Assembly: GCA_030695945.1 (NCBI GenBank) | Contig: JAUYOG010000049.1 | Span: 1 to 64,000, forward strand | Length of the DNA: 64,000 bases | Source of the DNA: Ramlibacter sp. | Lineage (GTDB): Bacteria > Pseudomonadota > Gammaproteobacteria > Burkholderiales > Burkholderiaceae_C | Direction: 5' to 3' | Shown: positions 1 through 64,000 of the stretch, piece by piece | Layout of the letters: each line of letters begins with the position of its first letter | Numbering within the stretch: position 1 is the first letter of the stretch | Position numbers and translations under genes: made by a program | Notes under the pieces: model-generated | What the model saw: only the letters and a program-made list of their open reading frames with translations | Database searches by the model: none | What the model was told of the DNA's origin: nothing

Positions 1-1311
1 GGCTTCATCAGCTTCGGCGGGCCGGCCGGGCAGATCGCGATCATGCATCGCGAGCTGGTGGAGCAGAAGCGCTGGATCTCGGAGCGGCGCTTCCTGCATG
101 CGCTCAACTACTGCATGTTGCTGCCCGGGCCGGAGGCGCAGCAGCTGGCCACCTACATCGGCTGGCTGATGCACCGCACCTGGGGCGGCATCGTGGCCGG
201 CGGGCTGTTCGTGCTGCCGTCGCTGTTCATCCTCGTCGCGCTGAGCTGGATCTACGTCGTGTTCGGCCAGGTGAGCTGGGTGGCCGGGATGTTCTACGGC
301 ATCAAGCCCGCCGTCGCGGCGATCGTGCTGCAGGCGGTCTGGCGCATCGGCAGCCGCACACTCAAGAGCCCGCGCAGGGTCCCGCTGCTGTGGGCGATCT
401 CGATCCTCAGCTTCGTCGCGATCGCGTTCCTGCACGTGCCGTTCCCCTGGGTGGTTGGTGCGGCCGCGCTCGCCGGCGCGGTCGGCGGCAAGTACGTTCC
501 CGAGCAATTCGCGTCCGACGGCGGGCACGGTGCGGCCGTGGGCCAGGCCCTGGCGCACGCGGATGGCGGGTACCTCATCGACGACACGACCCCGACGCCC
601 GCGCACGCACGCTTTCGCAAGATGCGCCTCGCCGGCATCGTCGCTGTAGGTGCGTTGCTGTGGCTGCTGCCGATGGCCACGCTCGTCACCGCGCGGGGCT
701 GGGACGGCACGCTGGCGCAAATGGGCTGGTTTTTCACCAAGGCGGCGTTGCTGACGTTCGGCGGTGCGTACGCGGTCTTGCCCTACGTGTACCAGGGCGC
801 CGTGGAGCAGTTCCAGTGGCTCAGCGGGCCCCAAATGATCGACGGCCTCGCGCTCGGCGAGACGACACCCGGCCCGCTGATCATGGTGGTCGCGTTCGTC
901 GGCTTCGTCGGCGGCTGGACGCGGCAGGTGCTGGGGCCCGACATGCTGTTCCTGGGCGCGGCGCTCGCGGCCACGGTGGTCACCTGGTTCACCTTCCTGC
1001 CGTCGTTCCTGTTCATCCTGGCGGGCGGCCCGTTCGTCGAAGCCACGCACGGCAACCTCAAGTTCACGGCGCCGCTCACCGGCGTGACGGCGGCGGTCGT
1101 CGGTGTGATCGGCAGCCTGGCCCTGTTCTTCCTGGCGCATATCGCGTGGCACACGCCGGCAGGAGCCACGTCGCCGCAAGTGGACTGGGCGGCGCTCACC
1201 CTCGCCGCGGCTGCGGCGGTGGCGTTGCTGCGATTCAAGATCGGAGTGATCCCTGTTATCGCGGGCTGCGCCTTGGCGGGCTTGCTGGTGCGGATGGCCG
1301 GCTGGGCCTAG
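1..1311 (+). CDS. chrA: Chromate transporter ChrA, 5'-truncated by window edge
   Basis: An inner-membrane chromate/sulfate antiporter of the CHR family, which exports chromate and gives chromate resistance. The reading frame is open from base 1, so the true start lies upstream; the first ATG in the window (43) is internal. Two homologous halves are visible. The N-terminal half opens with the family signature SFGGPAGQIAIMHRELVE and contains LPGPEAQQLATYIGW. The C-terminal half repeats it as LLTFGGAYAVLPYVYQ and LGETTPGPLIMVVAF. Many hydrophobic segments follow each motif. The visible 436 residues are close to the usual two-domain length, so only a short N-terminal piece is missing. The next gene on this strand starts 237 bases downstream and is unrelated. 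Confidence 0.93.
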   Translation, partial: GFISFGGPAGQIAIMHRELVEQKRWISERRFLHALNYCMLLPGPEAQQLATYIGWLMHRTWGGIVAGGLFVLPSLFILVALSWIYVVFGQVSWVAGMFYGIKPAVAAIVLQAVWRIGSRTLKSPRRVPLLWAISILSFVAIAFLHVPFPWVVGAAALAGAVGGKYVPEQFASDGGHGAAVGQALAHADGGYLIDDTTPTPAHARFRKMRLAGIVAVGALLWLLPMATLVTARGWDGTLAQMGWFFTKAALLTFGGAYAVLPYVYQGAVEQFQWLSGPQMIDGLALGETTPGPLIMVVAFVGFVGGWTRQVLGPDMLFLGAALAATVVTWFTFLPSFLFILAGGPFVEATHGNLKFTAPLTGVTAAVVGVIGSLALFFLAHIAWHTPAGATSPQVDWAALTLAAAAAVALLRFKIGVIPVIAGCALAGLLVRMAGWA

Positions 1312-1395
1312 GCCGTCGCCCAGTTGGCGGCAAAGAGGTTGTTGCGGCCCTCTGCCCGGTTCCTCGGCGGACCAGGACGGGGCCCGGCCGCCTCC

Positions 1396-1443
1396 GCGAA
1401 TGTCCCCCGTCGCGGGCTGCGCCGGCGAGCGGGGGACATTCGC
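1396..1443. repeat. Perfect 14-bp inverted repeat (hairpin)
   Basis: GCGAATGTCCCCCG at 1396-1409 is matched exactly by its reverse complement at 1430-1443, with a 20-base loop. It sits 85 bases after the chromate transporter stop. There is no T-tract, so it is either a factor-dependent 3' hairpin or a dispersed palindromic repeat rather than a classical terminator. Confidence 0.7.
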
Positions 1444-1523
1444 TCCACAGAGCGCCCCCTCAGCCGCCGCACACGCAAGCCCTAGGGAAATCTCCCGCCG
1501 TTCCCGCGTGGCGGGCTGTATCC

Positions 1524-1555
1524 TTGTCATACCACTCCTGTTTCTTGTATGACAA
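1524..1555. promoter_or_regulatory. Putative GntR autoregulatory operator
   Basis: TTGTCATAC (1524-1532) and GTATGACAA (1547-1555) form a perfect 9-bp inverted repeat with a 14-base spacer. It overlaps the start codon of the GntR gene at 1549. The half-site TTGTATG/CATAC recurs in the palindrome upstream of ltnD at 2356-2375, so the same regulator probably binds both. This is an inference from the sequence match. Confidence 0.6.
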
Positions 1556-2316
1556 ACCAGTTTTCCCCAGTGACCAGCGGCGCGCGCCTGTCCGACCAGG
1601 TGGCCGAGCAGCTTGCGGCCGAAATCCGCGCCGGCCGCCTCGCGGCGGGGGAGAAATTGCCGGCCGAGGCGCGGCTGGTGGAGCAGTTCCAGGTGAGCCG
1701 CACGGTGGTGCGCGAGGCCGTCTCGCGCCTGAAGTCGCTGGGGCTGGTCGATTCGCGTCAGGGCAGCGGGGTCTATGTCTGCGCCCAGGCGCCCTACGCG
1801 CCGCTCAACTTCGAGGCGCGCCACACCGCATCGCGCGAGGCGGTGGTGCAGATGGCCGAGGTCCGGCGTGCGCTGGAGGCCGAGGTGGCCGCGCTGGCCG
1901 CGCAACGCCGCACGGCCGCCGACGTGAAGCGGCTCAAGCAGTCGGTGCTGGCGCTGGACAAGGCCGTGAAGGCCGGCGGCGACGGCGTCGAGGAGGACCT
2001 GCGGTTCCACCAGGCCATCGCCGGCGCGGCGCACAACCCGTTTCTCGTCGGCACGCTCGATTACCTGGCGCAGTTCATGCGCGGCGCGATCGGCGTGACC
2101 CGCGCCAATGAGGCGCGGCGCGCCGACTTCGCGGCGCAGGTGCGCGACGAGCATCACGCCGTCGTCCAGGCGATCGAGGCCGGGGACGTGGCCAAGGCGC
2201 GCCAGGCGGCCGCGCGCCACATGAACAACGCGATCCGCCGCATCGAGATGGCGGACCCGGCGTTCTGGAGCCAGGAAGGCGCGCGGCTGGCACGCCCGCT
2301 GGTCGCCAACAATTAG
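1549..2316 (+). CDS. GntR-family (FadR/FCD) regulator of the tetronate operon
   Basis: A DNA-binding repressor of the GntR superfamily, FadR subfamily. The N-terminal winged helix (about residues 10-75) shows LSDQVAEQLAAEIRAG, LPAEARLVEQFQVSRTVVREA and the wing DSRQGSGVYV. The all-helical FCD ligand domain (about 95-235) carries the metal-site pattern DLRFHQAIAGAAHN and DEHHAVVQAIEAGD. At 255 aa it has family length. It stands immediately upstream of ltnD and shares a palindromic half-site with it, so it most likely represses the operon and itself and is released by a tetronate or a pathway intermediate. The ATG at 1549 lies inside the putative operator. A GTG at 1570 would give MTSGARLSDQ and is a credible alternative start; neither has a good ribosome-binding site. 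Confidence 0.88.
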   Translation: MTNQFSPVTSGARLSDQVAEQLAAEIRAGRLAAGEKLPAEARLVEQFQVSRTVVREAVSRLKSLGLVDSRQGSGVYVCAQAPYAPLNFEARHTASREAVVQMAEVRRALEAEVAALAAQRRTAADVKRLKQSVLALDKAVKAGGDGVEEDLRFHQAIAGAAHNPFLVGTLDYLAQFMRGAIGVTRANEARRADFAAQVRDEHHAVVQAIEAGDVAKARQAAARHMNNAIRRIEMADPAFWSQEGARLARPLVANN

Positions 2317-2335
2317 CCGGACAGCACTGCCGCGG

Positions 2336-2375
2336 TTGGCAAGGTGCGCGTCAAGTTGTATGATAACCATACCAA
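2336..2375 (+). promoter_or_regulatory. Sigma70 promoter with overlapping GntR operator, tetronate operon
   Basis: TTGGCA (2336-2341), a 17-base spacer and TATGAT (2359-2364) form a near-consensus promoter. The palindrome TTGTATGATAACCATACCAA (2356-2375) covers the -10 box, so a bound dimer would block RNA polymerase. ltnD starts 18 bases after the palindrome. Confidence 0.72.
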
Positions 2376-2392
2376 TTTAAGCGACGCGAGCC

Positions 2393-3289
2393 ATGGACAA
2401 ACAAGTGGGTGTGATCGGCCTCGGGGCCATGGGCGGCGGGATGGCGCGCTCGCTGCGCCGCGCCGGCCACACGGTGCATGTCTTCGACGTGCGCACGGAT
2501 GCGGCCCAGGCATTCGCCGCCGAAGGCGGCACCGCGCATGCCAGCGCTGCAGAGCTCGCGGCCCAATGCGACGTCGTGGTTTCGGTCGTCGTCAACGCGG
2601 CCCAGACCGACGACCTGCTCTTCGGTGCGGGCGGCGTCGCCGACGCGCTGCGCAAAGGCAGTGTCTTCGTGATGTGCTCGACGGTCGATCCCGGCTGGTC
2701 GGCCGCGCTTGAAGGGCGCCTGGCCGAGCGCGGCCTGCTGTACCTCGATGCGCCGATCTCCGGCGGCGCCGCCAAGGCGGCGGCCGGCCAGATCACGATG
2801 ATGACGGCGGGCCGGCCCGAGGCCTACGACCAATGCGGCGCGCTGCTCGATGCGATGGCGGCCAAGGTCTATCGCCTTGGGGATCGCGCCGGCGCCGGCA
2901 GCAAGGTCAAGGTGATCAACCAGCTGCTGGCGGGCGTCCACATCGCCGCCGCGGCCGAGGCGATGGCGCTGGGGCTGCGCGAAGGCGTGGACGCGGCTGC
3001 GCTCTACGAGGTGATCACCCACAGCGCGGGCAACAGCTGGATGTTCGAGAACCGCATGGCCCACGTGCTGGCCGGCGACTACACGCCGCTGTCCGCCGTC
3101 GACATCTTCGTCAAGGACCTCGGCATCGTGCTCGACCTGGCGCGCGGCAGCAAATTCCCGCTGCCGCTTTCCTCCACCGCGCACCAGATGTTCATGCAGG
3201 CATCGACCGCGGGCTTCGCGAAGGAAGACGACAGCGCCGTGATCAAGATCTTCCCCGGCATCGAGCTGCCGGGCCCCAGGACGAACTGA
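2393..3289 (+). CDS. ltnD: L-threonate dehydrogenase LtnD
   Basis: Oxidises L-threonate at C2 with NAD+ to 2-oxo-tetronate, the entry step for L-threonate. It belongs to the beta-hydroxyacid dehydrogenase family (6-phosphogluconate dehydrogenase fold). Visible features are the Rossmann loop GLGAMGGG at residues 9-16, the substrate-binding motif DAPISGG near 119-125, and the catalytic GAGSKVKVIN with Lys173 and Asn176. At 298 aa it has family length. It is the first gene of ltnD-denD-otnK-otnC-otnI; this gene set is the DUF1537-containing acid-sugar pathway described in Cupriavidus and related bacteria, which supports LtnD over a generic tartronate-semialdehyde reductase. It is probably controlled by the upstream GntR regulator. 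Confidence 0.88.
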   Translation: MDKQVGVIGLGAMGGGMARSLRRAGHTVHVFDVRTDAAQAFAAEGGTAHASAAELAAQCDVVVSVVVNAAQTDDLLFGAGGVADALRKGSVFVMCSTVDPGWSAALEGRLAERGLLYLDAPISGGAAKAAAGQITMMTAGRPEAYDQCGALLDAMAAKVYRLGDRAGAGSKVKVINQLLAGVHIAAAAEAMALGLREGVDAAALYEVITHSAGNSWMFENRMAHVLAGDYTPLSAVDIFVKDLGIVLDLARGSKFPLPLSSTAHQMFMQASTAGFAKEDDSAVIKIFPGIELPGPRTN

Positions 3290-3309
3290 ACCCAAGGACA
3301 CCCAACGAC

Positions 3310-4320
3310 ATGAACATCCTCATTACCGGCGGCTGCGGCTTCCTCGGCGCACGGCTCGCGCGCACATTGCTGGCGCAGGGCAGCCTGTCCGTGGCTGGCG
3401 AGTCCGCACGACCGATCGAATCGATCACCCTGGCCGACCGCGCGCCGCCGCCCGATGACCTCGCGGCGGACCGGCGCATCCGCTTCGCCGGCGGCGACCT
3501 CATCGAACAGGTCGCGAGCGGCGCGCTGCCCGCTGCCGGGACCGATGTCGTGTTCCACCTGGCCGCCGCCGTCAGCGGCGAATGCGAGGCCGACTTCGAC
3601 CTGGGCATGCACAGCAACCTGGACGCCACGCGCGCGCTGCTCGACGCCTGCCGCAAGCTGGGCACCAAGCCGACCTTCGTGTTCGCCAGTTCACTGGCCG
3701 TGTTCGGCAACCTGCCGGGCCAGCCGCTGCCCGAGGTGATCGAGGACTTCACGCTGCCCACGCCCCAAAGCAGCTACGGCATCCAGAAATTCGTCGGCGA
3801 GCAGCTGGTGGCCGACTACGCCCGCAAGGGTTTCGTGCGCGGCCGCAGCGTGCGGTTGATGACGGTGAGCGTGCGGCCGGGCAAGCCCAACGGCGCGGCC
3901 TCCAGCTTCCTGTCGGGCATGATCCGCGAGCCGCTCGCCGGCGTGCAGGCGGCAGTGCCCGTTCCGCAGGAAACGCCGGTGGCGCTGTCGTCGCCCGCGC
4001 GCACCATCGAAGGCGTGATCCGCGCCGCCACCGCTACCGACGCGCAGTGGGGCCCCCTCACGGCGGTGAACCTGCCCGCGTTGCGCACCAGCGTGGGTGA
4101 GATGGCGGGCGCGCTGGAGCGCGTGGCGGGCAGGGCCGCCACGGCCCTGCTCGATTGGACGCCCGACCCGGCGATCCTGCGGCTGGTCAAGACCTGGCCG
4201 GGCAACGTCGCGTCCGCGCGCGCCAATGGGCTCGGCCTGCAGGCGGACACGGACTTCGAATCGATCGTGCGTGAATACATGCGCGAGAATCCGGGCGCGG
4301 TCAAACTGCCGCTGCAGTGA
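3310..4320 (+). CDS. denD: D-erythronate dehydrogenase DenD
   Basis: An NAD-dependent oxidoreductase of the extended SDR/epimerase family. Within this operon type it oxidises D-erythronate at C2 to 2-oxo-tetronate. The start at 3310 gives MNILITGGCGFLG, placing the cofactor loop GxxGxxG at residues 7-13. The catalytic Tyr156 and Lys160 lie in SSYGIQK, and FVFASSLAVFG contributes the catalytic serine strand. The reading frame extends far upstream inside ltnD, but that extension is a shadow. The 336-aa product has family length. Its stop overlaps the next start (TGATG at 4318-4322), indicating translational coupling. Confidence 0.86.
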   Translation: MNILITGGCGFLGARLARTLLAQGSLSVAGESARPIESITLADRAPPPDDLAADRRIRFAGGDLIEQVASGALPAAGTDVVFHLAAAVSGECEADFDLGMHSNLDATRALLDACRKLGTKPTFVFASSLAVFGNLPGQPLPEVIEDFTLPTPQSSYGIQKFVGEQLVADYARKGFVRGRSVRLMTVSVRPGKPNGAASSFLSGMIREPLAGVQAAVPVPQETPVALSSPARTIEGVIRAATATDAQWGPLTAVNLPALRTSVGEMAGALERVAGRAATALLDWTPDPAILRLVKTWPGNVASARANGLGLQADTDFESIVREYMRENPGAVKLPLQ

Positions 4321-5588
4321 TGACGAATCGGATCCTGCTCGGCTGCATCGCCGATGACTTCACGGGGGCCACCGACCTCGCCAACAACCTGGTGCGCGCG
4401 GGCATGCGCGTGGTGCAGACCATCGGCGTGCCGGAAGGCCCGCTCGATGCGGCGGCGGACGCGGTGGTGGTGGCGCTGAAGTCGCGCACGATCCCGGCGT
4501 TCGAGGCCGTGATCCAGTCGTCGGCCGCGCTGGACTGGCTGCAGTCGCAGGGTGCGCGCCAGATTTACTTCAAGTACTGCTCGACCTTCGACAGCACGGC
4601 GCACGGCAACATCGGCCCCGTGACCGAGGCGTTGATGGACGCGCTGGACACGGACTTCACGATCGCAACGCCCGCTTTCCCGGACAACCAGCGCACCGTG
4701 TTCAAGGGGCACCTGTTCGTGGGGGACGTGCTGCTGAGCGACTCGGGCATGCGCAACCATCCGCTCACGCCCATGACCGATGCCAACCTGGTGCGGGTGA
4801 TGCAGGCGCAGTGCCGGCGCAAGGTCGGGCTGGTCGATTACAAGGTTGTCGCGGCCGGCCCGGAGGCGATCACGCGCCGGTTCGCCGAGCTGCGCGCCGA
4901 AGGTGTCGGCATCGCGATCGTCGATGCGCTAGGCAACGAGGATTTGCTGCGGCTGGGGCCGGCGCTCAAGGACATGCCGCTGGTCACGGCGGGGTCGGGC
5001 GTCGCCATCGCGCTCCCGGCCAACTTCGGGCTCGCCCCCTCCGCGGCGGCGGCCGAGCTGCCGCGCGCGAGCGGCATGAGTGCCATCGTGTCGGGCAGCT
5101 GCTCGGTGGCGACGAACCGGCAGGTTCAGGAGTTCATCTCGGCAGGTGGCCGCGCACTGGCGCTCGAGCCGCTGCGAATCGCTGCCGGCGAGCCGGTGGC
5201 GCAACAGGCCCTCGCGTGGGCCGAGCCGCTGCTGGCGCAAGGCCCCGTGCTGGTCTATTCGACAGCCGAGGTGCAGGCCGTGAAGGCCGTGCAGGGCCGC
5301 CTTGGCGTGGCGCAAGCAGGAGCCCTGGTGGAGCGAGCGCTGGCGGAAGTGGCCCGCGGGCTGGTCGAGGTGGGCGTGCGCCGGCTCGTGGTGGCCGGCG
5401 GCGAAACGTCGGGTGCCTGCGTGCAGGCGTTGGGCGTCAGCCAGATGCAGATCGGCCCGCAGATCGACCCGGGCGTGCCCTGGTGCCACGCCCGGACGGC
5501 GGCCGGGGCGCCCATCCATCTCGCGCTGAAATCGGGCAACTTCGGCAGCGACGATTTCTTCACCAAGGCCTTCGGGATGCTGGCATGA
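4320..5588 (+). CDS. otnK: 3-oxo-tetronate 4-kinase OtnK (DUF1537 family)
   Basis: Phosphorylates 3-oxo-tetronate at O4 with ATP, preparing it for decarboxylation. It belongs to the four-carbon acid-sugar kinase family (former DUF1537). The N-terminal domain begins GCIADDFTGATDLANNL (residues 8-24), the family hallmark. The C-terminal nucleotide-binding domain shows GSCSVATNRQVQ, VVAGGETSGACVQALGV and the terminal LKSGNFGSDDFF. I chose ATG 4320, which overlaps the denD stop by one base, over a GTG at 4317. The 422-aa product has full length. It is coupled to otnC by an ATGA overlap at 5585-5588. Confidence 0.92.
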   Translation: MTNRILLGCIADDFTGATDLANNLVRAGMRVVQTIGVPEGPLDAAADAVVVALKSRTIPAFEAVIQSSAALDWLQSQGARQIYFKYCSTFDSTAHGNIGPVTEALMDALDTDFTIATPAFPDNQRTVFKGHLFVGDVLLSDSGMRNHPLTPMTDANLVRVMQAQCRRKVGLVDYKVVAAGPEAITRRFAELRAEGVGIAIVDALGNEDLLRLGPALKDMPLVTAGSGVAIALPANFGLAPSAAAAELPRASGMSAIVSGSCSVATNRQVQEFISAGGRALALEPLRIAAGEPVAQQALAWAEPLLAQGPVLVYSTAEVQAVKAVQGRLGVAQAGALVERALAEVARGLVEVGVRRLVVAGGETSGACVQALGVSQMQIGPQIDPGVPWCHARTAAGAPIHLALKSGNFGSDDFFTKAFGMLA

Positions 5589-6247
5589 CCGAGTCTCACG
5601 CGCGTGAGGAAATCTGCCGCGTCGGCAAGAGCCTGTTCGACCGTGGCTATGCCCATGCCACGGCCGGCAACATCAGTGTGCGGCTGGACGACGGCTACCT
5701 GATCACGCCCACCGATGCCTGCCTGGGTTTTCTCGACCCGGCCGCGCTGGCACGGCTAGATCTCGAGGGCCGACAGCTCTCGGGCGAGCGCGCGAGCAAG
5801 ACGCTCGCATTGCACCGGGCCATCTACGAGTCGGCGCGGCGTTTCGACGCCGGGACAAGCTGTGTCATCCACACCCACAGCACCCACTGCGTCGCGCTCA
5901 GTTTGCGCTGCCAGGATCCGGAGCTTCTGCCGCCGATCACGCCGTACTTCGTGATGAAGGTCGGCCACGTGCCGATGCTGCGCTACCAGCGCCCGGGCGC
6001 GGGCCCGACTGCCGAGGAGGTGCCGAGGCTGATCGCGCATTACGGCGAGGGCGGCCGCCCGGTGCGTGCCGTGATGCTGCAGCGCCTGGGCCCCAACGTG
6101 TGGCACGACACGCCGGCCGCCGCCATGGCGGTGCTGGAAGAACTGGAAGAGACCGCGCGGCTGGTGCTGCTGGCCCAGGGCCCCTGCCCGCCGCTCACCG
6201 CCATGCAGGTCGAGGAATTGCGCCTGACCTTCGGCGCCCGCTGGTAA
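5585..6247 (+). CDS. otnC: 3-oxo-tetronate 4-phosphate decarboxylase OtnC
   Basis: A class II aldolase/adducin-family enzyme that decarboxylates 3-oxo-tetronate 4-phosphate to dihydroxyacetone phosphate, which then enters glycolysis. Visible features are the family loop TAGNISVRL (residues 26-34), ITPTDACLG, and the zinc histidines His96 and His98 in VIHTHSTHC. The 220-aa length is typical. The start is an ATGA overlap with otnK, and a longer reading frame upstream is a shadow. Membership of the five-gene tetronate operon separates it from fuculose- or ribulose-phosphate aldolases. Confidence 0.88.
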
Positions 6248-6258
6248 AAGGAACCGCC

Positions 6259-7071
6259 ATGCCCCGCTTCGCCGCCAACCTGTCCATGCTCTACCCGGAG
6301 CTCGATTTCCTCGATCGCTTCGAAGCCGCCGCGCGCGACGGCTTCCAGGGTGTCGAGTTCCTGTTCCCCTACGCCTGCGAAGCGCAAGAGCTGGCCGCCC
6401 GGCTGAAAGCCAACGGGCTGCAGCAGGTGCTCTTCAACGCGCCGCCCGGCAACTGGGAGGGCGGCGAGCGAGGCACGGCCTGCCTGCCGGGTCGCGACGC
6501 CGAATTCCGCGAAGGCCTCGCCCGGGCGCTGTCGTACGCGCAGGCGCTGGCGTGCCCGCGCGTGCACGTGATGGCCGGGCTGGTGCCCGCGGGCACGACG
6601 CGCGAAGCGCTGCGGCCCACGTACGTCGCCAACCTTCGCTGGGCCGCGGGCGAGGCGGCGAAGCAGGGCGTGGACGTCCTCATCGAGCCGATCAACACGC
6701 GCGACATACCAGGCTTCTTCCTGAACCGCCAGGACCAGGCGCATGACCTGGTCGCGGAGATCGGCGCGGGCAATGTGAAGGTGCAGATGGACCTGTACCA
6801 CTGCCAGGTGGTCGAAGGTGACGTGGCGATGAAGATCCGCCAGTACCTTCCCACCGGGCGCGTCGGGCACTTCCAGATTGCCGGCGTGCCCGAGCGCCAC
6901 GAGCCCGATGTCGGGGAGATGAACTACCCGTACCTGTTCGACGTGATCGACCAGGTCGCGGCCGAATGCGGCTGGTCGGGCTGGGTCGGCTGCGAATACC
7001 GCCCGCGCCTGGGCGCGCAACCGGGCAGCACATCCAAGGGGCTGGGCTGGTTCGCGCCTTATCGCGATTGA
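6259..7071 (+). CDS. otnI: 2-oxo-tetronate isomerase OtnI
   Basis: A TIM-barrel isomerase of the xylose isomerase/AP-endonuclease-2 family, annotated as hydroxypyruvate isomerase when context is lacking. In this operon it converts 2-oxo-tetronate to 3-oxo-tetronate, linking the two dehydrogenases to OtnK. Metal-site strands are [14 protein letters not shown] (Glu), VQMDLYHCQ (Asp/His), GHFQIAG (His) and GCEYRP (Glu). The 270-aa length is normal. The start at 6259 follows a clear AAAAGGAA ribosome-binding site 11 bases after the otnC stop. It is the last gene of the operon; no intrinsic terminator is visible before the next gene at 7098. Confidence 0.86.
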
Positions 7072-7097
7072 GCCTGCGCGGCTGAGACAATCGGGGC

Positions 7098-7682
7098 GTG
7101 CCCTTCACGCTCGCGCAACCCGTCCACAGCGACCTCGTCGTCAAGAAGAGCCGGTTCATCGGCTGCGTCCAGGCCGTGCCCGACCGCGCGGCGGCGCAGG
7201 CCGTCGTAGCAGGCCTGCGCGCCGAGCATCCGGCGGCCACGCATGTGTGCTGGGCCTTTCTCGCCGGCGGCCAGTCGGCCGCCAACGACGACGGCGAGCC
7301 CGGCGGCACGGCGGGCCGCCCGATGCTGGAGGTGCTGCGCCGGCAAGACCTGGAAGGCGTGGTGGCCAGCGTCGTGCGCTACTTCGGCGGGGTGAAGCTG
7401 GGCGCCGGCGGCCTGGTGCGCGCCTACACCGACGCCATCGCGCAAGCCCTGCTCGCGGCACACAAGGTACCGCTGCAAAAGACGCTGACGCTGCGTTGCA
7501 CGGTGCCCTACGCGATGGAGGGCATGCTCAGGCGCGAGCTGCAGCTGGCGCACGCGGTGCTCGGCGCCGTGAACCACGGGGACGCGGTCGAATTCGAATT
7601 CGACGTCAAGGAAGCGGACGCGCCCGCCTTGGTGGCGCGGCTCAACGAAGCGGGCCAGGGCGTCCTGCGCTGGGCGGATTAG
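7098..7682 (+). CDS. IMPACT/YigZ family protein
   Basis: Related to E. coli YigZ and eukaryotic IMPACT. The molecular role is unclear in bacteria; family members have been linked to translation control and cleavage of reactive peptides. The N-terminal UPF0029 domain (about residues 15-120) carries the signature DDGEPGGTAGRPMLEVL followed by VVRYFGGVKLGAGGLVRAY. A C-terminal DUF1949-type ferredoxin-like domain spans about 130-194. It starts with GTG at 7098 with only a weak purine-rich stretch upstream. It stands alone on this strand and is convergent with the DUF3606 gene. Confidence 0.88.
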   Translation: MPFTLAQPVHSDLVVKKSRFIGCVQAVPDRAAAQAVVAGLRAEHPAATHVCWAFLAGGQSAANDDGEPGGTAGRPMLEVLRRQDLEGVVASVVRYFGGVKLGAGGLVRAYTDAIAQALLAAHKVPLQKTLTLRCTVPYAMEGMLRRELQLAHAVLGAVNHGDAVEFEFDVKEADAPALVARLNEAGQGVLRWAD

Positions 7683-7689
7683 GCGCCCG

Positions 7690-7881
7690 CTAGACCGTCA
7701 CGATGTCCTTGCCGTCGAGCACTTGTTCCACCATGGCGGCGGAGTTGCCGACCTTCGACACGGCGCGGCGCAGCTGTTCCTCGCTGCAGCCGAAGCGCTT
7801 GCGCCACCAATTGACCTCGCGCGGATCGTCCATGTCGATGAGGCCGCGGTCGGCGGGAACGGTTTCGAAAACATAAGCCAT
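7690..7881 (-). CDS. DUF3606 small protein
   Basis: A 63-residue protein of unknown function. The domain is recognisable from DPREVNWWRKRFGCSEEQLRRAVSKVGNSAAMVEQVL, the characteristic Trp-rich helix-turn-helix-like DUF3606 pattern. ATG at 7881 (MAYVF) is preferred because GGGAGA lies 8-9 bases upstream. An in-frame ATG at 7899 would add MGDLNA. It is monocistronic and convergent with the IMPACT-family gene, whose stop is only 7 bases away. Confidence 0.75.
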   Translation of the reverse strand: MAYVFETVPADRGLIDMDDPREVNWWRKRFGCSEEQLRRAVSKVGNSAAMVEQVLDGKDIVTV

Positions 7882-8003
7882 GGCGTTCAGGTCTCCCATG
7901 TTCTTGTGGAACTGCCAGGACGCATTTGGCGCCCGCGCAGCCGCCGGGCTTGACCGCCGGAATCGAAACAGGATGTCATCCGCTTCCTACTGTTTGCTAT
8001 GAT

Positions 8004-8771
8004 TTAGATAGCAAGCCGCCGGATGAGCTCGGTGGCGGCGGCGGGCGCCCGCTCCTTCGCGCCGTTGATGAGGAAGACGAAGGCTTCCTTGGCCGGGCCT
8101 TTCTCCACCCAGGCCCGGGCGCCCCGTGCCCATTGGCCGAGCAGCTCGGGCGGATAGCCGGTCGCGCGATCCGGCTCGCTGCGCATCAGCCGGATGTAGG
8201 CGAGGTCGCCCTGCTCGTCGGCAATGGCGGGAAACTTGTGCGAGTCGGTGTGCACCGTCGTGCAGCCATAGCGCCGCGCGAGCGGAAGGTACTCGGGCGA
8301 GAGGAAGCTTTCATGGCGGACGTCGAGCACGTGGCGCAGCGGCCGGCCGTCCACGGCCCGGGGCAGCAATTTCAGGAAGGCCTCGAAGTCGGCGGCGTCG
8401 AACTGCTTGGTCGGCATGAACTGCCACACCAGCGGCCCCAGCTTGTCGCCCAGCTGCGCGATGCCGCTGCCCACGAAGCGCTGGATCGACTCGCCGGCCG
8501 TGGCCAGCACCTTGCGGGTGGTGGCGAAGCGATTGGCCTTGAGCGAGAACACGAAGCCGTCGGGCGTCTCGTCGCGCCACTTGGCGAACGTGGCCGGCTT
8601 GAAGGTGCTGTAGTAGGTGCCGTTGACCTCGATGGCCGTGAGCTGCCGGCTCGCATAGTGCAGCTCCTGACTGTGGGGCAGGCCCTTGGGAAAGAAGTTG
8701 TCGCGCCAGGGCTCGAAAGTCCAGCCGCCGACGCCGACGCGGATGCGCTGCAGGGAGGTGTTCGTGGGCAT
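8004..8771 (-). CDS. DUF72 domain-containing protein
   Basis: A TIM-barrel protein of the DUF72 (YecE-like) family; no reaction is established. It begins IRVGVGGWTFEPWRDNFFPKG (from about residue 9) and shows IEVNGTYYSTFKPATFAKW, LPRAVDGRPLRHVLDVRHESF and a C-terminal VFLINGAKERAPAAATEL. ATG at 8771 gives 255 residues, the usual family length. The reading frame continues 108 codons upstream, but that part overlaps the M20 peptidase on the other strand. It is divergent from that peptidase gene with a gap of about 108 bases. Confidence 0.85.
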   Translation of the reverse strand: MPTNTSLQRIRVGVGGWTFEPWRDNFFPKGLPHSQELHYASRQLTAIEVNGTYYSTFKPATFAKWRDETPDGFVFSLKANRFATTRKVLATAGESIQRFVGSGIAQLGDKLGPLVWQFMPTKQFDAADFEAFLKLLPRAVDGRPLRHVLDVRHESFLSPEYLPLARRYGCTTVHTDSHKFPAIADEQGDLAYIRLMRSEPDRATGYPPELLGQWARGARAWVEKGPAKEAFVFLINGAKERAPAAATELIRRLAI

Positions 8772-8879
8772 GCCGCATTCTTGCCCAAGCGCGGCACGGG
8801 GCTTGTCAGCAGGCGGCTGGCACAACCGCCGCACCCGGCGTACAGTGGCGGGCTTGCCCGCAGTACCCAAGGATTTCCC

Positions 8880-10352
8880 ATGAACGCACCCATGCACCGT
8901 GAAATGCCCGCCGGCACGCTCGACGCCGCGAAAGCCCTCGCCCATGCCACCGACCAGTGGGACCGGGATATCGTCCGGCAGCTGACCGACTACATCGCCA
9001 TCCCCGCGAAATCGCCCGGCTTCGACAAGGACTGGGCGCAGCACGGCTACATCGACACGGTCGTGCGCAATGCCGCCGCATGGGTCGAGGCGCAAAAGGT
9101 CGAGGGCCTCACGCTGGAGGTCGTGCGGCTGCCCGGCCGCACGCCGGTCCTGTTCTTCGAGATCGCGGCGACCAGGCCCGTGTCGTCACAGACCGTGGTC
9201 ATGTACGGCCACCTGGACAAGCAGCCGGAGTTCACCGGCTGGCGCAGCGACCTCGGGCCCTGGACGCCGAAATACGAGGACGGCAGGCTCTATGGCCGCG
9301 GGGGCGCCGACGACGGCTATGCGGTCTATGCCAGCATCGCGGCAGTGCAGGCGCTCAAGGCGCAGAAGGTCGCGCATCCGCGCATCGTCGGCCTCATCGA
9401 AACCTCCGAGGAGTCGGGCTCGAACGACCTGCTGCCCTACCTTGATGCGCTGCGCCCGCGGCTGGGCGACGTGGCGCTGGTGATCTGCCTCGATTCAGGC
9501 GCCGGCAACTACGACCAGTTGTGGCTCACCACGTCGCTGCGCGGCATGGCCGGCGGCACGCTGAAGGTCGAAGTTCTCACCGAAGGCATTCACTCCGGCG
9601 ATGCATCGGGCCTCGTGCCGTCGAGCTTCCGGATCATGCGCCAGGTGCTCGACCGCCTGGAAGACAGCAGGAGCGGCCGCCTGCTGCCGGCGAGTTTTCA
9701 CTGCGAGGTGCCGGCCGAGCGGCTGGCGCAGGCCCGGGCCACGGCGGCGATTCTCGGCGAGGAGGTGTACAGGCGCTTTCCCTGGGCGCATTACGACTGC
9801 GGCGGCTCCACCGCCTTCACGCTGCCGACCACGACCGACCCGTTGCAGGCCCTGCTCAACCGTACCTGGGCGCCCACGCTGTCGGTGACAGGCGCCGAGG
9901 GGTTCCCCGCGCTGCAGGACGCCGGCAACGTGCTGCGACCGTATACGGCCTTCAAGCTGTCGCTGCGCCTGCCGCCGCTGGTGGATGCGGCGCAGGCCGT
10001 GCAGGAGCTCAAGGCGCTGCTCGAGGACAACGCGCCCTACCAGGCGAAGGTCACGTTCGAATCCGCGGGCGCCGCCACGGGCTGGAACGCCCCGGCCACC
10101 GAGCCCTGGTTCGAGGATGCGCTGAACGCGGCATCGCAGGCGCATTTCGGCGCGCCCTGCGGCTACATCGGCCAGGGCGGCACGATCCCGCTCATGAACA
10201 TGCTGAGCACCGGCTTCCCGACCTCGCAGATGATGGTGTGCGGCGTGCTCGGCCCCAAGAGCAACGCGCACGGCCCGAACGAATTCCTGCACGTGCCCTA
10301 CGCCAAGAAACTCACCGCCGCCGTGGCGCAGGTGATCGCGCAGCTCCCTTGA
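8880..10352 (+). CDS. M20 family metallopeptidase (ArgE/DapE/CNDP-like)
   Basis: A di-zinc M20 hydrolase resembling carnosinase-like dipeptidases. Metal and catalytic motifs are in order: YGHLDKQPE (His and catalytic Asp), RGGADDGYA (bridging Asp), ETSEESGSND (catalytic and metal Glu), CLDSGAG (Asp) and NAHGPNEF (C-terminal His). A dimerisation/lid domain lies between about residues 215 and 380. The 490-aa length fits the larger M20 subclade. ATG 8880 follows AAGGA, and the protein starts MNAPMHREMP. No signal peptide is visible, so it is probably cytosolic. The substrate cannot be told from sequence alone. Confidence 0.85.
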   Translation: MNAPMHREMPAGTLDAAKALAHATDQWDRDIVRQLTDYIAIPAKSPGFDKDWAQHGYIDTVVRNAAAWVEAQKVEGLTLEVVRLPGRTPVLFFEIAATRPVSSQTVVMYGHLDKQPEFTGWRSDLGPWTPKYEDGRLYGRGGADDGYAVYASIAAVQALKAQKVAHPRIVGLIETSEESGSNDLLPYLDALRPRLGDVALVICLDSGAGNYDQLWLTTSLRGMAGGTLKVEVLTEGIHSGDASGLVPSSFRIMRQVLDRLEDSRSGRLLPASFHCEVPAERLAQARATAAILGEEVYRRFPWAHYDCGGSTAFTLPTTTDPLQALLNRTWAPTLSVTGAEGFPALQDAGNVLRPYTAFKLSLRLPPLVDAAQAVQELKALLEDNAPYQAKVTFESAGAATGWNAPATEPWFEDALNAASQAHFGAPCGYIGQGGTIPLMNMLSTGFPTSQMMVCGVLGPKSNAHGPNEFLHVPYAKKLTAAVAQVIAQLP

Positions 10353-10386
10353 CGATCCCGCGCGAGCCGCGCCATCATCCGCCACC

Positions 10387-11238
10387 ATGAGTGACGCCAC
10401 CACCGACTCGACGCTCTCACCCTACACCGCCAGCGATGGCGACAACCTCGCGCTGCAGGACTGGCCCCTGCCGGAGGGCCTGGTGCTGCGCGGCGTCGTC
10501 ATCCTGGTGCACGGGCTCGGCGAACACGCGGGCCGCTACGACCACGTCGCCCGGCGTCTGAACGGCTGGGGCTTCGCCGTGCGGGGATACGACCAGTATG
10601 GCCACGGCGAATCGGATGGCGTCCGCGGCGGCCTGCCCGCGACGCCCCGGCTGCTGGACGACCTGGCCGACGTGATCGAAAGCACCCGCGCGCGCATGGA
10701 AGCTGGTGTGCCCCTCGTCCTGCTGGGGCACAGCATGGGCGGCCTGGTCGCGGCCTGCCTGGTGGCGCTGCGCAAGCTCCCGATCCAGGGCCTGGTGCTG
10801 TCGTCGCCGGCGCTGGATCCGGGGCTGAGCGCATTCCAGAAGCTGCTGCTCGCCACGCTGCCGCGGCTGGCCCCCAACCTCACCGTCGGCAACGGGGTGG
10901 ATCCCGATTTCGTCTCGCACGACCCCGAGGTCGTGGCGGCTTACCGGGCGGACCCCAAGGTGCACGACCGCATTTCGGGTCGGCTGGCGCGGTTCATCGC
11001 GGGCAGCGGGCCGGTGGTGCTGGAGCGCGCCGCGACCTGGACCGTGCCCACCCTGCTGATGTGGGCGGGCGAGGACAAGCTCGTGAACCCGCGAGGCGCC
11101 CGCGCCTTCGCGGCCGCGGCGCCGGCCAAGGTGGTGACGGCGCGCTGCTTCGACGGCCTGTTCCACGAGATCTTCAACGAGCTCGATTCCGAACCCGTGT
11201 TCGCCACGCTCAAGCAGTGGCTGGACGAGCGCTTCTGA
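10387..11238 (+). CDS. Alpha/beta hydrolase, monoacylglycerol lipase/lysophospholipase-like
   Basis: A serine hydrolase of the Hydrolase_4 family. The oxyanion region is VILVHGLGEHAGRY (about residues 37-50) and the nucleophile elbow is LGHSMGGLVAA (Ser about 118). The acid lies in LLMWAGEDKLVNP and the histidine in CFDGLFHEIFNE. The 283-aa length is normal. There is no signal peptide or lipobox. Its last 29 bases overlap the end of the convergent MFS gene. Likely substrates are monoacylglycerols or lysolipids, by family inference only. Confidence 0.83.
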   Translation: MSDATTDSTLSPYTASDGDNLALQDWPLPEGLVLRGVVILVHGLGEHAGRYDHVARRLNGWGFAVRGYDQYGHGESDGVRGGLPATPRLLDDLADVIESTRARMEAGVPLVLLGHSMGGLVAACLVALRKLPIQGLVLSSPALDPGLSAFQKLLLATLPRLAPNLTVGNGVDPDFVSHDPEVVAAYRADPKVHDRISGRLARFIAGSGPVVLERAATWTVPTLLMWAGEDKLVNPRGARAFAAAAPAKVVTARCFDGLFHEIFNELDSEPVFATLKQWLDERF

Positions 11239-12385
11239 GCTTGAGCCAGAGCCACAGCAAGGCGGCGCCCAGCAGCACCACGGGAACGAGTGAGCCGTAA
11301 TTCAGCAGCGCCCAGCCGCGCGTCGTGACCAGGACGCCGGACGCGAACGAGCTCACGGCCAGCGTCGCGAAGACGAAGAAGTTCAGCGCGCCCTGGGCGC
11401 GGTCCCGCTCCTCGGGGGCGTAGGCGGACAGCGACAGCGTCGTGCTGCCGGTGAACAGGAAGTTCCAGCCCACCCCCAGGAGGAACAGCGCCACCAGGAA
11501 CTGGTGCAGCGCCACCCCCGACAGGGCCACCAGGATGCAGCCGAGGTTCAGCGCAACGCCCACGCCCATGATGGGCAGGGGCCCGAAGCGCTTGATCAGG
11601 TGGCCGGTGAAGAAACCCGGTGCGAACATGCCGATCACGTGCCACTGCAGCACCAGTGCGGCGTCCGAGAACGGCAGCGAGCATTGCTGCATGGCAATCG
11701 GCGTGGCCGCCATCAGCAGGTTCATCACGCCGTAGCCCAGCGCGCCGGCCGCGGCGGCCACGATGAAGACGGGCTGCTTCATGATCTGGCCGAGCGGGCG
11801 GGCGCCGGCGGCGGCCCCGCGAACTTGCGGCGGCGGGAACTCGATGAAAGCGAGCAGGGCCATGGCCAGCAAGGCGACGACGGCGAGCGCGAGGTAGGCG
11901 CCCACGAACGGCACGTCCGACAGCTCGCGGGTGCGGGCGGCCAGGTTCGGGCCGGTCACCGCGCCGAGCAGGCCGCCGGCCATCACCACCGACACGGCTT
12001 TCTCGCGTGCCTCGGGCCGGGCCAGTTCGGCGGCGGCGAAGCGGTACAGGTTGGCGTTCGCGTTGTAGTAGCCTGCCACGACGGTGGCGAAGCACAGGAG
12101 CCAGAAATTGCGCGTGAACGCCGCGTAGGCGCAGAGCAGCGCCGACAGCAGCGCCACCGCCAGCCCCGCCTGGAACGACGACTTGCGCCCGAAACGCTGC
12201 TGCGTGCGGGCCACCGCGGCGGTGGAGATCGCGCCGCCCACCACGTAGCCCATGACGGGCAGGGTGGCCATCCAGCCGAACGGGGCCAGCGCCAGGCCGA
12301 CCAGGCCGTTAATCGCGATGAAGGTGACGTTGTTGGTGAGGAAGAGGCCCTGGCAGATCGCCAGCAGCCAGAGGTTGCGATTCAT
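11210..12385 (-). CDS. MFS transporter
   Basis: A 12-helix major facilitator superfamily transporter of about 391 residues. The TM2-3 loop contains ARTQQRFGRKSSFQ, a variant of the MFS motif A, and the central loop lies near ARPLGQIMKQP. YNANANLYRFAAAELARPEAREKA suggests a subfamily of unassigned exporters. ATG 12385 (MNRNLWLL) begins just before the first helix. The frame extends to a TTG at 12412, which is less likely. It lies 30 bases downstream of rsmE on the same strand and may be cotranscribed. The substrate is unknown. Confidence 0.8.
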   Translation of the reverse strand: MNRNLWLLAICQGLFLTNNVTFIAINGLVGLALAPFGWMATLPVMGYVVGGAISTAAVARTQQRFGRKSSFQAGLAVALLSALLCAYAAFTRNFWLLCFATVVAGYYNANANLYRFAAAELARPEAREKAVSVVMAGGLLGAVTGPNLAARTRELSDVPFVGAYLALAVVALLAMALLAFIEFPPPQVRGAAAGARPLGQIMKQPVFIVAAAAGALGYGVMNLLMAATPIAMQQCSLPFSDAALVLQWHVIGMFAPGFFTGHLIKRFGPLPIMGVGVALNLGCILVALSGVALHQFLVALFLLGVGWNFLFTGSTTLSLSAYAPEERDRAQGALNFFVFATLAVSSFASGVLVTTRGWALLNYGSLVPVVLLGAALLWLWLKLRSARPATA

Positions 12386-12415
12386 CCCCCCATTGTGCGG
12401 TGTGCCGCGCAACCC

Positions 12416-13126
12416 TCAGGCCAACGCAGCCAGGGCGGCGAGGGCCGCCGTCTCCGCGCGCAGGACACGCGCGCCCAGCGTCACCGGCCGGAACCCGGCC
12501 GCCAGCGCGGCCTCCTCCTCGGCCTCGCTCCAGCCGCCCTCGGGCCCGGTGAGGAAGACGACGGGCTCGCCATCGCCCCCCGCCTCGCGCAGCGCCACCG
12601 CCTGCGGGCGCAGCGACAACAGCAGCCTGGCCGTCCCGGCCGCGCCCCGTGACGCCAGCCACGTGCGCAGGTCCGCCACTTCGTGCACCGCCGGCACCCG
12701 GTTGCGACCGCACTGCTCGCATGCCGCCACGGCGATCGCCTGCCAGTGCGCCTGCTTCTTGCCGGCACGCTCGCCCGACAGCCGCAGCACGCTGCGTTCG
12801 GCCATCAACGGCTGGACGCTGGCCGCGCCCAGCTCCGTTGCCTTTTCGACCAGCCAGTCCATGCGCTCGTTGGCGGGCATGGCCACCGCGAGGTGGACTT
12901 CACGCGCGGCCTCGCGCTCCACGGGGTCGTGCGATTCGACGCGCACGGCGACGTCGCTGCGGCCCATGCGCTCGACGACCGCCTCGAACTCCCCGCCGGC
13001 GCCATTGAAGAGGGTGATGCGCGCGCCCGGCTGCAGGCGCAACACCTGCACGTGGCGTGCAGCGCCCGCCGGCAGGTCCAGCGACTGGCCGGCCGCCAGC
13101 GGCAGGGGGCAATGGAAACGGGGCAT
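12416..13126 (-). CDS. rsmE: 16S rRNA (uracil(1498)-N(3))-methyltransferase RsmE
   Basis: A SPOUT-class methyltransferase that uses SAM to methylate N3 of U1498 in helix 44 of 16S rRNA. The N-terminal PUA-like domain starts MPRFHCPLPL. The SPOUT domain includes LVEKATELGAASVQPLMAERSVL, the AACEQCGRNRVPAVHEV loop and the knot motif FLTGPEGGWSEAEEEAAL followed by LGARVLRAETA. At 236 residues the length is normal. The start at 13126 lies 14 bases after the amgK stop, suggesting an amgK-rsmE operon. The longer upstream frame overlaps amgK and is a shadow. Confidence 0.92.
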   Translation of the reverse strand: MPRFHCPLPLAAGQSLDLPAGAARHVQVLRLQPGARITLFNGAGGEFEAVVERMGRSDVAVRVESHDPVEREAAREVHLAVAMPANERMDWLVEKATELGAASVQPLMAERSVLRLSGERAGKKQAHWQAIAVAACEQCGRNRVPAVHEVADLRTWLASRGAAGTARLLLSLRPQAVALREAGGDGEPVVFLTGPEGGWSEAEEEAALAAGFRPVTLGARVLRAETAALAALAALA

Positions 13127-13140
13127 GCGCGATGCGTGCG

Positions 13141-14253
13141 TCAGACGCGGCCGAAGGCGAAGCCCGCCGCGGGCTGCGTCCCCTCGACCTCGTCGACCAG
13201 CCGCAGCAGGGGCGCGAGTTCGCGGTAGCGTCCGGCGGTGTGGCGGATGTAGCCGATGAAGCGCGGCGCGTCGGCGAGGTAGCGCGGCTTGCCGTCGCGC
13301 AGCGTGAGCCGCGCGAAGATGCCGGCGACCTTGAGGTGCCGCTGCAGGCCCATCCATTCCACGCCGCGGTAGAACTCGCCGAAGTCCGGATCGACCGGCA
13401 GCCCGGCTTTCTGCGCCTTCTGCCAGTAGCGCACCGTGATGTCGAGCACGAACTCCTCGTCCCAGCTGAGGAACGCGTCGCGCATCAGGCAGGCGATGTC
13501 ATAGGTGATCGGGCCGTACACGGCGTCCTGGAAGTCCAGCACGCCCAAGCGTGTTCCCGTGCCCTTGCCCAGGCGTGCCTCATCCCCCGAGGCCGGCATC
13601 ATCAGGTTGCGCGGCATGAAGTCGCGGTGGACGTACACGCTCGGGTCCGCCAGGTTGCGCTCGACGATCAACCGGAACATCCCATCCAGTGTCTCGCGAA
13701 TGGCGCCCTCGACCTTGACGCCGCGGTGCCGCTCCAGGTACCAGTCGGGGAACAGGGCCAGTTCGCGCGCGAGCAGCGGCTGGTCGTAGGCGGGCAGCAC
13801 GCCCGGGCGCGACGCGGCCTGCCACGCGACCAGGGCGTCGATCGCGCGCAGGTACAGGCCCTGGTTGGCATGGGGCTCCTGGCGGTTCACCACTTCGATC
13901 ATGGTGCGCGTGCCCAGGTCGTCCAGCAGCATGAATCCCTGCGCTTCGTCCCAGGCCAGCACGCGCGGCACATTCAGGCCCGCGTCGGCCATCAGCTGCG
14001 CGACCTTGACGAAGGGCCGGCAGTCTTCCTTGTCCGGCGGCGCGTCCATGATGATCAGGCTGCCGGCCCGGGAATCCACACGAAGGTAGCGGCGGAAACT
14101 CGCGTCGGCGGAGGCGATGCGCAGGCTTGCGGGCGCCAGGCCGTGCGCGGCCGAAATGCCGTCCAACCAGCGGTGGAAGGCCGCCTCGCGTTGCGGATCG
14201 GCCCAGGCGACGGTAACGGCGGGCGCGCCGGGTGTGTGTGGGGGTTCGCTCAT
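13141..14253 (-). CDS. amgK: Cell-wall amino-sugar kinase AmgK (aminoglycoside phosphotransferase family)
   Basis: An APH-fold kinase. By context it is the anomeric N-acetylmuramate/N-acetylglucosamine 1-kinase AmgK of peptidoglycan recycling, which bypasses de novo MurA and so gives intrinsic fosfomycin tolerance. Motifs are SFRRYLRV and LIIMDAPPDKED (nucleotide-binding lobe), MLLDDLG, the catalytic loop YVHRDFMPRNLM, and the metal aspartate in GVLDFQDAVYGP. The 370-aa length fits. In Pseudomonas amgK lies beside lptD, surA and murU. Here lptD and surA are adjacent and divergent, while murU is 19 kb away at 33029-33727. Confidence 0.85.
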   Translation of the reverse strand: MSEPPHTPGAPAVTVAWADPQREAAFHRWLDGISAAHGLAPASLRIASADASFRRYLRVDSRAGSLIIMDAPPDKEDCRPFVKVAQLMADAGLNVPRVLAWDEAQGFMLLDDLGTRTMIEVVNRQEPHANQGLYLRAIDALVAWQAASRPGVLPAYDQPLLARELALFPDWYLERHRGVKVEGAIRETLDGMFRLIVERNLADPSVYVHRDFMPRNLMMPASGDEARLGKGTGTRLGVLDFQDAVYGPITYDIACLMRDAFLSWDEEFVLDITVRYWQKAQKAGLPVDPDFGEFYRGVEWMGLQRHLKVAGIFARLTLRDGKPRYLADAPRFIGYIRHTAGRYRELAPLLRLVDEVEGTQPAAGFAFGRV

Positions 14254-14317
14254 GGATAATCCATTCTACAAATCCAGTCTGCCGGCCGGGCGCATCGCTT
14301 TGCCGCCGGCGGTCCAC

Positions 14318-16678
14318 ATGCCCTCGATGAAACACAAGGCGTTACGCGCCCGCTTCGCCCTGACACCGATTGCCCTGGTCGTGGGCGCCCTGCTGTACGG
14401 CGGCGTGGCGCGCGCGCAGGAGGCACCGCTGCAGCTCAAGCCCAGCCCCGCGCTGCGCGAGGACATCCCGGGCGCCACCCGCGAGCAACTGCCTACCTAT
14501 ATGTCGGGCGACCGCGCGTTCGGGCGCACCGACCTGGAAACCGTGATCGAGGGCGGCGCCCAGCTGCGCCGGGGCGACACCGTGATCCGCGCGGACCGGC
14601 TGGAGTACTACCAGCCCGACGACCTGGCCAAGGCGCGCGGCAACGTGCGCATCAACCGCGCGGGCAACACCTTCGAGGGGCCGCTGCTCGAACTCAAGGT
14701 CGATGCGTTCGAGGGCTTCTTCAACGAGCCGCGCTACCGGTTCCTCAAGAACAACGCCTACGGCGAGGCCGAGCGGGTGGACTTCATCGACGACAAGCGC
14801 GCGATCATCCGCAACGCCACGTACACCACCTGCCAGCGCCGCCCCGGGCCGAGCTGGCTGCCCGACTGGATCATCCGCGCCGCCAGCATCCGCATCGACA
14901 ACGAAGAGGAAACCGGCCAGGCCAGCGGCGCCGTGCTCAGCTTCATGGGCGTGCCCGTCCTGCCGGTGCCTGAGCTGAGCTTCCCGCTGACCGAGAAGCG
15001 CAAGTCCGGCCTGTTGCCGCCCACCATCGGGCTGGACAGCCTGAACGGTGTCGAGCTGATGGTCCCCTATTACTGGAACATCGCGCCGAACCGGGACGCC
15101 ACCTTTTTTCCCGCGCTGATGACCAAGCGCGGCGTGGACCTGGGCGGCGAGTTCCGCTACCTCGAGCGCGATTACGCCGGCCAGTTCCGCGCGAACTTCA
15201 TGCCGAACGACCGGTTGCGCGAGCGCGACCGCTGGGGCTACGCGCTCAAGCACGATGGCGCCGTGGGCGCGCGGCTGCCGTTCGGGCCGGTCGGCCTGTC
15301 GCTCAACCTCAACCGGGTCAGCGACGACGACTACTGGCGCGACTTCTCCCGGTCGACCGAATCGCTGACGCAGAGGCTGCTGGCCAACGACGGCACGCTG
15401 TCCTGGGCGCGGGGCGATTTCTCGGTGACGGCGCGGGCCCTGAAGTGGCAGACCCTGCAGGACGTGAACGCGCCCATCGTGCCGCCGTACGACCGCATGC
15501 CGCAGGTGGTGGGCCGCTACGCGCGCAGCAACCTGGCCCTCGGCCTGGAGGCCTACGCCGAAGCCGACTACACCAAGTTCGAGTCGGACCGCACGCTCAC
15601 CGGCCAGCCCAATGCGCAGCGCAGTTTCGCCGTGGCCCGGATCAGCCGGCCCTGGCAGGCGCCCGGCTGGTTCGTGATCCCCAAGCTGCAGCTGCACGGC
15701 ACGCAGTACCAGTTCGACGCACCGCTGGGCAATGGCCAGACGACGGCGAGCCGCACGGTGCCCACGGTCAGCCTGGACAGCGGCCTGGTGTTCGAGCGCG
15801 ACGCCCGCTACTTCGGCCGCAGCTTCCGCCAGACCCTGGAGCCGCGCGCCTTCTACGTTTACACGCCGTTTCGCGACCAGAGCCTGCTGCCCAACTACGA
15901 TTCGGCCGCGAACGACTTCAACTTCGCGACTATTTACACCGAGAACGCTTTCGGCGGCAACGACCGCATTTCGGACAACAACCTGCTGACCCTGGGCGCC
16001 ACCACGCGGCTGCTGGATCCCGACACCGGCGCCGAGGCCGCGCGCTTCGGCATCGCGCAGCGGCTGCGCTTCAAGGACCAGCGGGTGACGTTGCCCGGCG
16101 AGCAGCCGGTGAGCGAGCGCCTCTCGGACCTGCTGTTCGGCGCCACGATCAACTGGACGCCGCAATGGTCGCTGGATGCGACGGTGCAGTACAACCCCAA
16201 GACGCGCCGCTCGATCCGCGAAACCATCGGCGGGCGCTACAGCCCCGGCAATTACCGCGTGGTCAGCGCCGCCTACCGGCTCCAGCGCGGCTCGAGCGAG
16301 CAGATCGACGTCGGCTGGCAGTGGCCGCTCAACGACCTGTGGGGCGACAAGGGCGTGGACATGGGACCGGGACAGGGCGAAGGCGAGGGCCGCTGGTACA
16401 GCGTGGGGCGGCTGAACTTCAGCCTCCAGGACCGGCGCCTGGTCGATGCCGTCGTCGGCCTGGAGTACGACGCCGGCTGCTGGCTCGGCCGCGTGGTGCT
16501 GGAACGGCTGCAAAGCGGCACGACCACGTCGAACAAACGCATCCTGTTCCAGCTCGAATTCGTGGGCTTCACACGGCTGGGTTCCAATGCCCTGCAGACC
16601 CTCAAGCAGAATATCCCCCGTTACCAGTTCCTGCGCGAGCAGATCAGCACGCCCAGCCGCTTCAGCAACTACGAGTAG
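14318..16678 (+). CDS. lptD: LPS-assembly protein LptD
   Basis: The outer-membrane beta-barrel that, with LptE, inserts lipopolysaccharide into the outer leaflet. With the start at 14318 the protein has a signal peptide (MKHKALRARFALTPIALVVG, then VARAQ-EAPL), an OstA-type periplasmic jellyroll (about residues 60-190) and a C-terminal barrel ending QISTPSRFSNYE. It is 786 aa, the usual length. Other starts are ATG 14327 and ATG 14252; the last would overlap the amgK start and spoil the signal peptide. Only two cysteines are evident in the mature part (YTTCQRR and DAGCWLG), compared with four in E. coli. The adjacent surA encodes a chaperone for outer-membrane proteins including LptD. Confidence 0.92.
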   Translation: MPSMKHKALRARFALTPIALVVGALLYGGVARAQEAPLQLKPSPALREDIPGATREQLPTYMSGDRAFGRTDLETVIEGGAQLRRGDTVIRADRLEYYQPDDLAKARGNVRINRAGNTFEGPLLELKVDAFEGFFNEPRYRFLKNNAYGEAERVDFIDDKRAIIRNATYTTCQRRPGPSWLPDWIIRAASIRIDNEEETGQASGAVLSFMGVPVLPVPELSFPLTEKRKSGLLPPTIGLDSLNGVELMVPYYWNIAPNRDATFFPALMTKRGVDLGGEFRYLERDYAGQFRANFMPNDRLRERDRWGYALKHDGAVGARLPFGPVGLSLNLNRVSDDDYWRDFSRSTESLTQRLLANDGTLSWARGDFSVTARALKWQTLQDVNAPIVPPYDRMPQVVGRYARSNLALGLEAYAEADYTKFESDRTLTGQPNAQRSFAVARISRPWQAPGWFVIPKLQLHGTQYQFDAPLGNGQTTASRTVPTVSLDSGLVFERDARYFGRSFRQTLEPRAFYVYTPFRDQSLLPNYDSAANDFNFATIYTENAFGGNDRISDNNLLTLGATTRLLDPDTGAEAARFGIAQRLRFKDQRVTLPGEQPVSERLSDLLFGATINWTPQWSLDATVQYNPKTRRSIRETIGGRYSPGNYRVVSAAYRLQRGSSEQIDVGWQWPLNDLWGDKGVDMGPGQGEGEGRWYSVGRLNFSLQDRRLVDAVVGLEYDAGCWLGRVVLERLQSGTTTSNKRILFQLEFVGFTRLGSNALQTLKQNIPRYQFLREQISTPSRFSNYE

Positions 16679-16686
16679 TGAGCAAC

Positions 16687-18060
16687 ATGAAACAACGCCC
16701 TTATGCCTTCTGGCTGGCCTGCGCGGCCCAGGCCCTGGCGCTGGCGGCGCCCGCCGCGGCCCAAGGCCTGCGCCCGGCCCAGCCGGGCACCGCCCGCCCG
16801 CCGGCTCGCGTCGCCCCGAGCGTGCCCCGGCCGGCCGACTACATCGTGGCGATCGTCAATTCGGAGCCGATCACCAACAATGAAGTGCGCATGCGCATGG
16901 CGCGCTTCGAGCAGCAGCTCGCGCAACAGGGCCAGGCGCTGCCGCCGCGCGCCGAGTTCGCGCGGCAGGTGCTCGAGCGGCTGATCAGCGAGAAGGCGCA
17001 GCTCCAGCTCGCGCGCGAGAACGGGATCAAGGTCGAGGAAGCCACGATCGACATCGGCGAACAGAACCTCGCCCGCCAGAACCGCATCGACGTCGCCGAA
17101 CTGCGCCGCCGGCTCGCGGCGGAAGGCGTCCCCCTCGCGCAGTTCCGCGAGGAGCTGCGCGACCAGCTGCTGCTCACCCGCCTGCGGGAGCGCGAGCTCG
17201 AGTCGAAGGTGCGCGTGAGCGACGTCGAGGTGGACCAGTTCCTGGCGCTGATGCAGAGCGGCAACGATCCGGCGTCGATCGAGATCAACCTGGCGCACAT
17301 CCTGGTGGCGGTGCCCGAAAACGCCAGCGAAGCGCAGGTCTCCAGCGCGCGAGCGCGGGCGCAGCGCGTCGTCGAGCGCTCCCGCAGCGGCGAGGACTTC
17401 GCCAGGCTCGCGCGTGAATTCTCGGACGCACCCGGCGCGGCGACCAACGGCGGTGTCGTCGGGATGCGCACCGCGGACCGCCTGCCGCCGCTGTTCTGGC
17501 AGGCTGTCGCGGCCGTGCCGGAAGGTGGCGTGAGCGAGATCGTGCGGTCCGGCGCGGGCTTTCACGTGATCAAGGTGGTCGAGAAGCGCAGGCCCGGCCT
17601 GCCGGGGGCCACCGTCGTGCAAAGCCGCGCCCGCCACATCCTGCTGCGCACGAGCCCGCAGCTGAGCGAGGGCGCCGCACTGGCGCGCCTGGCCGACTAC
17701 AAGAAGCGGGTCGAGGCGGGCCAGGCCGATTTCGCGCAGCTGGCGCGCGAGCACTCGCAGGACGCGAGCGCGGCCAACGGCGGCGACCTGGGCTGGGCGA
17801 GCCCGGGCCTGTTCGTGCCGGAATTCGAGGAGGCGATGGCCAGCCTGGCGCCTGGGAAGATCTCCAACCCGGTGGTCTCGCGTTTCGGCGTGCACCTGAT
17901 CCAGCTGGTCGAGCGCCGGCAGGCGACGCTGTCGCAGCGCGAGCAGCGCGAGGTGGCGCGCAACATGCTGCGCGAGAAGAAGCTGGACGAGTACTACGTC
18001 CAGTGGGCCCAGGAGGTGCGCGGCCGCGCGTACGTCGAGTTCCGGGAACCTCCCCAGTAA
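16687..18060 (+). CDS. surA: Periplasmic peptidyl-prolyl isomerase/chaperone SurA
   Basis: A periplasmic chaperone that escorts unfolded outer-membrane proteins to the BAM complex. A signal peptide ([11 protein letters not shown] cleavage region) is followed by the N-terminal chaperone domain starting [22 protein letters not shown]. Two parvulin domains follow at about residues 195-295 ([12 protein letters not shown] to [10 protein letters not shown]) and 310-410 ([13 protein letters not shown] to [11 protein letters not shown]), then a C-terminal helix. The 457-aa length is typical. It starts 8 bases after the lptD stop, so it is very probably cotranscribed. Confidence 0.94.
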
Positions 18061-18069
18061 TCAGGTGCC

Positions 18070-18134
18070 TGTCATTCCGGGCTTGATCCGGAATCCATCG
18101 ACGCGATGGATTGCGGATCGAGTCCGCAATGACA
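18070..18134. repeat. Dispersed palindromic repeat, family 1, copy 1
   Basis: A 65-base imperfect palindrome bounded by TGTCATT and AATGACA, each arm containing its own small hairpin (TCCGGGCTTGATCCGGA and TTGCGGATCGAGTCCGCAA). It fills almost the whole surA-rsmA gap. Related copies lie at 25972-26045, 48852-48907 and 52167-52242. Confidence 0.85.
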
Positions 18135-18142
18135 ATCCAAAA

Positions 18143-18919
18143 ATGAAGCACATCCCCCGCAAGCGCTTCGGCCAGCACTTCCTGGCCGACCAGGGGATCA
18201 TCGATGCGATCGTGCGGGCGATCGACCCGCGCGCGGGCCAGGCGATGGTGGAGATCGGTCCGGGCCTCGCGGCGCTCACGCAGCCGCTGGTCGAGCGGCT
18301 GGGCAGGCTCGCCGTGATCGAGCTGGACCGCGACCTGGCGGCGCGCCTGCGCAGCCACCCCCAGTTGCAGGTGACCGAGGCCGACGTGCTCAAGGTCGAT
18401 TTCGCGCAGCTGGCGCAAACGCTGGGAGGCGGCAGGCTTCGGGTCGTGGGCAACCTGCCCTACAACATCTCCACGCCCATCCTGTTTCACCTGCTGGGCT
18501 TCGTGCACTGCATCGAGGACCAGCACTTCATGCTGCAAAAGGAAGTGATCGACCGCATGGTCGCGCGGCCCGCAACGAGCGACTACGGACGCCTGTCGGT
18601 GATGCTGCAGTGGCGTTACGAGATGGAGAACGTGCTGTTCGTGCCGCCGGAATCGTTCGACCCGCCCCCGCGCGTGGACAGCGCCGTGGTGCGCATGGTG
18701 CCGCGCGTGCAGCCGGCGGCCGTCGACGAAAAGCTTTTGAGCGAGATCGTGCAGGTCGCCTTCAGCCAGCGCCGCAAGATCCTGCGCGCGACCCTGGGCA
18801 AGTGGCTGGAACAGAGAAACTTCGCGGGCGAATTCAACGTTCAGCGCCGCGCGGAAGAAGTGCCGGTGGAGGAGTTTCTCGCCCTCGCCCTCACCCCCGC
18901 CCTCTCCCAGAGGGAGTAA
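18143..18919 (+). CDS. rsmA: 16S rRNA (adenine(1518/1519)-N(6))-dimethyltransferase RsmA
   Basis: Dimethylates two adjacent adenines in the 3' hairpin of 16S rRNA using SAM, a late ribosome-assembly step. The start [17 protein letters not shown] is the family N-terminus. SAM motif I is [11 protein letters not shown], the acidic strand is IELDRDLA, and the catalytic motif is NLPYNIS. The C-terminal helical domain includes [15 protein letters not shown]. The last residues, [11 protein letters not shown], are encoded by a GC-rich palindromic repeat rather than by family sequence, so the repeat has probably replaced or extended the original C-terminus. The 258-aa length is still normal. Confidence 0.94.
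18880..18919. repeat. GC-rich repeat forming the 3' end of rsmA
   Basis: The sequence from about 18880 through the palindrome CTCCCAGAGGGAG encodes the stock peptide [10 protein letters not shown], which I recognise as a repeat-derived tail seen in many proteobacterial genomes. It supplies the rsmA stop codon. A different but similar C/G-rich repeat is inserted at about 44517-44615. Confidence 0.6.
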
Positions 18920-18966
18920 GGCACGCGTTTCTGCGCGCGGAATAACATGCAGCGCGCCTTCCCAAC

Positions 18967-18995
18967 AAAAAAGCCGGGGTCCCCCCGGCTTTTTT
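18967..18995. terminator. Bidirectional intrinsic terminator after rsmA
   Basis: AAAAAAGCCGGGG (18967-18979) pairs perfectly with CCCCGGCTTTTTT (18983-18995) across a 3-base loop. The flanking A- and T-tracts make it work in both directions. It ends the lptD-surA-rsmA unit and can serve the minus-strand RNase/barstar unit. Confidence 0.93.
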
Positions 18996-19006
18996 ACCTA
19001 GCTAGC

Positions 19007-19038
19007 CACTCGACAAAACACGCAGTGTTTTTCGAGTG
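19007..19038. terminator. Hairpin at the 3' end of the barnase/barstar unit
   Basis: CACTCGACAAAACAC (19007-19021) pairs with GTGTTTTTCGAGTG (19025-19038) with one bulge. Read on the minus strand it follows the stop codon of the putative small ORF (19040-19042) with almost no gap, so it probably forms the 3' end of that transcript. Confidence 0.6.
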
Positions 19039-19039
19039 A

Positions 19040-19129
19040 TCAAGCCGCCGCGAGCCAGTAACCCGCGTTGAAGGGGCTGCTCATGCGCAGCGCCAGGGGC
19101 GAGACGTCCACCAGTTTGTCGGTGGGCAT
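19040..19129 (-). CDS. Putative 29-residue small protein downstream of barstar
   Basis: An ORF starting at ATG 19129 encodes MPTDKLVDVSPLALRMSSPF and ends YWLAAA. GCGAGAAG lies directly before the ATG as a possible ribosome-binding site, and a stable hairpin begins right after its stop codon. The frame is open to a GTG at 19249 (69 codons), but that extension crosses the barstar stop and the 11-bp inverted repeat at 19194-19228, so the short form is preferred. I do not recognise the product. It could simply be chance coding capacity in a 3' untranslated region. Confidence 0.35.
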   Translation of the reverse strand: MPTDKLVDVSPLALRMSSPFNAGYWLAAA

Positions 19130-19193
19130 CTTCTCGCCGTTGTCGGTGGAAGGCGGCACGTTGATCGCCTCGGTGCTGCCCGGAGCCTCGTTC

Positions 19194-19228
19194 GCCCGTT
19201 CTGCTTGGCTGGTGTGTGCAGAACGGGC
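19194..19228. repeat. Perfect 11-bp inverted repeat after barstar stop
   Basis: GCCCGTTCTGC (19194-19204) and GCAGAACGGGC (19218-19228) form a perfect stem with a 13-base loop. It touches the barstar stop codon (19228-19230) on the minus strand. There is no T-tract, so it is more likely an mRNA-stabilising or attenuating hairpin than a full terminator. Confidence 0.65.
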
Positions 19229-19698
19229 TACAGAAAAGAATAGAAGCACCGGAACGGTATTTTTCGATCCGCCCAGTAGTCCGCGGTGTCGCGGAAGATG
19301 TCCAGCAGCTGCTCGCGCGCTTCCTTGTCGAACTTGGCGTTGGCCGGGATCTGCTCGAGCACCACGATGAAGCCGGGCTGCGGGCCCGATTTATGCACCG
19401 GGTCCGTCATGCAGTCGTACAGCGCGTCGAAGTTCTTGCCGAAGTGCGCCGGCAGGATGAACTGCTGCGCGATCAGGTCCAGGACGTCCTGCTTGCTCTG
19501 GGCGTTGGCCAGGTTGGCGTACAGGAAGTGCTGGCCCAGCGAGCGCGCGGCATCCTGCAGGTCCTGCACGCGGAAGGCGCGGATGGACTGCACGATGTTC
19601 GTGCGAACGCCCTTGAGCGCGTTCTCGGTGGTTTCTTTACGAAGTGGCGTATCCATCTCCGTGTCTCTTTCAATAGTCAAAAACTCATCCCGCTTCAT
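19228..19698 (-). CDS. Barstar-family ribonuclease inhibitor
   Basis: The intracellular inhibitor that protects the cell from the RNase encoded just upstream. Family features are FGKNFDALYDCMTDP (the RNase-binding helix region, with the acidic Asp) and FIVVLEQIPANAKFDKEAREQLLDIFRDTADYWADRKIPFRCFY. The 156-residue product is longer than Bacillus barstar (about 90) because of an N-terminal extension. ATG 19698 is chosen because GGAG lies 9 bases upstream, inside the last codons of the RNase gene; an internal ATG at 19656 is less well placed. Only 6 bases separate it from the RNase stop, so the pair is cotranscribed. Confidence 0.88.
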   Translation of the reverse strand: MKRDEFLTIERDTEMDTPLRKETTENALKGVRTNIVQSIRAFRVQDLQDAARSLGQHFLYANLANAQSKQDVLDLIAQQFILPAHFGKNFDALYDCMTDPVHKSGPQPGFIVVLEQIPANAKFDKEAREQLLDIFRDTADYWADRKIPFRCFYSFL

Positions 19699-19704
19699 TG
19701 GGGT

Positions 19705-20106
19705 TCACTCCACGATCATTCGAAAACTGGCGTAATGGTCAGCGGTGTAAAAACAGGCATGTGGCGCCCGGGCTGGGCCGCCGCACACGATGCGCCGGGC
19801 ACCCCGGTCGCGCGATCCTGGCGTGGTGACGGTGTACTCGCGCCAGTAGCCGCGCTTTTGCGCGGGCAGCAAGCGCTCGCGATTGCCGAACACCCCACCA
19901 TCCTTGCCGTACGGGAACGGTCCGCCCTGGCGGATCAGTTCAAAGGTCTCCCGGCCTTGCCTGGGCAGCTCAGCGACATGGATCGTGGCTGACTTGCTTT
20001 CGGCGGGGCGGTCCGTTGCGGACCTGGCTTGAACCAGGGAGCCGTTGATCGCTGCTGCCAACAGGAAGCTAGTTAGCGCAAACTTGACAGCCGCGATGCG
20101 CGCCAT
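19705..20106 (-). CDS. Secreted barnase-type guanyl-specific ribonuclease
   Basis: A 133-residue precursor of an N1/T1/barnase-family RNase. A signal peptide (MARIAAVKFALTSFLLAAA to LVQARSA) directs export. The catalytic set fits barnase: Glu90 in WREYTV, Arg104/105 in GARRIVCGG and His124 in TADHYASF. The fold signature AELPRQGRETFELIRQGGPF is also present. AAGAAGG lies about 10 bases before ATG 20106. Export plus an intracellular barstar suggests RNA scavenging or growth inhibition of neighbours; which of the two cannot be decided from sequence. Confidence 0.87.
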   Translation of the reverse strand: MARIAAVKFALTSFLLAAAINGSLVQARSATDRPAESKSATIHVAELPRQGRETFELIRQGGPFPYGKDGGVFGNRERLLPAQKRGYWREYTVTTPGSRDRGARRIVCGGPARAPHACFYTADHYASFRMIVE

Positions 20107-20250
20107 GAACGGACCTTCTTCGGTGACCTTGGACGCCTGCCGGGTCGCCCCGGTATCGCGCCGTTCCGGGCCTTCCCGGAACCTCGTTTTTCTCCGGGTA
20201 AACCCGAAAATTCCAGACGGTAGTGTGACTTATCCCGCCCCAAAACGCAA

Positions 20251-20277
20251 GCGGCTGCCCAATTTTTGGGCAGCCGC
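20251..20277. terminator. Strong hairpin downstream of maeB
   Basis: GCGGCTGCCCAA (20251-20262) and TTGGGCAGCCGC (20266-20277) form a perfect 12-bp stem with a TTT loop. It lies about 62 bases beyond the maeB stop on the minus strand. The downstream T-run is short, so it is either a weak intrinsic terminator or part of the RNase leader. Confidence 0.65.
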
Positions 20278-20338
20278 CAAGGGCCATTGCCGCCCGGCTA
20301 CTTGACAAACAAGTTAGTACCAGCTATCTAAATCAGGC

Positions 20339-22651
20339 TTATCGTGCGGCATTCGCGTCCGCCACCGTGAGCGCGGCCATGTTCACGATGCGGCGGACGG
20401 TCGTGCTGGCCGTGAGGATGTGGACGGGTTTGGCCGCCCCCAGGAGCACCGGGCCGATGGCGATGTTGCCGCCAGCCGCAGTTTTGAGCAGATTGTAAGA
20501 AATATTGGCTGCATCGATGTTCGGCAGCACCAGAAGGTTGGCGTCCCCGGCCAGGGTGCTGTGCGGCATGATCAGGTTGCGGGCCTGGCCGTCGAGCGCC
20601 ACGTCGCCGTGCATCTCGCCGTCCACCTCCAGCCAGGGCGCCTGCTCGCGCAGCAGCTCCAGCGTCTGGCGCATCTTCACGGCGCTGGGCTGGTTGCTGG
20701 AGCCGAAGTTGGAATGCGACAGCAGCGCCGCCTTGGGCTTCAGGCCGAACCGAAGCATCTCCTCGGCCGCCATCACCGTGATCTCGGCGAGCTGGGCCGC
20801 GGTCGGGTCGTAGTTGACGTGCGTGTCCACCAGGAACACCTGCCGGCCGGGCAGCATCAGGCCGTTCATGCACGCATAGGTGCACACGCCGGCACGCTTG
20901 CCGATGACCTGGTCGACGTAGTTCAGGTGGATCGCCGTGGTGCCCCACGTGCCGCAGATCATGCCGTCCACCTGATCCTTGTGCAGCAGCATCGAGCCGA
21001 TCAGCGTGAGGCGCCGGCGCATCTCGATCTTGGCCATCTGCGCCGTGATGCCCTTGCGCTCGGCCATGCGGTGGTAGGTCTGCCAGAAGTCGCGGTAGCG
21101 GTGGTCCTGCTCGACGTTGACGATGTCGTAGTCCAGCTCCTCCTTCAGCCGCAAGCCGAACTTTTCGATGCGCTGCGCGATGATCTTGGGCCGCCCGATC
21201 AGCGTCGGGCGGACGATGCCTTCGTCGACGACGATCTGCGAGGCGCGCAGCACGCGCTCTTCCTCGCCTTCGCAGAACACCACCCGCTTCCTGGCGGCCA
21301 CCTTCGCCGCGGCGAAGATGGGCTTCATCGCCGTGCCGGACGCGTAGACGAAGCTCTGCAGCCTTTCGCGGTAGGCGTCCATGTCCTGGATCGGCCGCAA
21401 CGCGACGCCGCTGTCCGCGGCGGCCTTCGCCACCGCCGGCGCGATCTTCATCATCAGCCGCGGATCGAACGGCTTGGGGATCAGGTACTCGGGGCCGAAT
21501 GCCAGCTGCTGGCCGGCGTAGGCGGCGGCCACCACCTCGCTCTGCTCGGCCTGGGCCAGGTCGGCGATCGCGTGCACCGCCGCGATCTCCATTTCCACCG
21601 TGATCGTGGTCGCGCCGGAATCGAGCGCGCCGCGGAAGATGTACGGAAAGCACAGGACGTTGTTGACCTGGTTCGGGTAGTCGGTGCGGCCGGTCGCCAT
21701 GATGGCGTCCGCACGGACCTGCTTCACGTCTTCGGGCGAGATTTCCGGGTTGGGGTTGGCCAGCGCCAGGATGATCGGGCTGGCGGCCATCTTGCGGACC
21801 ATGTCCTGCTTGAGCACGCCCGCGGCCGACAGGCCCAGGAAAATATCCGCGCCTTCGATGACCTCGGTCAAGGTTCGTGCGGATGTCTTCTGGGCGAACG
21901 GGAGCTTGTCCTCGTCCATCAGCTCCTTGCGGCCTTCGTACACGACGCCGGCGAGGTCGGTCGCGTAGATGTTCTCGCGCGGCAGGCCCAGCTTGAGCAG
22001 CAGGTTCAGGCACGCCAGCGCCGCCGCGCCCGCGCCGGAGGTGACCAGCTTGACGGTCCGGATGTCCTTGCCGACGACCTTCAGGCCGTTGATGATGGCC
22101 GCGCCGACGCAGATGGCCGTGCCGTGCTGGTCGTCATGGAACACCGGGATCTTCATGCGGTCGCGCAGCTTGCGCTCCACATAGAAGCAGTCGGGCGCCT
22201 TGATGTCCTCCAGGTTGATCCCGCCGAACGTGGGTTCGAGCGCCGCGATGATGTCGACCAGCTTGTCGAGGTCGTGCTTCTCGTTGATCTCGATGTCGAA
22301 CACGTCGATGCCGGCGAACTTCTTGAACAGGACGGCCTTGCCCTCCATCACCGGCTTGGATGCCAGCGGCCCGATGTCGCCCAGGCCCAGCACGGCCGTG
22401 CCGTTGGTGATCACCGCCACCAGGTTGCCGCGGCTGGTGTACTTGAAGGCGTTGTTCGGGTCCTTGACGATCTCCTCGCAGGGCGCTGCCACGCCGGGGG
22501 AGTAGGCCAGCGCCAGGTCGTGCTGGTTGATCAGCTGCTTGGTGGCGGCGATGGCGATCTTGCCGGGGGTCGGGAATTCGTGGTATTCGAGGGCGGCCTG
22601 GCGCAGTTCCGAGCGTTTCTCGTCGGCGTTGGCCGCGTTGGTGGGGGGCAT
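20339..22651 (-). CDS. maeB: NADP-dependent malic enzyme MaeB (malic enzyme-phosphotransacetylase fusion)
   Basis: Oxidative decarboxylation of malate to pyruvate and CO2, producing NADPH and linking the TCA cycle to gluconeogenesis. The N-terminal malic enzyme half (about residues 15-430) shows [48 protein letters not shown] and the NADP site [16 protein letters not shown]. The C-terminal half (about 435-770) is a phosphotransacetylase-like domain ([25 protein letters not shown]), usually regulatory and able to sense acetyl-CoA. At 770 residues it has the standard length for the fusion. It is monocistronic, with a hairpin downstream. Confidence 0.96.
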
Positions 22652-22793
22652 GGGCTGAAGTCTCCTGGGGCACAGCTTAAGCGCACGGCGTCGCTGTGTC
22701 GGTTCTTGGGGCCTGCGATTGTAGACCCGCTTGCGGGAAAACCCTAGTACGCAATTCCGCGTAAACGGCCGCTTCGGCGGCGGTGGCCGGCCG

Positions 22794-23561
22794 TCAGTAG
22801 CGCCGGCGGCTGGGCGGCACGCCCATTCCCTGCTCGTAGGTCTGCCGGTCTTGCAGATAGCAGCCGCAGGCGGTTTCCAGCAGGCCGGGGCGGTCCAACA
22901 CCGCGATGTGGCCGCGGCTGTTGCTGATGCAGCCGCGCTGCTCCAGCTGGCCGGCGGCGACCGTCACACCGGCACGCCGCGCCCCGAGCATCATCGCCAG
23001 CTGGTCGTGCGTGACCGCCAGGTCCTCGGACCACTGACGGTCGCTGTGGCTCAGCAGCCAGCGCGCGAGCCGTTGCTCGAGCGAATGGAAGCGGCAGCAG
23101 GCCGCGCTGCGGGCGGTCTGCACCAGCAGCACGTGCAGGTATTTCACCAGGAGCACGTTCAGGCTCTCATGACGGGTCGCCAGGTGCCAGAGCGTCGCCG
23201 CCTCCACCCGCCACGCATGGCCCGATCCCTGGATCAGTCCCCTGAGCTCGAACCAGGCCACTTCCTGTCCCGACTCCGGCCCGAACAGGCCTTCGCAGCC
23301 GACGGCGCCGATCTCCAGGCTGCGCCGCTTGCCCCCGGGCGCCAGCACGGAGATCGTGCTGTCCACCGGGAAATAGGCATGCCTCAGCCGCCCCTCGGTT
23401 TCCTCCAGGGGCAGGGGGGCCGTGAGTTGCACGTATTCGCAATGGGCGAGCAGCGACTGCCGCTCCACGCGGGGCAGGCCGGCCAGCAGGCGGTTACCGA
23501 GGGTCTGGTCGATGGTGGTCTCCGAAAGGTAGTGCGACTGGGCGCGCCAGCCGGCAAGCAT
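22794..23561 (-). CDS. Crp/Fnr-family transcriptional regulator
   Basis: A 255-residue regulator with an N-terminal cNMP-binding-like domain (about residues 20-140, including HAYFPVDSTISVLA and EIGAVGCEGLFGPES) and a C-terminal Crp-type winged helix (about 165-235, AVTHDQLAMMLGARRAGVTVAAGQLEQRGCI). The phosphate-binding cassette of true CRP is not recognisable, so cAMP binding is doubtful. The last 25 residues contain a Cys pair (ACGCY). ATG 23561 is preferred; the frame runs upstream to 23693 with low-complexity Arg-rich sequence. It is divergent from a second regulator of the same subfamily that starts at 23990. Confidence 0.82.
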   Translation of the reverse strand: MLAGWRAQSHYLSETTIDQTLGNRLLAGLPRVERQSLLAHCEYVQLTAPLPLEETEGRLRHAYFPVDSTISVLAPGGKRRSLEIGAVGCEGLFGPESGQEVAWFELRGLIQGSGHAWRVEAATLWHLATRHESLNVLLVKYLHVLLVQTARSAACCRFHSLEQRLARWLLSHSDRQWSEDLAVTHDQLAMMLGARRAGVTVAAGQLEQRGCISNSRGHIAVLDRPGLLETACGCYLQDRQTYEQGMGVPPSRRRY

Positions 23562-23989
23562 AGGGTGGCGTGGCGTTTCACAGTGTTCGCCAGCGAACAA
23601 TGCGGACCATGACCTGCCGGGCCGGACGCGGTGCTCGCGCCGGCGGATCGGGTGCCGGCCGCGGCAACATGGTGCGGCAGCGCACGATGACACGCTCGGC
23701 AGGTCGAAAATTTCACGATCGCGAGTAAGGGAGTGTCTGCAATTGCCGCAGCGCGGCGCGCGTCACCTTACTTGCACATGCTTGCAGAATCGGCTCTTAC
23801 TTACATTAGGAAAGCGGTGACGCGGTTTTATCGCACGTTTGGTCCAATAGCGCCGCGGCATTGGCAGCGAACCGCGGCACCGGCTCATCAGGCGACGCCA
23901 CCGGTGAAGCGCCGCATGAGGCTCGGTCCTACGAGACGATGTGTTACGCGGCTACGTGTACGGTGGGTGCGGCGATTAGAGTCACTCGC
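23562..23989. other. 428-bp intergenic region between two divergent Crp/Fnr genes
   Basis: No gene is supported here. The stretch 23755-23850 is less GC-rich than its surroundings and holds a direct repeat CTTACTT at 23767-23773 and 23796-23802. No consensus promoter can be assigned with confidence. It presumably contains both promoters and regulator-binding sites. Confidence 0.5.
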
Positions 23990-24841
23990 ATGCCTTCTTC
24001 CTGCAATCCAGCGCCCATGCGCATGTCCGCGCCTGCGACGCTGCTCGCGCAAAGCTCGCTCCTTGCTTCGATGCCCGCCGACGTCCACGAACGGCTGCTG
24101 CCCCACTTCAGCCTGGTCGAGCTCGCCGCTGGCCAGGAGCTCGGCACCCGCAACTGCGGGCCGGTGCGCGCCATCTTTCCGCTGGCGGGCGTGCTATCGC
24201 TGGTGCAGGAACTCCCGAACGGCGACAGCGGCCAGGTCGCGGTCGTGGGTAGGGAGGGCTTGCTGGGACTGCCCCTGTTCATGGGCGGCGACGGGATGCC
24301 CACCCGGGCTGTCGTGCAGTGCGCCGGCTATGGCCTCGCGCTGGGGCGCGAGGAACTGCTGCAGGAGTTCGAGCGCGGAGGCCCCTTCATGCGCCACCTG
24401 CTGCGTTACACGCAGGCGCTGATCACGCAGATCTCGCTGCTGGTGCTGTGCAACCGGCACCATTCCATCGAGCAGCAGTTGTGCCGGGTCATCCTGATGA
24501 GCCTGGACCGCGTGCACGGCCACGAGGTGCCGTTGACGCAGGAATTCGTGGCCCGGCTCCTCGGCGTGCGGCGCGAGGGCGTCACCGAAGCGTCGGGGCG
24601 CCTGCGCGAGGCTGGCGTCGTCGCCTGCCGGCGCGGCGTATTCGCCGTGCAGGACCGCAACGCACTGGAGGCGCGGGCCTGTGGTTGCTATCACGCGGCC
24701 CGGCGCGAATACACGCGGCTCTTCCCGGTGAACGAACTCGAAGGTGTTGCCACGACACCGCTGCGGCCCGCGCTGGCGCCCGTGCCGGCGACGGGGTGGC
24801 GCCAGCTGGCCGATCTGGGCGGCCAGGCGGCGAGCGCCTGA
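23990..24841 (+). CDS. Crp/Fnr-family transcriptional regulator
   Basis: A 283-residue relative of the divergent regulator at 22794-23561. The effector domain spans about residues 25-145 (VRAIFPLAGVLSLVQEL, VAVVGREGLLGLPLFMGG). The winged helix spans about 170-245 (PLTQEFVARLLGVRREGVTEASGRLREAGVV), followed by a similar Cys pair ACGCYHAARREYTRLFP. The shared C-terminal CGCY and Arg/Tyr-rich pattern shows the two are paralogues. ATG 23990 is the probable start; ATG 24017 and ATG 23861 are alternatives. The ligand and targets are not predictable. Confidence 0.8.
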   Translation: MPSSCNPAPMRMSAPATLLAQSSLLASMPADVHERLLPHFSLVELAAGQELGTRNCGPVRAIFPLAGVLSLVQELPNGDSGQVAVVGREGLLGLPLFMGGDGMPTRAVVQCAGYGLALGREELLQEFERGGPFMRHLLRYTQALITQISLLVLCNRHHSIEQQLCRVILMSLDRVHGHEVPLTQEFVARLLGVRREGVTEASGRLREAGVVACRRGVFAVQDRNALEARACGCYHAARREYTRLFPVNELEGVATTPLRPALAPVPATGWRQLADLGGQAASA

Positions 24842-24923
24842 CCCAGTCCGCGCGGCTTCGCGCGCCATTCAAAGCCTCGGGCGGCAGTTATCATCCGCCG
24901 ACACCCACCGCCGAGGAGCTCAC

Positions 24924-25964
24924 ATGGCCCTGATGGACTTCATCAAGAAACAGTTCATTGACATCATCCAGTGGACCGAGGACGGCCAGGGCACGCTGGC
25001 ATGGCGCTTCCCGATGCGGGACATGGAAATCCAGTACGGCGCCTCGCTCACGGTGCGCGAATCGCAGATGGCGGTGTTCGTCAACGAGGGCAAGGTGGCC
25101 GACGTGTTCGGCCCCGGCATGTACAAGCTGACCACGCAGACCATCCCCGTGCTCACCTACCTCAAGAACTGGGACAAGCTGTTCGAGTCCCCGTTCAAGA
25201 GCGACGTCTATTTCTTCAGCACGCGCCAGCAGACCGACCAGCGCTGGGGCACGCCCCAGCCGATCACCATCCGCGACAAGGATTTCGGCGCGGTGCGGCT
25301 GCGCGCCTTCGGCAACTACGCGTACAGCATCGTGGACCCCAAGGCGTTCCACACCAAGATCTCGGGCACGCGCGAGGCCTACACCGTGGCCGAACTCGAC
25401 GGCCAGCTGCGCGGCGTCTTTCTGCAGCACATCTCCGATGCGATCGCCGAGAGCGGCATCCCGTTCCTCGACCTCGCGGCCAACCAGATCGAATTCGCCA
25501 ACGCGCTATCCAAGGAGCTGACGCCCGCCTTCGCCGAACTCGGACTGCGGCTGGACCTGGTGACGGTGCAGAACCTGTCGCTGCCCGAGGAGCTGCAGAA
25601 GATCCTTGACCAGCGCATCGGCATGGGCATGGTCGGCAACGACATGGGCAAGTTCATGCAGTACCAGACCGGGCAGGCCATTCCCGAGATGGCGAAGGGC
25701 GCGGCCACGGGCGGCGGCGGCATCGCGGGGGATGCGATGGGCCTGGGGGCGGGAATCGCGATGGGCCAGGTGCTGGCGCAGAACCTGCAGAAGGGCCTGC
25801 AGGGCGCGCCCGCCGCCGAGGCACCGGCCCCGGCCGCCGCGCCGGTCAAGCCCGACGACGTGATGGCCACGCTGGAAAAGCTCGGCGAGCTCAAGGCCAA
25901 GGGCATCCTCACGCAGGAAGAGTTCGACGCCAAGAAGGCGGAACTGCTGAAGAAGTTGGTCTGA
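24924..25964 (+). CDS. SPFH-domain protein with C-terminal SHOCT segment
   Basis: A stomatin/prohibitin-like (SPFH, virion-core-like clade) protein of 346 residues. The SPFH region covers about residues 25-250 (ESQMAVFVNEGKVADVFGPGMYKL, VRLRAFGNYAYSIVDPKAF, LPEELQKILDQRIGMGM). A Gly/Ala-rich linker and an Ala/Pro stretch follow, then a short C-terminal SHOCT-type helix (VMATLEKLGELKAKGILTQEEFDAKKAELL). There is no transmembrane helix, so it probably associates with the membrane through partners. GAGGAG precedes ATG 24924. It is the first gene of a five-gene plus-strand cluster reaching 30984; its role is probably scaffolding in an envelope-stress complex (inference). Confidence 0.87.
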   Translation: MALMDFIKKQFIDIIQWTEDGQGTLAWRFPMRDMEIQYGASLTVRESQMAVFVNEGKVADVFGPGMYKLTTQTIPVLTYLKNWDKLFESPFKSDVYFFSTRQQTDQRWGTPQPITIRDKDFGAVRLRAFGNYAYSIVDPKAFHTKISGTREAYTVAELDGQLRGVFLQHISDAIAESGIPFLDLAANQIEFANALSKELTPAFAELGLRLDLVTVQNLSLPEELQKILDQRIGMGMVGNDMGKFMQYQTGQAIPEMAKGAATGGGGIAGDAMGLGAGIAMGQVLAQNLQKGLQGAPAAEAPAPAAAPVKPDDVMATLEKLGELKAKGILTQEEFDAKKAELLKKLV

Positions 25965-25971
25965 GAAAGGT

Positions 25972-26045
25972 TGTCATCCCGGACCTGATCCGGGATCCAT
26001 GTTGGCGCGCCAACGTGTGGATTGCGGGTCGGGCCCGCAATGACA
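25972..26045. repeat. Dispersed palindromic repeat, family 1, copy 2
   Basis: A 74-base element starting TGTCATCCCGGACCTGATCC and ending GGGCCCGCAATGACA. It lies between the SPFH and DUF4178 genes, occupying most of their 91-base gap. It has the same two-hairpin design as the copies at 18070, 48852 and 52167. Confidence 0.85.
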
Positions 26046-26055
26046 GTCCCTGAAC

Positions 26056-27552
26056 GTGGCCAGCACAGACCCCCAGCGAACCTACCGGGCCGCGTGCCCG
26101 GGCTGTGGCGCGCCTGTCGAATTCCGCAGCGCTCAATCCGTCTACGCGGTCTGCAGCTTCTGCCGCAGCACCGTGGTGCGCAGCGGGGAGGCCCTCTCGC
26201 GCCTGGGCAAGATGGCCGAGCTGTTCGAGGACCACAGCCCGCTGCAATTGATGGCCGCAGGCCAGTGGCAAGGGCGGGCGTTCACGCTGGTCGGCAGGCT
26301 GCAATACAAGGGCGAAACCGGCACCTGGACGGAGTGGAACGCGCTCTTCGACGACGGCACGGCCGGCGTGCTGGGCGAAGACAACGGCGCCTACGTCTTC
26401 GTCGTGCCTGCAGCGATCCAGCGCGAGGTGCCGCAGCCATCGCAGTTCCGTGTCGGGGCGACCACAGCCGTCGAGGGCAAGCCCTACAACGTGGCATCCA
26501 ACCAGCAGGTGTGGCTGCTGTCGGCCCAGGGCGAGTTGCCGAAGCTGCCCGCGCTGGGCCAGCCTTTCGCCATGGTGGAGCTGCGCAGCGCGGACGGGGA
26601 AGTGCTCTCCATCGACTACGGCTCGCAGCCGCCGCAGATCGCGCGCGGCGGCTCGGTGCGCCTCGAAGACCTGCGCCTTTCGGGACTGCGCGAAGACAGC
26701 GCGAAGGAAGAGCAGGGACGGCACTTCTCCTGCCCCCATTGCGGCGCCCCGATGGAGGTGGCGCTCGCTTCGACCAAGAGCATCACCTGCCGCTCGTGCA
26801 ACAGCCTGATCGAGCTGGACGGCGGCGTCGGCGGGGAGTTGCGCCACGCGTTGCAGGACGAAGCGGCGGAGCCGGTGATCCCGCTGGGCAGCGTGGGCCA
26901 GCTGCAGGGCGTGCAATGGCAGGTGGTGGGCTACCAGCACCGCACCGGGCACGAGCCCGGCGACGACGAGGAATTCGGCTGGGACGAGTACCTGCTGTAC
27001 AACCGCCAGCGCGGCTTCAACTTCCTCGTCGATTCCGAGGAAGGCTGGATCATCGTCAAGCCCACCACCGGCGCACCCGCGCTGTCGCCCGGCGAGCAGT
27101 CGGCGACTTACCTGGGCACGAAATACGAGCTCAAGTACAGCTACGACGCGCAGACCCGCTATGTGGCCGGCGAGTTCTACTGGCCGGTGGAGCAGGGCCA
27201 GAAAACTTTCAACCGCGATTTCGCCAAGGGCGATACCCTGCTGTCGATGGAGCGCGGTGCCCGGGAGGTGACGTGGTCCAGCGGCAGCAAGATCGCCAGC
27301 GACGCGGTTGCCAAGGCGTTCGGGCTCGAGGGCAGGAAGGACCTGCTCAAGCGCGCCGACGCGGGGCCCACCAGCGCTGGCGGCGGCATCGGGTGCGGCA
27401 CGATCATGCTGATGTTCATCGTCATCCTGATCCTGCTGGCGGTGATCAAGGCCTGCGTGGACGACGACGATACGCGCTCGGGCCTGGCGCGGGGCAGCCG
27501 CAGCAGCGGCGGCTCGTTCGGTGGCTACTCCGGCGGCGGTGGGCACAAGTGA
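26056..27552 (+). CDS. DUF4178 protein with two zinc ribbons and a C-terminal membrane helix
   Basis: A 498-residue protein of unknown function. An N-terminal zinc ribbon (CPGCGAPVEF to CSFC, residues 14-36) and a second one (CPHCGAPMEV to CRSC, about 226-250) each introduce a DUF4178 beta-domain (WTEWNALFDDGTAGVLGED; WDEYLLYNRQRGFNFLVD). One strongly hydrophobic helix (IMLMFIVILILLAVI) lies near residues 455-475, followed by an acidic patch and a Gly/Ser-rich tail ending GGYSGGGGHK. It starts with GTG at 26056. The order SPFH-DUF4178-DUF350-SpeE-like suggests it couples a cytosolic sensor module to the membrane; this is an inference. Confidence 0.82.
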   Translation: MASTDPQRTYRAACPGCGAPVEFRSAQSVYAVCSFCRSTVVRSGEALSRLGKMAELFEDHSPLQLMAAGQWQGRAFTLVGRLQYKGETGTWTEWNALFDDGTAGVLGEDNGAYVFVVPAAIQREVPQPSQFRVGATTAVEGKPYNVASNQQVWLLSAQGELPKLPALGQPFAMVELRSADGEVLSIDYGSQPPQIARGGSVRLEDLRLSGLREDSAKEEQGRHFSCPHCGAPMEVALASTKSITCRSCNSLIELDGGVGGELRHALQDEAAEPVIPLGSVGQLQGVQWQVVGYQHRTGHEPGDDEEFGWDEYLLYNRQRGFNFLVDSEEGWIIVKPTTGAPALSPGEQSATYLGTKYELKYSYDAQTRYVAGEFYWPVEQGQKTFNRDFAKGDTLLSMERGAREVTWSSGSKIASDAVAKAFGLEGRKDLLKRADAGPTSAGGGIGCGTIMLMFIVILILLAVIKACVDDDDTRSGLARGSRSSGGSFGGYSGGGGHK

Positions 27553-27582
27553 TTTCACGACAGGTTTATTCAGGAGAACGAC

Positions 27583-27804
27583 ATGGGCATTGAGTGGCTG
27601 AGACCGGGAGCTTTCTTCGGCTCCATCCTGTACGCGCTGATCGGCGTGGCGATGTTCTGGGTGAGCTTCGTCATCATCGACAAGTTCACGCCGTACAACC
27701 TCTGGGAGGAGATCGTCGAGAAGCAGAACGTCGCGCTCGCCATCGTGGTCGGCGCGATGGCCCTGGGGCTCTCCATCATCGTCGCCGCGGCGGTCCACGG
27801 ATGA
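27583..27804 (+). CDS. DUF350 family small membrane protein
   Basis: A 73-residue protein with two hydrophobic helices (about residues 12-34 and 49-71) separated by DKFTPYNLWEEIVEKQNVA, the DUF350 pattern in which a charged NxxEE motif follows the first helix. DUF350 proteins recur beside polyamine- and glutathionylspermidine-type genes (for example the E. coli yjf cluster). It sits 30 bases after the DUF4178 gene, with AGGAGA before its ATG, and 4 bases before the spermidine-synthase-like gene. The function is unknown. Confidence 0.85.
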   Translation: MGIEWLRPGAFFGSILYALIGVAMFWVSFVIIDKFTPYNLWEEIVEKQNVALAIVVGAMALGLSIIVAAAVHG

Positions 27805-27808
27805 GACC

Positions 27809-29362
27809 ATGACGGTGCTGGATGAGGCGCGGGCGCCGATAGGAACAGCGTCACCGCGGCCGGTGGAGGTGGCGCTGCTCGCGTCGGTGTTCGTCGTCGC
27901 GGCCTGCGGGCTCGTGTACGAGCTCGCGGCCGGGGCCCTCGCGTCGTACGTCCTGGGCGACTCGGTGCTGCAGTTCTCCACCGTCATAGGCGCCTACCTG
28001 TTCGCGATGGGCATCGGCTCGTGGCTGTCGCGCTTCTTCGATCGGCAGTTGCCCGCGCACTTCCTGCGCATCGAGCTGTTGGTGGCGCTGGTCGGGGGCA
28101 CGATGCCGGCGCTGCTGTTCATGGCCAACGCGTATGTGCCGGGCGCGTTCCGCGCGCTGCTGTACGGCTTGGTGCTGGCCGTGGGCATCCTCGTCGGCCT
28201 GGAGATCCCCCTGGTGATGCGCATCCTCAAGCGCAACATCGCGCTCAAGGACCTGGTGTCGCAGGTGCTCACCTTCGACTACCTGGGCGCGCTGGCCGTC
28301 TCGGTGGCGTTCCCGTTGCTGCTCGTGCCGCAGCTCGGGCTGGTGCGCACCGGCCTGCTGTTCGGCCTGATGAACGCCGCGGTGGCGCTGTGGGCGCTGT
28401 GGCTGTTCCGCCATGAGCTGCGGCGGCTGCGCGCCCATGTCGCCGCGTGCGTGGCCACGTTCGGCGCGCTGTGCGCCGCTTTCGCCGGCGCGCACCAGAT
28501 CACGACGCTGGCGGAAGACAGGTTCTACCAGGACGCCATCGTGTTCGCGGCCAGCTCGCCCTACCAGCGCATCGTCGTGACGCAGGGCCGCGGCGGCCAC
28601 CGCCTGTTCCTCAACGGCAACCTGCAGTTTTCCGAGCGCGACGAGTACCGCTACCACGAGGCCCTCGTGCACCCGGCGATGGCCGCGCACGGCGCGCCGC
28701 GCAAGGTCGCGGTGCTCGGCGGCGGCGACGGCATGGCGGTGCGCGAGGTGCTGCGCCACCCGGGCGTGGAGAGCGTCACGCTGGTGGAGCTGGACCCGAA
28801 CATGACGCGGCTCTTTTCGACGCACGAGACGCTGGTGCGCCTGAACGGCGGCGCGCTCGCGTCGCCCAAGCTCCGGATCGTCAACGCCGACGCCTTCCAG
28901 TGGCTGCAGCAGACGCGGGAGATGTTCGACGTAGTCGTGGTGGACTTCCCCGACCCCACCAACTTCTCGATCGGCAAGCTCTACACCAGTTCGTTCTACG
29001 CGCTGCTGGAGCAACGCCTCGCGGCCAGCGGCTATGCGGTCGTCCAGACCACTTCGCCGCTGGTCGCGCGCGAGAGCTTCTGGACCGTGGTCACGACGCT
29101 GGAATCGGTGGGCCTGAAGACCACGCCTTACCACGCGCATGTGCCCAGCTTTGGCGAGTGGGGCTTTGTCATCGCGGCCCGCCGGCCCTGGCGGCCGCCG
29201 TCCGAGTTGCCGCAGGGCCTCAAGTTCCTCACGATCGCGGGCCTGCCGCCGCTGTTCGACTTTCCGCGGGACATGGCACGCGTGCCGGCGGAAGTGAACC
29301 GCCTGTCCAACCAGGTGCTGGTGACCACTTACGAGCGCGAATGGGGGCAGGTCCACCCATGA
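27809..29362 (+). CDS. Membrane-embedded polyamine aminopropyltransferase (spermidine synthase-like)
   Basis: A 517-residue fusion of an N-terminal membrane domain and a C-terminal spermidine-synthase domain. About seven hydrophobic helices occupy residues 20-230 (ACGLVYELAAGALASYVLGDSVLQF and onwards). The catalytic domain (about 240-490) shows LFLNGNLQFSERDEYRYHEALVHP, the SAM-type loop AVLGGGDGMAVREVLRHP, TLVELDPNM and the acid motif VVVDFPDPTNFSIGKLYTSSFY. Soluble SpeE enzymes are about 285 residues, so the membrane half is the notable addition. The decarboxylated-SAM donor could come from SpeD at 33738-34118. The next start overlaps by 4 bases, which couples the two genes. Confidence 0.87.
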   Translation: MTVLDEARAPIGTASPRPVEVALLASVFVVAACGLVYELAAGALASYVLGDSVLQFSTVIGAYLFAMGIGSWLSRFFDRQLPAHFLRIELLVALVGGTMPALLFMANAYVPGAFRALLYGLVLAVGILVGLEIPLVMRILKRNIALKDLVSQVLTFDYLGALAVSVAFPLLLVPQLGLVRTGLLFGLMNAAVALWALWLFRHELRRLRAHVAACVATFGALCAAFAGAHQITTLAEDRFYQDAIVFAASSPYQRIVVTQGRGGHRLFLNGNLQFSERDEYRYHEALVHPAMAAHGAPRKVAVLGGGDGMAVREVLRHPGVESVTLVELDPNMTRLFSTHETLVRLNGGALASPKLRIVNADAFQWLQQTREMFDVVVVDFPDPTNFSIGKLYTSSFYALLEQRLAASGYAVVQTTSPLVARESFWTVVTTLESVGLKTTPYHAHVPSFGEWGFVIAARRPWRPPSELPQGLKFLTIAGLPPLFDFPRDMARVPAEVNRLSNQVLVTTYEREWGQVHP

Positions 29363-30984
29363 CGGAAACCGCCCGCCACTCGTCGCTCACGCGCCGTGCA
29401 TTCATGGCATCCGCGGCGCTGCCGCTTGTCGGCTGCGCACCCGAGCGCGTGATCGTCGGCGGCTTCAACGGGGCCAGCCCCGAGCGGGGCCACCTGCTGC
29501 GCAAGCTGCCCTCGTCGGCCACGCCGCCCATCGAGCGCCGCTGCGACGTGCTGATCGCCGGCGGCGGCATCGCGGGGCTGTCGGCGGCCCGCGTGCTGCG
29601 GCAGGCCGGGGTCGAGGACTTCGCGCTGCTCGAACTGGAGGACGCCGCCGGCGGCAACAGCCGCGCGGGCAGCGTCGGCGGGATCAAGTGTCCCTTGGGC
29701 GCGCACTACCTGCCGGTGCCCGGCGACGGCGCCGGCGAAGTCCGCGACTTCCTGGAGGAGCTCGGCGTCGCCAAACGCGTTGCCGGCCGCTGGACCTACG
29801 ACGAGCGGCACCTCGCCCACAGCCCGCAGGAGCGGCTGTTCTTCAACGGCCGCTGGCAGGAGGGGCTGCTGCCTGTGCAGGGCGTCTCCGCCCGGACGCT
29901 GGAGCAGTACCGCCTCTTTTCGCAGCGCGTGGCCCAGGCGCAGAAGCGCGCCCGGTTCACGCTGCCGGCGCGCGGGCCGGTCGCCGCCAGCCATCGCGCT
30001 CTGGATGCGGTCACTTTCGTGTCGTGGCTGGATCGCGAAGGCCTCAACGACGAGCACCTGCGCTGGTATCTCGATTACTGCTGCCGCGACGACTACGGCG
30101 CGGGCATCGCCATCGTCTCGGCCTGGGCCGGCCTGCACTACTTCGCGAGCCGCCATGGGTTCCAGGCGCCGGGCGAAGAGGGCGAGCGCGACAGCGTGCT
30201 GACCTGGCCCGAAGGCAACGGGTGGCTGGCCGGCCGCCTGGCGCAGCCGCTGGGTGAACGGCTGCAGGCCGGCCGGGTGGTGACGCGGATCGTGCCGCTC
30301 AGGCAAGGGGTGGAGGTCCATGCCTGGGATGTCGCCGCCGGCCGGATGGAGCGGTGGCAGGCGGACCAGTGCGTCGTCGCCTTGCCCCTGTTTGTCGCCG
30401 CCCGTGTCATGGGTGCGCCGCCGCGGGCGCTGGCGGAGGCGGCCCCGCGCATGCGCTACGCGTCCTGGGCGGTCGCCAACGTCCACATTGATCGCCCGCT
30501 GCAGGACCGGGCCGGCGCCCCGGCGTCGTGGGACAACGTCCTGTACGGCGCGGCCGGCCTGGGCTATGTCGACGCGGGGCACCAGGACCTCAATCCGCTG
30601 CCCGTGCCCACGGTGCTGACGTGGTACCGCGCCCTGGGTGAACAGGCCGGTGCGCGGCAGCAGCTGCTGGCGCGCACCTGGGAAACCTGGCGCGACGAGG
30701 TGCTCGACGAGCTTTCCGTGCCGCACCCGGACTTGCGCGCGCGGACCCTGCGCGTCGACGTCGCGCGCTATGGGCACGCGATGGCCGTCCCCGTGCCCGT
30801 CACGCGCGGCAGCACTGCGCTCGCGGCGCTGCGGCGGCCGCAACCGGGCATGTGGCGACGCGTGCACTTCGCGCATGCCGATCTGTCCGGCTATTCGATC
30901 TTCGAGGAGGCCTTCACGCACGGGTACCGGGCGGGGCAGGCGGTGCTCGCCGCCGTGGGCATCACGGCCAAGCGGGGTCGCTAG
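29359..30984 (+). CDS. FAD-dependent amine-oxidase-like protein with Tat/lipoprotein signal
   Basis: A 541-residue flavoprotein of the NAD(P)-binding-Rossmann/amine-oxidase type. The N-terminus SLTRRAFMASAALPLVGCAPE combines a twin-arginine motif with a lipobox (LVGC), suggesting export of the folded flavoprotein and a lipid anchor. The FAD loop IAGGGIAGLSAARVL lies near residues 71-85 with GGNSRAG after it. A C-terminal FAD-binding tail (GYSIFEEAFTHGYRAGQAVL) closes the fold. Being coupled to an aminopropyltransferase, it may oxidise polyamines or their derivatives outside the cytoplasm; the substrate is not shown by sequence. It is the last gene of the cluster. Confidence 0.82.
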   Translation: MTETARHSSLTRRAFMASAALPLVGCAPERVIVGGFNGASPERGHLLRKLPSSATPPIERRCDVLIAGGGIAGLSAARVLRQAGVEDFALLELEDAAGGNSRAGSVGGIKCPLGAHYLPVPGDGAGEVRDFLEELGVAKRVAGRWTYDERHLAHSPQERLFFNGRWQEGLLPVQGVSARTLEQYRLFSQRVAQAQKRARFTLPARGPVAASHRALDAVTFVSWLDREGLNDEHLRWYLDYCCRDDYGAGIAIVSAWAGLHYFASRHGFQAPGEEGERDSVLTWPEGNGWLAGRLAQPLGERLQAGRVVTRIVPLRQGVEVHAWDVAAGRMERWQADQCVVALPLFVAARVMGAPPRALAEAAPRMRYASWAVANVHIDRPLQDRAGAPASWDNVLYGAAGLGYVDAGHQDLNPLPVPTVLTWYRALGEQAGARQQLLARTWETWRDEVLDELSVPHPDLRARTLRVDVARYGHAMAVPVPVTRGSTALAALRRPQPGMWRRVHFAHADLSGYSIFEEAFTHGYRAGQAVLAAVGITAKRGR

Positions 30985-31046
30985 GGCGGCCGGGCTTGCC
31001 GTAGTGCGCTCTTGGACCTCGCGGCGAAGCTGCGCGTGCGCGGGCT

Positions 31047-31181
31047 GCGGCGCGATGGCTACGGCGTTCGGCAGCGGTGCTTCGCACCTTTCGCCGAATC
31101 CCCTGCGTCGGGCGACCCCGCGACCCGCGCGAAACAACTCGCCTTCGCTGCGCTCCGGCTCAAACAGGTTTCGCGAGCATG
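31047..31181. repeat. Long inverted repeat, left copy
   Basis: The stretch GCGGCGCGATGGCTACGGCG through GCGAGCATGA matches the reverse complement of 31428-31563 over roughly 135 bases with scattered differences. The best-conserved core is ACAACTCGCC through GCTGCGCTCCGGCTCAAACA. Translated from the minus strand it reads LFEPERSEGELF; the right copy gives LFEPERSAGELC. Confidence 0.82.
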
Positions 31182-31257
31182 AGACGTACGCCCGGCTCGA
31201 TCCGCGCGCTGCGCACGCTCTCGTAGCCGTGCTGGGTCGCGGGGTCACCCGCCGCAG

Positions 31258-31396
31258 GCGCCTGGGCTTTATTCGCGCCGCAGCCCGCCCACGCACAGCT
31301 TTGCAGCCACCATCGATGCACGCCACCGGGGGCACGCCACGCTCTCACTGCAACGCCGCGTATAACTGGGCCGCGGCGCGAATAAAGCACAGACGC
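31258..31396. repeat. Inner inverted pair within the repeat block
   Basis: GGCGCCTGGGCTTTATTCGC (from 31258) is mirrored by GCGCGAATAAAGCACAGACG (31377-31396). The two arms are about 100 bases apart, so the whole block could fold into a nested stem. Confidence 0.65.
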
Positions 31397-31427
31397 CCGC
31401 GGTGGACGGTCTTGCGGCCCATCGTTT

Positions 31428-31563
31428 CATGCTCGCGGCACCTGTTTGAGCCGGAGCGCAGCGCAGGCGAGTTGTGCCGCGCGGGCCGCAAGACCGTTCA
31501 GCGCGGGGAATCCGGCATAGGTGCGAAGCACCGCAGCCGGACGTCGTAGCCATCGCGCCGCGG
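31428..31563. repeat. Long inverted repeat, right copy
   Basis: This is the inverted partner of 31047-31181. It begins CATGCTCGCGGCACCTGTTT and ends at GCCATCGCGCCGCGGC. It is about 245 bases from the left copy. Confidence 0.82.
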
Positions 31564-31646
31564 CCCAGCCGTGCGCGGCGTTGCCGCGAGGTACCCGCGC
31601 TGGATTCTTCGGGAAGCGGGGACGACGAACTTGCGGGGCAGGACGC

Positions 31647-33032
31647 CTAGCCCCGCATCAGCGCCTCGATCTCGTCGGGATTGACCGGCACGCCGCGCGA
31701 GACCAGCTCGCAGCCGCCCTCGTTCACGATTGCGTCATCCTCGATGCGGATGCCGATGTGGTGGAATTGCTCGGGCACGCCCTCGGCCGGCCGCACGTAG
31801 ATGCCCGGCTCGATCGTCAGCACCATGCCGGGTCGAAGCACGCGGGCCGGCCGGTTCTTGATGATCTCGCCCGAGAGCGGGTCCTTGCGTTCGCTCACTT
31901 CGCCGACCTGCGAGGGCTCGACGTAGCTGCCGCAATCGTGCACGTCCATGCCCAGCCAGTGGCCGGTGCGGTGCATGTAGAACTGGAAGTACGCGCGCTT
32001 CTCGATCACGTCGTCCAGGCTGCCCACCTTGTTTCTGTCCAGCAGCCCAACGTCGAGCATGCCCTGCGCGAGCACCTTGACCGTGGCGTCGTGCGGATCG
32101 GTGAAGCGCGCGCCGGCCTTCGTCGCGTCCACGGCGGCCTGCTGCGAGGCCAGCACCAGCTCGTACAGCGCGCGCTGCGGCCCGCTGAACTTGCCGTTGG
32201 CGGGGAAGGTGCGCGTGATGTCGCTGGCATAGCCGTCCAGCTCGCAGCCGGCGTCGATCAGCACCAGTTCGCCATCGCGGATCGGGGCCGAGTCGGCGCG
32301 GTAATGCAGCACGCAGGCATTGGCGCCGGCGGCCACGATCGCGCCATAGGCGGAGTACTGCGAGCCGCCCATGCGGAACTCGTGCAGCAGCTCGGCGTCC
32401 AGGTGGTATTCGCGCACGTCCTTGCCTTCGCGCAGCATGCGCGCGGCCAGCTTCATGGCGCGCACATGCCCGCGCGCGCTGATCTGCGCGGCGCGCCGCA
32501 TGATGTCCTGCTCGTGTGCGTCCTTGACCAGGCGCATCTCGTCGAGGACGGCGCACAGGTCGCGCTGCTGCTCGGGGCACAGGGCGCCGTAGCGCACTCG
32601 CGCGCGCACCTGGTTCAGCCAGCCGCCCACGCGTGCCTCCAGCCCCTGGTGGATGGCGAACGGGTACCAGACCGCGTCCTTGTTCTCCAGCAGCTTGGGC
32701 ATCTGGGCGTCGAGTTCCGCCATCGAGTGGGCGTCATCCACGCCGAGGGCCGCGGGCGCGGCTTCCGGACCGAGGCGGAAGCCGTCCCAGATCTCGCGCT
32801 CGAGGTCCTTGGGCGCGCAGAACAGCGTGCTCTTGCCGTCACCGGTGATCACCAGGCATGCGTTCGGCTCGGTGAACCCGGTGAGGTAGTAGAAGTAGCT
32901 GTCGTGGCGAAAGATGTAGTCGCTGTCGCGGTTGCGCTGGCGCTCGGGCGCGGTGGGAATGACGGCGAGGCCGTCCTTGCCCAGTTGCGTGGCCACGCGG
33001 GCGCGGCGTTCTGCGTAGATGGAGTTGCTCAT
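31647..33032 (-). CDS. pepP: Xaa-Pro aminopeptidase P (PepP)
   Basis: A di-manganese metallopeptidase of family M24B that removes N-terminal residues preceding proline. The N-terminal AMP_N domain covers about residues 1-170 (RDSDYIFRHDSYFYYLTGF). The pita-bread catalytic domain carries the metal ligands in LIDAGCELDGYASDITRTF (two Asp), HRTGHWLGMDVHD (His), LTIEPGIYV (Glu) and IRIEDDAIV (Glu). The 461-aa length is typical. The chosen start ATG 33032 (MSNSIYAERRA) overlaps the murU stop by an ATGA, so the three genes speD-murU-pepP are probably cotranscribed. Confidence 0.94.
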   Translation of the reverse strand: MSNSIYAERRARVATQLGKDGLAVIPTAPERQRNRDSDYIFRHDSYFYYLTGFTEPNACLVITGDGKSTLFCAPKDLEREIWDGFRLGPEAAPAALGVDDAHSMAELDAQMPKLLENKDAVWYPFAIHQGLEARVGGWLNQVRARVRYGALCPEQQRDLCAVLDEMRLVKDAHEQDIMRRAAQISARGHVRAMKLAARMLREGKDVREYHLDAELLHEFRMGGSQYSAYGAIVAAGANACVLHYRADSAPIRDGELVLIDAGCELDGYASDITRTFPANGKFSGPQRALYELVLASQQAAVDATKAGARFTDPHDATVKVLAQGMLDVGLLDRNKVGSLDDVIEKRAYFQFYMHRTGHWLGMDVHDCGSYVEPSQVGEVSERKDPLSGEIIKNRPARVLRPGMVLTIEPGIYVRPAEGVPEQFHHIGIRIEDDAIVNEGGCELVSRGVPVNPDEIEALMRG

Positions 33033-33727
33033 ATTGCGTTCAGTTGTGCCAAACGTTGGGGGGTGCCGACATCTGCCCAGGGTCCGGTGTAGATCTCGGC
33101 GGTGACTTGCCGATTGTCCATCGCTTCGCGCAACAGCGTCACGAGCTGGACTTTCAGCCCTTGCGGGTTGCCGAACGGCAGCGACGCGAAGAAGGACCGC
33201 CGGTAAAGGGCAATGCTGGCGTAGGTATAACGGGCCGGAGCGTCGCGCAATGCCAGGCCCTCGGGCGACAGCCCGAAGTCGCCCAGTGGATGGTGAGGGG
33301 GATTGGGGACGAGCCAGAGATGCGCCAGCTTGTCGCCTGCGGCGAAATGTGCATACGCTGCCGGATCGAACCGAAAGCCAGGAACGAAGTTGTCGCTGGC
33401 GGTTGCCCAGAAAACTTCGTCCAGCAGCGGCAAGGCTCGCGCGATCCCGCCGGCCGTCTCCAGGGCGCCGCCGAAGTCGCGGCCCTCGCGAGACCACACA
33501 ATTTCGGGCAGCCCATGCTGTGCATCGAATGCGCTCTCGATCTGCGTACCGAGCCAGGCAGTGTTGATCACCACGCGTTCCACTCCGCCGTCCCGGAGTG
33601 CCTCCAGGTGGTACTGGATCAGCGGCTTGCCGCGCACGCGCAGCAAGGGCTTGGGGCAGTCGTCGGTGAGCGGTCGCATCCGCTCGCCGCGCCCGGCCGC
33701 CATGATCATGGCCCTGGCGGCCGTCAC
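33029..33727 (-). CDS. murU: N-acetylmuramate alpha-1-phosphate uridylyltransferase MurU
   Basis: A nucleotidyltransferase that converts MurNAc-1-phosphate (the product of AmgK) and UTP to UDP-MurNAc, completing the cell-wall recycling shortcut. The signature MIMAAGRGERMRPLTDDCPKPLL is followed by VRGKPLIQYHLEAL and the metal/sugar motif ATASDNFVPGF. GTG 33727 is preferred because GAGGGG stands 6 bases upstream and gives MTAARAMIMAAGRG; an ATG at 33751 would overlap the speD end. The 232-residue length fits MurU rather than longer GDP-mannose pyrophosphorylases. Its partner amgK lies 19 kb away at 13141-14253. Confidence 0.87.
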   Translation of the reverse strand: MTAARAMIMAAGRGERMRPLTDDCPKPLLRVRGKPLIQYHLEALRDGGVERVVINTAWLGTQIESAFDAQHGLPEIVWSREGRDFGGALETAGGIARALPLLDEVFWATASDNFVPGFRFDPAAYAHFAAGDKLAHLWLVPNPPHHPLGDFGLSPEGLALRDAPARYTYASIALYRRSFFASLPFGNPQGLKVQLVTLLREAMDNRQVTAEIYTGPWADVGTPQRLAQLNAI

Positions 33728-33737
33728 GCCGCGCCCC

Positions 33738-34118
33738 TCATGCCTCGCCATCGCCGCGGTCGAGCGAGCGCTGTTCCGTCCACTCGGGCTGGAAACGGTT
33801 GATGAGCGCGGCCATCAGGCTGCGCGCCTTGGCCGAATGGTCGCCACTGAAGTTGCAGACATAGACGTCGACGGTGACCGCCCTCTGCTCGGGCCAAGTG
33901 TGCAGGCACACGTGCGATTCCGCCAGCAGCACCGTGGCCGTCACGCCGCCGGGCGCGCCGTCGCTGCCGGGAAAGGTGTGGAACAGCTGGTTGACGTTCT
34001 GCAGGCCCACCGCCTGCACGGCCTGCACGCACCACTCACCGAGCTGTTGCGCGTCGGTCAGCCATGCCGCTTCGCAGCGGCACTGGTACAGGTCGGCGGT
34101 CAGGTGAAGGCCTTGCAT
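33738..34118 (-). CDS. speD: S-adenosylmethionine decarboxylase proenzyme SpeD
   Basis: A pyruvoyl-dependent decarboxylase that makes decarboxylated SAM, the aminopropyl donor for spermidine. It is the short class 1b type, 126 residues. The self-cleavage site is LLAESHVCLHTWPE, with Ser68 becoming the pyruvoyl group. His73 and Cys88 (VYVCN) sit at exactly the +5 and +20 spacing of the processing triad known in Thermotoga SpeD. The ATG at 34118 has a weak ribosome-binding site. It is the first gene of the speD-murU-pepP run. The nearest enzyme that could use its product is the membrane aminopropyltransferase at 27809-29362. Confidence 0.9.
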   Translation of the reverse strand: MQGLHLTADLYQCRCEAAWLTDAQQLGEWCVQAVQAVGLQNVNQLFHTFPGSDGAPGGVTATVLLAESHVCLHTWPEQRAVTVDVYVCNFSGDHSAKARSLMAALINRFQPEWTEQRSLDRGDGEA

Positions 34119-34228
34119 GGGACATCACTGTAGACGATGGGAGCGCCGAAACCGGTGCAAAACCCGGCGCGCGACTCAGCAAGTAAAATGTGGGGTTTCC
34201 CCTGATAACACCCCCGGAGCAGCCCCTG

Positions 34229-36271
34229 ATGGCCAACGATTCACAGATGGCGAACGCGATTCGTGCGCTCGCCATGGATGCCGTACAACAAGCCAACTCG
34301 GGACATCCCGGCGCCCCCATGGGCATGGCCGAAATTGCCGTTGCGCTCTGGGGCCGCCACCTCAAGCACAACCCCCGCAACCCGCACTGGTTCGACCGTG
34401 ACCGCTTCGTGCTGTCGAACGGCCACGGCTCGATGTTGGTCTACGCGCTGCTGCACCTGACCGGCTACGACCTGCCGCTCGAGGAACTGAAGAACTTCCG
34501 CCAGCTGCACAGCAAGACAGCCGGCCACCCCGAGGTCGGCGTCACGCCCGGCGTGGAGACCACCACCGGCCCGCTGGGCCAGGGCATCAGCAACGCGGTG
34601 GGCATGGCGCTGGCCGAGAAGCTGCTGGCCGCGGAGTTCAATCGCGAAGGCCATGCGGTGGTAGACCACCACACCTATGCCTTCATCGGCGACGGCTGCC
34701 TGATGGAGGGCATCAGCCACGAGGCCTGCGGCCTCGCCGCCGCCTGGAAGCTCAACAAGCTGGTCGCGGTCTACGACGACAACGGCATCTCCATCGACGG
34801 ACAGGTCGCGCCCTGGTTCGTGGACGACACGCCGGCCCGCTTCAGGGCCTACGGCTGGAACGTCATCGGCCCCGTGGACGGCCACGACGTCGCCGCGATG
34901 GATCGCGCCATCGCCGACGCCCGCCGCAGCGCCGACAAGCCGACGCTGGTCGTCGCCAAGACGCAGATCGGCAAGGGCAGCCCCAACCGCGCCAATACGG
35001 CCAAGGCCCACGGCGAGGCGCTGGGGCTGGAGGAAGTCAAGCTCACGCGCGAAGCCATGGGCTGGCCGCACGAGCCTTTCGTAGTGCCGCAGGAGGTGTA
35101 TCGCGACTGGGACGCCAAGGCCAAGGGTGCCGGCGCCGAGGGCGAATGGGACAAGCGCTTCGCCGCCTACCGGGCCGCCCATCCCGAACTGGCGGCCGAA
35201 TTCACCCGCCGCATGAAGGGCGAGCTGCCGAAGAACTTCGCGCAGGTCGCGGTGGATGCCGCTGTCGGCGCGCACGCGAAGGCCGAAACCGTGGCGTCGC
35301 GCAAAGCCTCGCAGCTGGCGCTGGAAGCGTTCACCGCCGCGCTGCCGGAGATGCTCGGTGGTTCGGCGGACCTCACCGGCTCCAACCTCACCAACACCAG
35401 GAGCACGGCGCCGCTGCGTTTCGACCTGGCCGGCGACGTCAAGCGCACCGAGGACGGAAAGATCGGGCGCCACATCAACTACGGCGTGCGCGAGTTCGGC
35501 ATGGCCGCGGTGATGAACGGCATCGCGCTGCATGGCGGCTACATCCCTTACGGCGGCACTTTTCTCACGTTCAGCGATTACAGCCGCAATGCGATCCGCA
35601 TGGCCGCGCTGATGAAGAAGCGCGTGATCCACGTGTTCACGCACGACTCCATCGGCCTGGGCGAAGACGGTCCCACGCACCAGTCGATCGAGCACGCCGC
35701 CAGCCTGCGCCTCATCCCCAACCTGGACGTCTGGCGTCCCTGCGACACCGCGGAAACCGCCGTGGCCTGGGCCGTGGCCTTGCAGAACGTGAGCCGCCCG
35801 ACAGCGCTGCTGCTCAGCCGCCAGAATCTGCCCTATGCGCCGAAGGCCGGGCTCGAGGACATCAGCAAGGGTGCCTACGTGCTGGCCGATGCCGGCGAAG
35901 TGGGCCTGAACAAGAAGCCCCAGGCCGTGATCATCGCCACCGGCTCCGAGGTTCAGCTTGCCCTCAAGGCCCAGGAACTGCTGGCGGCGCAGCAGATCGC
36001 CGTGCGCGTGGTGTCCATGCCCAGCACCCAGGCCTTCGACCGCCAGGGCGCGGCCTACAAGAGCCAGGTGCTGCCGGCCGGCGTGCCGCGCGTCGCCGTC
36101 GAAATGGGCGTCACCGACTACTGGTGGAAATACGGCTGTGCCGCCGTGGTCGGCATCGACACCTACGGCGAGTCGGCGCCGGCCAACGTCCTGTTCAAGC
36201 ACTTCGGTTTCACACCCGAAAACCTTGCGGATACGGTAAGGGCCGTTTTGCAGCGCAAGGTTTCGGCGTAG
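34229..36271 (+). CDS. tkt: Transketolase
   Basis: A TPP-dependent transketolase of the pentose phosphate/Calvin pathways that transfers two-carbon ketol units. Motifs are [14 protein letters not shown] (about residues 24-37), the TPP signature [26 protein letters not shown], and the catalytic glutamate in [17 protein letters not shown]. The length, 680 residues, is normal. ATG 34229 has GGAG upstream; an earlier in-frame codon at 34190 would lie in the leader. A TAAAAT -10-like box (about 34184-34189) lies shortly upstream, without a clear -35. The C-terminus [16 protein letters not shown] is imperfectly duplicated after the stop. Confidence 0.96.
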
Positions 36272-36295
36272 GCTAACAACCATGCGAAGCATTTG

Positions 36296-36349
36296 TTATG
36301 CCGTAGCCAGAACGTCGCCGATACCGTGCGCGCCGTCCTCGCTCGATAA
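36296..36349 (+). pseudogene. Duplicated remnant of the transketolase 3' end
   Basis: After the tkt stop (36271) the sequence 36311-36349 reads [12 protein letters not shown]-stop in frame, nearly identical in peptide to the genuine tkt tail [12 protein letters not shown]. The nine codons before it (AAG CAT ... AAC) align by length and partly by sequence with codons for KHFGFTPEN. It has no start codon or domain and is best read as a tandem-duplication scar. Confidence 0.7.
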
Positions 36350-37375
<1,026 letters not shown>

Positions 37376-37397
37376 GCCGGCCGCCACGCAGCACTGC

Positions 37398-37422
37398 AAA
37401 CGCGCCTTCGGGCGCGTTTTTT
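37398..37422 (+). terminator. Intrinsic terminator after gap
   Basis: AAACGCGCC-TTCG-GGCGCG is followed by a T6 tract. The stable UUCG tetraloop and T-tract make this a textbook rho-independent terminator 23 bases after the gap stop. Confidence 0.95.
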
Positions 37423-37433
37423 CCAGGGGATGC

Positions 37434-37946
37434 ATGAAGCAACGCCATCTCTACCTCCTGCTGTTCAGCGTGCCGGCGCTCATCGGCGCACTGCTGGCGG
37501 GGTTCGTCGTGCTGGCGGGTGCGGCCGGTGGCCTGTGGCTCTTCGTGTACGGGGACAATCCCTGGCCGGGCGCCGCGGAAGCTGCGCTGGTTGCCCTGTT
37601 TGCCGCGGTCAGCCTGGCCGTCTGGGCTGTTCTCCTGCGCCGCGCTTACCTTGCGGGCGAGCAACACGAGCAAGCGGGCGACCCGCCGAAGGCCGGGCGC
37701 CTCGCCATTGCCGCCGCAGGCATCACCGCGCTGCTGCTGATCCTGGTCGGCCTGCACCAATGGAACGTCGGCAACATCGGCCCGAAACCCGGCAGCGTGG
37801 TGTGCTCGGATTTTTGCGCATCCCGCGGCTTCGCGGGCAGCAGCATGCCCCCCAGGGACGCGGGGACGCCCACCTGCACCTGCGTCGACGCCGGCGGGCG
37901 CGACGCGCTCACCGTGCCCTTGCAAGAGGCCGCCGCGGTGAAGTAG
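37434..37946 (+). CDS. Hypothetical membrane protein with C-terminal cysteine motif
   Basis: A 170-residue protein that I do not recognise. Three hydrophobic helices are evident (about residues 6-36, 47-68 and 90-106). A presumably periplasmic C-terminal segment follows with four cysteines, in VVCSDFCASRG and TPTCTCVDAGG, suggesting disulfides. ATG 37434 sits 12 bases after the gap terminator and after CAGGGGA. It is convergent with the Mrr-like gene. No domain assignment is offered. Confidence 0.7.
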   Translation: MKQRHLYLLLFSVPALIGALLAGFVVLAGAAGGLWLFVYGDNPWPGAAEAALVALFAAVSLAVWAVLLRRAYLAGEQHEQAGDPPKAGRLAIAAAGITALLLILVGLHQWNVGNIGPKPGSVVCSDFCASRGFAGSSMPPRDAGTPTCTCVDAGGRDALTVPLQEAAAVK

Positions 37947-37973
37947 GGTGGGCACCTGTGCCCACCATGGGCA

Positions 37974-38555
37974 CTACGCCGCGGGCAACTTGGCGTGCTG
38001 CAGCAGGTAGGCCAGGGCCGGGCCCTGCATCAGCTGGACGTTGTTGCGCTTGGCGAAGGCCAGCGCGTTGGCGCTGAGCTCACCCAGGGTCACGTACAGG
38101 CAGCTTTTCGCGTCGCTCGCCCTGGCCGCATCGTGCAGCGCCTTGAGCGCCTCCTCGCCGGGCCGCGCCGCTTTCCAGCGCCGCGCGGCCACCAGCGTCG
38201 TGCCGCCGTCGCGCCACAACGAGAAGTCGGCCGCGCCGGTCGCGCGCTCGACCCTGTAGCCCTGCCGGGTGAATCCTTCCTCGAGCAGCGCGGAGAACTC
38301 GGGCCAGTTCATCGCAGCCACCGCCTTGAGGATCGCCTCCGAGCGGCCCGCGCTGGGCAGCCGCATCTGCTGCCACAGCGCGATCGCGCCGATGATGGCG
38401 AATGGCGCGCCGCCCATCGCTGCGACGATGCGGTAGGGGTCGGGCACCAGCGTGAACGCCACCACCACGAACAGCGCGAAGATCAGGAAGCTGATCCACC
38501 AGGGCGACCGCAGCAGTACCGCGAACAGGGAATTGGGAGCCATCTTGAACTTCAT
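37974..38555 (-). CDS. Membrane-anchored Mrr/restriction-endonuclease-like protein, probably inactive
   Basis: A 193-residue protein with two N-terminal transmembrane helices (about residues 12-35 and 43-62) and a C-terminal PD-(D/E)XK-like domain of the Mrr_cat type (NWPEFSALLEEGFTRQGYRVERATGAADFSLWRDGGTTLVAARRW). In active relatives the strand after the Asp reads (V/I)QCKRW(K); here it is LVAARRWK, so the catalytic Gln/Glu and Lys positions look replaced by Ala and Arg. No methyltransferase or specificity gene is nearby, so this is not a restriction-modification locus. ATG 38555 follows AAGGCAG. Confidence 0.68.
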   Translation of the reverse strand: MKFKMAPNSLFAVLLRSPWWISFLIFALFVVVAFTLVPDPYRIVAAMGGAPFAIIGAIALWQQMRLPSAGRSEAILKAVAAMNWPEFSALLEEGFTRQGYRVERATGAADFSLWRDGGTTLVAARRWKAARPGEEALKALHDAARASDAKSCLYVTLGELSANALAFAKRNNVQLMQGPALAYLLQHAKLPAA

Positions 38556-38590
38556 GGCTGCCTTTTTAGCAGAGCGGCCGACCGGGCCTG

Positions 38591-39613
38591 CTACGGCTTC
38601 TCTTCGCGCCCGCCCGGATGCCGCGCGAAACGCGGCGTTTCGCGCGCATGCACCGGGGCGTTGTCGGGCCAGGGCCAGCCGCCGAACTGGGTGCGGCGGT
38701 AGTCCTGCATGGCCTGCATGATCTCGCCCTGGGTGTTCATCACGAACGGGCCATATTGCGCCACCGGCTCGGCGATCGGCCGGCCCTGCAGCAGCAGAAA
38801 CTCCGCTTCGGTCTCGCCGTTGGCCAGTTCCACCGGCAGGTCCGCCTGCAGCTCGATGGACACGGGCGCGGCCACGTCCTGCCCGGCGACGCTGACGCGG
38901 CCGCCCTTGAAGAAGTACAGCGTGCGGCGCGTGCCTTCGCCCTTCGCGGCGGGCAGCGTCCAGCGCGCGGACGGTTCCATGCGGATCGTCCAGATCGCGA
39001 CATCGGCCTCGCGCTGCGCCGCCCATGAATCCGGGGGCGGCGGCAGCGGCTCGCCCGCGCCTTCGAGCCGGCCGGCCACGGTGGCGACCTCGGTCGTGCG
39101 GCCGGCCTCGTCCTTCAACGACAGGCGCGGGATGTCCTGCGACCAGAACATGGTGAAGTGCGGCGGCACCATCTTGTTCTTCGCCGGCAGGTTCAGCCAG
39201 ATCTGGAAAAGCTCGAGCGGGTTGGGCTGGTCCTGGCTGAGCAGCGGGAACATCTCCGAATGCACCACGCCGCCGCCGGCCGTGAGCCACTGCGCGTCGC
39301 CCTGGCCGAAGCGCGCCGTCGCGCCCAGCGAGTCGGAATGGTCGATCAGGCCCTTGCGCACGACGGTCACGGTCTCGAAGCCGCGGTGCGGATGGCCCGG
39401 GAAGCCCGGCACCGTCTCGCCGTGGTACATGCTCCAGCCGTCCTTGCGGCTGAAGTCCTGGCCGATGCTGCGACCGGCCAGCGAGGCCTGCGGCGCCATG
39501 TCCGCGTTGCCCTGCGGGTACGCATCGTCGTGGTACGCGCAAAAAAGGAACGGGTCCACGGTCTCCCAGGGAAAACCGAGCGGATTGACGCTGAGGACGG
39601 GGTGGGTGGCCAT
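38591..39613 (-). CDS. Pirin family protein
   Basis: A bicupin of the pirin family, 340 residues. Members bind a metal and some have quercetinase activity. The N-terminal cupin carries the metal triad in GHPHRGFETVTVVRKG (His, His) and VVHSEMFP (His/Glu) near residues 73-123. The C-terminal cupin begins near residue 210 (VAIWTIRMEPSARWTLP) and shows PVELANGETEAEFLLLQGRPI. The position in the genome gives no clue to a substrate. It starts at ATG 39613. Confidence 0.88.
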   Translation of the reverse strand: MATHPVLSVNPLGFPWETVDPFLFCAYHDDAYPQGNADMAPQASLAGRSIGQDFSRKDGWSMYHGETVPGFPGHPHRGFETVTVVRKGLIDHSDSLGATARFGQGDAQWLTAGGGVVHSEMFPLLSQDQPNPLELFQIWLNLPAKNKMVPPHFTMFWSQDIPRLSLKDEAGRTTEVATVAGRLEGAGEPLPPPPDSWAAQREADVAIWTIRMEPSARWTLPAAKGEGTRRTLYFFKGGRVSVAGQDVAAPVSIELQADLPVELANGETEAEFLLLQGRPIAEPVAQYGPFVMNTQGEIMQAMQDYRRTQFGGWPWPDNAPVHARETPRFARHPGGREEKP

Positions 39614-39724
39614 GCGATGCTTTTCGTAGGGTTGAGAAGTTCAACGCATATGGAGATTCTGCAGCCTCTGCAAAAGGCTCGCTGCCAAGACGGACTGGCC
39701 CATCGGCAGGACAATCAGCGCGGC

Positions 39725-40201
39725 TCAGTGGTGATGGCCGTGTTCCCCATGCACGTGCTTGTGCTCGATCTCCTCGGCCGTGGCGGCGCGCACGCCGGCG
39801 ACCTTCAGCGCGAAGCGCAGGTCCCGGCCGGCCAGCGGGTGGTTGCCGTCCAGGTGCACCGTGTCGCCCTTGATCTTCATGACGTGGAAGACATGGGGTG
39901 TGCCGTCTTCGGTGCGGCCCTCGAGCTGGCCGCCCACCTTCACGCCGGGCGGGAATTCCTTCTTCGGGATGGTGCGCACCAGGGATTCGTCGCGCACGCC
40001 GAAGGCGTCCTCGGCCTTCAGCTGCAGGTTCACCTGGTCGCCCGGCTGCTTGCCTTCCAGCGCCTCCTCGATCTTCGGCAGCGTGTTTTCGTAGCCGCCG
40101 TGCAGGTACACCATCGGCTCCTTGCTCTGCTCGATGAGCTTGCCGTTGGCCTCGGCCACCTTGAACTGCAGCGTCACCACCGTGTCTTTTTCGATTTTCA
40201 T
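39725..40201 (-). CDS. slyD: FKBP-type peptidyl-prolyl isomerase SlyD
   Basis: A cytosolic prolyl isomerase and chaperone that binds nickel and other metals. The FKBP half is at about residues 1-70 and 130-145 (VVTLQFKVAEANGKLIEQSKEPMVYLHG). The inserted-flap IF chaperone domain lies at about 72-125 (FGVRDESLVRTIPKKEF). The C-terminal histidine-rich tail HKHVHGEHGHHH is shorter than in E. coli but still metal-binding. It is 158 residues. The reading frame continues upstream antisense to the proQ-like gene and is a shadow there. It is divergent from that gene with 63 bases between. Confidence 0.92.
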   Translation of the reverse strand: MKIEKDTVVTLQFKVAEANGKLIEQSKEPMVYLHGGYENTLPKIEEALEGKQPGDQVNLQLKAEDAFGVRDESLVRTIPKKEFPPGVKVGGQLEGRTEDGTPHVFHVMKIKGDTVHLDGNHPLAGRDLRFALKVAGVRAATAEEIEHKHVHGEHGHHH

Positions 40202-40264
40202 GGTTTGGGATTCTGCCGCACGAAAGTGCGTACAGTCTGGGCTCTGCCAATTGTCCTTATCCCG

Positions 40265-40990
40265 ATGCCCGACACCCCGATCCCCGACGCTGCGGCGGCC
40301 GACTCCCCGGCGCCCGAGGCTGCAACCCCCGCGCCTGAACCCTCCGCCCGGGAAGCCAGGCCCAAGGCCCCAAGGCAGGCGCGTCCCGCGTTTGCCGTGC
40401 TGGAACGCCTGTTCCAGCTCTACCCCAGGATGTTCGGCGCCCGCTTCCTGCCGCTCAAGCTGGGCGTGTACCAGGAGCTGCTGGCGCTGCACCCCCAGGA
40501 ATTCAAGAAGGAAGACCTGAAGGCCGCGCTGGGCCTGCACGCGCGCTCGACCCGCTACCTGGAGAGCGTCGCCGCCGGCCACAAGCGCCACGACCTGGAC
40601 GGCAAGCCGGTGGAGGACGTCGCGCCTGAGCATGTGCACCACGCGATCATGGAGGTGTTCCGCCGCCGCCAGGCGCGCTCGAAGGAAGACCTGCGGCCCT
40701 GGGTGCGTTCGCGGCTGGTGCAGGCGATTGAAGCCTCGGGGCTCGCGCGCGAGGACTACACCGAGCGCGTGAATGCCCGGGACGAGTTGTCGGCCGCCGT
40801 GCTCGACGAAGCGTTCGCCGAACTCGCGGAGCAGGCCGCCAAGCGCGAAGCGCTGCGCCGCGCTTTCGAAGCGAGCGGGAAGAGCGTCGCCGAATTCGCC
40901 GAGATGTACGGGATGGACCCGGCCGTGGTCAAGAAGACCTTGGGCCCGAAGCCCCCCGCGGCGAGCGCGGCGCCCCCCGTCAACGGGTGA
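40265..40990 (+). CDS. ProQ/FinO-family RNA chaperone
   Basis: A 241-residue RNA-binding protein. The N-terminal 35 residues are Pro/Ala-rich and probably disordered. The ProQ/FINO domain follows (about 40-145): LERLFQLYPRMFGARFLPLKLGVYQEL, LGLHARSTRYLESVAAGHKRHDLDGKPVEDV. The C-terminal part (about 150-241) is helical with KREALRRAFEASGKSVAEFAEMYGMD and resembles the C-terminal extension of betaproteobacterial ProQ homologues. It likely binds structured sRNAs and mRNA 3' ends. ATG 40265 was chosen. It is convergent with the EF-G-like gene. Confidence 0.88.
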   Translation: MPDTPIPDAAAADSPAPEAATPAPEPSAREARPKAPRQARPAFAVLERLFQLYPRMFGARFLPLKLGVYQELLALHPQEFKKEDLKAALGLHARSTRYLESVAAGHKRHDLDGKPVEDVAPEHVHHAIMEVFRRRQARSKEDLRPWVRSRLVQAIEASGLAREDYTERVNARDELSAAVLDEAFAELAEQAAKREALRRAFEASGKSVAEFAEMYGMDPAVVKKTLGPKPPAASAAPPVNG

Positions 40991-41005
40991 AGCGCGCGGG
41001 GCCGC

Positions 41006-43057
41006 TCAGCCCTCGTCCTTGACCTTGTACTGCGACGCCAGCTGCGCCTGCACCGTGGGTGGCACCGCTTCGTAGTGGCTGAAGGCGATGGTGTAGCGGC
41101 CCTGCCCCCCGGTCAGCGCGTTCAGGCGCGACTGGTAGCTCGCCAGCTCGGACAGCGGTGCCTGCGCCACCACGGCCAGGCTGCCGGTGGCGGAGGTCGT
41201 GCCGCTGACCTGCCCGCGGCGTGACGCGAGGTCGCCCGTGATGTCGCCGATGTTCTGCTCCGGCGCGGAGATCTCGACGTTGACGATCGGCTCCAGCACG
41301 CTGGGGCGCGCCGCCTGGACGGCTGCTTGCACGGCTTTCTTGCCGGCCTGGATGAACGCGATTTCCTTGCTGTCCACCGTGTGGTGCTTGCCGTCGTACA
41401 CGACCACGCGCAGGTCCACCACCGGGTAGCCCGCGACGACGCCTGCCTCCAGCGCCATGCGCACGCCTTTTTCGACGGCGGGCATGAAGTTGTACGGAAT
41501 CGCGCCGCCCTTGACCTGGTCCACGAATTCGAACCCACTGCCGCGAGGCAGCGGCTCCACGCGCAGGAACACCTCGCCGAACTGGCCCGCGCCGCCGGTC
41601 TGCTTCTTGTGGCGATGGTGGCCCTCGGCCGGCGCCGTGATGGTTTCGCGGTAGGCGATGCGCGGCGGGCGGGTGGTCACTTCGCACTTGTGCACCTCGG
41701 TCAGCCGGTCCAGCAGCGTGCGCAGGTGCAGGTCGCCCAGGCCGTAGATCACGCTTTCGTTGGTGGCGGCGACGTGTTCATGGCGCAGGCACGGGTCCTC
41801 GCTCACCAGTTTCTGCAGGATGTCGTGCAGGCGCTGCTCGTCGCCGCGCCGCTTGGGCTCGATGGCCAGGCCGTGGACGGGGTACGGGAAATCCAGCGGT
41901 TTCAGGTGGATGTGGTCGTCCTCGGGCGAGTCGTGCAACACGGCGTCGAAATGCAGCTCTTCGATCTTGGCGATGGCGCAGATGTCGCCCGGCAGCGCGC
42001 GGGTGATTTCCTTGAAATCCTTGCCCTGCAGCGTGAACAGGTGGCCGACCTTGAAGGGGCGGCGCGCATCGCCCACGTACAGCTGGCTGCCCGCGGCCAG
42101 CGTGCCCTGGTGCACGCGCAGCACGCCCATCTTGCCGACGTAAGGGTCCTGGGTGATCTTGAAGACATGGGCCAGCACGTGGCGGCCCGGGTCCGGTTCC
42201 GCGCGCAGGGGGTTGGCATCCGCGCCCTCGCCGTTGAGGAAGGCCGGCGGGTTGGCCTCCGAGGGGTCGGGCAGCAGCTTCGCGATCACGTCCAGCAGCT
42301 CGGGCACGCCGGCGCCGGTGCGGGCCGAGACGAAGCAGATCGGGATCAGGTGGCCTTCGCGCAGCGCCTGCTCCAGCGGGGCATGCAACTCCTGCGGGTC
42401 GACGTCGCCGTCGTTGAGGTAGCGCTCGACGAAGGCGGCGTCCACTTCCACGACCTGCTCCACCAGCGCGCGATGCGCCTGGGCCACCGAAGAGAAATCC
42501 GTGGCGGGGCTTTCCGCCGCCATGTTGTAGAAGCAGTCGATCACTCGCGCGCCGCGCTCGGCCGGCAGGTTCACCGGCAGGCATTCCTTGCCGAAGGCGG
42601 CCTGGATCTGCGCGACCAACGTCTCGAGGTTCACGCCCTGAGCGTCGATCTTGTTGACGACGATGATGCGATCGCGCTCGCGCTGCGCGGCCCATTGCAT
42701 CATCCGTCCCGCCATCGGCTCGATGCCCGTGGTGGCGCTGATCACCACGGCAGCCGTTTCCACCGCTTCGAGCGCGGGCAGCGATTGGCCGAGGAAATCC
42801 GGCGCGCCGGGCGTGTCGATCACATGCGCATGGACGCCCCGGTGCTCGAAATGCACGAGCGACGAGTTGAGCGAGCGTTGCGCCTTCTTCTCGAGCGGGT
42901 CGTGGTCGCTGACGGTGGAGCCACGTTCCACGCTGCCGGGCGCGCCGATGGCACCCGCCTTCCAGAGCAGCGCCTCCACCAGGCTGGTCTTGCCGGCAGT
43001 CGCCGGACCGACCAGGGCCAGCGTGCGCAGCACGGCGATTTCCGCGGGTGTCGGCAT
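41006..43057 (-). CDS. Elongation factor G-like protein (EF-G paralogue)
   Basis: A translational GTPase of 683 residues related to EF-G but not the ribosomal-operon FusA. G1 GPATAGKT (residues 17-24), G3 DTPG (81-84), G4 NKID (135-138) and G5 SARTG are present. The switch I consensus RGITI is absent; the stretch reads STVSDHDPLEKKAQRSLNSSL instead, as in the EF-G-like subfamily. Domains II-V follow, with domain IV marked by HKKQTGGAGQFGEVFLRVEP. AGGAGA supports ATG 43057 over an upstream in-frame codon. The function is uncertain: a specialised or recycling factor is possible, normal translocation less so. Confidence 0.88.
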   Translation of the reverse strand: MPTPAEIAVLRTLALVGPATAGKTSLVEALLWKAGAIGAPGSVERGSTVSDHDPLEKKAQRSLNSSLVHFEHRGVHAHVIDTPGAPDFLGQSLPALEAVETAAVVISATTGIEPMAGRMMQWAAQRERDRIIVVNKIDAQGVNLETLVAQIQAAFGKECLPVNLPAERGARVIDCFYNMAAESPATDFSSVAQAHRALVEQVVEVDAAFVERYLNDGDVDPQELHAPLEQALREGHLIPICFVSARTGAGVPELLDVIAKLLPDPSEANPPAFLNGEGADANPLRAEPDPGRHVLAHVFKITQDPYVGKMGVLRVHQGTLAAGSQLYVGDARRPFKVGHLFTLQGKDFKEITRALPGDICAIAKIEELHFDAVLHDSPEDDHIHLKPLDFPYPVHGLAIEPKRRGDEQRLHDILQKLVSEDPCLRHEHVAATNESVIYGLGDLHLRTLLDRLTEVHKCEVTTRPPRIAYRETITAPAEGHHRHKKQTGGAGQFGEVFLRVEPLPRGSGFEFVDQVKGGAIPYNFMPAVEKGVRMALEAGVVAGYPVVDLRVVVYDGKHHTVDSKEIAFIQAGKKAVQAAVQAARPSVLEPIVNVEISAPEQNIGDITGDLASRRGQVSGTTSATGSLAVVAQAPLSELASYQSRLNALTGGQGRYTIAFSHYEAVPPTVQAQLASQYKVKDEG

Positions 43058-43211
43058 ATCCAGTTCTCCTCGAAACAAGGTCGTTGGCAACATGTTAAGC
43101 CAGCGCGAGCTCAGCGGTAAATGCGAAACCGCAGCGCTCTCGTTTCTTTTGATTTACATCGAACAGGCGTCGTCCTACACCACGTGAGCGCTCGCTCGCT
43201 ATCCTGACCGG

Positions 43212-43439
43212 ATGGCACCCGACAAGGACAAACCCGGCAAGGACCGGCATCGCAAGGCCGCCCGCGACGAGTACGAGGTGGCGTACTACACCAAGGAGCT
43301 GGGGCGCCCGTTGCAGCGCAAGATGCTGCAGAAGCGCTTCGACGATTTCTCCGACAACACCATCTCCGCGGCAAGCCACGGCGAGGAGCCCTCACCGGAG
43401 GGCGGCACCCCGTTGCCGCCCGAGGACCGGGCCGGCTGA
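43212..43439 (+). CDS. Small hypothetical protein
   Basis: A 75-residue, highly charged product. The central part reads YEVAYYTKELGRPLQRKMLQ and KRFDDFSDNTISAASHGEEP; the C-terminus is Pro-rich. It faintly recalls DUF3606 in YEVAYYTKELG but lacks the rest of that motif. Codon use matches the neighbours. The ribosome-binding site is weak. It lies in the gap between two minus-strand genes. Real but uncharacterised is the best guess. Confidence 0.5.
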   Translation: MAPDKDKPGKDRHRKAARDEYEVAYYTKELGRPLQRKMLQKRFDDFSDNTISAASHGEEPSPEGGTPLPPEDRAG

Positions 43440-43452
43440 CCCTGGCAATGCG

Positions 43453-45966
43453 TCACCGGCCGGCCGGCGGCCAGCGGTCATACAGCGATACCGGCAACCG
43501 TTCGCCCCACAGCTCGACGTGGGCAGGCGTGCCCTCGTGCGCCCGGTTTGCGTTGTCACCGCGCATGTAGCCCAGTGCGACGAACGCCCCGGCGAGCGGG
43601 CTGTAGCCCGCCGACGAAATCTCGCCCACCGGCTGGCCCTCCAGCAGGATCGTTTCGCCGCCCCAGAGGCACGCATCGCGGTCGGTCAGCACCAGCGTCA
43701 CCAGTTTCTTGCGCAAGGGTTGGCCGCGCGCCGCGCGCAACGCGGCCTGGCCGATGAAAGCGTGGGGCTTGTCCAGCTTCACGCTGAAGGCGAGCCCTGC
43801 CTCCCAAGGTGTCTCGGCGGGCCCCAGTTCCGCGCCCCAGGCCCGCCGCCCCTGCTCGATGCGCAGGGCATCCAGGGCGTAATAGCCGGCGTCGCGCAGG
43901 CCCAGGTCGCGGCCGGCCGCCATCAATTCAAGATACACATGCCGCGCCATCTCCACCGGCACGTACAGCTCGAAGCCCGGACCGCCGACATAGCTCATCC
44001 TGGCGGCGCGCACGCGCGCGAAACCCAGGTCGATCTCCCGGGTCCAGGAGAACTTGAGGCCCGCGGGCGACAGGTCGTCGGGGCTCACGCGCGCCATCAG
44101 CTCGCGTGCCTTCGGCCCCATCACGGAGAGCACGCAGACCATCGCCGAGACATCGGCCAGCACGGCGTGGGCATCGCGTTCCATGTGCCGGCCGATCCAG
44201 TCCGCGTCGCGCGTGGCCTGGGCAGACCCGGTGACGATGAGGAAGCGCTCGGCCCCCTGGCGCATCACCGTCAGGTCACTCTCGATGCCGCCTCGCTCGT
44301 TGAGCATCGGCGTGTACACCATCTTGCCCACCGGCACGTCCATCTCGTTGGCGCACAGCCGCTGCAGCAGCGCCAGAGCGTCGCGGCCCTGAAGCAGCAG
44401 CTTGGAAAAGGAGGTCTGGTCGTAAAGGGCGACCGCTTCCCGCGTGGCCTTCTGTTCCTCGATCATCCAGGGCAGCCAACCGGGCGATTCGAGCGTGTAG
44501 GCGGGGCGCGGATGGAATTTCTCCTCCCCCCTCCGGGGGGAGGCAGGGAGGGGGGCAGGCACGCCAACCGATTGCCCCCACCCCAACCCTCCCCCGGAGG
44601 GGGAGGGAGAAGCAACAAGCGGCCTGAAATAGTTCACTCGCTCCCAGCCATTCTTGCTGCCGAATTCGGCGCCCTTCGCCGCCAGCAGGTCGTACAGCGG
44701 CGAGGTGCGCAGCGGCCGCGCGGTCTCCAGCTCCTGGCGCGGCCAGCGCATGGCGTAATGCAGGCCGAGCGTCTCGGCGGTGCGCTCGGCGAGCGCCTTG
44801 CGGTTGCCGGTGAATGCGCCGAACCGTCGGATGTCCACGTCCCAGAGGTCGGTGCTCGGCTCACCCCCCACGATCCATTCGGCCATCAGCCGGCCCGCGC
44901 CGCCGCTGTTGGCGATGCCCGCGGAGTTGAAGCCGGCGCAGACGAAGTAATTGCGCAACTCCGGTGCCTCGCCCAAAATGAAGTTGCCGTCGGGCGTGAA
45001 GCTCTCCGGCCCGTTCAGCAGCATCTTGATCTCGGCCGTCTCCAGGCAGGGCGTGCGGTGCATGGCGTTGGTCATCAGCACCTCGAACTGGTCCCAGTCT
45101 TCGCCGAGCAGCTGGAACTGGAAGGTGCTCGGGATGGGATCCACCTTCCACGGCTTGGCTTTCGGCTCGAAGCCGCCCATCACCAGCCCGCCCACTTCCT
45201 CCTTGTAGTAGATGAAGCCGTCCGGATCGCGCATCACCGGCAGCATTGGGTGCACGCCCTCGATCTTTCCCGTGACGATGTAGAAATGTTCCGCCGAATA
45301 GAGCGGCACGTTGACGCCCGCCAGGGCGCCGAACTGCCGCGCCCACTGGCCGGCGCAGTTCACCACCACATCGCAGCGCACATCGCCCTGCGCCGTGCGG
45401 ACGCCCGCCACGCAGCCTCGCTCCACCAGCACGCCGGTCACCTCGACGCCTTCGGCGATTCTCACGCCGCGCTGGCGCGCGCCCTTGGCCAGCGACATGC
45501 ACAGGTCCGCCGGGTTCGCCTTGCCGTCGCCGGGCAGCCAGAGCGCGCCCTGCAGGTCGTCTGTGCGCATCACGGGGAAGCGCTCGCCGGCTTCGGCCGG
45601 TGAAATCTCGTGGCATTCGACGCCGAAGCTGCGCGCCATCGCAAGCTGCTTCTTCAGCACCTTCATCCGCTCGGGCGTGCGCGCCACGTTGACGCTGCCG
45701 CATTGCTTCCAGCCGGTCGCCAGACCCGTCTGCGCCTCCAGCGTGGCGTACAGCTCGATGCCGTACTTGCTCATCTGCGTCATGGTGCGGTTGGGCCGCA
45801 TCTGGCCGACCAGGCCGGCCGCGTGCCAGGTGGTGCCGCTGGTCAGGCGCCCCTGCTCCAGCAGCAGCACGTCGGTGACGCCGAGCTTCGCGAGGTGGTA
45901 GGCCGTGGAGCAGCCGACGATGCCGCCGCCGACGATCACGATCCGCGCGCTGGAGGGCGGGTCCAT
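43453..45966 (-). CDS. FAD-dependent DAO/GcvT-type dehydrogenase (dimethylglycine/sarcosine dehydrogenase-like)
   Basis: An 837-residue two-domain enzyme. The N-terminal DAO flavoprotein half (about 1-370) has the FAD loop IVIVGGGIVGCSTAYHLAKLG and TSGTTWHAAGLVGQMRPN, the conserved His-containing covalent-FAD region of this family. The C-terminal GcvT/FAO half (about 480-837) binds tetrahydrofolate and would capture formaldehyde from an N-methyl group. An in-frame block of about 35 residues (SPSPSGGGLGWG through PRRGEEKF) between the halves is encoded by an inserted C/G-rich repeat. It is the last gene of the minus-strand phosphonate operon, 13 bases after the DMT transporter. The likely substrate is an N-methylated glycine or aminophosphonate (inference). 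Confidence 0.82.
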   Translation of the reverse strand: MDPPSSARIVIVGGGIVGCSTAYHLAKLGVTDVLLLEQGRLTSGTTWHAAGLVGQMRPNRTMTQMSKYGIELYATLEAQTGLATGWKQCGSVNVARTPERMKVLKKQLAMARSFGVECHEISPAEAGERFPVMRTDDLQGALWLPGDGKANPADLCMSLAKGARQRGVRIAEGVEVTGVLVERGCVAGVRTAQGDVRCDVVVNCAGQWARQFGALAGVNVPLYSAEHFYIVTGKIEGVHPMLPVMRDPDGFIYYKEEVGGLVMGGFEPKAKPWKVDPIPSTFQFQLLGEDWDQFEVLMTNAMHRTPCLETAEIKMLLNGPESFTPDGNFILGEAPELRNYFVCAGFNSAGIANSGGAGRLMAEWIVGGEPSTDLWDVDIRRFGAFTGNRKALAERTAETLGLHYAMRWPRQELETARPLRTSPLYDLLAAKGAEFGSKNGWERVNYFRPLVASPSPSGGGLGWGQSVGVPAPLPASPRRGEEKFHPRPAYTLESPGWLPWMIEEQKATREAVALYDQTSFSKLLLQGRDALALLQRLCANEMDVPVGKMVYTPMLNERGGIESDLTVMRQGAERFLIVTGSAQATRDADWIGRHMERDAHAVLADVSAMVCVLSVMGPKARELMARVSPDDLSPAGLKFSWTREIDLGFARVRAARMSYVGGPGFELYVPVEMARHVYLELMAAGRDLGLRDAGYYALDALRIEQGRRAWGAELGPAETPWEAGLAFSVKLDKPHAFIGQAALRAARGQPLRKKLVTLVLTDRDACLWGGETILLEGQPVGEISSAGYSPLAGAFVALGYMRGDNANRAHEGTPAHVELWGERLPVSLYDRWPPAGR
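44517..44615. repeat. GC-rich palindromic repeat inserted in frame within a CDS
   Basis: Two facing hairpins, each with a core like CTCCCCCCTCCGGGGGGAGG and CCCTCCCCCGGAGGGGGAGG, joined by a spacer of about 45 bases. It encodes PSPSGGGLGWG and PLPASPRRGEE, which have no place in DAO/GcvT enzymes. The host frame stays open across it. Confidence 0.8.
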
Positions 45967-45979
45967 CGGTGTCTCCCCG

Positions 45980-46825
45980 CTAGCCCATTCTCAGGGCCAT
46001 CACGCCGGCGACGATCGCTGCCGTGCCGGCTGCGCGCCGCAGGTTGAAGGCTTCCTTGAGGAACCACACGCCGAGCAGCACGGCGAACAGCACCGAGGTC
46101 TCGCGCAGCGCGGCCACCGTGGCCACGGGCGCCTTGGTCATCGCCCACAGCGCAATGCCGTACGAGCCCAGCGACGCGGCGGCAGCCAGCGCCGCGACCG
46201 GCCAGCGGGCGCGAGCGTAAGGCAGCGCGACGGCCCCGCCGCGCCGCAGGAACACGATCAGCGCGAACGGCCAACCGTCCAGCACGAACAAAGCGACGAC
46301 GTATTGCAGCGCATTGCCGCTGGCGCGCACGCCGAGCGCGTCGACCACGGTGTAGAGCGCGATCACCACGGCATTCGCCAGCGCAAACCCCACGGCGCGC
46401 GGCGAGTCGAGGGCGTGGCGCGAGAGGCCCAGCGCGAGCACGCCGCAGCTCACGCCCACTACGCCCGCCCAGGACAGCGGCGAGAGCGTCTCGCCCAGCA
46501 TCGTCGCCGCCGACAGCGCCACGAGCAGCGGCGCGGTGCCGCGCATCAGCGGATAGGTCAGGCCCAGGTCGCCGTGCTTGTAGGCGCCCGTGAGGGCGAT
46601 GTAGTAGCCGATGTGGATCACCACCGAGGCCAGGATGTAGGGCCACGCCACGGCGTCCGGCCAGCCGACGATGAGGACCAGCGGCAGCGCCACCACCGAG
46701 CCGACGAGGTGGATGACGGCGGTGTCCAGTGCCTTGTCCCGGCTGGACTTGACCAGCGCGTTCCAGCTGGCATGCAGCAGCGCCCCGAACAGCACGGCCG
46801 CGACCACCGGCCAGGTGAGGGTCAT
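45980..46825 (-). CDS. DMT-family (EamA) transporter
   Basis: A 281-residue inner-membrane protein with ten hydrophobic helices in two EamA repeats (about residues 5-135 and 145-280). Features are LLHASWNALVKSS, YPLMRGTAPLLVALSA and the second-repeat VAALRETSVLFAVLLGVWFLKE. Its start overlaps the phnZ stop by 4 bases, so it belongs to the phosphonate operon. It probably moves a substrate or product of that pathway; the direction is unknown. Confidence 0.83.
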   Translation of the reverse strand: MTLTWPVVAAVLFGALLHASWNALVKSSRDKALDTAVIHLVGSVVALPLVLIVGWPDAVAWPYILASVVIHIGYYIALTGAYKHGDLGLTYPLMRGTAPLLVALSAATMLGETLSPLSWAGVVGVSCGVLALGLSRHALDSPRAVGFALANAVVIALYTVVDALGVRASGNALQYVVALFVLDGWPFALIVFLRRGGAVALPYARARWPVAALAAAASLGSYGIALWAMTKAPVATVAALRETSVLFAVLLGVWFLKEAFNLRRAAGTAAIVAGVMALRMG

Positions 46826-47385
46826 GGAGCGGGCTCGCTCGCGGCCAGGGCGCAGCGCCGGGCGCGCTCCAGGAAATGCGCGAGCGGGGGCGTCGCGAGG
46901 CCCGCCGTCTTGGCCTGGTCATCCCAGACGCGCAGCCGCACCGCGTCGGCGGCGCCGCGCTGGGCGATGAAGGCCTCGGCCTGCCCTTCGTTGAAGATGC
47001 CGCCCTGCAGCCCGAGCGAGCGCTTCGAGTCGTCCGACAGCGCCGCGAAATAGCCGGGGCGCGTCGCGCACAGGTAGCGCTTGGCATCGACGTGCAGCTT
47101 GACCGGCTCGATCACCGCTTCGCCGAACAGCCCGCGCAGGAAGGGCAGCGCGCGGTACTGGTGGATGTCGTCCACGCCCTGGAGGCTGGGCGTGTCGCCG
47201 AGGTCGTGCAGCAGGTGCCCGAGGTCGTGCAGCAGCGCGGCCGTCACCAGTTCGTCGTCGGCGCCATCGGCCTCGGCCAGCAGCGCGCATTGCAGCGCGT
47301 GCTCCAGCTGGGTCACCGCCTCCCCCGCATAGCGCTCGCCGCCGCGTTCGGCGAACAGTTGCCCGATGTCGGCAAAGCTGATCAT
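46822..47385 (-). CDS. phnZ: PhnZ-type HD-domain mixed-valent diiron oxygenase
   Basis: An HD-fold diiron oxygenase of the PhnZ family, which cleaves the C-P bond of (R)-2-amino-1-hydroxyethylphosphonate to glycine and phosphate. The lid motif YAGE (Tyr19, Glu22) followed by VTQLEHALQ and the metal ligands HDLGH (His53, Asp54) match PhnZ. The 187-aa length fits. PhnZ normally partners with the hydroxylase PhnY*, but no Fe/2-oxoglutarate dioxygenase gene is in the window, so this enzyme may act on hydroxylated aminophosphonate taken up from outside. It is 10 bases after phnY. Confidence 0.85.
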   Translation of the reverse strand: MISFADIGQLFAERGGERYAGEAVTQLEHALQCALLAEADGADDELVTAALLHDLGHLLHDLGDTPSLQGVDDIHQYRALPFLRGLFGEAVIEPVKLHVDAKRYLCATRPGYFAALSDDSKRSLGLQGGIFNEGQAEAFIAQRGAADAVRLRVWDDQAKTAGLATPPLAHFLERARRCALAASEPAP

Positions 47386-47395
47386 GAAAGGCGTC

Positions 47396-48847
47396 TCACG
47401 GCCATGGCAGCGAGTAGGTCTTGAGGTGGGTGAAGCTCTTCATGGCTTCCTGCACGCCTTCCTTGTAGCCCAGCCCGGAGTCCTTGATGCCGCCGAACGG
47501 CGTGAGCTCGAGCCGGTAGCCCGGCACCTCGCGCACGTTCACAGAGCCGACCTCCAGCTCATTGACGAAGCGCGTGATGTAGTCGAGGCGGTTGGTGCAG
47601 ACCGAGCTGGACAGGCCGTAGGCCGTTCCGTTCGAGATCGCGATCGCTTGCTCGATGGTGCTGAAACGGATGACGGGCGAGACCGGGCCGAAGGTTTCCT
47701 GCTTGACCAGCGTCATGTCCGGGCGGACGTTGTCGAGCACTGTCGGCGAATACAGCGCGCCCTGGCGGCTGTTGCCCACCAGCAGGCGCGCGCCCTGCGA
47801 CACGGCCTCGTTCACGCGGGACTCGAACAGCGTGGCGGCCGCCTCGTCGATCACGGTGCCCATGTCGTTGGAAGCGTCCTGCGGGTCGCCGTGCTTCCAG
47901 GCGCGCGACTTGGCCACCACCTGCTCGGTGAACTCGCCCGCCACGGCTTCGTGTACCAGCATCCGCTTCACGGCGGTGCAGCGCTGGCCGGAGTTCTTGT
48001 AGGAGCCCTGCACGGCGAGCGATGAAGCCTCGTCGATGTCGGCATCCTCCATCACGATGATCGGGTCGTTGCCGCCCAGCTCCAGCACCACCCGCCGGTA
48101 GCCCGCCTTCGCCGCGATGTACTTGCCGATGGCGACGCCGCCGGTGAAGGTGACGAGGTCCACGCGCGGGTTGGTAATGAGCTCGTCGGCGATCTCGCGC
48201 GGATCGCCCGTCACCACGCTGAGCATCTCCGGCGGCAGGCCCGCCTGGTACAGGATGTCGGCGAACAGGATCGCGGAGAACGGCACCTTCTCCGAGGGCT
48301 TGAGCACCATGCGGTTATTGGTGGCGATGCTGGGCACCACCTTGTGCGCCACCTGGTTCATCGGGTGGTTGAAAGGGGTGATGGCCGTGATCACGCCCAG
48401 CAGCGGCGAGCGCTGCGTATAGACGCGGCGCTTCTTGCCGTGCGGCGTCAGGTCGCAGCTGAAGACCTGGCCGTCGTCCTTGAGCACCTCGTTCGCGCCG
48501 AACAGCAGCACGTCGCTCACGCGACCGGCTTCGTAAACGGAGTCCTTCAGGCACAGCCCGGACTCGGCGGTGATCAGGCGCGCGATGTCGTCCAGCCGCT
48601 CGCGCACGATCGCCGCCGCTAGGTTCAGGATCGCCGCGCGCTCGTAGCGCGTGAGCTGGCTGCGGAAAGCATGCGCCGACTCGAAGGCTTCGCGCACTTC
48701 CTCCAGCGTCGCCTTGGGCACGGCGCCGACGCGCTCCCTCGTGAACGGGTTGAACACGTCGATCGCGCGCTCCCGCCCCGCGCCGACCTTGCGCCCTGCG
48801 ATCCGCATCGCGTCGAGCCCGTTATCGCGGATGAATTGGCCGATCAT
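47396..48847 (-). CDS. phnY: Phosphonoacetaldehyde dehydrogenase PhnY
   Basis: An NAD(P)-dependent aldehyde dehydrogenase, 483 residues, that oxidises phosphonoacetaldehyde to phosphonoacetate. ALDH motifs are TPFNHPMNQVAHKVVPSIATNN, FTGGVAIGKYIA, the general base in VLELGGNDP and the nucleophile in NSGQRCTAVKR. Placement between phnA and phnZ, with phnW in the divergent operon, specifies the substrate. A family-1 palindromic repeat lies between its start and the phnA stop. Confidence 0.9.
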   Translation of the reverse strand: MIGQFIRDNGLDAMRIAGRKVGAGRERAIDVFNPFTRERVGAVPKATLEEVREAFESAHAFRSQLTRYERAAILNLAAAIVRERLDDIARLITAESGLCLKDSVYEAGRVSDVLLFGANEVLKDDGQVFSCDLTPHGKKRRVYTQRSPLLGVITAITPFNHPMNQVAHKVVPSIATNNRMVLKPSEKVPFSAILFADILYQAGLPPEMLSVVTGDPREIADELITNPRVDLVTFTGGVAIGKYIAAKAGYRRVVLELGGNDPIIVMEDADIDEASSLAVQGSYKNSGQRCTAVKRMLVHEAVAGEFTEQVVAKSRAWKHGDPQDASNDMGTVIDEAAATLFESRVNEAVSQGARLLVGNSRQGALYSPTVLDNVRPDMTLVKQETFGPVSPVIRFSTIEQAIAISNGTAYGLSSSVCTNRLDYITRFVNELEVGSVNVREVPGYRLELTPFGGIKDSGLGYKEGVQEAMKSFTHLKTYSLPWP

Positions 48848-48851
48848 GGCT

Positions 48852-48907
48852 TGTCATTGCGGGCTTGGCCCGCAATCCATGGATCCCGGATCAAGTCCGG
48901 GATGACA
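48852..48907. repeat. Dispersed palindromic repeat, family 1, copy 3
   Basis: A 56-base copy starting TGTCATTGCGGGCTTGGCCC and ending AAGTCCGGGATGACA. It lies wholly between phnA and phnY inside the operon, so it is transcribed and would form two hairpins in the mRNA. Confidence 0.85.
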
Positions 48908-48913
48908 GGGACC

Positions 48914-50855
<1,942 letters not shown>

Positions 50856-50857
50856 GT

Positions 50858-50915
50858 GGCCCCCCCGCTTGGCGCCAAGACGCCGGCGCTGCCCCCCGAG
50901 GGGATGCGACCTTGC
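50858..50915. repeat. C/G-rich repeat, family 2, copy 1
   Basis: Contains the core GCTGCCCCCCGAGGGG (50889-50904). It lies just upstream of the phnR start, in its presumed 5' leader. Related copies are at 53335-53398 (inverted) and 55112-55190. Confidence 0.6.
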
Positions 50916-50948
50916 TTGAAGCGGTTCTGCGCTGCGGTCATGCCCCCG

Positions 50949-51022
50949 ATTAGAGCAGCATCGGTGGGATTGTCAACAATCTGCAAAAAACAATTGACAA
51001 CATAAAAGACGGGGCGTCAAAT
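50949..51022. promoter_or_regulatory. Divergent promoters and operator of the phosphonate locus
   Basis: Rightward: TTGACA (50994-50999), a 17-base spacer, TCAAAT (51017-51022). Leftward: TTGACA (complement of 50971-50976), a 16-base spacer, TCTAAT (complement of 50949-50954). Both -35 boxes are embedded in TTGTCAA (50970-50976) and TTGACAA (50994-51000), an inverted pair 17 bases apart. One repressor bridging them would silence both arms. The assignment to PhnR is an inference. Confidence 0.72.
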
Positions 51023-51122
51023 GAATCCGAAGGCGCGTGCGATGCAGGGGGAAGCAGTCGAGTGTCATCGCGCCGTCACCCGTGGTCAGCAGCATCGAAA
51101 CCTTTGCCCTTGAGGAGTCCCC

Positions 51123-52160
51123 ATGCGTCCTTCGCTCGCCATCCAGTCCCTCCTGCTTGCAGGCCTCGCGGCCGTCTCGACCGGGGCGTTCGCCCAGAAG
51201 ACCCAGCTGCTGGTGTACACCGCGCTGGAGACCGACCAGATCAAGGCCTACGCCGACGGCTTCAACAAGGTCCACCCCGACATCGAGATCAAGTGGGTGC
51301 GCGATTCCACGGGGGTGATCACGGCCAAGCTGCTCGCCGAGAAGGGCAACCCGCAGGCCGACGTGGTGATGGGCGTCGCCGCCTCCAGCCTCGCGCTGCT
51401 GGACAAGCAGGGCATGCTGGTGCCCTACGCGCCGCTGAACCTGGACGCGATCATGAGCCAGTACCGCGACAAGAAGAAGGTGCCGGCCTGGTGGGGCATG
51501 GATGTGTGGGGGGCCACCGTGTGCTTCAACACGGTGGAGGCGCAGAAGAAGAACATCCCCAAGCCCGAAACCTGGCAGGACCTGGCCAAGCCCGTCTACA
51601 AGGGCCAGGTCGTCATGCCCAATCCCGCCTCCAGCGGCACCGGCTATTTCGACGTGACGGCGTGGCTCACCCTGTTCGGCGACGACAAGGGCAAGGGCGG
51701 CGGCTGGAAGTACATGGATGCCCTGCACGAGAACATCGCGCAGTACACGCACTCGGGCTCCAAGCCCTGCAACATGGCGGCGTCCGGTGAATACGTGGCG
51801 GGCATCTCGTTCGAATACCGCGGCAACACCAACAAGGCCAAGGGTGCGCCGATCGACCTGGTGTTCCCCAAGGAGGGCCTGGGCTGGGACCTGGAAGCCT
51901 TCGCCATCCACAAGGGCACCAAGAAGCTCGACGCCGCCAAGAAGCTGGCCGACTGGGCCTCGAGCAAGGACGCGATGATGCTGTACGGCAAGAACTTTGC
52001 GATCACCGCGCAGCCCGGCGTCGCCGCGCCGCTGGCCAACGTCCCCAAGGACTACGAGGCGCGCCTGGTCAAGATGGACTTCAACTGGGCGGCCGAGAAC
52101 CGCGAGCGCATCCTGACGGAGTGGACCAAGCGCTACAACAGCAAAACCGAGAAGCGCTGA
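51123..52160 (+). CDS. phnS2: 2-aminoethylphosphonate ABC transporter, periplasmic binding protein
   Basis: A 345-residue solute-binding protein of the extracellular type 1/6 iron-carrier-like family. A signal peptide (LLLAGLAAVSTGAFAQ) is followed by KTQLLVYTALETDQIKAYADGFNKVHPDIEIKWV, WWGMDVWGATVCFN, NPASSGTGYFDVTAWL and AYKGAPIDLVFP-type elements. GAGGAG precedes ATG 51123. It is the first gene of the plus-strand arm, followed by its ATPase and permease and then phnW, which gives the substrate assignment. Confidence 0.88.
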   Translation: MRPSLAIQSLLLAGLAAVSTGAFAQKTQLLVYTALETDQIKAYADGFNKVHPDIEIKWVRDSTGVITAKLLAEKGNPQADVVMGVAASSLALLDKQGMLVPYAPLNLDAIMSQYRDKKKVPAWWGMDVWGATVCFNTVEAQKKNIPKPETWQDLAKPVYKGQVVMPNPASSGTGYFDVTAWLTLFGDDKGKGGGWKYMDALHENIAQYTHSGSKPCNMAASGEYVAGISFEYRGNTNKAKGAPIDLVFPKEGLGWDLEAFAIHKGTKKLDAAKKLADWASSKDAMMLYGKNFAITAQPGVAAPLANVPKDYEARLVKMDFNWAAENRERILTEWTKRYNSKTEKR

Positions 52161-52166
52161 CGTGGC

Positions 52167-52242
52167 TGTCATTGCGGGCTCGACCCGCAATCCATCTTGG
52201 CGAGCGGTCCAACATGGATGCCGGGTCGAGCCCGGCATGACA
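52167..52242. repeat. Dispersed palindromic repeat, family 1, copy 4
   Basis: A 76-base copy starting TGTCATTGCGGGCTCGACCC and ending GTCGAGCCCGGCATGACA. It fills the gap between the binding-protein and ATPase genes. In this position a transcribed hairpin could raise expression of the binding protein over the membrane components. Confidence 0.85.
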
Positions 52243-52258
52243 AATCCCAGGTAGTCCG

Positions 52259-53398
<1,140 letters not shown>

Positions 53399-53402
53399 TC
53401 CC

Positions 53403-55112
53403 ATGGCCGCCGTCCTGCAGGCCCCGCGTGCCGCACCGGTCAAGCAGTCCGCGCACTGGACCGACCGCATCGCACACCTGGCCCTGCTGGTGGTGGCGCT
53501 CGCGCTGGCGGGCTTCCTCGCGCTGCCGCTGCTCACCATCCTCGTGCAGGCGCTGCAGGGCAGGGACGAGCAGTTCGTAGCCCTCGCCAACTTCATCGAA
53601 TACGCGAAGACCCCGTCGCTGCTGGACAGCCTGTGGAACAGCGTGTGGGTGTCGGCGGTCGTCACCCTCGTCACGGTGCCGCTGGCTTTCGGCTTCGCGT
53701 ATGCGCTGGCGCGTTCGTGCATGCCGCTCAAGCCCCTGTTCCGCGGCATCACGCTCATCCCGCTGCTCGCGCCCTCGCTGCTGTCGGCGATTTCGCTGAT
53801 CTACTGGTTCGGCAACCAGGGCGTGTTCAAGGCCTGGCTGACGAGCATCGGCATCACCGAAATCTACGGCGCACCGGGCATCGTGGTGGCGGAGTGCTTC
53901 GCCGTGTTCCCGCACGCGCTGATGATCCTGGTCACCGCGCTCAGCCTCTCGGACGCGCGCCTGTACGAAGCCGCCGACGCGATGGGCACCAGCGCGCAGC
54001 GCAAGTTCTTCACCATCACTCTGCCCGGCGCGAAGTACGGCCTGATCTCCGCGGCGCTCGTCACCTTCACCCTCGTGATCACCGATTTCGGCATTCCCAA
54101 GGTGATCGGCGGCAGCTTCAACGTGCTGGCCACCGACGTGTTCAAGCTGGTGATCGGGCAGCAGGACTTTTCCAAGGGCGCTGTCGTCGCCATCCTGCTG
54201 CTGGCGCCGGCGGTGCTCACGTTCGCGGTCGACGGCTACGTGAGCCGCCGCCAGACCGCGATGCTCACCGCGCGCGCCGTCCCCTACGTTCCCAAGGCCT
54301 CGCCCCGGTACGACGCGGCGATGACGCTGTATTGCTCGCTCATCGCCTTCCTCGTGCTGGCGATGCTGGGCATGGCGGTGTTCGCCTCGTTCGCGACGTT
54401 CTGGCCCTACAACCTGACGCCCAGCCTGCGCCACTATGTACTGGGGCTCGTGGACGCCGAGGTCAGCGTGGGTTTCGTCAACAGCCTGAAGATGGCCGGC
54501 GGCACGGCACTGTTCGGCACCGCGCTGGTGTTCTGCGGCGCCTACCTGTTGGAGAAAACCAAGGGCATGGAGGGCCTGCGCGGCGTGGTGCGGTTGCTGG
54601 CAATGCTGCCGATGGCGGTGCCGGGCCTGGTGCTGGGCCTGGGCTACATCTTCTTTTTCAACGAGCCGAAGAATCCCCTCAACGGCCTGTACCACACGGT
54701 GACGCTGCTCACGCTGTGCACCATCGTGCACTTCTATACGACCGGCCACCTGACGGCGGTGACGGCGCTCAAGTCGCTCGACGGCGAGTTCGAGGCCGTG
54801 AGCGCCTCGCTCAAGGTGCCCTTCTACAAGACGTTCTGGCGCGTGACGCTGCCGATCTGCACGCCCGCGCTGGTGGACATCGCCCGCTACTTCTTCATCA
54901 ACGCCATGACGACGATCTCGGCCGTGGTGTTCCTGTATTCGCCGGAAACCAAGGTCGCCTCGATCGCGATCCTCAACCTCGACGAGGCGGGCGAGATCGG
55001 CGCCGCCGCGGCGATGGCGGTGCTGATCGGCGTCGTGTCGGCCACGGCGACGCTGGCGTTCATGGCGCTCGCGTGGTGGGTCAACCGCCGCACGCAAGCC
55101 TGGAAGAAATGA
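53403..55112 (+). CDS. phnU2: 2-aminoethylphosphonate ABC transporter, permease
   Basis: A 569-residue fused permease with two BPD_transp_1 domains and about twelve hydrophobic helices. The EAA loops are YEAADAMGTSAQRKFFTITLPG (about residues 190-212) and FEAVSASLKVPFYKTFWRVTLP (about 463-485), one per half, so a single polypeptide forms the whole channel. ATG 53403 follows directly after the ATPase gene. It belongs to the same family as iron(III) and spermidine/putrescine permeases; the phosphonate assignment rests on context. Confidence 0.88.
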   Translation: MAAVLQAPRAAPVKQSAHWTDRIAHLALLVVALALAGFLALPLLTILVQALQGRDEQFVALANFIEYAKTPSLLDSLWNSVWVSAVVTLVTVPLAFGFAYALARSCMPLKPLFRGITLIPLLAPSLLSAISLIYWFGNQGVFKAWLTSIGITEIYGAPGIVVAECFAVFPHALMILVTALSLSDARLYEAADAMGTSAQRKFFTITLPGAKYGLISAALVTFTLVITDFGIPKVIGGSFNVLATDVFKLVIGQQDFSKGAVVAILLLAPAVLTFAVDGYVSRRQTAMLTARAVPYVPKASPRYDAAMTLYCSLIAFLVLAMLGMAVFASFATFWPYNLTPSLRHYVLGLVDAEVSVGFVNSLKMAGGTALFGTALVFCGAYLLEKTKGMEGLRGVVRLLAMLPMAVPGLVLGLGYIFFFNEPKNPLNGLYHTVTLLTLCTIVHFYTTGHLTAVTALKSLDGEFEAVSASLKVPFYKTFWRVTLPICTPALVDIARYFFINAMTTISAVVFLYSPETKVASIAILNLDEAGEIGAAAAMAVLIGVVSATATLAFMALAWWVNRRTQAWKK

Positions 55113-55190
55113 TGCCCCCACGCTTTTCACTTCGTGTAATGCGCTGCCCCCCGAGGGGGCGCGTTTCGCCTTGGGGCGGCCCGGCGGCGA
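55112..55190. repeat. C/G-rich repeat, family 2, copy 3
   Basis: Contains GCGCTGCCCCCCGAGGGGGC (from 55141) and CCTTGGGGCGGCCC. It lies between the permease stop and phnW, ending about 25 bases before the phnW start. Confidence 0.65.
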
Positions 55191-55214
55191 AACCTGCAAG
55201 ATAGGAAGTACCTC

Positions 55215-56333
55215 ATGGACCGCGACAAGATCCTCCTCACGCCGGGCCCGCTGACGACGACCCTGCGCACCAAGCTCGCGATGCTGCGTGACTGGGGCTC
55301 GTGGGACAGCGACTTCAACGACGTGACGGCGCGGGTGCGCCGCAGCCTGCTGAAGATCATCCACGGGCAGGACACCCATGTCGTCGTCCCGCTGCAGGGC
55401 AGCGGCACCTTCAGCGTGGAAGCCGCCGTCGCCACCGTCGTCCCGCGTGATGGCCATGTGCTGGTGCTGGACAACGGCGCCTACTGCAAGCGCGCCGCGA
55501 AGCTGACGTCGATGATGGGGCGCCGTTGCACCGTGATGGCATTCGACGAGGCCGCCCAGGTGTCGCCCGTCGCATTGGAGGTGAAGCTGACCGCCGACGC
55601 GAGCGTGACGCATGTCGTGCTCATCCATTGCGAAACGGGCGCGGGCGTATGGAACCCGCTGCAGGAAGTCGCGGACACTTGCGAGAAGTACGGCAAGGGG
55701 CTGATCGTCGACGCGATGAGCTCGTTCGGCGCGCTGCCCATCGACGCGCGGGAGACGCGCTTCGACGCGCTGGTCGCCGCCAGCGGCAAATGCCTGGAGG
55801 GCGTGCCTGGGATGGGCTTCGTCTTCATCCGCAAGGCGGTGCTTGCCGGATGCGAGGGCCGCAGCCAGTCGCTGGCGATGGACCTGCACGACCAGCACGC
55901 CTACATGGAAAGAACCGGCCAGTGGCGCTTCACGCCGCCCACGCATGTGGTCGTCGCGCTGGCCGAGGCCATCGCCCAGTTCGAGGAAGAGGGCGGCCAG
56001 CCGGCGCGCCTGGCGCGCTACACGCAGAACTACCGCACTCTCATCCACGGCATGTCGCGCCTGGGGTTCATGCCCTTCCTGGACCCGGCGGTGCAGGCGC
56101 CGATCATCGTCACGTTCCATGCGCCGGGCGACTCGCGCTACGAATTCAGGGCGTTCTACGCATTCGCCCGCGAGCGGGGTTTCATCCTGTATCCGGGCAA
56201 GCTCACACAGGTCGAAACTTTTCGCGTAGGCTGTATCGGGGCGATCGGCCCCAACGAGATGGAGCAGGCGGTGCAGGCCGTGGCCCTCGCGCTGGAAGAC
56301 ATGGGCATCGCTTCCGGAGAACCCGCGATCTGA
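55215..56333 (+). CDS. phnW: 2-aminoethylphosphonate--pyruvate transaminase PhnW
   Basis: A PLP-dependent class V aminotransferase, 372 residues, that converts 2-aminoethylphosphonate and pyruvate to phosphonoacetaldehyde and alanine. It begins [19 protein letters not shown] contacts include Asp166 in IVDAMSSFG and the Schiff-base Lys192 in [12 protein letters not shown]. The C-terminal [19 protein letters not shown] is typical. Its product feeds PhnY and PhnA, encoded in the divergent operon; no phosphonatase (phnX) is present. Confidence 0.94.
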
Positions 56334-56361
56334 CCGAAGAAGAACAGGAGTCCCCACCCCC

Positions 56362-57720
56362 ATGGCCACCAAAGTCCACCCCGCCGTCGCGAAGATCCGC
56401 AAATCCGGCGCCAGCAAGGTCAAGGTCGCGTGCAGCGACATCGACGGCATCCTGCGCGGCAAGTACCTGCACAAGGACAAGTTCGAGGGCGCTGTCGACA
56501 GCGGCTTCGGCTTCTGCGACGTGGTGTTCGGCTGGGACTCCAGCGACAACGTCTACGACAACACCCAGGTCACGGGCTGGCAGCACGGCTTTCCCGATGC
56601 GCTGGCGCGGCTGGATCTGGACACGCACCGCAACGTGCCTTGGGATGGCGGTGTCGATTTCTTCCTGGGCGAATTCATCAACACGGACGGCAGCCCCTAC
56701 CCGGTGTGCCCGCGCCAGACGCTCAAGCGTGTCCTGAAGCGCGCCGGGAAGCTTGGCTTCCAGGTGATGACGGGAATGGAGTACGAGTGGTTCAACTTCC
56801 GCGAGACGCCGCAGAGCTGGGCCGCGAAGAAAGGCGTCGGGCCCGAGACGCTGACGCCGGGCATGTTCGGCTATTCGCTGCTGCGCGTGAACGAGAACCG
56901 CGAGTTCTTCAACGCCCTGATGGACGAGATGCTGGCGTTCAACGTGCCGATCGAGGGCCTGCACACCGAAACCGGCCCCGGCGTGTACGAGGCGGCGATC
57001 GCGTTTTCCGAGGCGCTGGAGCAGGCCGACCGGGCGATCCTGTTCAAGACCGGCGCCAAGGAAATCGGCTCGCGCTTTTCCATCATGCCCAGCTTCATGG
57101 CCAAGTGGAGCGCTCAATATCCCGGCTGCAGCGGCCATATCCACCAGAGCCTGTCGGATGGCAAGGCCAACCTCTTCTTCGACGCCAAGTCGCCGCGCAG
57201 GATGAGCAAGCTTTTCGAAAGCTACCTTGCCGGCCAGGTGATGTGCCTGATGGAATTCGCGCCCATGTTCTGGCCCACCATCAACAGTTACAAGCGGCTG
57301 GTGGATGGCTTCTGGGCGCCGGTCAAGCCGACCTGGGGCATGGACAACCGCACGGCGAGCTTCCGCGTGATCGCGGGCAGCCCCAAGTCCACCCGGCTCG
57401 AGACGCGCTGCCCGGGAGCGGACGTCAATCCCTACCTCGCGATGGCGGCCGTGATCGCAGCCGGCCTGTACGGCGTGGAAAAGGGCCTGAAGCTCACCAC
57501 CCCGCCTATCACCGGCACCAACCAGGGCGCCGAGAACATTTCCCGAGCCCCGCGCACCCTGATCGAAACCACCCGCAACTTCAGCAACTCGAAGATCGCC
57601 CGGGATTTCCTGGGCGATACCTTCGTCGAACATTTTGCGGCCACCCGCGATTGGGAATGGCGGCAGTGGCTGGACGGGGTGACGGATTGGGAATTGAAGC
57701 GCTATTTCGAAATCATCTGA
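56362..57720 (+). CDS. Glutamine synthetase-like gamma-glutamyl ligase
   Basis: A 452-residue member of the glutamine synthetase superfamily, in the clade that gamma-glutamylates amines (PuuA/IpuC-like). GS motifs are MTGMEYEWF (metal Glu), HTETGPGVYEAA (metal Glu), CSGHIHQSL (metal His), TASFRVI (Arg) and RLETRCPGADVNPYLAMAA. The N-terminal half of the usual GS beta-grasp is present in shortened form. It does not look like the housekeeping nitrogen-assimilation enzyme: no adenylylation Tyr loop is visible. It starts 28 bases after phnW and is followed by ADH, ALDH and gamma-glutamyl hydrolase genes, so a gamma-glutamyl-amine pathway is inferred. Confidence 0.85.
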   Translation: MATKVHPAVAKIRKSGASKVKVACSDIDGILRGKYLHKDKFEGAVDSGFGFCDVVFGWDSSDNVYDNTQVTGWQHGFPDALARLDLDTHRNVPWDGGVDFFLGEFINTDGSPYPVCPRQTLKRVLKRAGKLGFQVMTGMEYEWFNFRETPQSWAAKKGVGPETLTPGMFGYSLLRVNENREFFNALMDEMLAFNVPIEGLHTETGPGVYEAAIAFSEALEQADRAILFKTGAKEIGSRFSIMPSFMAKWSAQYPGCSGHIHQSLSDGKANLFFDAKSPRRMSKLFESYLAGQVMCLMEFAPMFWPTINSYKRLVDGFWAPVKPTWGMDNRTASFRVIAGSPKSTRLETRCPGADVNPYLAMAAVIAAGLYGVEKGLKLTTPPITGTNQGAENISRAPRTLIETTRNFSNSKIARDFLGDTFVEHFAATRDWEWRQWLDGVTDWELKRYFEII

Positions 57721-57729
57721 GCTGCCCGT

Positions 57730-58233
57730 ATGGAGATCCGCCGCCTCGGCCCCGACGATGCTCCCGACTACCGGGCGTTGCGCATGCGCGCGCTGTGGGA
57801 GTTCCCCGAAGCCTTCACCTCCAGCTGGCAGGAGGACGAGATGCAGCCGATGCAGGCCTGGGAGGTCCGCCTCGGCGGCGAGCACGCCATGTTCTGGGGC
57901 GCCTTCGATGGCGGCGCACTGTGCGGCATGGTCGGGCTGGAGCGCCAGACGCGCTCCAAGAACCGGCACAAAGCCACGGTGGTAGGCATGTACGTCTCGC
58001 AGGAGTACTTTGGCACGGGCATGGGCCGCGCGCTGATGGAAGCCCTGCTCGGCGTCGCCCGCGAAGAGGGCGTCGAGCTGCTGGTACTCACCGTGACCGA
58101 GGGCAACAGCGTCGCGACGAACTTCTACGGGCAGTTCGGCTTCCGCTCCTTCGGCATCGAGCCGCGCGCCATCAAGGTCGATGGCAGTTACTTTTCCAAG
58201 AACCACATGTACCTGGAACTGGAAGCATCATGA
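57730..58233 (+). CDS. GNAT family N-acetyltransferase
   Basis: A 167-residue GNAT protein. The acetyl-CoA loop is VVGMYVSQEYFGTGMGRALMEALL (about residues 85-108), preceded by the beta4 strand GMVGLERQ, and followed by NSVATNFYGQFGFRSFG. The partner substrate is unknown. In phosphonate operons GNAT enzymes such as PhnO acetylate aminoalkylphosphonates, which would fit, but this sequence looks RimI-like and the assignment stays open. It starts 10 bases after the GS-like gene and overlaps the next start by 4 bases. Confidence 0.82.
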   Translation: MEIRRLGPDDAPDYRALRMRALWEFPEAFTSSWQEDEMQPMQAWEVRLGGEHAMFWGAFDGGALCGMVGLERQTRSKNRHKATVVGMYVSQEYFGTGMGRALMEALLGVAREEGVELLVLTVTEGNSVATNFYGQFGFRSFGIEPRAIKVDGSYFSKNHMYLELEAS

Positions 58234-59363
58234 CCATATCCGGTTTTTCGTTCCCCACCGCCATCCGCTTCGGGCCCGGCGCGCGCAGGGAAGTGGCGCA
58301 GCACCTGCTGGGCCAGGGGCTGAAGCGCCCGCTGATCGTGACCGACAAGGCGCTGGCGCAACTGCCGGTGCTGGCCGAATTCAGGACGCACCTGGGGGGG
58401 CTCGACGCGGCGGTGTTCGCCGGCGTGTTCGGCAACCCCACCTGCAGCCAGGTGATGGAGGGCGCACGGGCCTTCAAGGCCCACCGCGCCGATTGCGTGA
58501 TCGGCTTCGGCGGCGGCGCTGCCCTCGACGTCGCCAAGGTGGTGGGCGTGGCCGCCACCCATCCGGGCGACATCCTCGAGTATGTGTGGGACCACCCGAC
58601 GGTGCGCCCCATCGACGGGCAGCTGCCCTACTTCGTCGCGCTGCCCACCACTTCCGGCACGGGCTCGGAGGTTGGCCGCTCGTCGGTGGTGAGCGAGAAC
58701 GACACGCACCTCAAGCGCGTGGTCTTCAGCCCGAAGATCCTGGCGAAGGTCGTCTTCGCCGATCCGGAGCTCACGCTGGGCCTGCCCGCGGCCGTCACCG
58801 CGGCCACCGGCATGGACGCGCTCACGCACAACATCGAGAGCTACCTCTCGCCCGCCTACCACCCGCTGTGCGACGGCATCGCGCTGGAAGGCACCAGGAT
58901 CGCCGCCCGCGCGCTCGTCACCGCGGTGCAGGAGCCCGGCAACCTGCAGGCGCGCAGCGACATGATGATGGCTTCGATGATGGGCGCCATCGCGTTCCAG
59001 AAGGACCTGGGCGCGGTGCACTCCTGCGCGCACGCGCTTGGCGCCGTCTGCGACCTGCACCACGGCCTGGCCAACGCGCTGATGATCGACACGGTGATGG
59101 CGTGGAACCACGCGGCCGCGCCAGAAAAATTCGATGAGCTGGCGCATGTGTGCCGGGTGTCCGGCGGCGGCGGGGAATTCGTGCCGTGGCTGCGCGCGCT
59201 CAAGGCCCGCGTCGGCATCACCGGCAAGCTCTCCAAGCACGGCGTGAAACGGGAGCAGCTGCCGCGCCTCGTGGAGATCGCCACGGCCGACATGTGCCAC
59301 CAGACCAACCCACGGCCCTGCACGACCGCCGACTTCCGGCGCATGTTCGAGGAAGCGATGTAA
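58230..59363 (+). CDS. Iron-containing (group III) alcohol dehydrogenase
   Basis: A 377-residue NAD(P)-dependent Fe-ADH. The nucleotide motif is IGFGGGAALDVAKVVG and the signature ALPTTSGTGSEVGRSSV. Iron ligands are in GMDALTHNIESY (Asp, His), CAHALGAVC (His) and DLHHGLANAL (His). Group III dehydrogenases include phosphonoacetaldehyde reductases of phosphonate antibiotic pathways. Here it may oxidise 2-hydroxyethylphosphonate to phosphonoacetaldehyde, or a gamma-glutamyl amino alcohol to the aldehyde; both are inferences. It is coupled to the GNAT gene (ATGA) and directly abuts the next gene. Confidence 0.88.
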   Translation: MTISGFSFPTAIRFGPGARREVAQHLLGQGLKRPLIVTDKALAQLPVLAEFRTHLGGLDAAVFAGVFGNPTCSQVMEGARAFKAHRADCVIGFGGGAALDVAKVVGVAATHPGDILEYVWDHPTVRPIDGQLPYFVALPTTSGTGSEVGRSSVVSENDTHLKRVVFSPKILAKVVFADPELTLGLPAAVTAATGMDALTHNIESYLSPAYHPLCDGIALEGTRIAARALVTAVQEPGNLQARSDMMMASMMGAIAFQKDLGAVHSCAHALGAVCDLHHGLANALMIDTVMAWNHAAAPEKFDELAHVCRVSGGGGEFVPWLRALKARVGITGKLSKHGVKREQLPRLVEIATADMCHQTNPRPCTTADFRRMFEEAM

Positions 59364-60164
59364 ATGGACCATTCGCAGCGCCTGAAGATCGGCATCTCCG
59401 CCTGCTTCATGCACGCGGATCCCGCGCGCCAGCTTTTCACCGGGAAGACCCTGCAATACGTCGAGCAGTCGATCGCGCACTGGGTCATGTCCAGCGGCGC
59501 GATGGCCGTGATGATCCCCAGCCCCACCGGCGCGACCCAGCGCGGCGACGTCACGCTCGATCACTACGCGCAGTGGCTGGACGGCCTGGTGCTGCACGGC
59601 GGCGCCGACGTGTCGCCGCTGTCCTATGGCGAGAAGCCGATCCAGGACAAGTGGGCCGGCGACCGGATCCGCGACGAGTACGAGATCGACCTGGTCGCCG
59701 CCTTCGAGCGGCATGGCAAGCCCGTGTTCGGCGTCTGCCGCGGCCTGCAGCTTCTGAACGTCGCGTATGGCGGCACGCTGTACCAGGACATCGAGACGCA
59801 GATCCCCAAGGCGCTGCGGCATCGCGACGCGCAGGTGTACGACAACAACTTCCACGGCGTGGAGTTCGCACCCGGCTCGCGCCTGGCGGCGATGTACCCC
59901 AACGACAAGCGTGTGAAGGTCAACAGCATCCACCACCAGGCCATCAAGGACCTGGCGCCCGGCTTCGAGGTCGAGGCGATGAGCCACGAGGACGGCATCG
60001 TCGAAGCGATCCGGCGCGGCGACGGCAGCCAATCCTATGTCGCCGCCGTGCAGTGGCACCCCGAGTTCCACCGATCCGACTCCGAGACCATCGACGATGC
60101 AGCCCTGCTGGAGGACTTCCTCGCCGCCGCGGCCGCCGCCAGAAAGAAGCTGCAGATCCCATGA
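59364..60164 (+). CDS. Gamma-glutamyl-gamma-aminobutyrate hydrolase (PuuD) family protein
   Basis: A 266-residue class I glutamine amidotransferase-like hydrolase that releases glutamate from gamma-glutamyl amides. Catalytic elements are the nucleophile in FGVCRGLQLLNVAYGG, the oxyanion motif LVLHGGADVSPLSYGE, and the His-Glu pair in VQWHPEFH. The NSIHHQAIKDLAPGF segment is typical of PuuD. Its ATG follows the ADH stop with no gap, and its stop overlaps the ALDH start. With the GS-like ligase it frames a make-then-release gamma-glutamyl cycle. Confidence 0.88.
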   Translation: MDHSQRLKIGISACFMHADPARQLFTGKTLQYVEQSIAHWVMSSGAMAVMIPSPTGATQRGDVTLDHYAQWLDGLVLHGGADVSPLSYGEKPIQDKWAGDRIRDEYEIDLVAAFERHGKPVFGVCRGLQLLNVAYGGTLYQDIETQIPKALRHRDAQVYDNNFHGVEFAPGSRLAAMYPNDKRVKVNSIHHQAIKDLAPGFEVEAMSHEDGIVEAIRRGDGSQSYVAAVQWHPEFHRSDSETIDDAALLEDFLAAAAAARKKLQIP

Positions 60165-61534
60165 CGACCCTCTCCATCCACAACCCCGCCAACGGCGAGA
60201 AGATCGCCGACGTCCCCGCCGACGACGCCGCTTCGGTCGCAGCCAAGACGGCGCGCGCGCGCGCCGCGCAAGCCGGCTGGGCCGCGCGGCCGCTGGCCGA
60301 TCGCAAGGAGTGCATCGCGCGCTTTCGCGATGGCGTCGTGCGCGACCTGGAGAAGCTGGCCGTCACCATGACGCGCGAGACCGGCAAGCCGATCAGCATG
60401 TCGCGCAACGAGTTGAACGGGCTGCTGGGCCGGCTCGATTTCTTCGTTGGCATGGTCGAGCCCGTCACCGCCACCGAAACCGTGTACGACGAAGGCGGGA
60501 TGCGCGAGCGCATCGAGCATGTGCCGCTGGGCGTGGTCGGCAACATCTCGGCGTGGAACTACCCTTGGTTCGTCAGCTGCAACGTGATCGTGCCGGCGCT
60601 GCTGACCGGCAACGCGGTGCTCTACAAGCCTTCCGAATACGCGACCCTGACCGGCCTGGAGATCGCGCGGCTGCTGCACGAGGCGGGCGTGCCCGAGGAC
60701 GTGTTCCAGCCGCTGGTGGGCGCGGGCCCGGTCGGCGCCTCGCTGCTGGAGCAGAAGCTGGACGGCCTGTTCTTCACCGGCTCCTACGCCACCGGCACCC
60801 GGATCGCGCAAGTGATCGGCCCGCGTTTCGTCAAGCTGCAGCTGGAGCTCGGCGGCAAGGACCCGACCTATGTCTGCGACGACGCCGACCCGAAGACGGC
60901 CGCCGAATCGCTGGCCGATGGCGCGATGTACAACACAGGCCAGAGCTGCTGCTCGGTCGAGCGCATCTACGTGCACGAGAAGATCCACGACGCGTTCCTG
61001 GCCGCTTTCGTCGAAACGGTGAAGGGCTTCAAGGTGGGCGACCCGATGGACGAGGCCACGTACATCGGCGCGATCACGCGCACGCCGCAGCTGGACGTGC
61101 TGGACGCGCAGGTCGCCGACGCGCAGGCCAAGGGCGCGCAGCTGCACACCGGCGGCCAGCGCCTGCGGGGGCCCGGCAACTGGTACGCGCCCACGGTGTT
61201 CAGCAACGTCGACCACCGGATGGAGCTGATGCGCGAGGAAAGCTTCGGCCCGATCATCGGCATCCAGAAGGTGGGCGGCGACGAGGAAGCGGTCGCGCTC
61301 ATGAACGACACGCGCTACGGCCTCACGGCGGGCGTCTACACGCCGGACGTGGCGCGGGCCGAGAGGCTGCTGTCGCGCCTGCATGCCGGCAGCCTCTACT
61401 GGAACTGCTGCGACCGCGTCAGCCCGCGCCTGCCGTGGAGCGGTTTCGGCGACTCGGGCATCGGCATCACGCTGTCCACTTACGGCATCGAGGCGTTCAC
61501 GCGGCCGCGGGCCTGGCACATGCGGACGGCATGA
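60161..61534 (+). CDS. Aldehyde dehydrogenase (PuuC/betaine-aldehyde type)
   Basis: A 457-residue NAD(P)-dependent aldehyde dehydrogenase. Motifs are GVVGNISAWNYPWFV, FFTGSYATGTRI, the general base in LELGGKDPTYV and the nucleophile in NTGQSCCSVERIYV (Cys-Cys pair). It is different from the PhnY dehydrogenase on the other strand, so it likely handles another aldehyde, plausibly a gamma-glutamyl aminoaldehyde made by the neighbouring Fe-ADH. Both ends overlap neighbours by ATGA, which places it firmly in the operon. Confidence 0.88.
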   Translation: MTTLSIHNPANGEKIADVPADDAASVAAKTARARAAQAGWAARPLADRKECIARFRDGVVRDLEKLAVTMTRETGKPISMSRNELNGLLGRLDFFVGMVEPVTATETVYDEGGMRERIEHVPLGVVGNISAWNYPWFVSCNVIVPALLTGNAVLYKPSEYATLTGLEIARLLHEAGVPEDVFQPLVGAGPVGASLLEQKLDGLFFTGSYATGTRIAQVIGPRFVKLQLELGGKDPTYVCDDADPKTAAESLADGAMYNTGQSCCSVERIYVHEKIHDAFLAAFVETVKGFKVGDPMDEATYIGAITRTPQLDVLDAQVADAQAKGAQLHTGGQRLRGPGNWYAPTVFSNVDHRMELMREESFGPIIGIQKVGGDEEAVALMNDTRYGLTAGVYTPDVARAERLLSRLHAGSLYWNCCDRVSPRLPWSGFGDSGIGITLSTYGIEAFTRPRAWHMRTA

Positions 61535-62199
61535 CAGCGCCGCGGCTCGTCCTTTTCGACCTGGACCACACCTTGCTGTCGGGCGATAGCGACGTGCTGT
61601 GGTGCGACTTCCTGATGGACAAGGGCCTGCTGGAGCGCGCCGCGTTCGCGCAGCGCAACGCCGACATGGATGCGCGCTACCGGGACGGCACCGTCGGCGC
61701 GCAGGAGTTCGCGGATTTCTATGTCGGCACGCTGGCGGGCAAGTCGCCGGCGCAGTGGGAGGACCTGCGCCAGGAGTTCCTGGCGACGCAGGTCGCGCCG
61801 CGCATCCCGGCCGCCGCGCTGGAACTGGTGAAGCGCCACCGGGATGCCGGCGACCTGGCCGTGATGACCACGGCCACCAACCGCTTCATCACGGAGCTGA
61901 CGGCGCGGCACTTCGGCATCGGGCACCTGCTCGCCACGGAGCCGGAAATGCGGGACGGCCTGTTCACGGGGCGCTGCAGCGGCATCCTCAACATGCGGGC
62001 GGGCAAGGTCGAGCGCTTGCATGAGTGGTTGGGCGCGCGCGGGCAGGGCCTGCGTGAGTTCCACAGCACGGCCTACAGCGATTCCATCAACGACCTGCCG
62101 CTGCTGGAAGCCGTGGATGCAGCCGTCGCCGTGGACCCCGATCCGCGCTTGGCGGCGATCGCGCGGGAGCGAGGCTGGCGAGTGCTTCGCTTGCATTGA
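61531..62199 (+). CDS. HAD-IB family phosphatase
   Basis: A 222-residue SerB-like haloacid-dehalogenase hydrolase of subfamily IB. Motif I is LFDLDHTLLSG (nucleophile Asp10, acid Asp12), motif II AVMTTATNRFI, and motif IV STAYSDSINDLPLLEAV. The helical cap (about residues 20-85) is the C1 type. The substrate is unknown; as the last translationally coupled gene of the phosphonate/gamma-glutamyl operon it might dephosphorylate a phospho-amino-alcohol such as phosphoethanolamine, which would feed the ligase (speculative). Confidence 0.83.
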   Translation: MTAPRLVLFDLDHTLLSGDSDVLWCDFLMDKGLLERAAFAQRNADMDARYRDGTVGAQEFADFYVGTLAGKSPAQWEDLRQEFLATQVAPRIPAAALELVKRHRDAGDLAVMTTATNRFITELTARHFGIGHLLATEPEMRDGLFTGRCSGILNMRAGKVERLHEWLGARGQGLREFHSTAYSDSINDLPLLEAVDAAVAVDPDPRLAAIARERGWRVLRLH

Positions 62200-62252
62200 C
62201 GCAGCCGCGCGGCGCGGGTTGTAATGATCCTCCAGAAAAACGGAGTTCCCCG

Positions 62253-63527
62253 ATGTCCGCACGCGACGTGATCCCCAGCTCCCTGGCCGAACAGATCGAT
62301 TCGGCCGCGCAGGCCGTCGAGGCTCGCGTGCTGGCATGGCGCCGCGACCTGCACCAGCACCCCGAACTCGGCAACCGCGAGTTCCGCACCGCCGCCATCG
62401 TCGCCGCGCACCTGCGCGAGCTCGGGCTCGACGAAGTGCGCACCGAAGTGGCGCACACCGGCGTCATCGGCGTGCTCAAGGGCGCCCTGCCCGGCCCGAC
62501 GGTGGCGCTGCGCGCCGACATGGACGGCCTGCCCGTGACCGAGCAGGTGGACGTGCCCTTCGCGTCGAAGGCGCGCACGCAATGGAATGGCGAGGAGGTG
62601 GGCGTGATGCACGCCTGCGGCCACGACTGCCACGTCGCGATCCTGATGGGTGTGGCCGAGGTGCTGTCCGGGCTGCGAGGCCAATTGCGCGGCACCGTCA
62701 AGTTCATCTTCCAGCCCGCCGAGGAGGGCGCGCCCGAGGGTGAGGAAGGCGGCGCGAAGATGATGATCCAGCAGGGCGCGCTGGAAAAGCCGCTGCCGCA
62801 GGCGATCTTCGGCCTGCACGTCACCTCGCGGCTGCCGGTAGGCATCATCGGCTACCGTCCCGGACCGACCATGGCCAGCACGGACCGCTTCTCGATCACC
62901 ATCCACGGCAAGCAGACGCATGGCGCGGCGCCCTGGCTCGGCGTCGACCCCATCGTCACCGCGGCGCAGGTGGTGCTGGGATTGCAGACCGTCGTCAGCC
63001 GCGGCGTGGACATCGCGCGCGAGCCGGCGGTGGTGACGATGGGCATGATCCGCGGCGGCGTGCGCGAGAACATCATCCCGGACGAGGTGGAAATGCGCGG
63101 CACCATCCGCTCTTTCGACGAGGACATGCGCGACGACATCCACCAGCGCGTGACGACGCTGGCCGAGTCGATCTCGCGCGGTTCGCGCGCCGGCTGCACC
63201 GTCTGCATCAACAAGAACTACCCGGTGACCATCAACGACCCGGCGCTCACCGAGGCCATGGTGCCCACGCTCGAGCGTGTGGCCGGCCCCGGTCGCTGCC
63301 AGCTGGTGCCCAAGGTCACGGGCGCCGAGGACTTTTCGTTCTTCCAGCGCGTGATCCCGGGCCTGTTCTTCTTCGTCGGCGTCACGCCCGAGGGTATCGA
63401 CCCCGCCAAGACCTATTCCAACCATTCTCCGAAGTTCTTCGCCGACGAGCGCGGGCTCGTGGTGGGCGTGCGGGCGCTGGCGCACCTGGCCAGCGACTTC
63501 CTGGAGTCGGATGCAACGGCACGCTGA
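62253..63527 (+). CDS. M20D family amidohydrolase (IAA-amino acid/hippurate hydrolase-like)
   Basis: A 424-residue metal-dependent amidohydrolase that cleaves N-acyl amino acids or related amides. Motifs are WRRDLHQHPELGNREF, ALRADMDGLPVTE, MHACGHDCHVAIL (metal Cys/His), FQPAEEG (catalytic Glu pair) and VTGAEDFSFF (C-terminal metal region). A dimerisation domain lies at about residues 190-310 (KQTHGAAPW). CGGAG precedes ATG 62253. It is 53 bases after the HAD gene, so cotranscription is possible but less certain. With a GNAT in the operon, a deacylase role is conceivable. Confidence 0.88.
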   Translation: MSARDVIPSSLAEQIDSAAQAVEARVLAWRRDLHQHPELGNREFRTAAIVAAHLRELGLDEVRTEVAHTGVIGVLKGALPGPTVALRADMDGLPVTEQVDVPFASKARTQWNGEEVGVMHACGHDCHVAILMGVAEVLSGLRGQLRGTVKFIFQPAEEGAPEGEEGGAKMMIQQGALEKPLPQAIFGLHVTSRLPVGIIGYRPGPTMASTDRFSITIHGKQTHGAAPWLGVDPIVTAAQVVLGLQTVVSRGVDIAREPAVVTMGMIRGGVRENIIPDEVEMRGTIRSFDEDMRDDIHQRVTTLAESISRGSRAGCTVCINKNYPVTINDPALTEAMVPTLERVAGPGRCQLVPKVTGAEDFSFFQRVIPGLFFFVGVTPEGIDPAKTYSNHSPKFFADERGLVVGVRALAHLASDFLESDATAR

Positions 63528-63601
63528 AGGGGCCGGCTCGCTTGTAAGATATCCCTTCCATCGCGGCCTTTGCCGCCCGCCCCCCAGGAAAGACAATAAC
63601 C

Positions 63602-64000
63602 ATGGCCCTCATCATCGTGATGGAAGACGATGCCAGCACGCGGAGGCTGGTCGCTTCCGTCCTGACGAAGGACGGCCATGACGTGCTGACGGCGGAGGAC
63701 GGCCGGCAGGGGCTGCAGCTGATGGGGCCGCGCCGGCCGGACCTGATCATCAGCGACGTCCAGATGCCGGGCATGAACGGCTTCCAGATGCTGGCCGCGC
63801 TACGCGCCGACCCCGCCAACGCCGACATCCCCGTGATCCTGCTCACCTCGCTGCAGGAGCGCGCGCACATGCGCATCGGCATGACGACCGGGGCCGACGA
63901 CTACATCACCAAGCCGTTCCGGCCCGGGGAACTGCGCGAGGCCGTCGCGGCCCAGCTGAACAAGCGGGCGGTGCAGGCCAACCTGCAGGCGCTGGCCGTG
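63602..64000 (+). CDS. Response regulator receiver-domain protein, 3'-truncated by window edge
   Basis: The frame runs off the window after 133 codons with no stop. The receiver domain is complete: acidic pair Asp9-Asp10, phosphoacceptor Asp52 in LIISDVQMPGMNG, Thr in VILLTSLQ, and Lys104 in DYITKPFRPGEL. The sequence continues as NKRAVQANLQALAV, a helical linker, so an output domain may follow. AGGAAAG lies upstream of the ATG. It does not appear to belong to the preceding operon. Confidence 0.88.
   Translation, partial: MALIIVMEDDASTRRLVASVLTKDGHDVLTAEDGRQGLQLMGPRRPDLIISDVQMPGMNGFQMLAALRADPANADIPVILLTSLQERAHMRIGMTTGADDYITKPFRPGELREAVAAQLNKRAVQANLQALAV

What the first reader, a model, noticed from the sequence alone, without database searches (positions are those of the whole stretch)
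51123..62199. Phosphonate operon fused to a gamma-glutamyl amino-alcohol pathway
The 2-aminoethylphosphonate transporter and phnW are followed, with gaps of 0-28 bases or ATGA overlaps, by a GS-like ligase, GNAT, Fe-ADH, PuuD-like hydrolase, ALDH and HAD phosphatase. In the Puu pathway an amine is gamma-glutamylated, oxidised by the flavoprotein PuuB, then PuuC, then released by PuuD. Here an alcohol dehydrogenase stands where the amine oxidase would be. This suggests the substrate is an amino alcohol: for ethanolamine, the steps would be gamma-glutamyl-ethanolamide, gamma-glutamyl-aminoacetaldehyde, gamma-glutamyl-glycine, then glutamate and glycine. I know of no description of this combination with AEP catabolism; the substrate is inference.
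Basis: partly seen in the sequence, partly recalled or inferred. Interest (0 to 1): 0.8.

Follow-up and report, generated by a model that had tools for sequence, protein, structure and literature searches.

The report
Phosphonate operon with ethanolamine pathway
A bacterium related to Ramlibacter carries, in one apparent operon behind one regulatory site, genes to break down a natural phosphonate and genes that look like a known ethanolamine-degrading route, and a phosphatase found almost only where the two are joined suggests it may also eat phosphoethanolamine, a common lipid head group.

Summary
In detail: phnS2-T2-U2-phnW is followed, with gaps of 0-28 bases or ATGA overlaps from phnW on, by GS-like ligase, GNAT, Fe-ADH, PuuD-like hydrolase, ALDH and HAD. 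The chemistry is known (gamma-glutamyl-ethanolamide route of Chromohalobacter, Agrobacterium, Phaeobacter; Streptomyces variant). My searches found no report of its fusion to an aminoethylphosphonate operon, yet the fusion recurs: phnW lies directly upstream in 27 of 69 assessable named loci. One operator, unique in this genome assembly, precedes the operon; two ligase blocks without phn genes nearby carry the same operator and PhnR. New here: the operon-type HAD occurs in 20 of 22 assessable fused loci, 0 of 32 unfused blocks and 0 of 29 phnW clusters of genomes lacking the ligase clade; the two fused exceptions lack the transporter. I infer that the transporter also imports O-phosphoethanolamine and that HAD frees ethanolamine from it. 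This step is inference; a related binding protein (AepX) is strictly specific, and nothing was assayed.

The parts
46822..47385 (-). Phn-HD, HD-domain phosphonate oxygenase family
   Evidence: TIGR03276 241 bits, cut-off 214.6
47396..48847 (-). phnY, phosphonoacetaldehyde dehydrogenase
   Evidence: TIGR03250 856 bits, cut-off 635.65
48914..50128 (-). phnA, phosphonoacetate hydrolase
   Evidence: TIGR02335 589 bits, cut-off 407.55
50112..50855 (-). phnR, GntR-family regulator
   Evidence: TIGR03338 341.6 bits, cut-off 271.5
50968..50981 (.). putative PhnR operator GATTGTCAACAATC, with CAATTGACAA downstream (a -35-like TTGACA)
   Evidence: only place in the own genome at up to 1 mismatch, reversed-pattern control 0; conserved before phn operons and before two phn-free ligase blocks
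51123..52160 (+). phnS2, AEP-family substrate-binding protein
   Evidence: TIGR03261 502.8/392.75; SBPs of fused operons form one clade, 100/94
52259..53398 (+). phnT2, ABC ATPase
   Evidence: TIGR03265 489.2/457.7
53403..55112 (+). phnU2, ABC permease
   Evidence: TIGR03262 792.1/593.25
55215..56333 (+). phnW, AEP:pyruvate transaminase
   Evidence: TIGR02326 489.0/400.8
56362..57720 (+). GS-like ligase, probable gamma-glutamylethanolamide synthetase
   Evidence: below all GS-family cut-offs; clade A of the GS tree; beside ethanolamine genes elsewhere
57730..58233 (+). GNAT acetyltransferase, role unknown, not conserved
   Evidence: PF00583; present in 10 of 80 named loci
58230..59363 (+). Fe-ADH, probable gamma-glutamylethanolamide dehydrogenase
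   Evidence: no NCBIfam cut-off met; follows the ligase in 68 of 80 named loci
59364..60164 (+). PuuD-like class I amidotransferase fold, probable gamma-glutamylglycine hydrolase
   Evidence: PuuD model 94.9/266; PDB relatives 3fij, 7d4r, 6vtv
60161..61534 (+). ALDH, probable gamma-glutamyl-aminoacetaldehyde dehydrogenase
   Evidence: ALDH family; no cut-off met among the 25 best NCBIfam models shown
61531..62199 (+). HAD-IB phosphatase, inferred O-phosphoethanolamine phosphatase
   Evidence: PF12710, TIGR01490 129.9/98.3; operon HADs form one clade apart from the genomic histidinol-phosphatase-like copies

Best explanation
The segment is a combined catabolic operon for two 2-aminoethyl compounds. 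AEP enters through PhnSTU and is degraded by PhnW, PhnY and PhnA (assigned by family models). Behind the same PhnR operator lies a gamma-glutamyl-ethanolamide pathway: the ligase makes gamma-glutamylethanolamide from ethanolamine, glutamate and ATP; Fe-ADH makes the aldehyde; ALDH makes gamma-glutamylglycine; the PuuD-like hydrolase releases glycine and glutamate. These steps are inferred from relatives' gene contexts and the published pathway. The HAD phosphatase would supply ethanolamine plus phosphate from O-phosphoethanolamine, an isostere of AEP taken up by the same or a broadened transporter; this is inferred from HAD's co-occurrence pattern. My odds: co-transcription about 0.9, ethanolamine as the ligase's substrate about 0.8, phosphoethanolamine import plus HAD about 0.45.
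For: One operator before the operon, single in the own genome. In L094 and L113 the operator, phnR (322.1 and 326.1 bits against 271.5) and a permease flank a ligase block with no phn structural gene in the stretch held; the L094 genome has no phnW match. Clade A ligase blocks beside an ethanolamine permease (L036 and cluster mates L037-L039, L144), beside EutA/EutBC-like genes (L043, cluster mates L045, L046) and near EutB in L113. phnW- and permease-linked ligases interleave (16 changes, at least 5 forced by starred branches; quick tree). PhnW in 13 of 22 clade-A genomes against 36 of 377 others, p 6.7e-8; 12 of the 13 have both on one contig, all within 27 kb (coordinates). HAD: 20 of 22 fused, 0 of 32 unfused, 0 of 29 phnW clusters in genomes without clade A; both HAD-less fused loci (L034, L097) lack phnSTU. 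Operon HADs are one clade apart from the housekeeping-type copies. PDB relatives of PhnS2 include a pyridoxal-5-phosphate-binding protein (6wce). No TIGR00908 permease and no EutBC match in the own genome (assembly 79% complete).
Against: No activity was tested. AepX, a binding protein of AepS's Pfam family, bound AEP at 0.023 uM and methyl-, ethyl- and aminomethylphosphonate thousands-fold more weakly; phosphoethanolamine is not in that table (PMC8316502 section 9). In G038, a fused single-contig genome, the operon HAD is the only hit of its type, so it might serve histidine synthesis there. L085 is fused with STU but has no ALDH, PuuD or HAD; it was dropped from the HAD count because ALDH was required. 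The HAD/phnW independent-pairs test found 4 pairs only, p 0.125. PuuD is missing in fused L033, L034, L076, L081 and L088; downstream genes scanned in L033 and L076 are TPR and aminotransferase genes, not hydrolases. L043's EutA/EutB/EutC scores are below their cut-offs. The operator was not found upstream of the other unfused ligase blocks. In G241 the HAD lies beside phnW, over 17 kb from the ligase.
Confidence: 0.62

Rival explanations
1. Same ethanolamine pathway and shared control, but no phosphoethanolamine step: ethanolamine enters by diffusion or an unrecognised transporter, and HAD acts on another phosphate ester, for example as a second histidinol phosphatase.
For: HAD lies close to the histidinol-phosphatase model NF052360 (235.4 bits, cut-off 280); in G038 it is the only HAD of its type.
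Against: The own genome holds a second HAD nearer that model (269.9, also below the cut-off of 280); operon HADs are a separate clade; HAD tracks the phn-ligase fusion, which histidine synthesis would not explain.
Confidence: 0.25
2. The ligase gamma-glutamylates O-phosphoethanolamine itself and HAD then removes the phosphate from the conjugate.
For: Same co-occurrence of HAD with the fusion.
Against: Interleaved, closely related ligases sit beside ethanolamine permeases without HAD, so ethanolamine is the simpler substrate.
Confidence: 0.08
3. The ligase acts on AEP, putrescine or another amine, and Fe-ADH and ALDH serve a phosphonate such as 2-hydroxyethylphosphonate.
For: The block lies in a phn operon; Fe-ADHs occur in phosphonate clusters (model TIGR03405 exists, but this protein scores 157.1 against 423.7).
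Against: The same ligase clade exists in genomes where PhnW was not found (9 of 22 clade-A genomes; all 8 unlinked genomes tested) and beside ethanolamine genes; the putrescine ligase model scores 169.3/650.
Confidence: 0.1
4. Chance or merely historical adjacency of two unrelated catabolic modules.
For: The block is often separate from phn genes (39 of 69).
Against: Recurrence (27 of 69), overlapping stop/start codons, one shared operator, the regulator and operator kept on phn-free blocks, genome-level co-occurrence.
Confidence: 0.05

Closest known systems
Ethanolamine gamma-glutamylation pathway of Chromohalobacter salexigens / Agrobacterium tumefaciens / Phaeobacter sp. MED193 (PMC10132767, passages seen)
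   Same: GS-like ligase, gamma-glutamylethanolamide dehydrogenase, aldehyde dehydrogenase and gamma-glutamylglycine amidohydrolase encoded together; same proposed intermediates.
   Different: There a TRAP ethanolamine transporter (EtoX) is described in the operon and no phosphonate genes are named in it. Here the neighbours are phnSTUW, a HAD phosphatase and PhnR; order is ligase-ADH-PuuD-ALDH, against ligase-ALDH-ADH by the MED193 locus tags and in my clade B, whose ligases are 44-52% identical to the window's.
Streptomyces coelicolor GlnA4 cluster (PMC6529630, passages seen)
   Same: gamma-glutamylethanolamide synthetase, dehydrogenase, ALDH and amidohydrolase proposed for ethanolamine.
   Different: A short-chain dehydrogenase in place of the Fe-ADH and a formylglutamate-amidohydrolase-family enzyme; no phosphonate genes mentioned in the passages seen.
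E. coli Puu pathway (recalled)
   Same: Glutamylate, oxidise, oxidise, hydrolyse.
   Different: The FAD oxidase PuuB is replaced by an Fe-ADH; putrescine ligase and PuuD equivalog cut-offs not met.
phnSTUW-phnA-phnY AEP catabolism (PMC8154272 and PMC8316502, passages seen)
   Same: Transporter, PhnW, PhnA, PhnY and PhnR-type regulator families.
   Different: The ethanolamine block and HAD are added to the operon; 'glutamine synth' has no occurrence in the main text of PMC8154272, nor 'ethanolamine' in that of PMC8316502.

Membership tests
gamma-glutamyl-ethanolamide pathway | ligase, alcohol dehydrogenase, ALDH and gamma-glutamyl hydrolase genes in one unit | tested here: met
gamma-glutamyl-ethanolamide pathway | ethanolamine-specific ligase activity | not testable with these tools
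   context only:
gamma-glutamyl-ethanolamide pathway | ethanolamine transporter gene in the unit | tested here: not met
   none among the genes called in the operon; no TIGR00908 match in the own genome, 79% complete; EtoX-type TRAP genes were not searched; permeases present beside relatives
Puu putrescine pathway | gamma-glutamylputrescine synthetase equivalog | tested here: not met
   NF045547 169.3/650
Puu putrescine pathway | PuuD equivalog | tested here: not met
   NF008471 94.9/266
Glutamine synthetase (GlnA, type I or III) | equivalog score | tested here: not met
   195.2/429.15 and 198.3/469.6; the genome has another, stronger PF00120 protein
AEP transport and degradation (PhnS2T2U2, PhnW, PhnA, PhnY) | equivalog scores | tested here: met
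AEP transport and degradation | AEP binding by PhnS2 | not testable with these tools
   family model only
Histidinol-phosphatase, HAD type | NF052360 equivalog score | tested here: not met
   235.4/280; the own-genome paralogue scores 269.9, also below
Phosphoethanolamine phosphatase (HAD) | activity on O-phosphoethanolamine | not testable with these tools
   inferred from co-occurrence

The most novel reading that the evidence does not exclude
The fused operon is an integrated uptake and degradation system for intact 2-aminoethyl head groups. A specialised PhnS2 clade imports both aminoethylphosphonate and O-phosphoethanolamine; the C-P compound goes through PhnWYA; the C-O-P compound is dephosphorylated in the cytoplasm by a dedicated HAD-IB phosphatase, and its ethanolamine is degraded by gamma-glutamylation, all controlled by PhnR. 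This would be a phosphoethanolamine importer with its own phosphatase, an answer to the intact-head-group uptake question left open in PMC10132767.
Probability: 0.42. Interest if true: 0.75.

Novelty: new variant of a known kind. Interest (0 to 1): 0.6.

Why it matters
Phosphorylethanolamine and aminoethylphosphonate are near-identical head groups that differ in a C-O-P against a C-P bond. A 2023 study of marine bacteria states that it is undetermined whether intact phospholipid head groups are imported before catabolism (PMC10132767 discussion passage). This operon offers a concrete candidate: one transporter, one phosphatase, one ethanolamine route, one regulator. It would tie phosphonate and phospholipid-head-group use in Burkholderiales, and it assigns testable roles to HAD, Fe-ADH and GS-like genes that family models leave unnamed.

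Tried and rejected
Histidinol phosphatase as HAD's only role: rejected as the leading idea because the own genome has a nearer copy and operon HADs are a separate clade, but kept as a rival because of G038. Gamma-glutamyltransferase as a substitute for the missing PuuD in L033/L076: not found; the genes scanned are TPR proteins and aminotransferases. The EamA gene (TIGR03340, 272.5 bits, cut-off 288.15) as a PhnY*-type dioxygenase: rejected, it is an EamA transporter. GNAT as part of the phosphonate function: not supported, since it occurs in 10 of 80 named loci: 2 with phnW directly upstream (L070, L075), 6 without, 2 with too short an upstream. My first gene finder trained itself on antisense frames and was replaced (then). 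A specialised binding pocket in fused PhnS2: 10 positions separate fused from unfused SBPs, but the fused SBPs are one clade and fused PhnWs are one clade except L053, so shared ancestry may explain them; no structure was predicted. Literature: nine searches found no account of this fusion. Of the papers listed I saw passages of PMC10132767, PMC6529630, PMC8154272, PMC8316502 (also its section 9), PMC10574752 and PMC9311074, and only listings of the rest.

Rows dropped before counts: 11 of 80 loci had under 1300 bases upstream of the ligase, and 38 of 80 were not informative for HAD (no ALDH hit, under 900 bases behind it, or short upstream); among the latter L102 and L112 are fused and do have HAD, while L085, L106 and L108 are fused with STU and show no ALDH or HAD (L085 with about 8 kb of sequence behind Fe-ADH; L106 ends within Fe-ADH; L108 about 2.3 kb behind the ligase). 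One search merged both locus sets without duplicates; the values of 17 of its 54 rows were entered by hand. L051 has a HAD on the other strand several kb away that groups with the histidinol-phosphatase-like copies. Of 39 non-own ligase matches, regions of 37 were fetched (not G188, G283). Of 36 PhnW-positive genomes without clade A, regions of 31 were fetched: 28 with closer PhnW (29 loci) and 3 with a distant one, HAD in none.
Full report
What is there. The window (assembly of 3.75 Mb, 73 contigs, 79% complete; nearest ligase relatives Caenimonas and Ramlibacter, Comamonadaceae) holds two divergent arms. Minus strand: Phn-HD, phnY, phnA and phnR. Plus strand: phnS2, phnT2, phnU2, phnW, GS-like ligase, GNAT, Fe-ADH, PuuD-like hydrolase, ALDH and HAD. 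From phnW to HAD the genes overlap or lie 0-28 bases apart. The phn genes pass their curated cut-offs; the ligase, ADH and hydrolase pass none of those listed, nor does the ALDH among the 25 best models shown, so family models do not name their substrate.

What the ligase block is. A search of 399 genomes of the order found 40 with a ligase match at E 1e-60 or better: 22 at 66-100% identity (clade A, the window included), 16 at 44-52% (clade B) and 2 at 35%. I fetched surroundings of 37 of the 39 others. Clade A is mostly followed by Fe-ADH, usually PuuD, and ALDH; clade B shows ligase-ALDH-Fe-ADH, the order given by the locus tags of the Phaeobacter ethanolamine operon (PMC10132767). In 80 further named loci (some the same contigs as before), Fe-ADH follows the ligase in 68. 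Clade A blocks stand behind an ethanolamine permease in L036 (625.6 bits, cut-off 381.75; L037-L039 share the cluster) and L144 (426.1). L051, L082, L103 and L121 have relatives of 360-376 bits, just below the cut-off. Behind EutA-like and fused EutB-EutC-like genes they stand in L043, with L045 and L046 in the same clusters (below cut-offs); L113 has EutB (666.9, cut-off 554). In these surroundings phnW was not found in the genome: 0 of 8 (G272, G357, G212, G104, G016, G342, G157, G118) and 0 of 2 (L103, L111). On the ligase tree phnW-linked and permease-linked members interleave (16 changes of the phnW label, at least 5 forced by starred branches; 113 rows, quick method). The window's nearest ligase (93%) is in Caenimonas soli, away from phn genes and in a genome with no PhnW match. 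The simplest reading is one enzyme with one substrate, ethanolamine, in both settings.

Link to phosphonates. Of 69 named loci with at least 1300 bases upstream of the ligase, 27 have phnW directly upstream on the same strand, 3 have phn genes elsewhere in the stretch, 10 have the permease and 29 none of these. In the order set 6 of 22 clade-A loci have phnW upstream and 4 more have phn genes within the 20 kb held (10 of 22), against 0 of 15 clade-B loci, p 0.002. PhnW is found in 13 of 22 clade-A genomes and in 36 of 377 others, p 6.7e-8, uncorrected for kinship. In 12 of the 13, both lie on one contig, from 28 bases to about 26 kb apart; in G387 they lie on different contigs.

Shared control. 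GATTGTCAACAATC at 50968-50981, between phnR and phnS2, is the only match at up to one mismatch in the own assembly. Of 22 intergenic stretches compared, 20 share TTGTCAACAA; the other two, L094 and L113, carry GATTGTTAACAATC. L094 and L113 are ligase blocks with phnR (322.1 and 326.1 bits, cut-off 271.5) and a permease but no phn structural genes in the stretch held; the L094 genome has no PhnW match, that of L113 was not tested. The operator also precedes phn operons without the block directly behind (L155, L156, L182, L186). At up to one mismatch it was found in 33 of 156 records (34 sites in 2.76 Mb), some of them outside promoters, and not upstream of the other unfused ligase blocks except in L041 and L044, where it lies in their phn clusters. 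The binding of PhnR to it is inferred.

The HAD gene. In 42 named loci where HAD could be judged, it follows ALDH in 15 of 17 with phnW upstream and in 0 of 25 without. With both locus sets merged and duplicates removed: 20 of 22 fused, 0 of 32 unfused, p 7e-13 uncorrected for kinship; on the tree only 4 independent pairs were available, agreeing in 3.8 on average, p 0.125. The two fused exceptions, L034 and L097, are the ones without phnSTU (p 0.004, two rows only). In 29 phnW clusters of genomes without clade A, HAD is absent (0 of 29; 23 of them have T and U); of 9 further phnW loci, only L181 has it. L181 is in G241, whose clade-A ligase lies on the same contig, over 17 kb from the HAD. 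The 28 operon HADs form one clade (99/97) apart from 15 other genomic copies, including the own genome's second copy. HAD therefore tracks the combination of AEP transporter and ethanolamine block. O-phosphoethanolamine is the phosphate ester that resembles AEP and yields ethanolamine; hence the inferred step. Support from the binding protein is modest: the nearest solved relatives include a pyridoxal-5-phosphate-binding protein (6wce) and the 4r72 group, recalled as binding sugar phosphates. Against it, AepX is highly specific for AEP among four phosphonates tested.

Prior knowledge. Gamma-glutamylation of ethanolamine is described for C. salexigens and A. tumefaciens (cited in PMC10132767), Phaeobacter (PMC10132767) and Streptomyces (PMC6529630). 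The solved structure 5dm3 (205.9 bits) is, from recall, the C. salexigens ligase. The pathway is thus known; its fusion with AEP genes and the HAD pattern I did not find in nine library searches.

Verdict. A new variant of a known kind: an established ethanolamine route recurrently wired into the AEP operon, with a specific and testable hypothesis for phosphoethanolamine use. Shown: gene content, recurrence, operator, HAD pattern. Inferred: all activities, regulation by PhnR and transport of phosphoethanolamine.

Noticed in passing
window 43453-45966 (-): FAD-dependent oxidoreductase fused to GcvT domains (dimethylglycine/sarcosine dehydrogenase type) next to the EamA gene and Phn-HD; with the HD oxygenase it could process N-methylated aminoethylphosphonates (inference).
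   Followed up: partly
window 45980-46825 (-): EamA transporter near TIGR03340 phn_DUF6 (272.5 bits, cut-off 288.15); its family also stands divergently beside unfused ligase blocks in Ramlibacter/Caenimonas (L071, L073, L080, L086, L093).
   Followed up: partly
window 41006-43057 (-); L071 6642-8741: An EF-G paralogue lies near the phn cluster, and an EF-G-like gene lies close to the ligase block in L071 (same gene cluster in L073, L080, L093 and L119). No reason known.
   Followed up: no
L075 8682-9602: AraC-family regulator resembling EutR (143.6 bits, cut-off 319) between phnW and the ligase in Polaromonas sp. OV174; cluster mates beside permease-linked blocks such as L103 (133.8 bits).
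   Followed up: partly
L043 1226-5441: Glycerol-3-phosphate-oxidase-like, FAD/NAD oxidoreductase and glycerol-kinase-like genes precede EutA/EutBC-like genes and the ligase block; the same three clusters occur in clade-B locus L058.
   Followed up: no
L033, L034, L076, L081, L088: Fused operons without a PuuD hit; the enzyme that would release glycine is not identified.
   Followed up: partly
L084, L085: Fused loci with an incomplete block: L084 lacks Fe-ADH, PuuD, ALDH and HAD hits, L085 lacks ALDH, PuuD and HAD hits.
   Followed up: no
G038 genome (L033): The operon HAD is the only hit of its type in this single-contig genome; its histidinol phosphatase is either another family or this gene.
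   Followed up: no
L070 11491-12762; L072 11384: An M20 peptidase gene (nearest model glutamate carboxypeptidase, below cut-off, for L070) is inserted after the ligase in two close relatives of the window.
   Followed up: no
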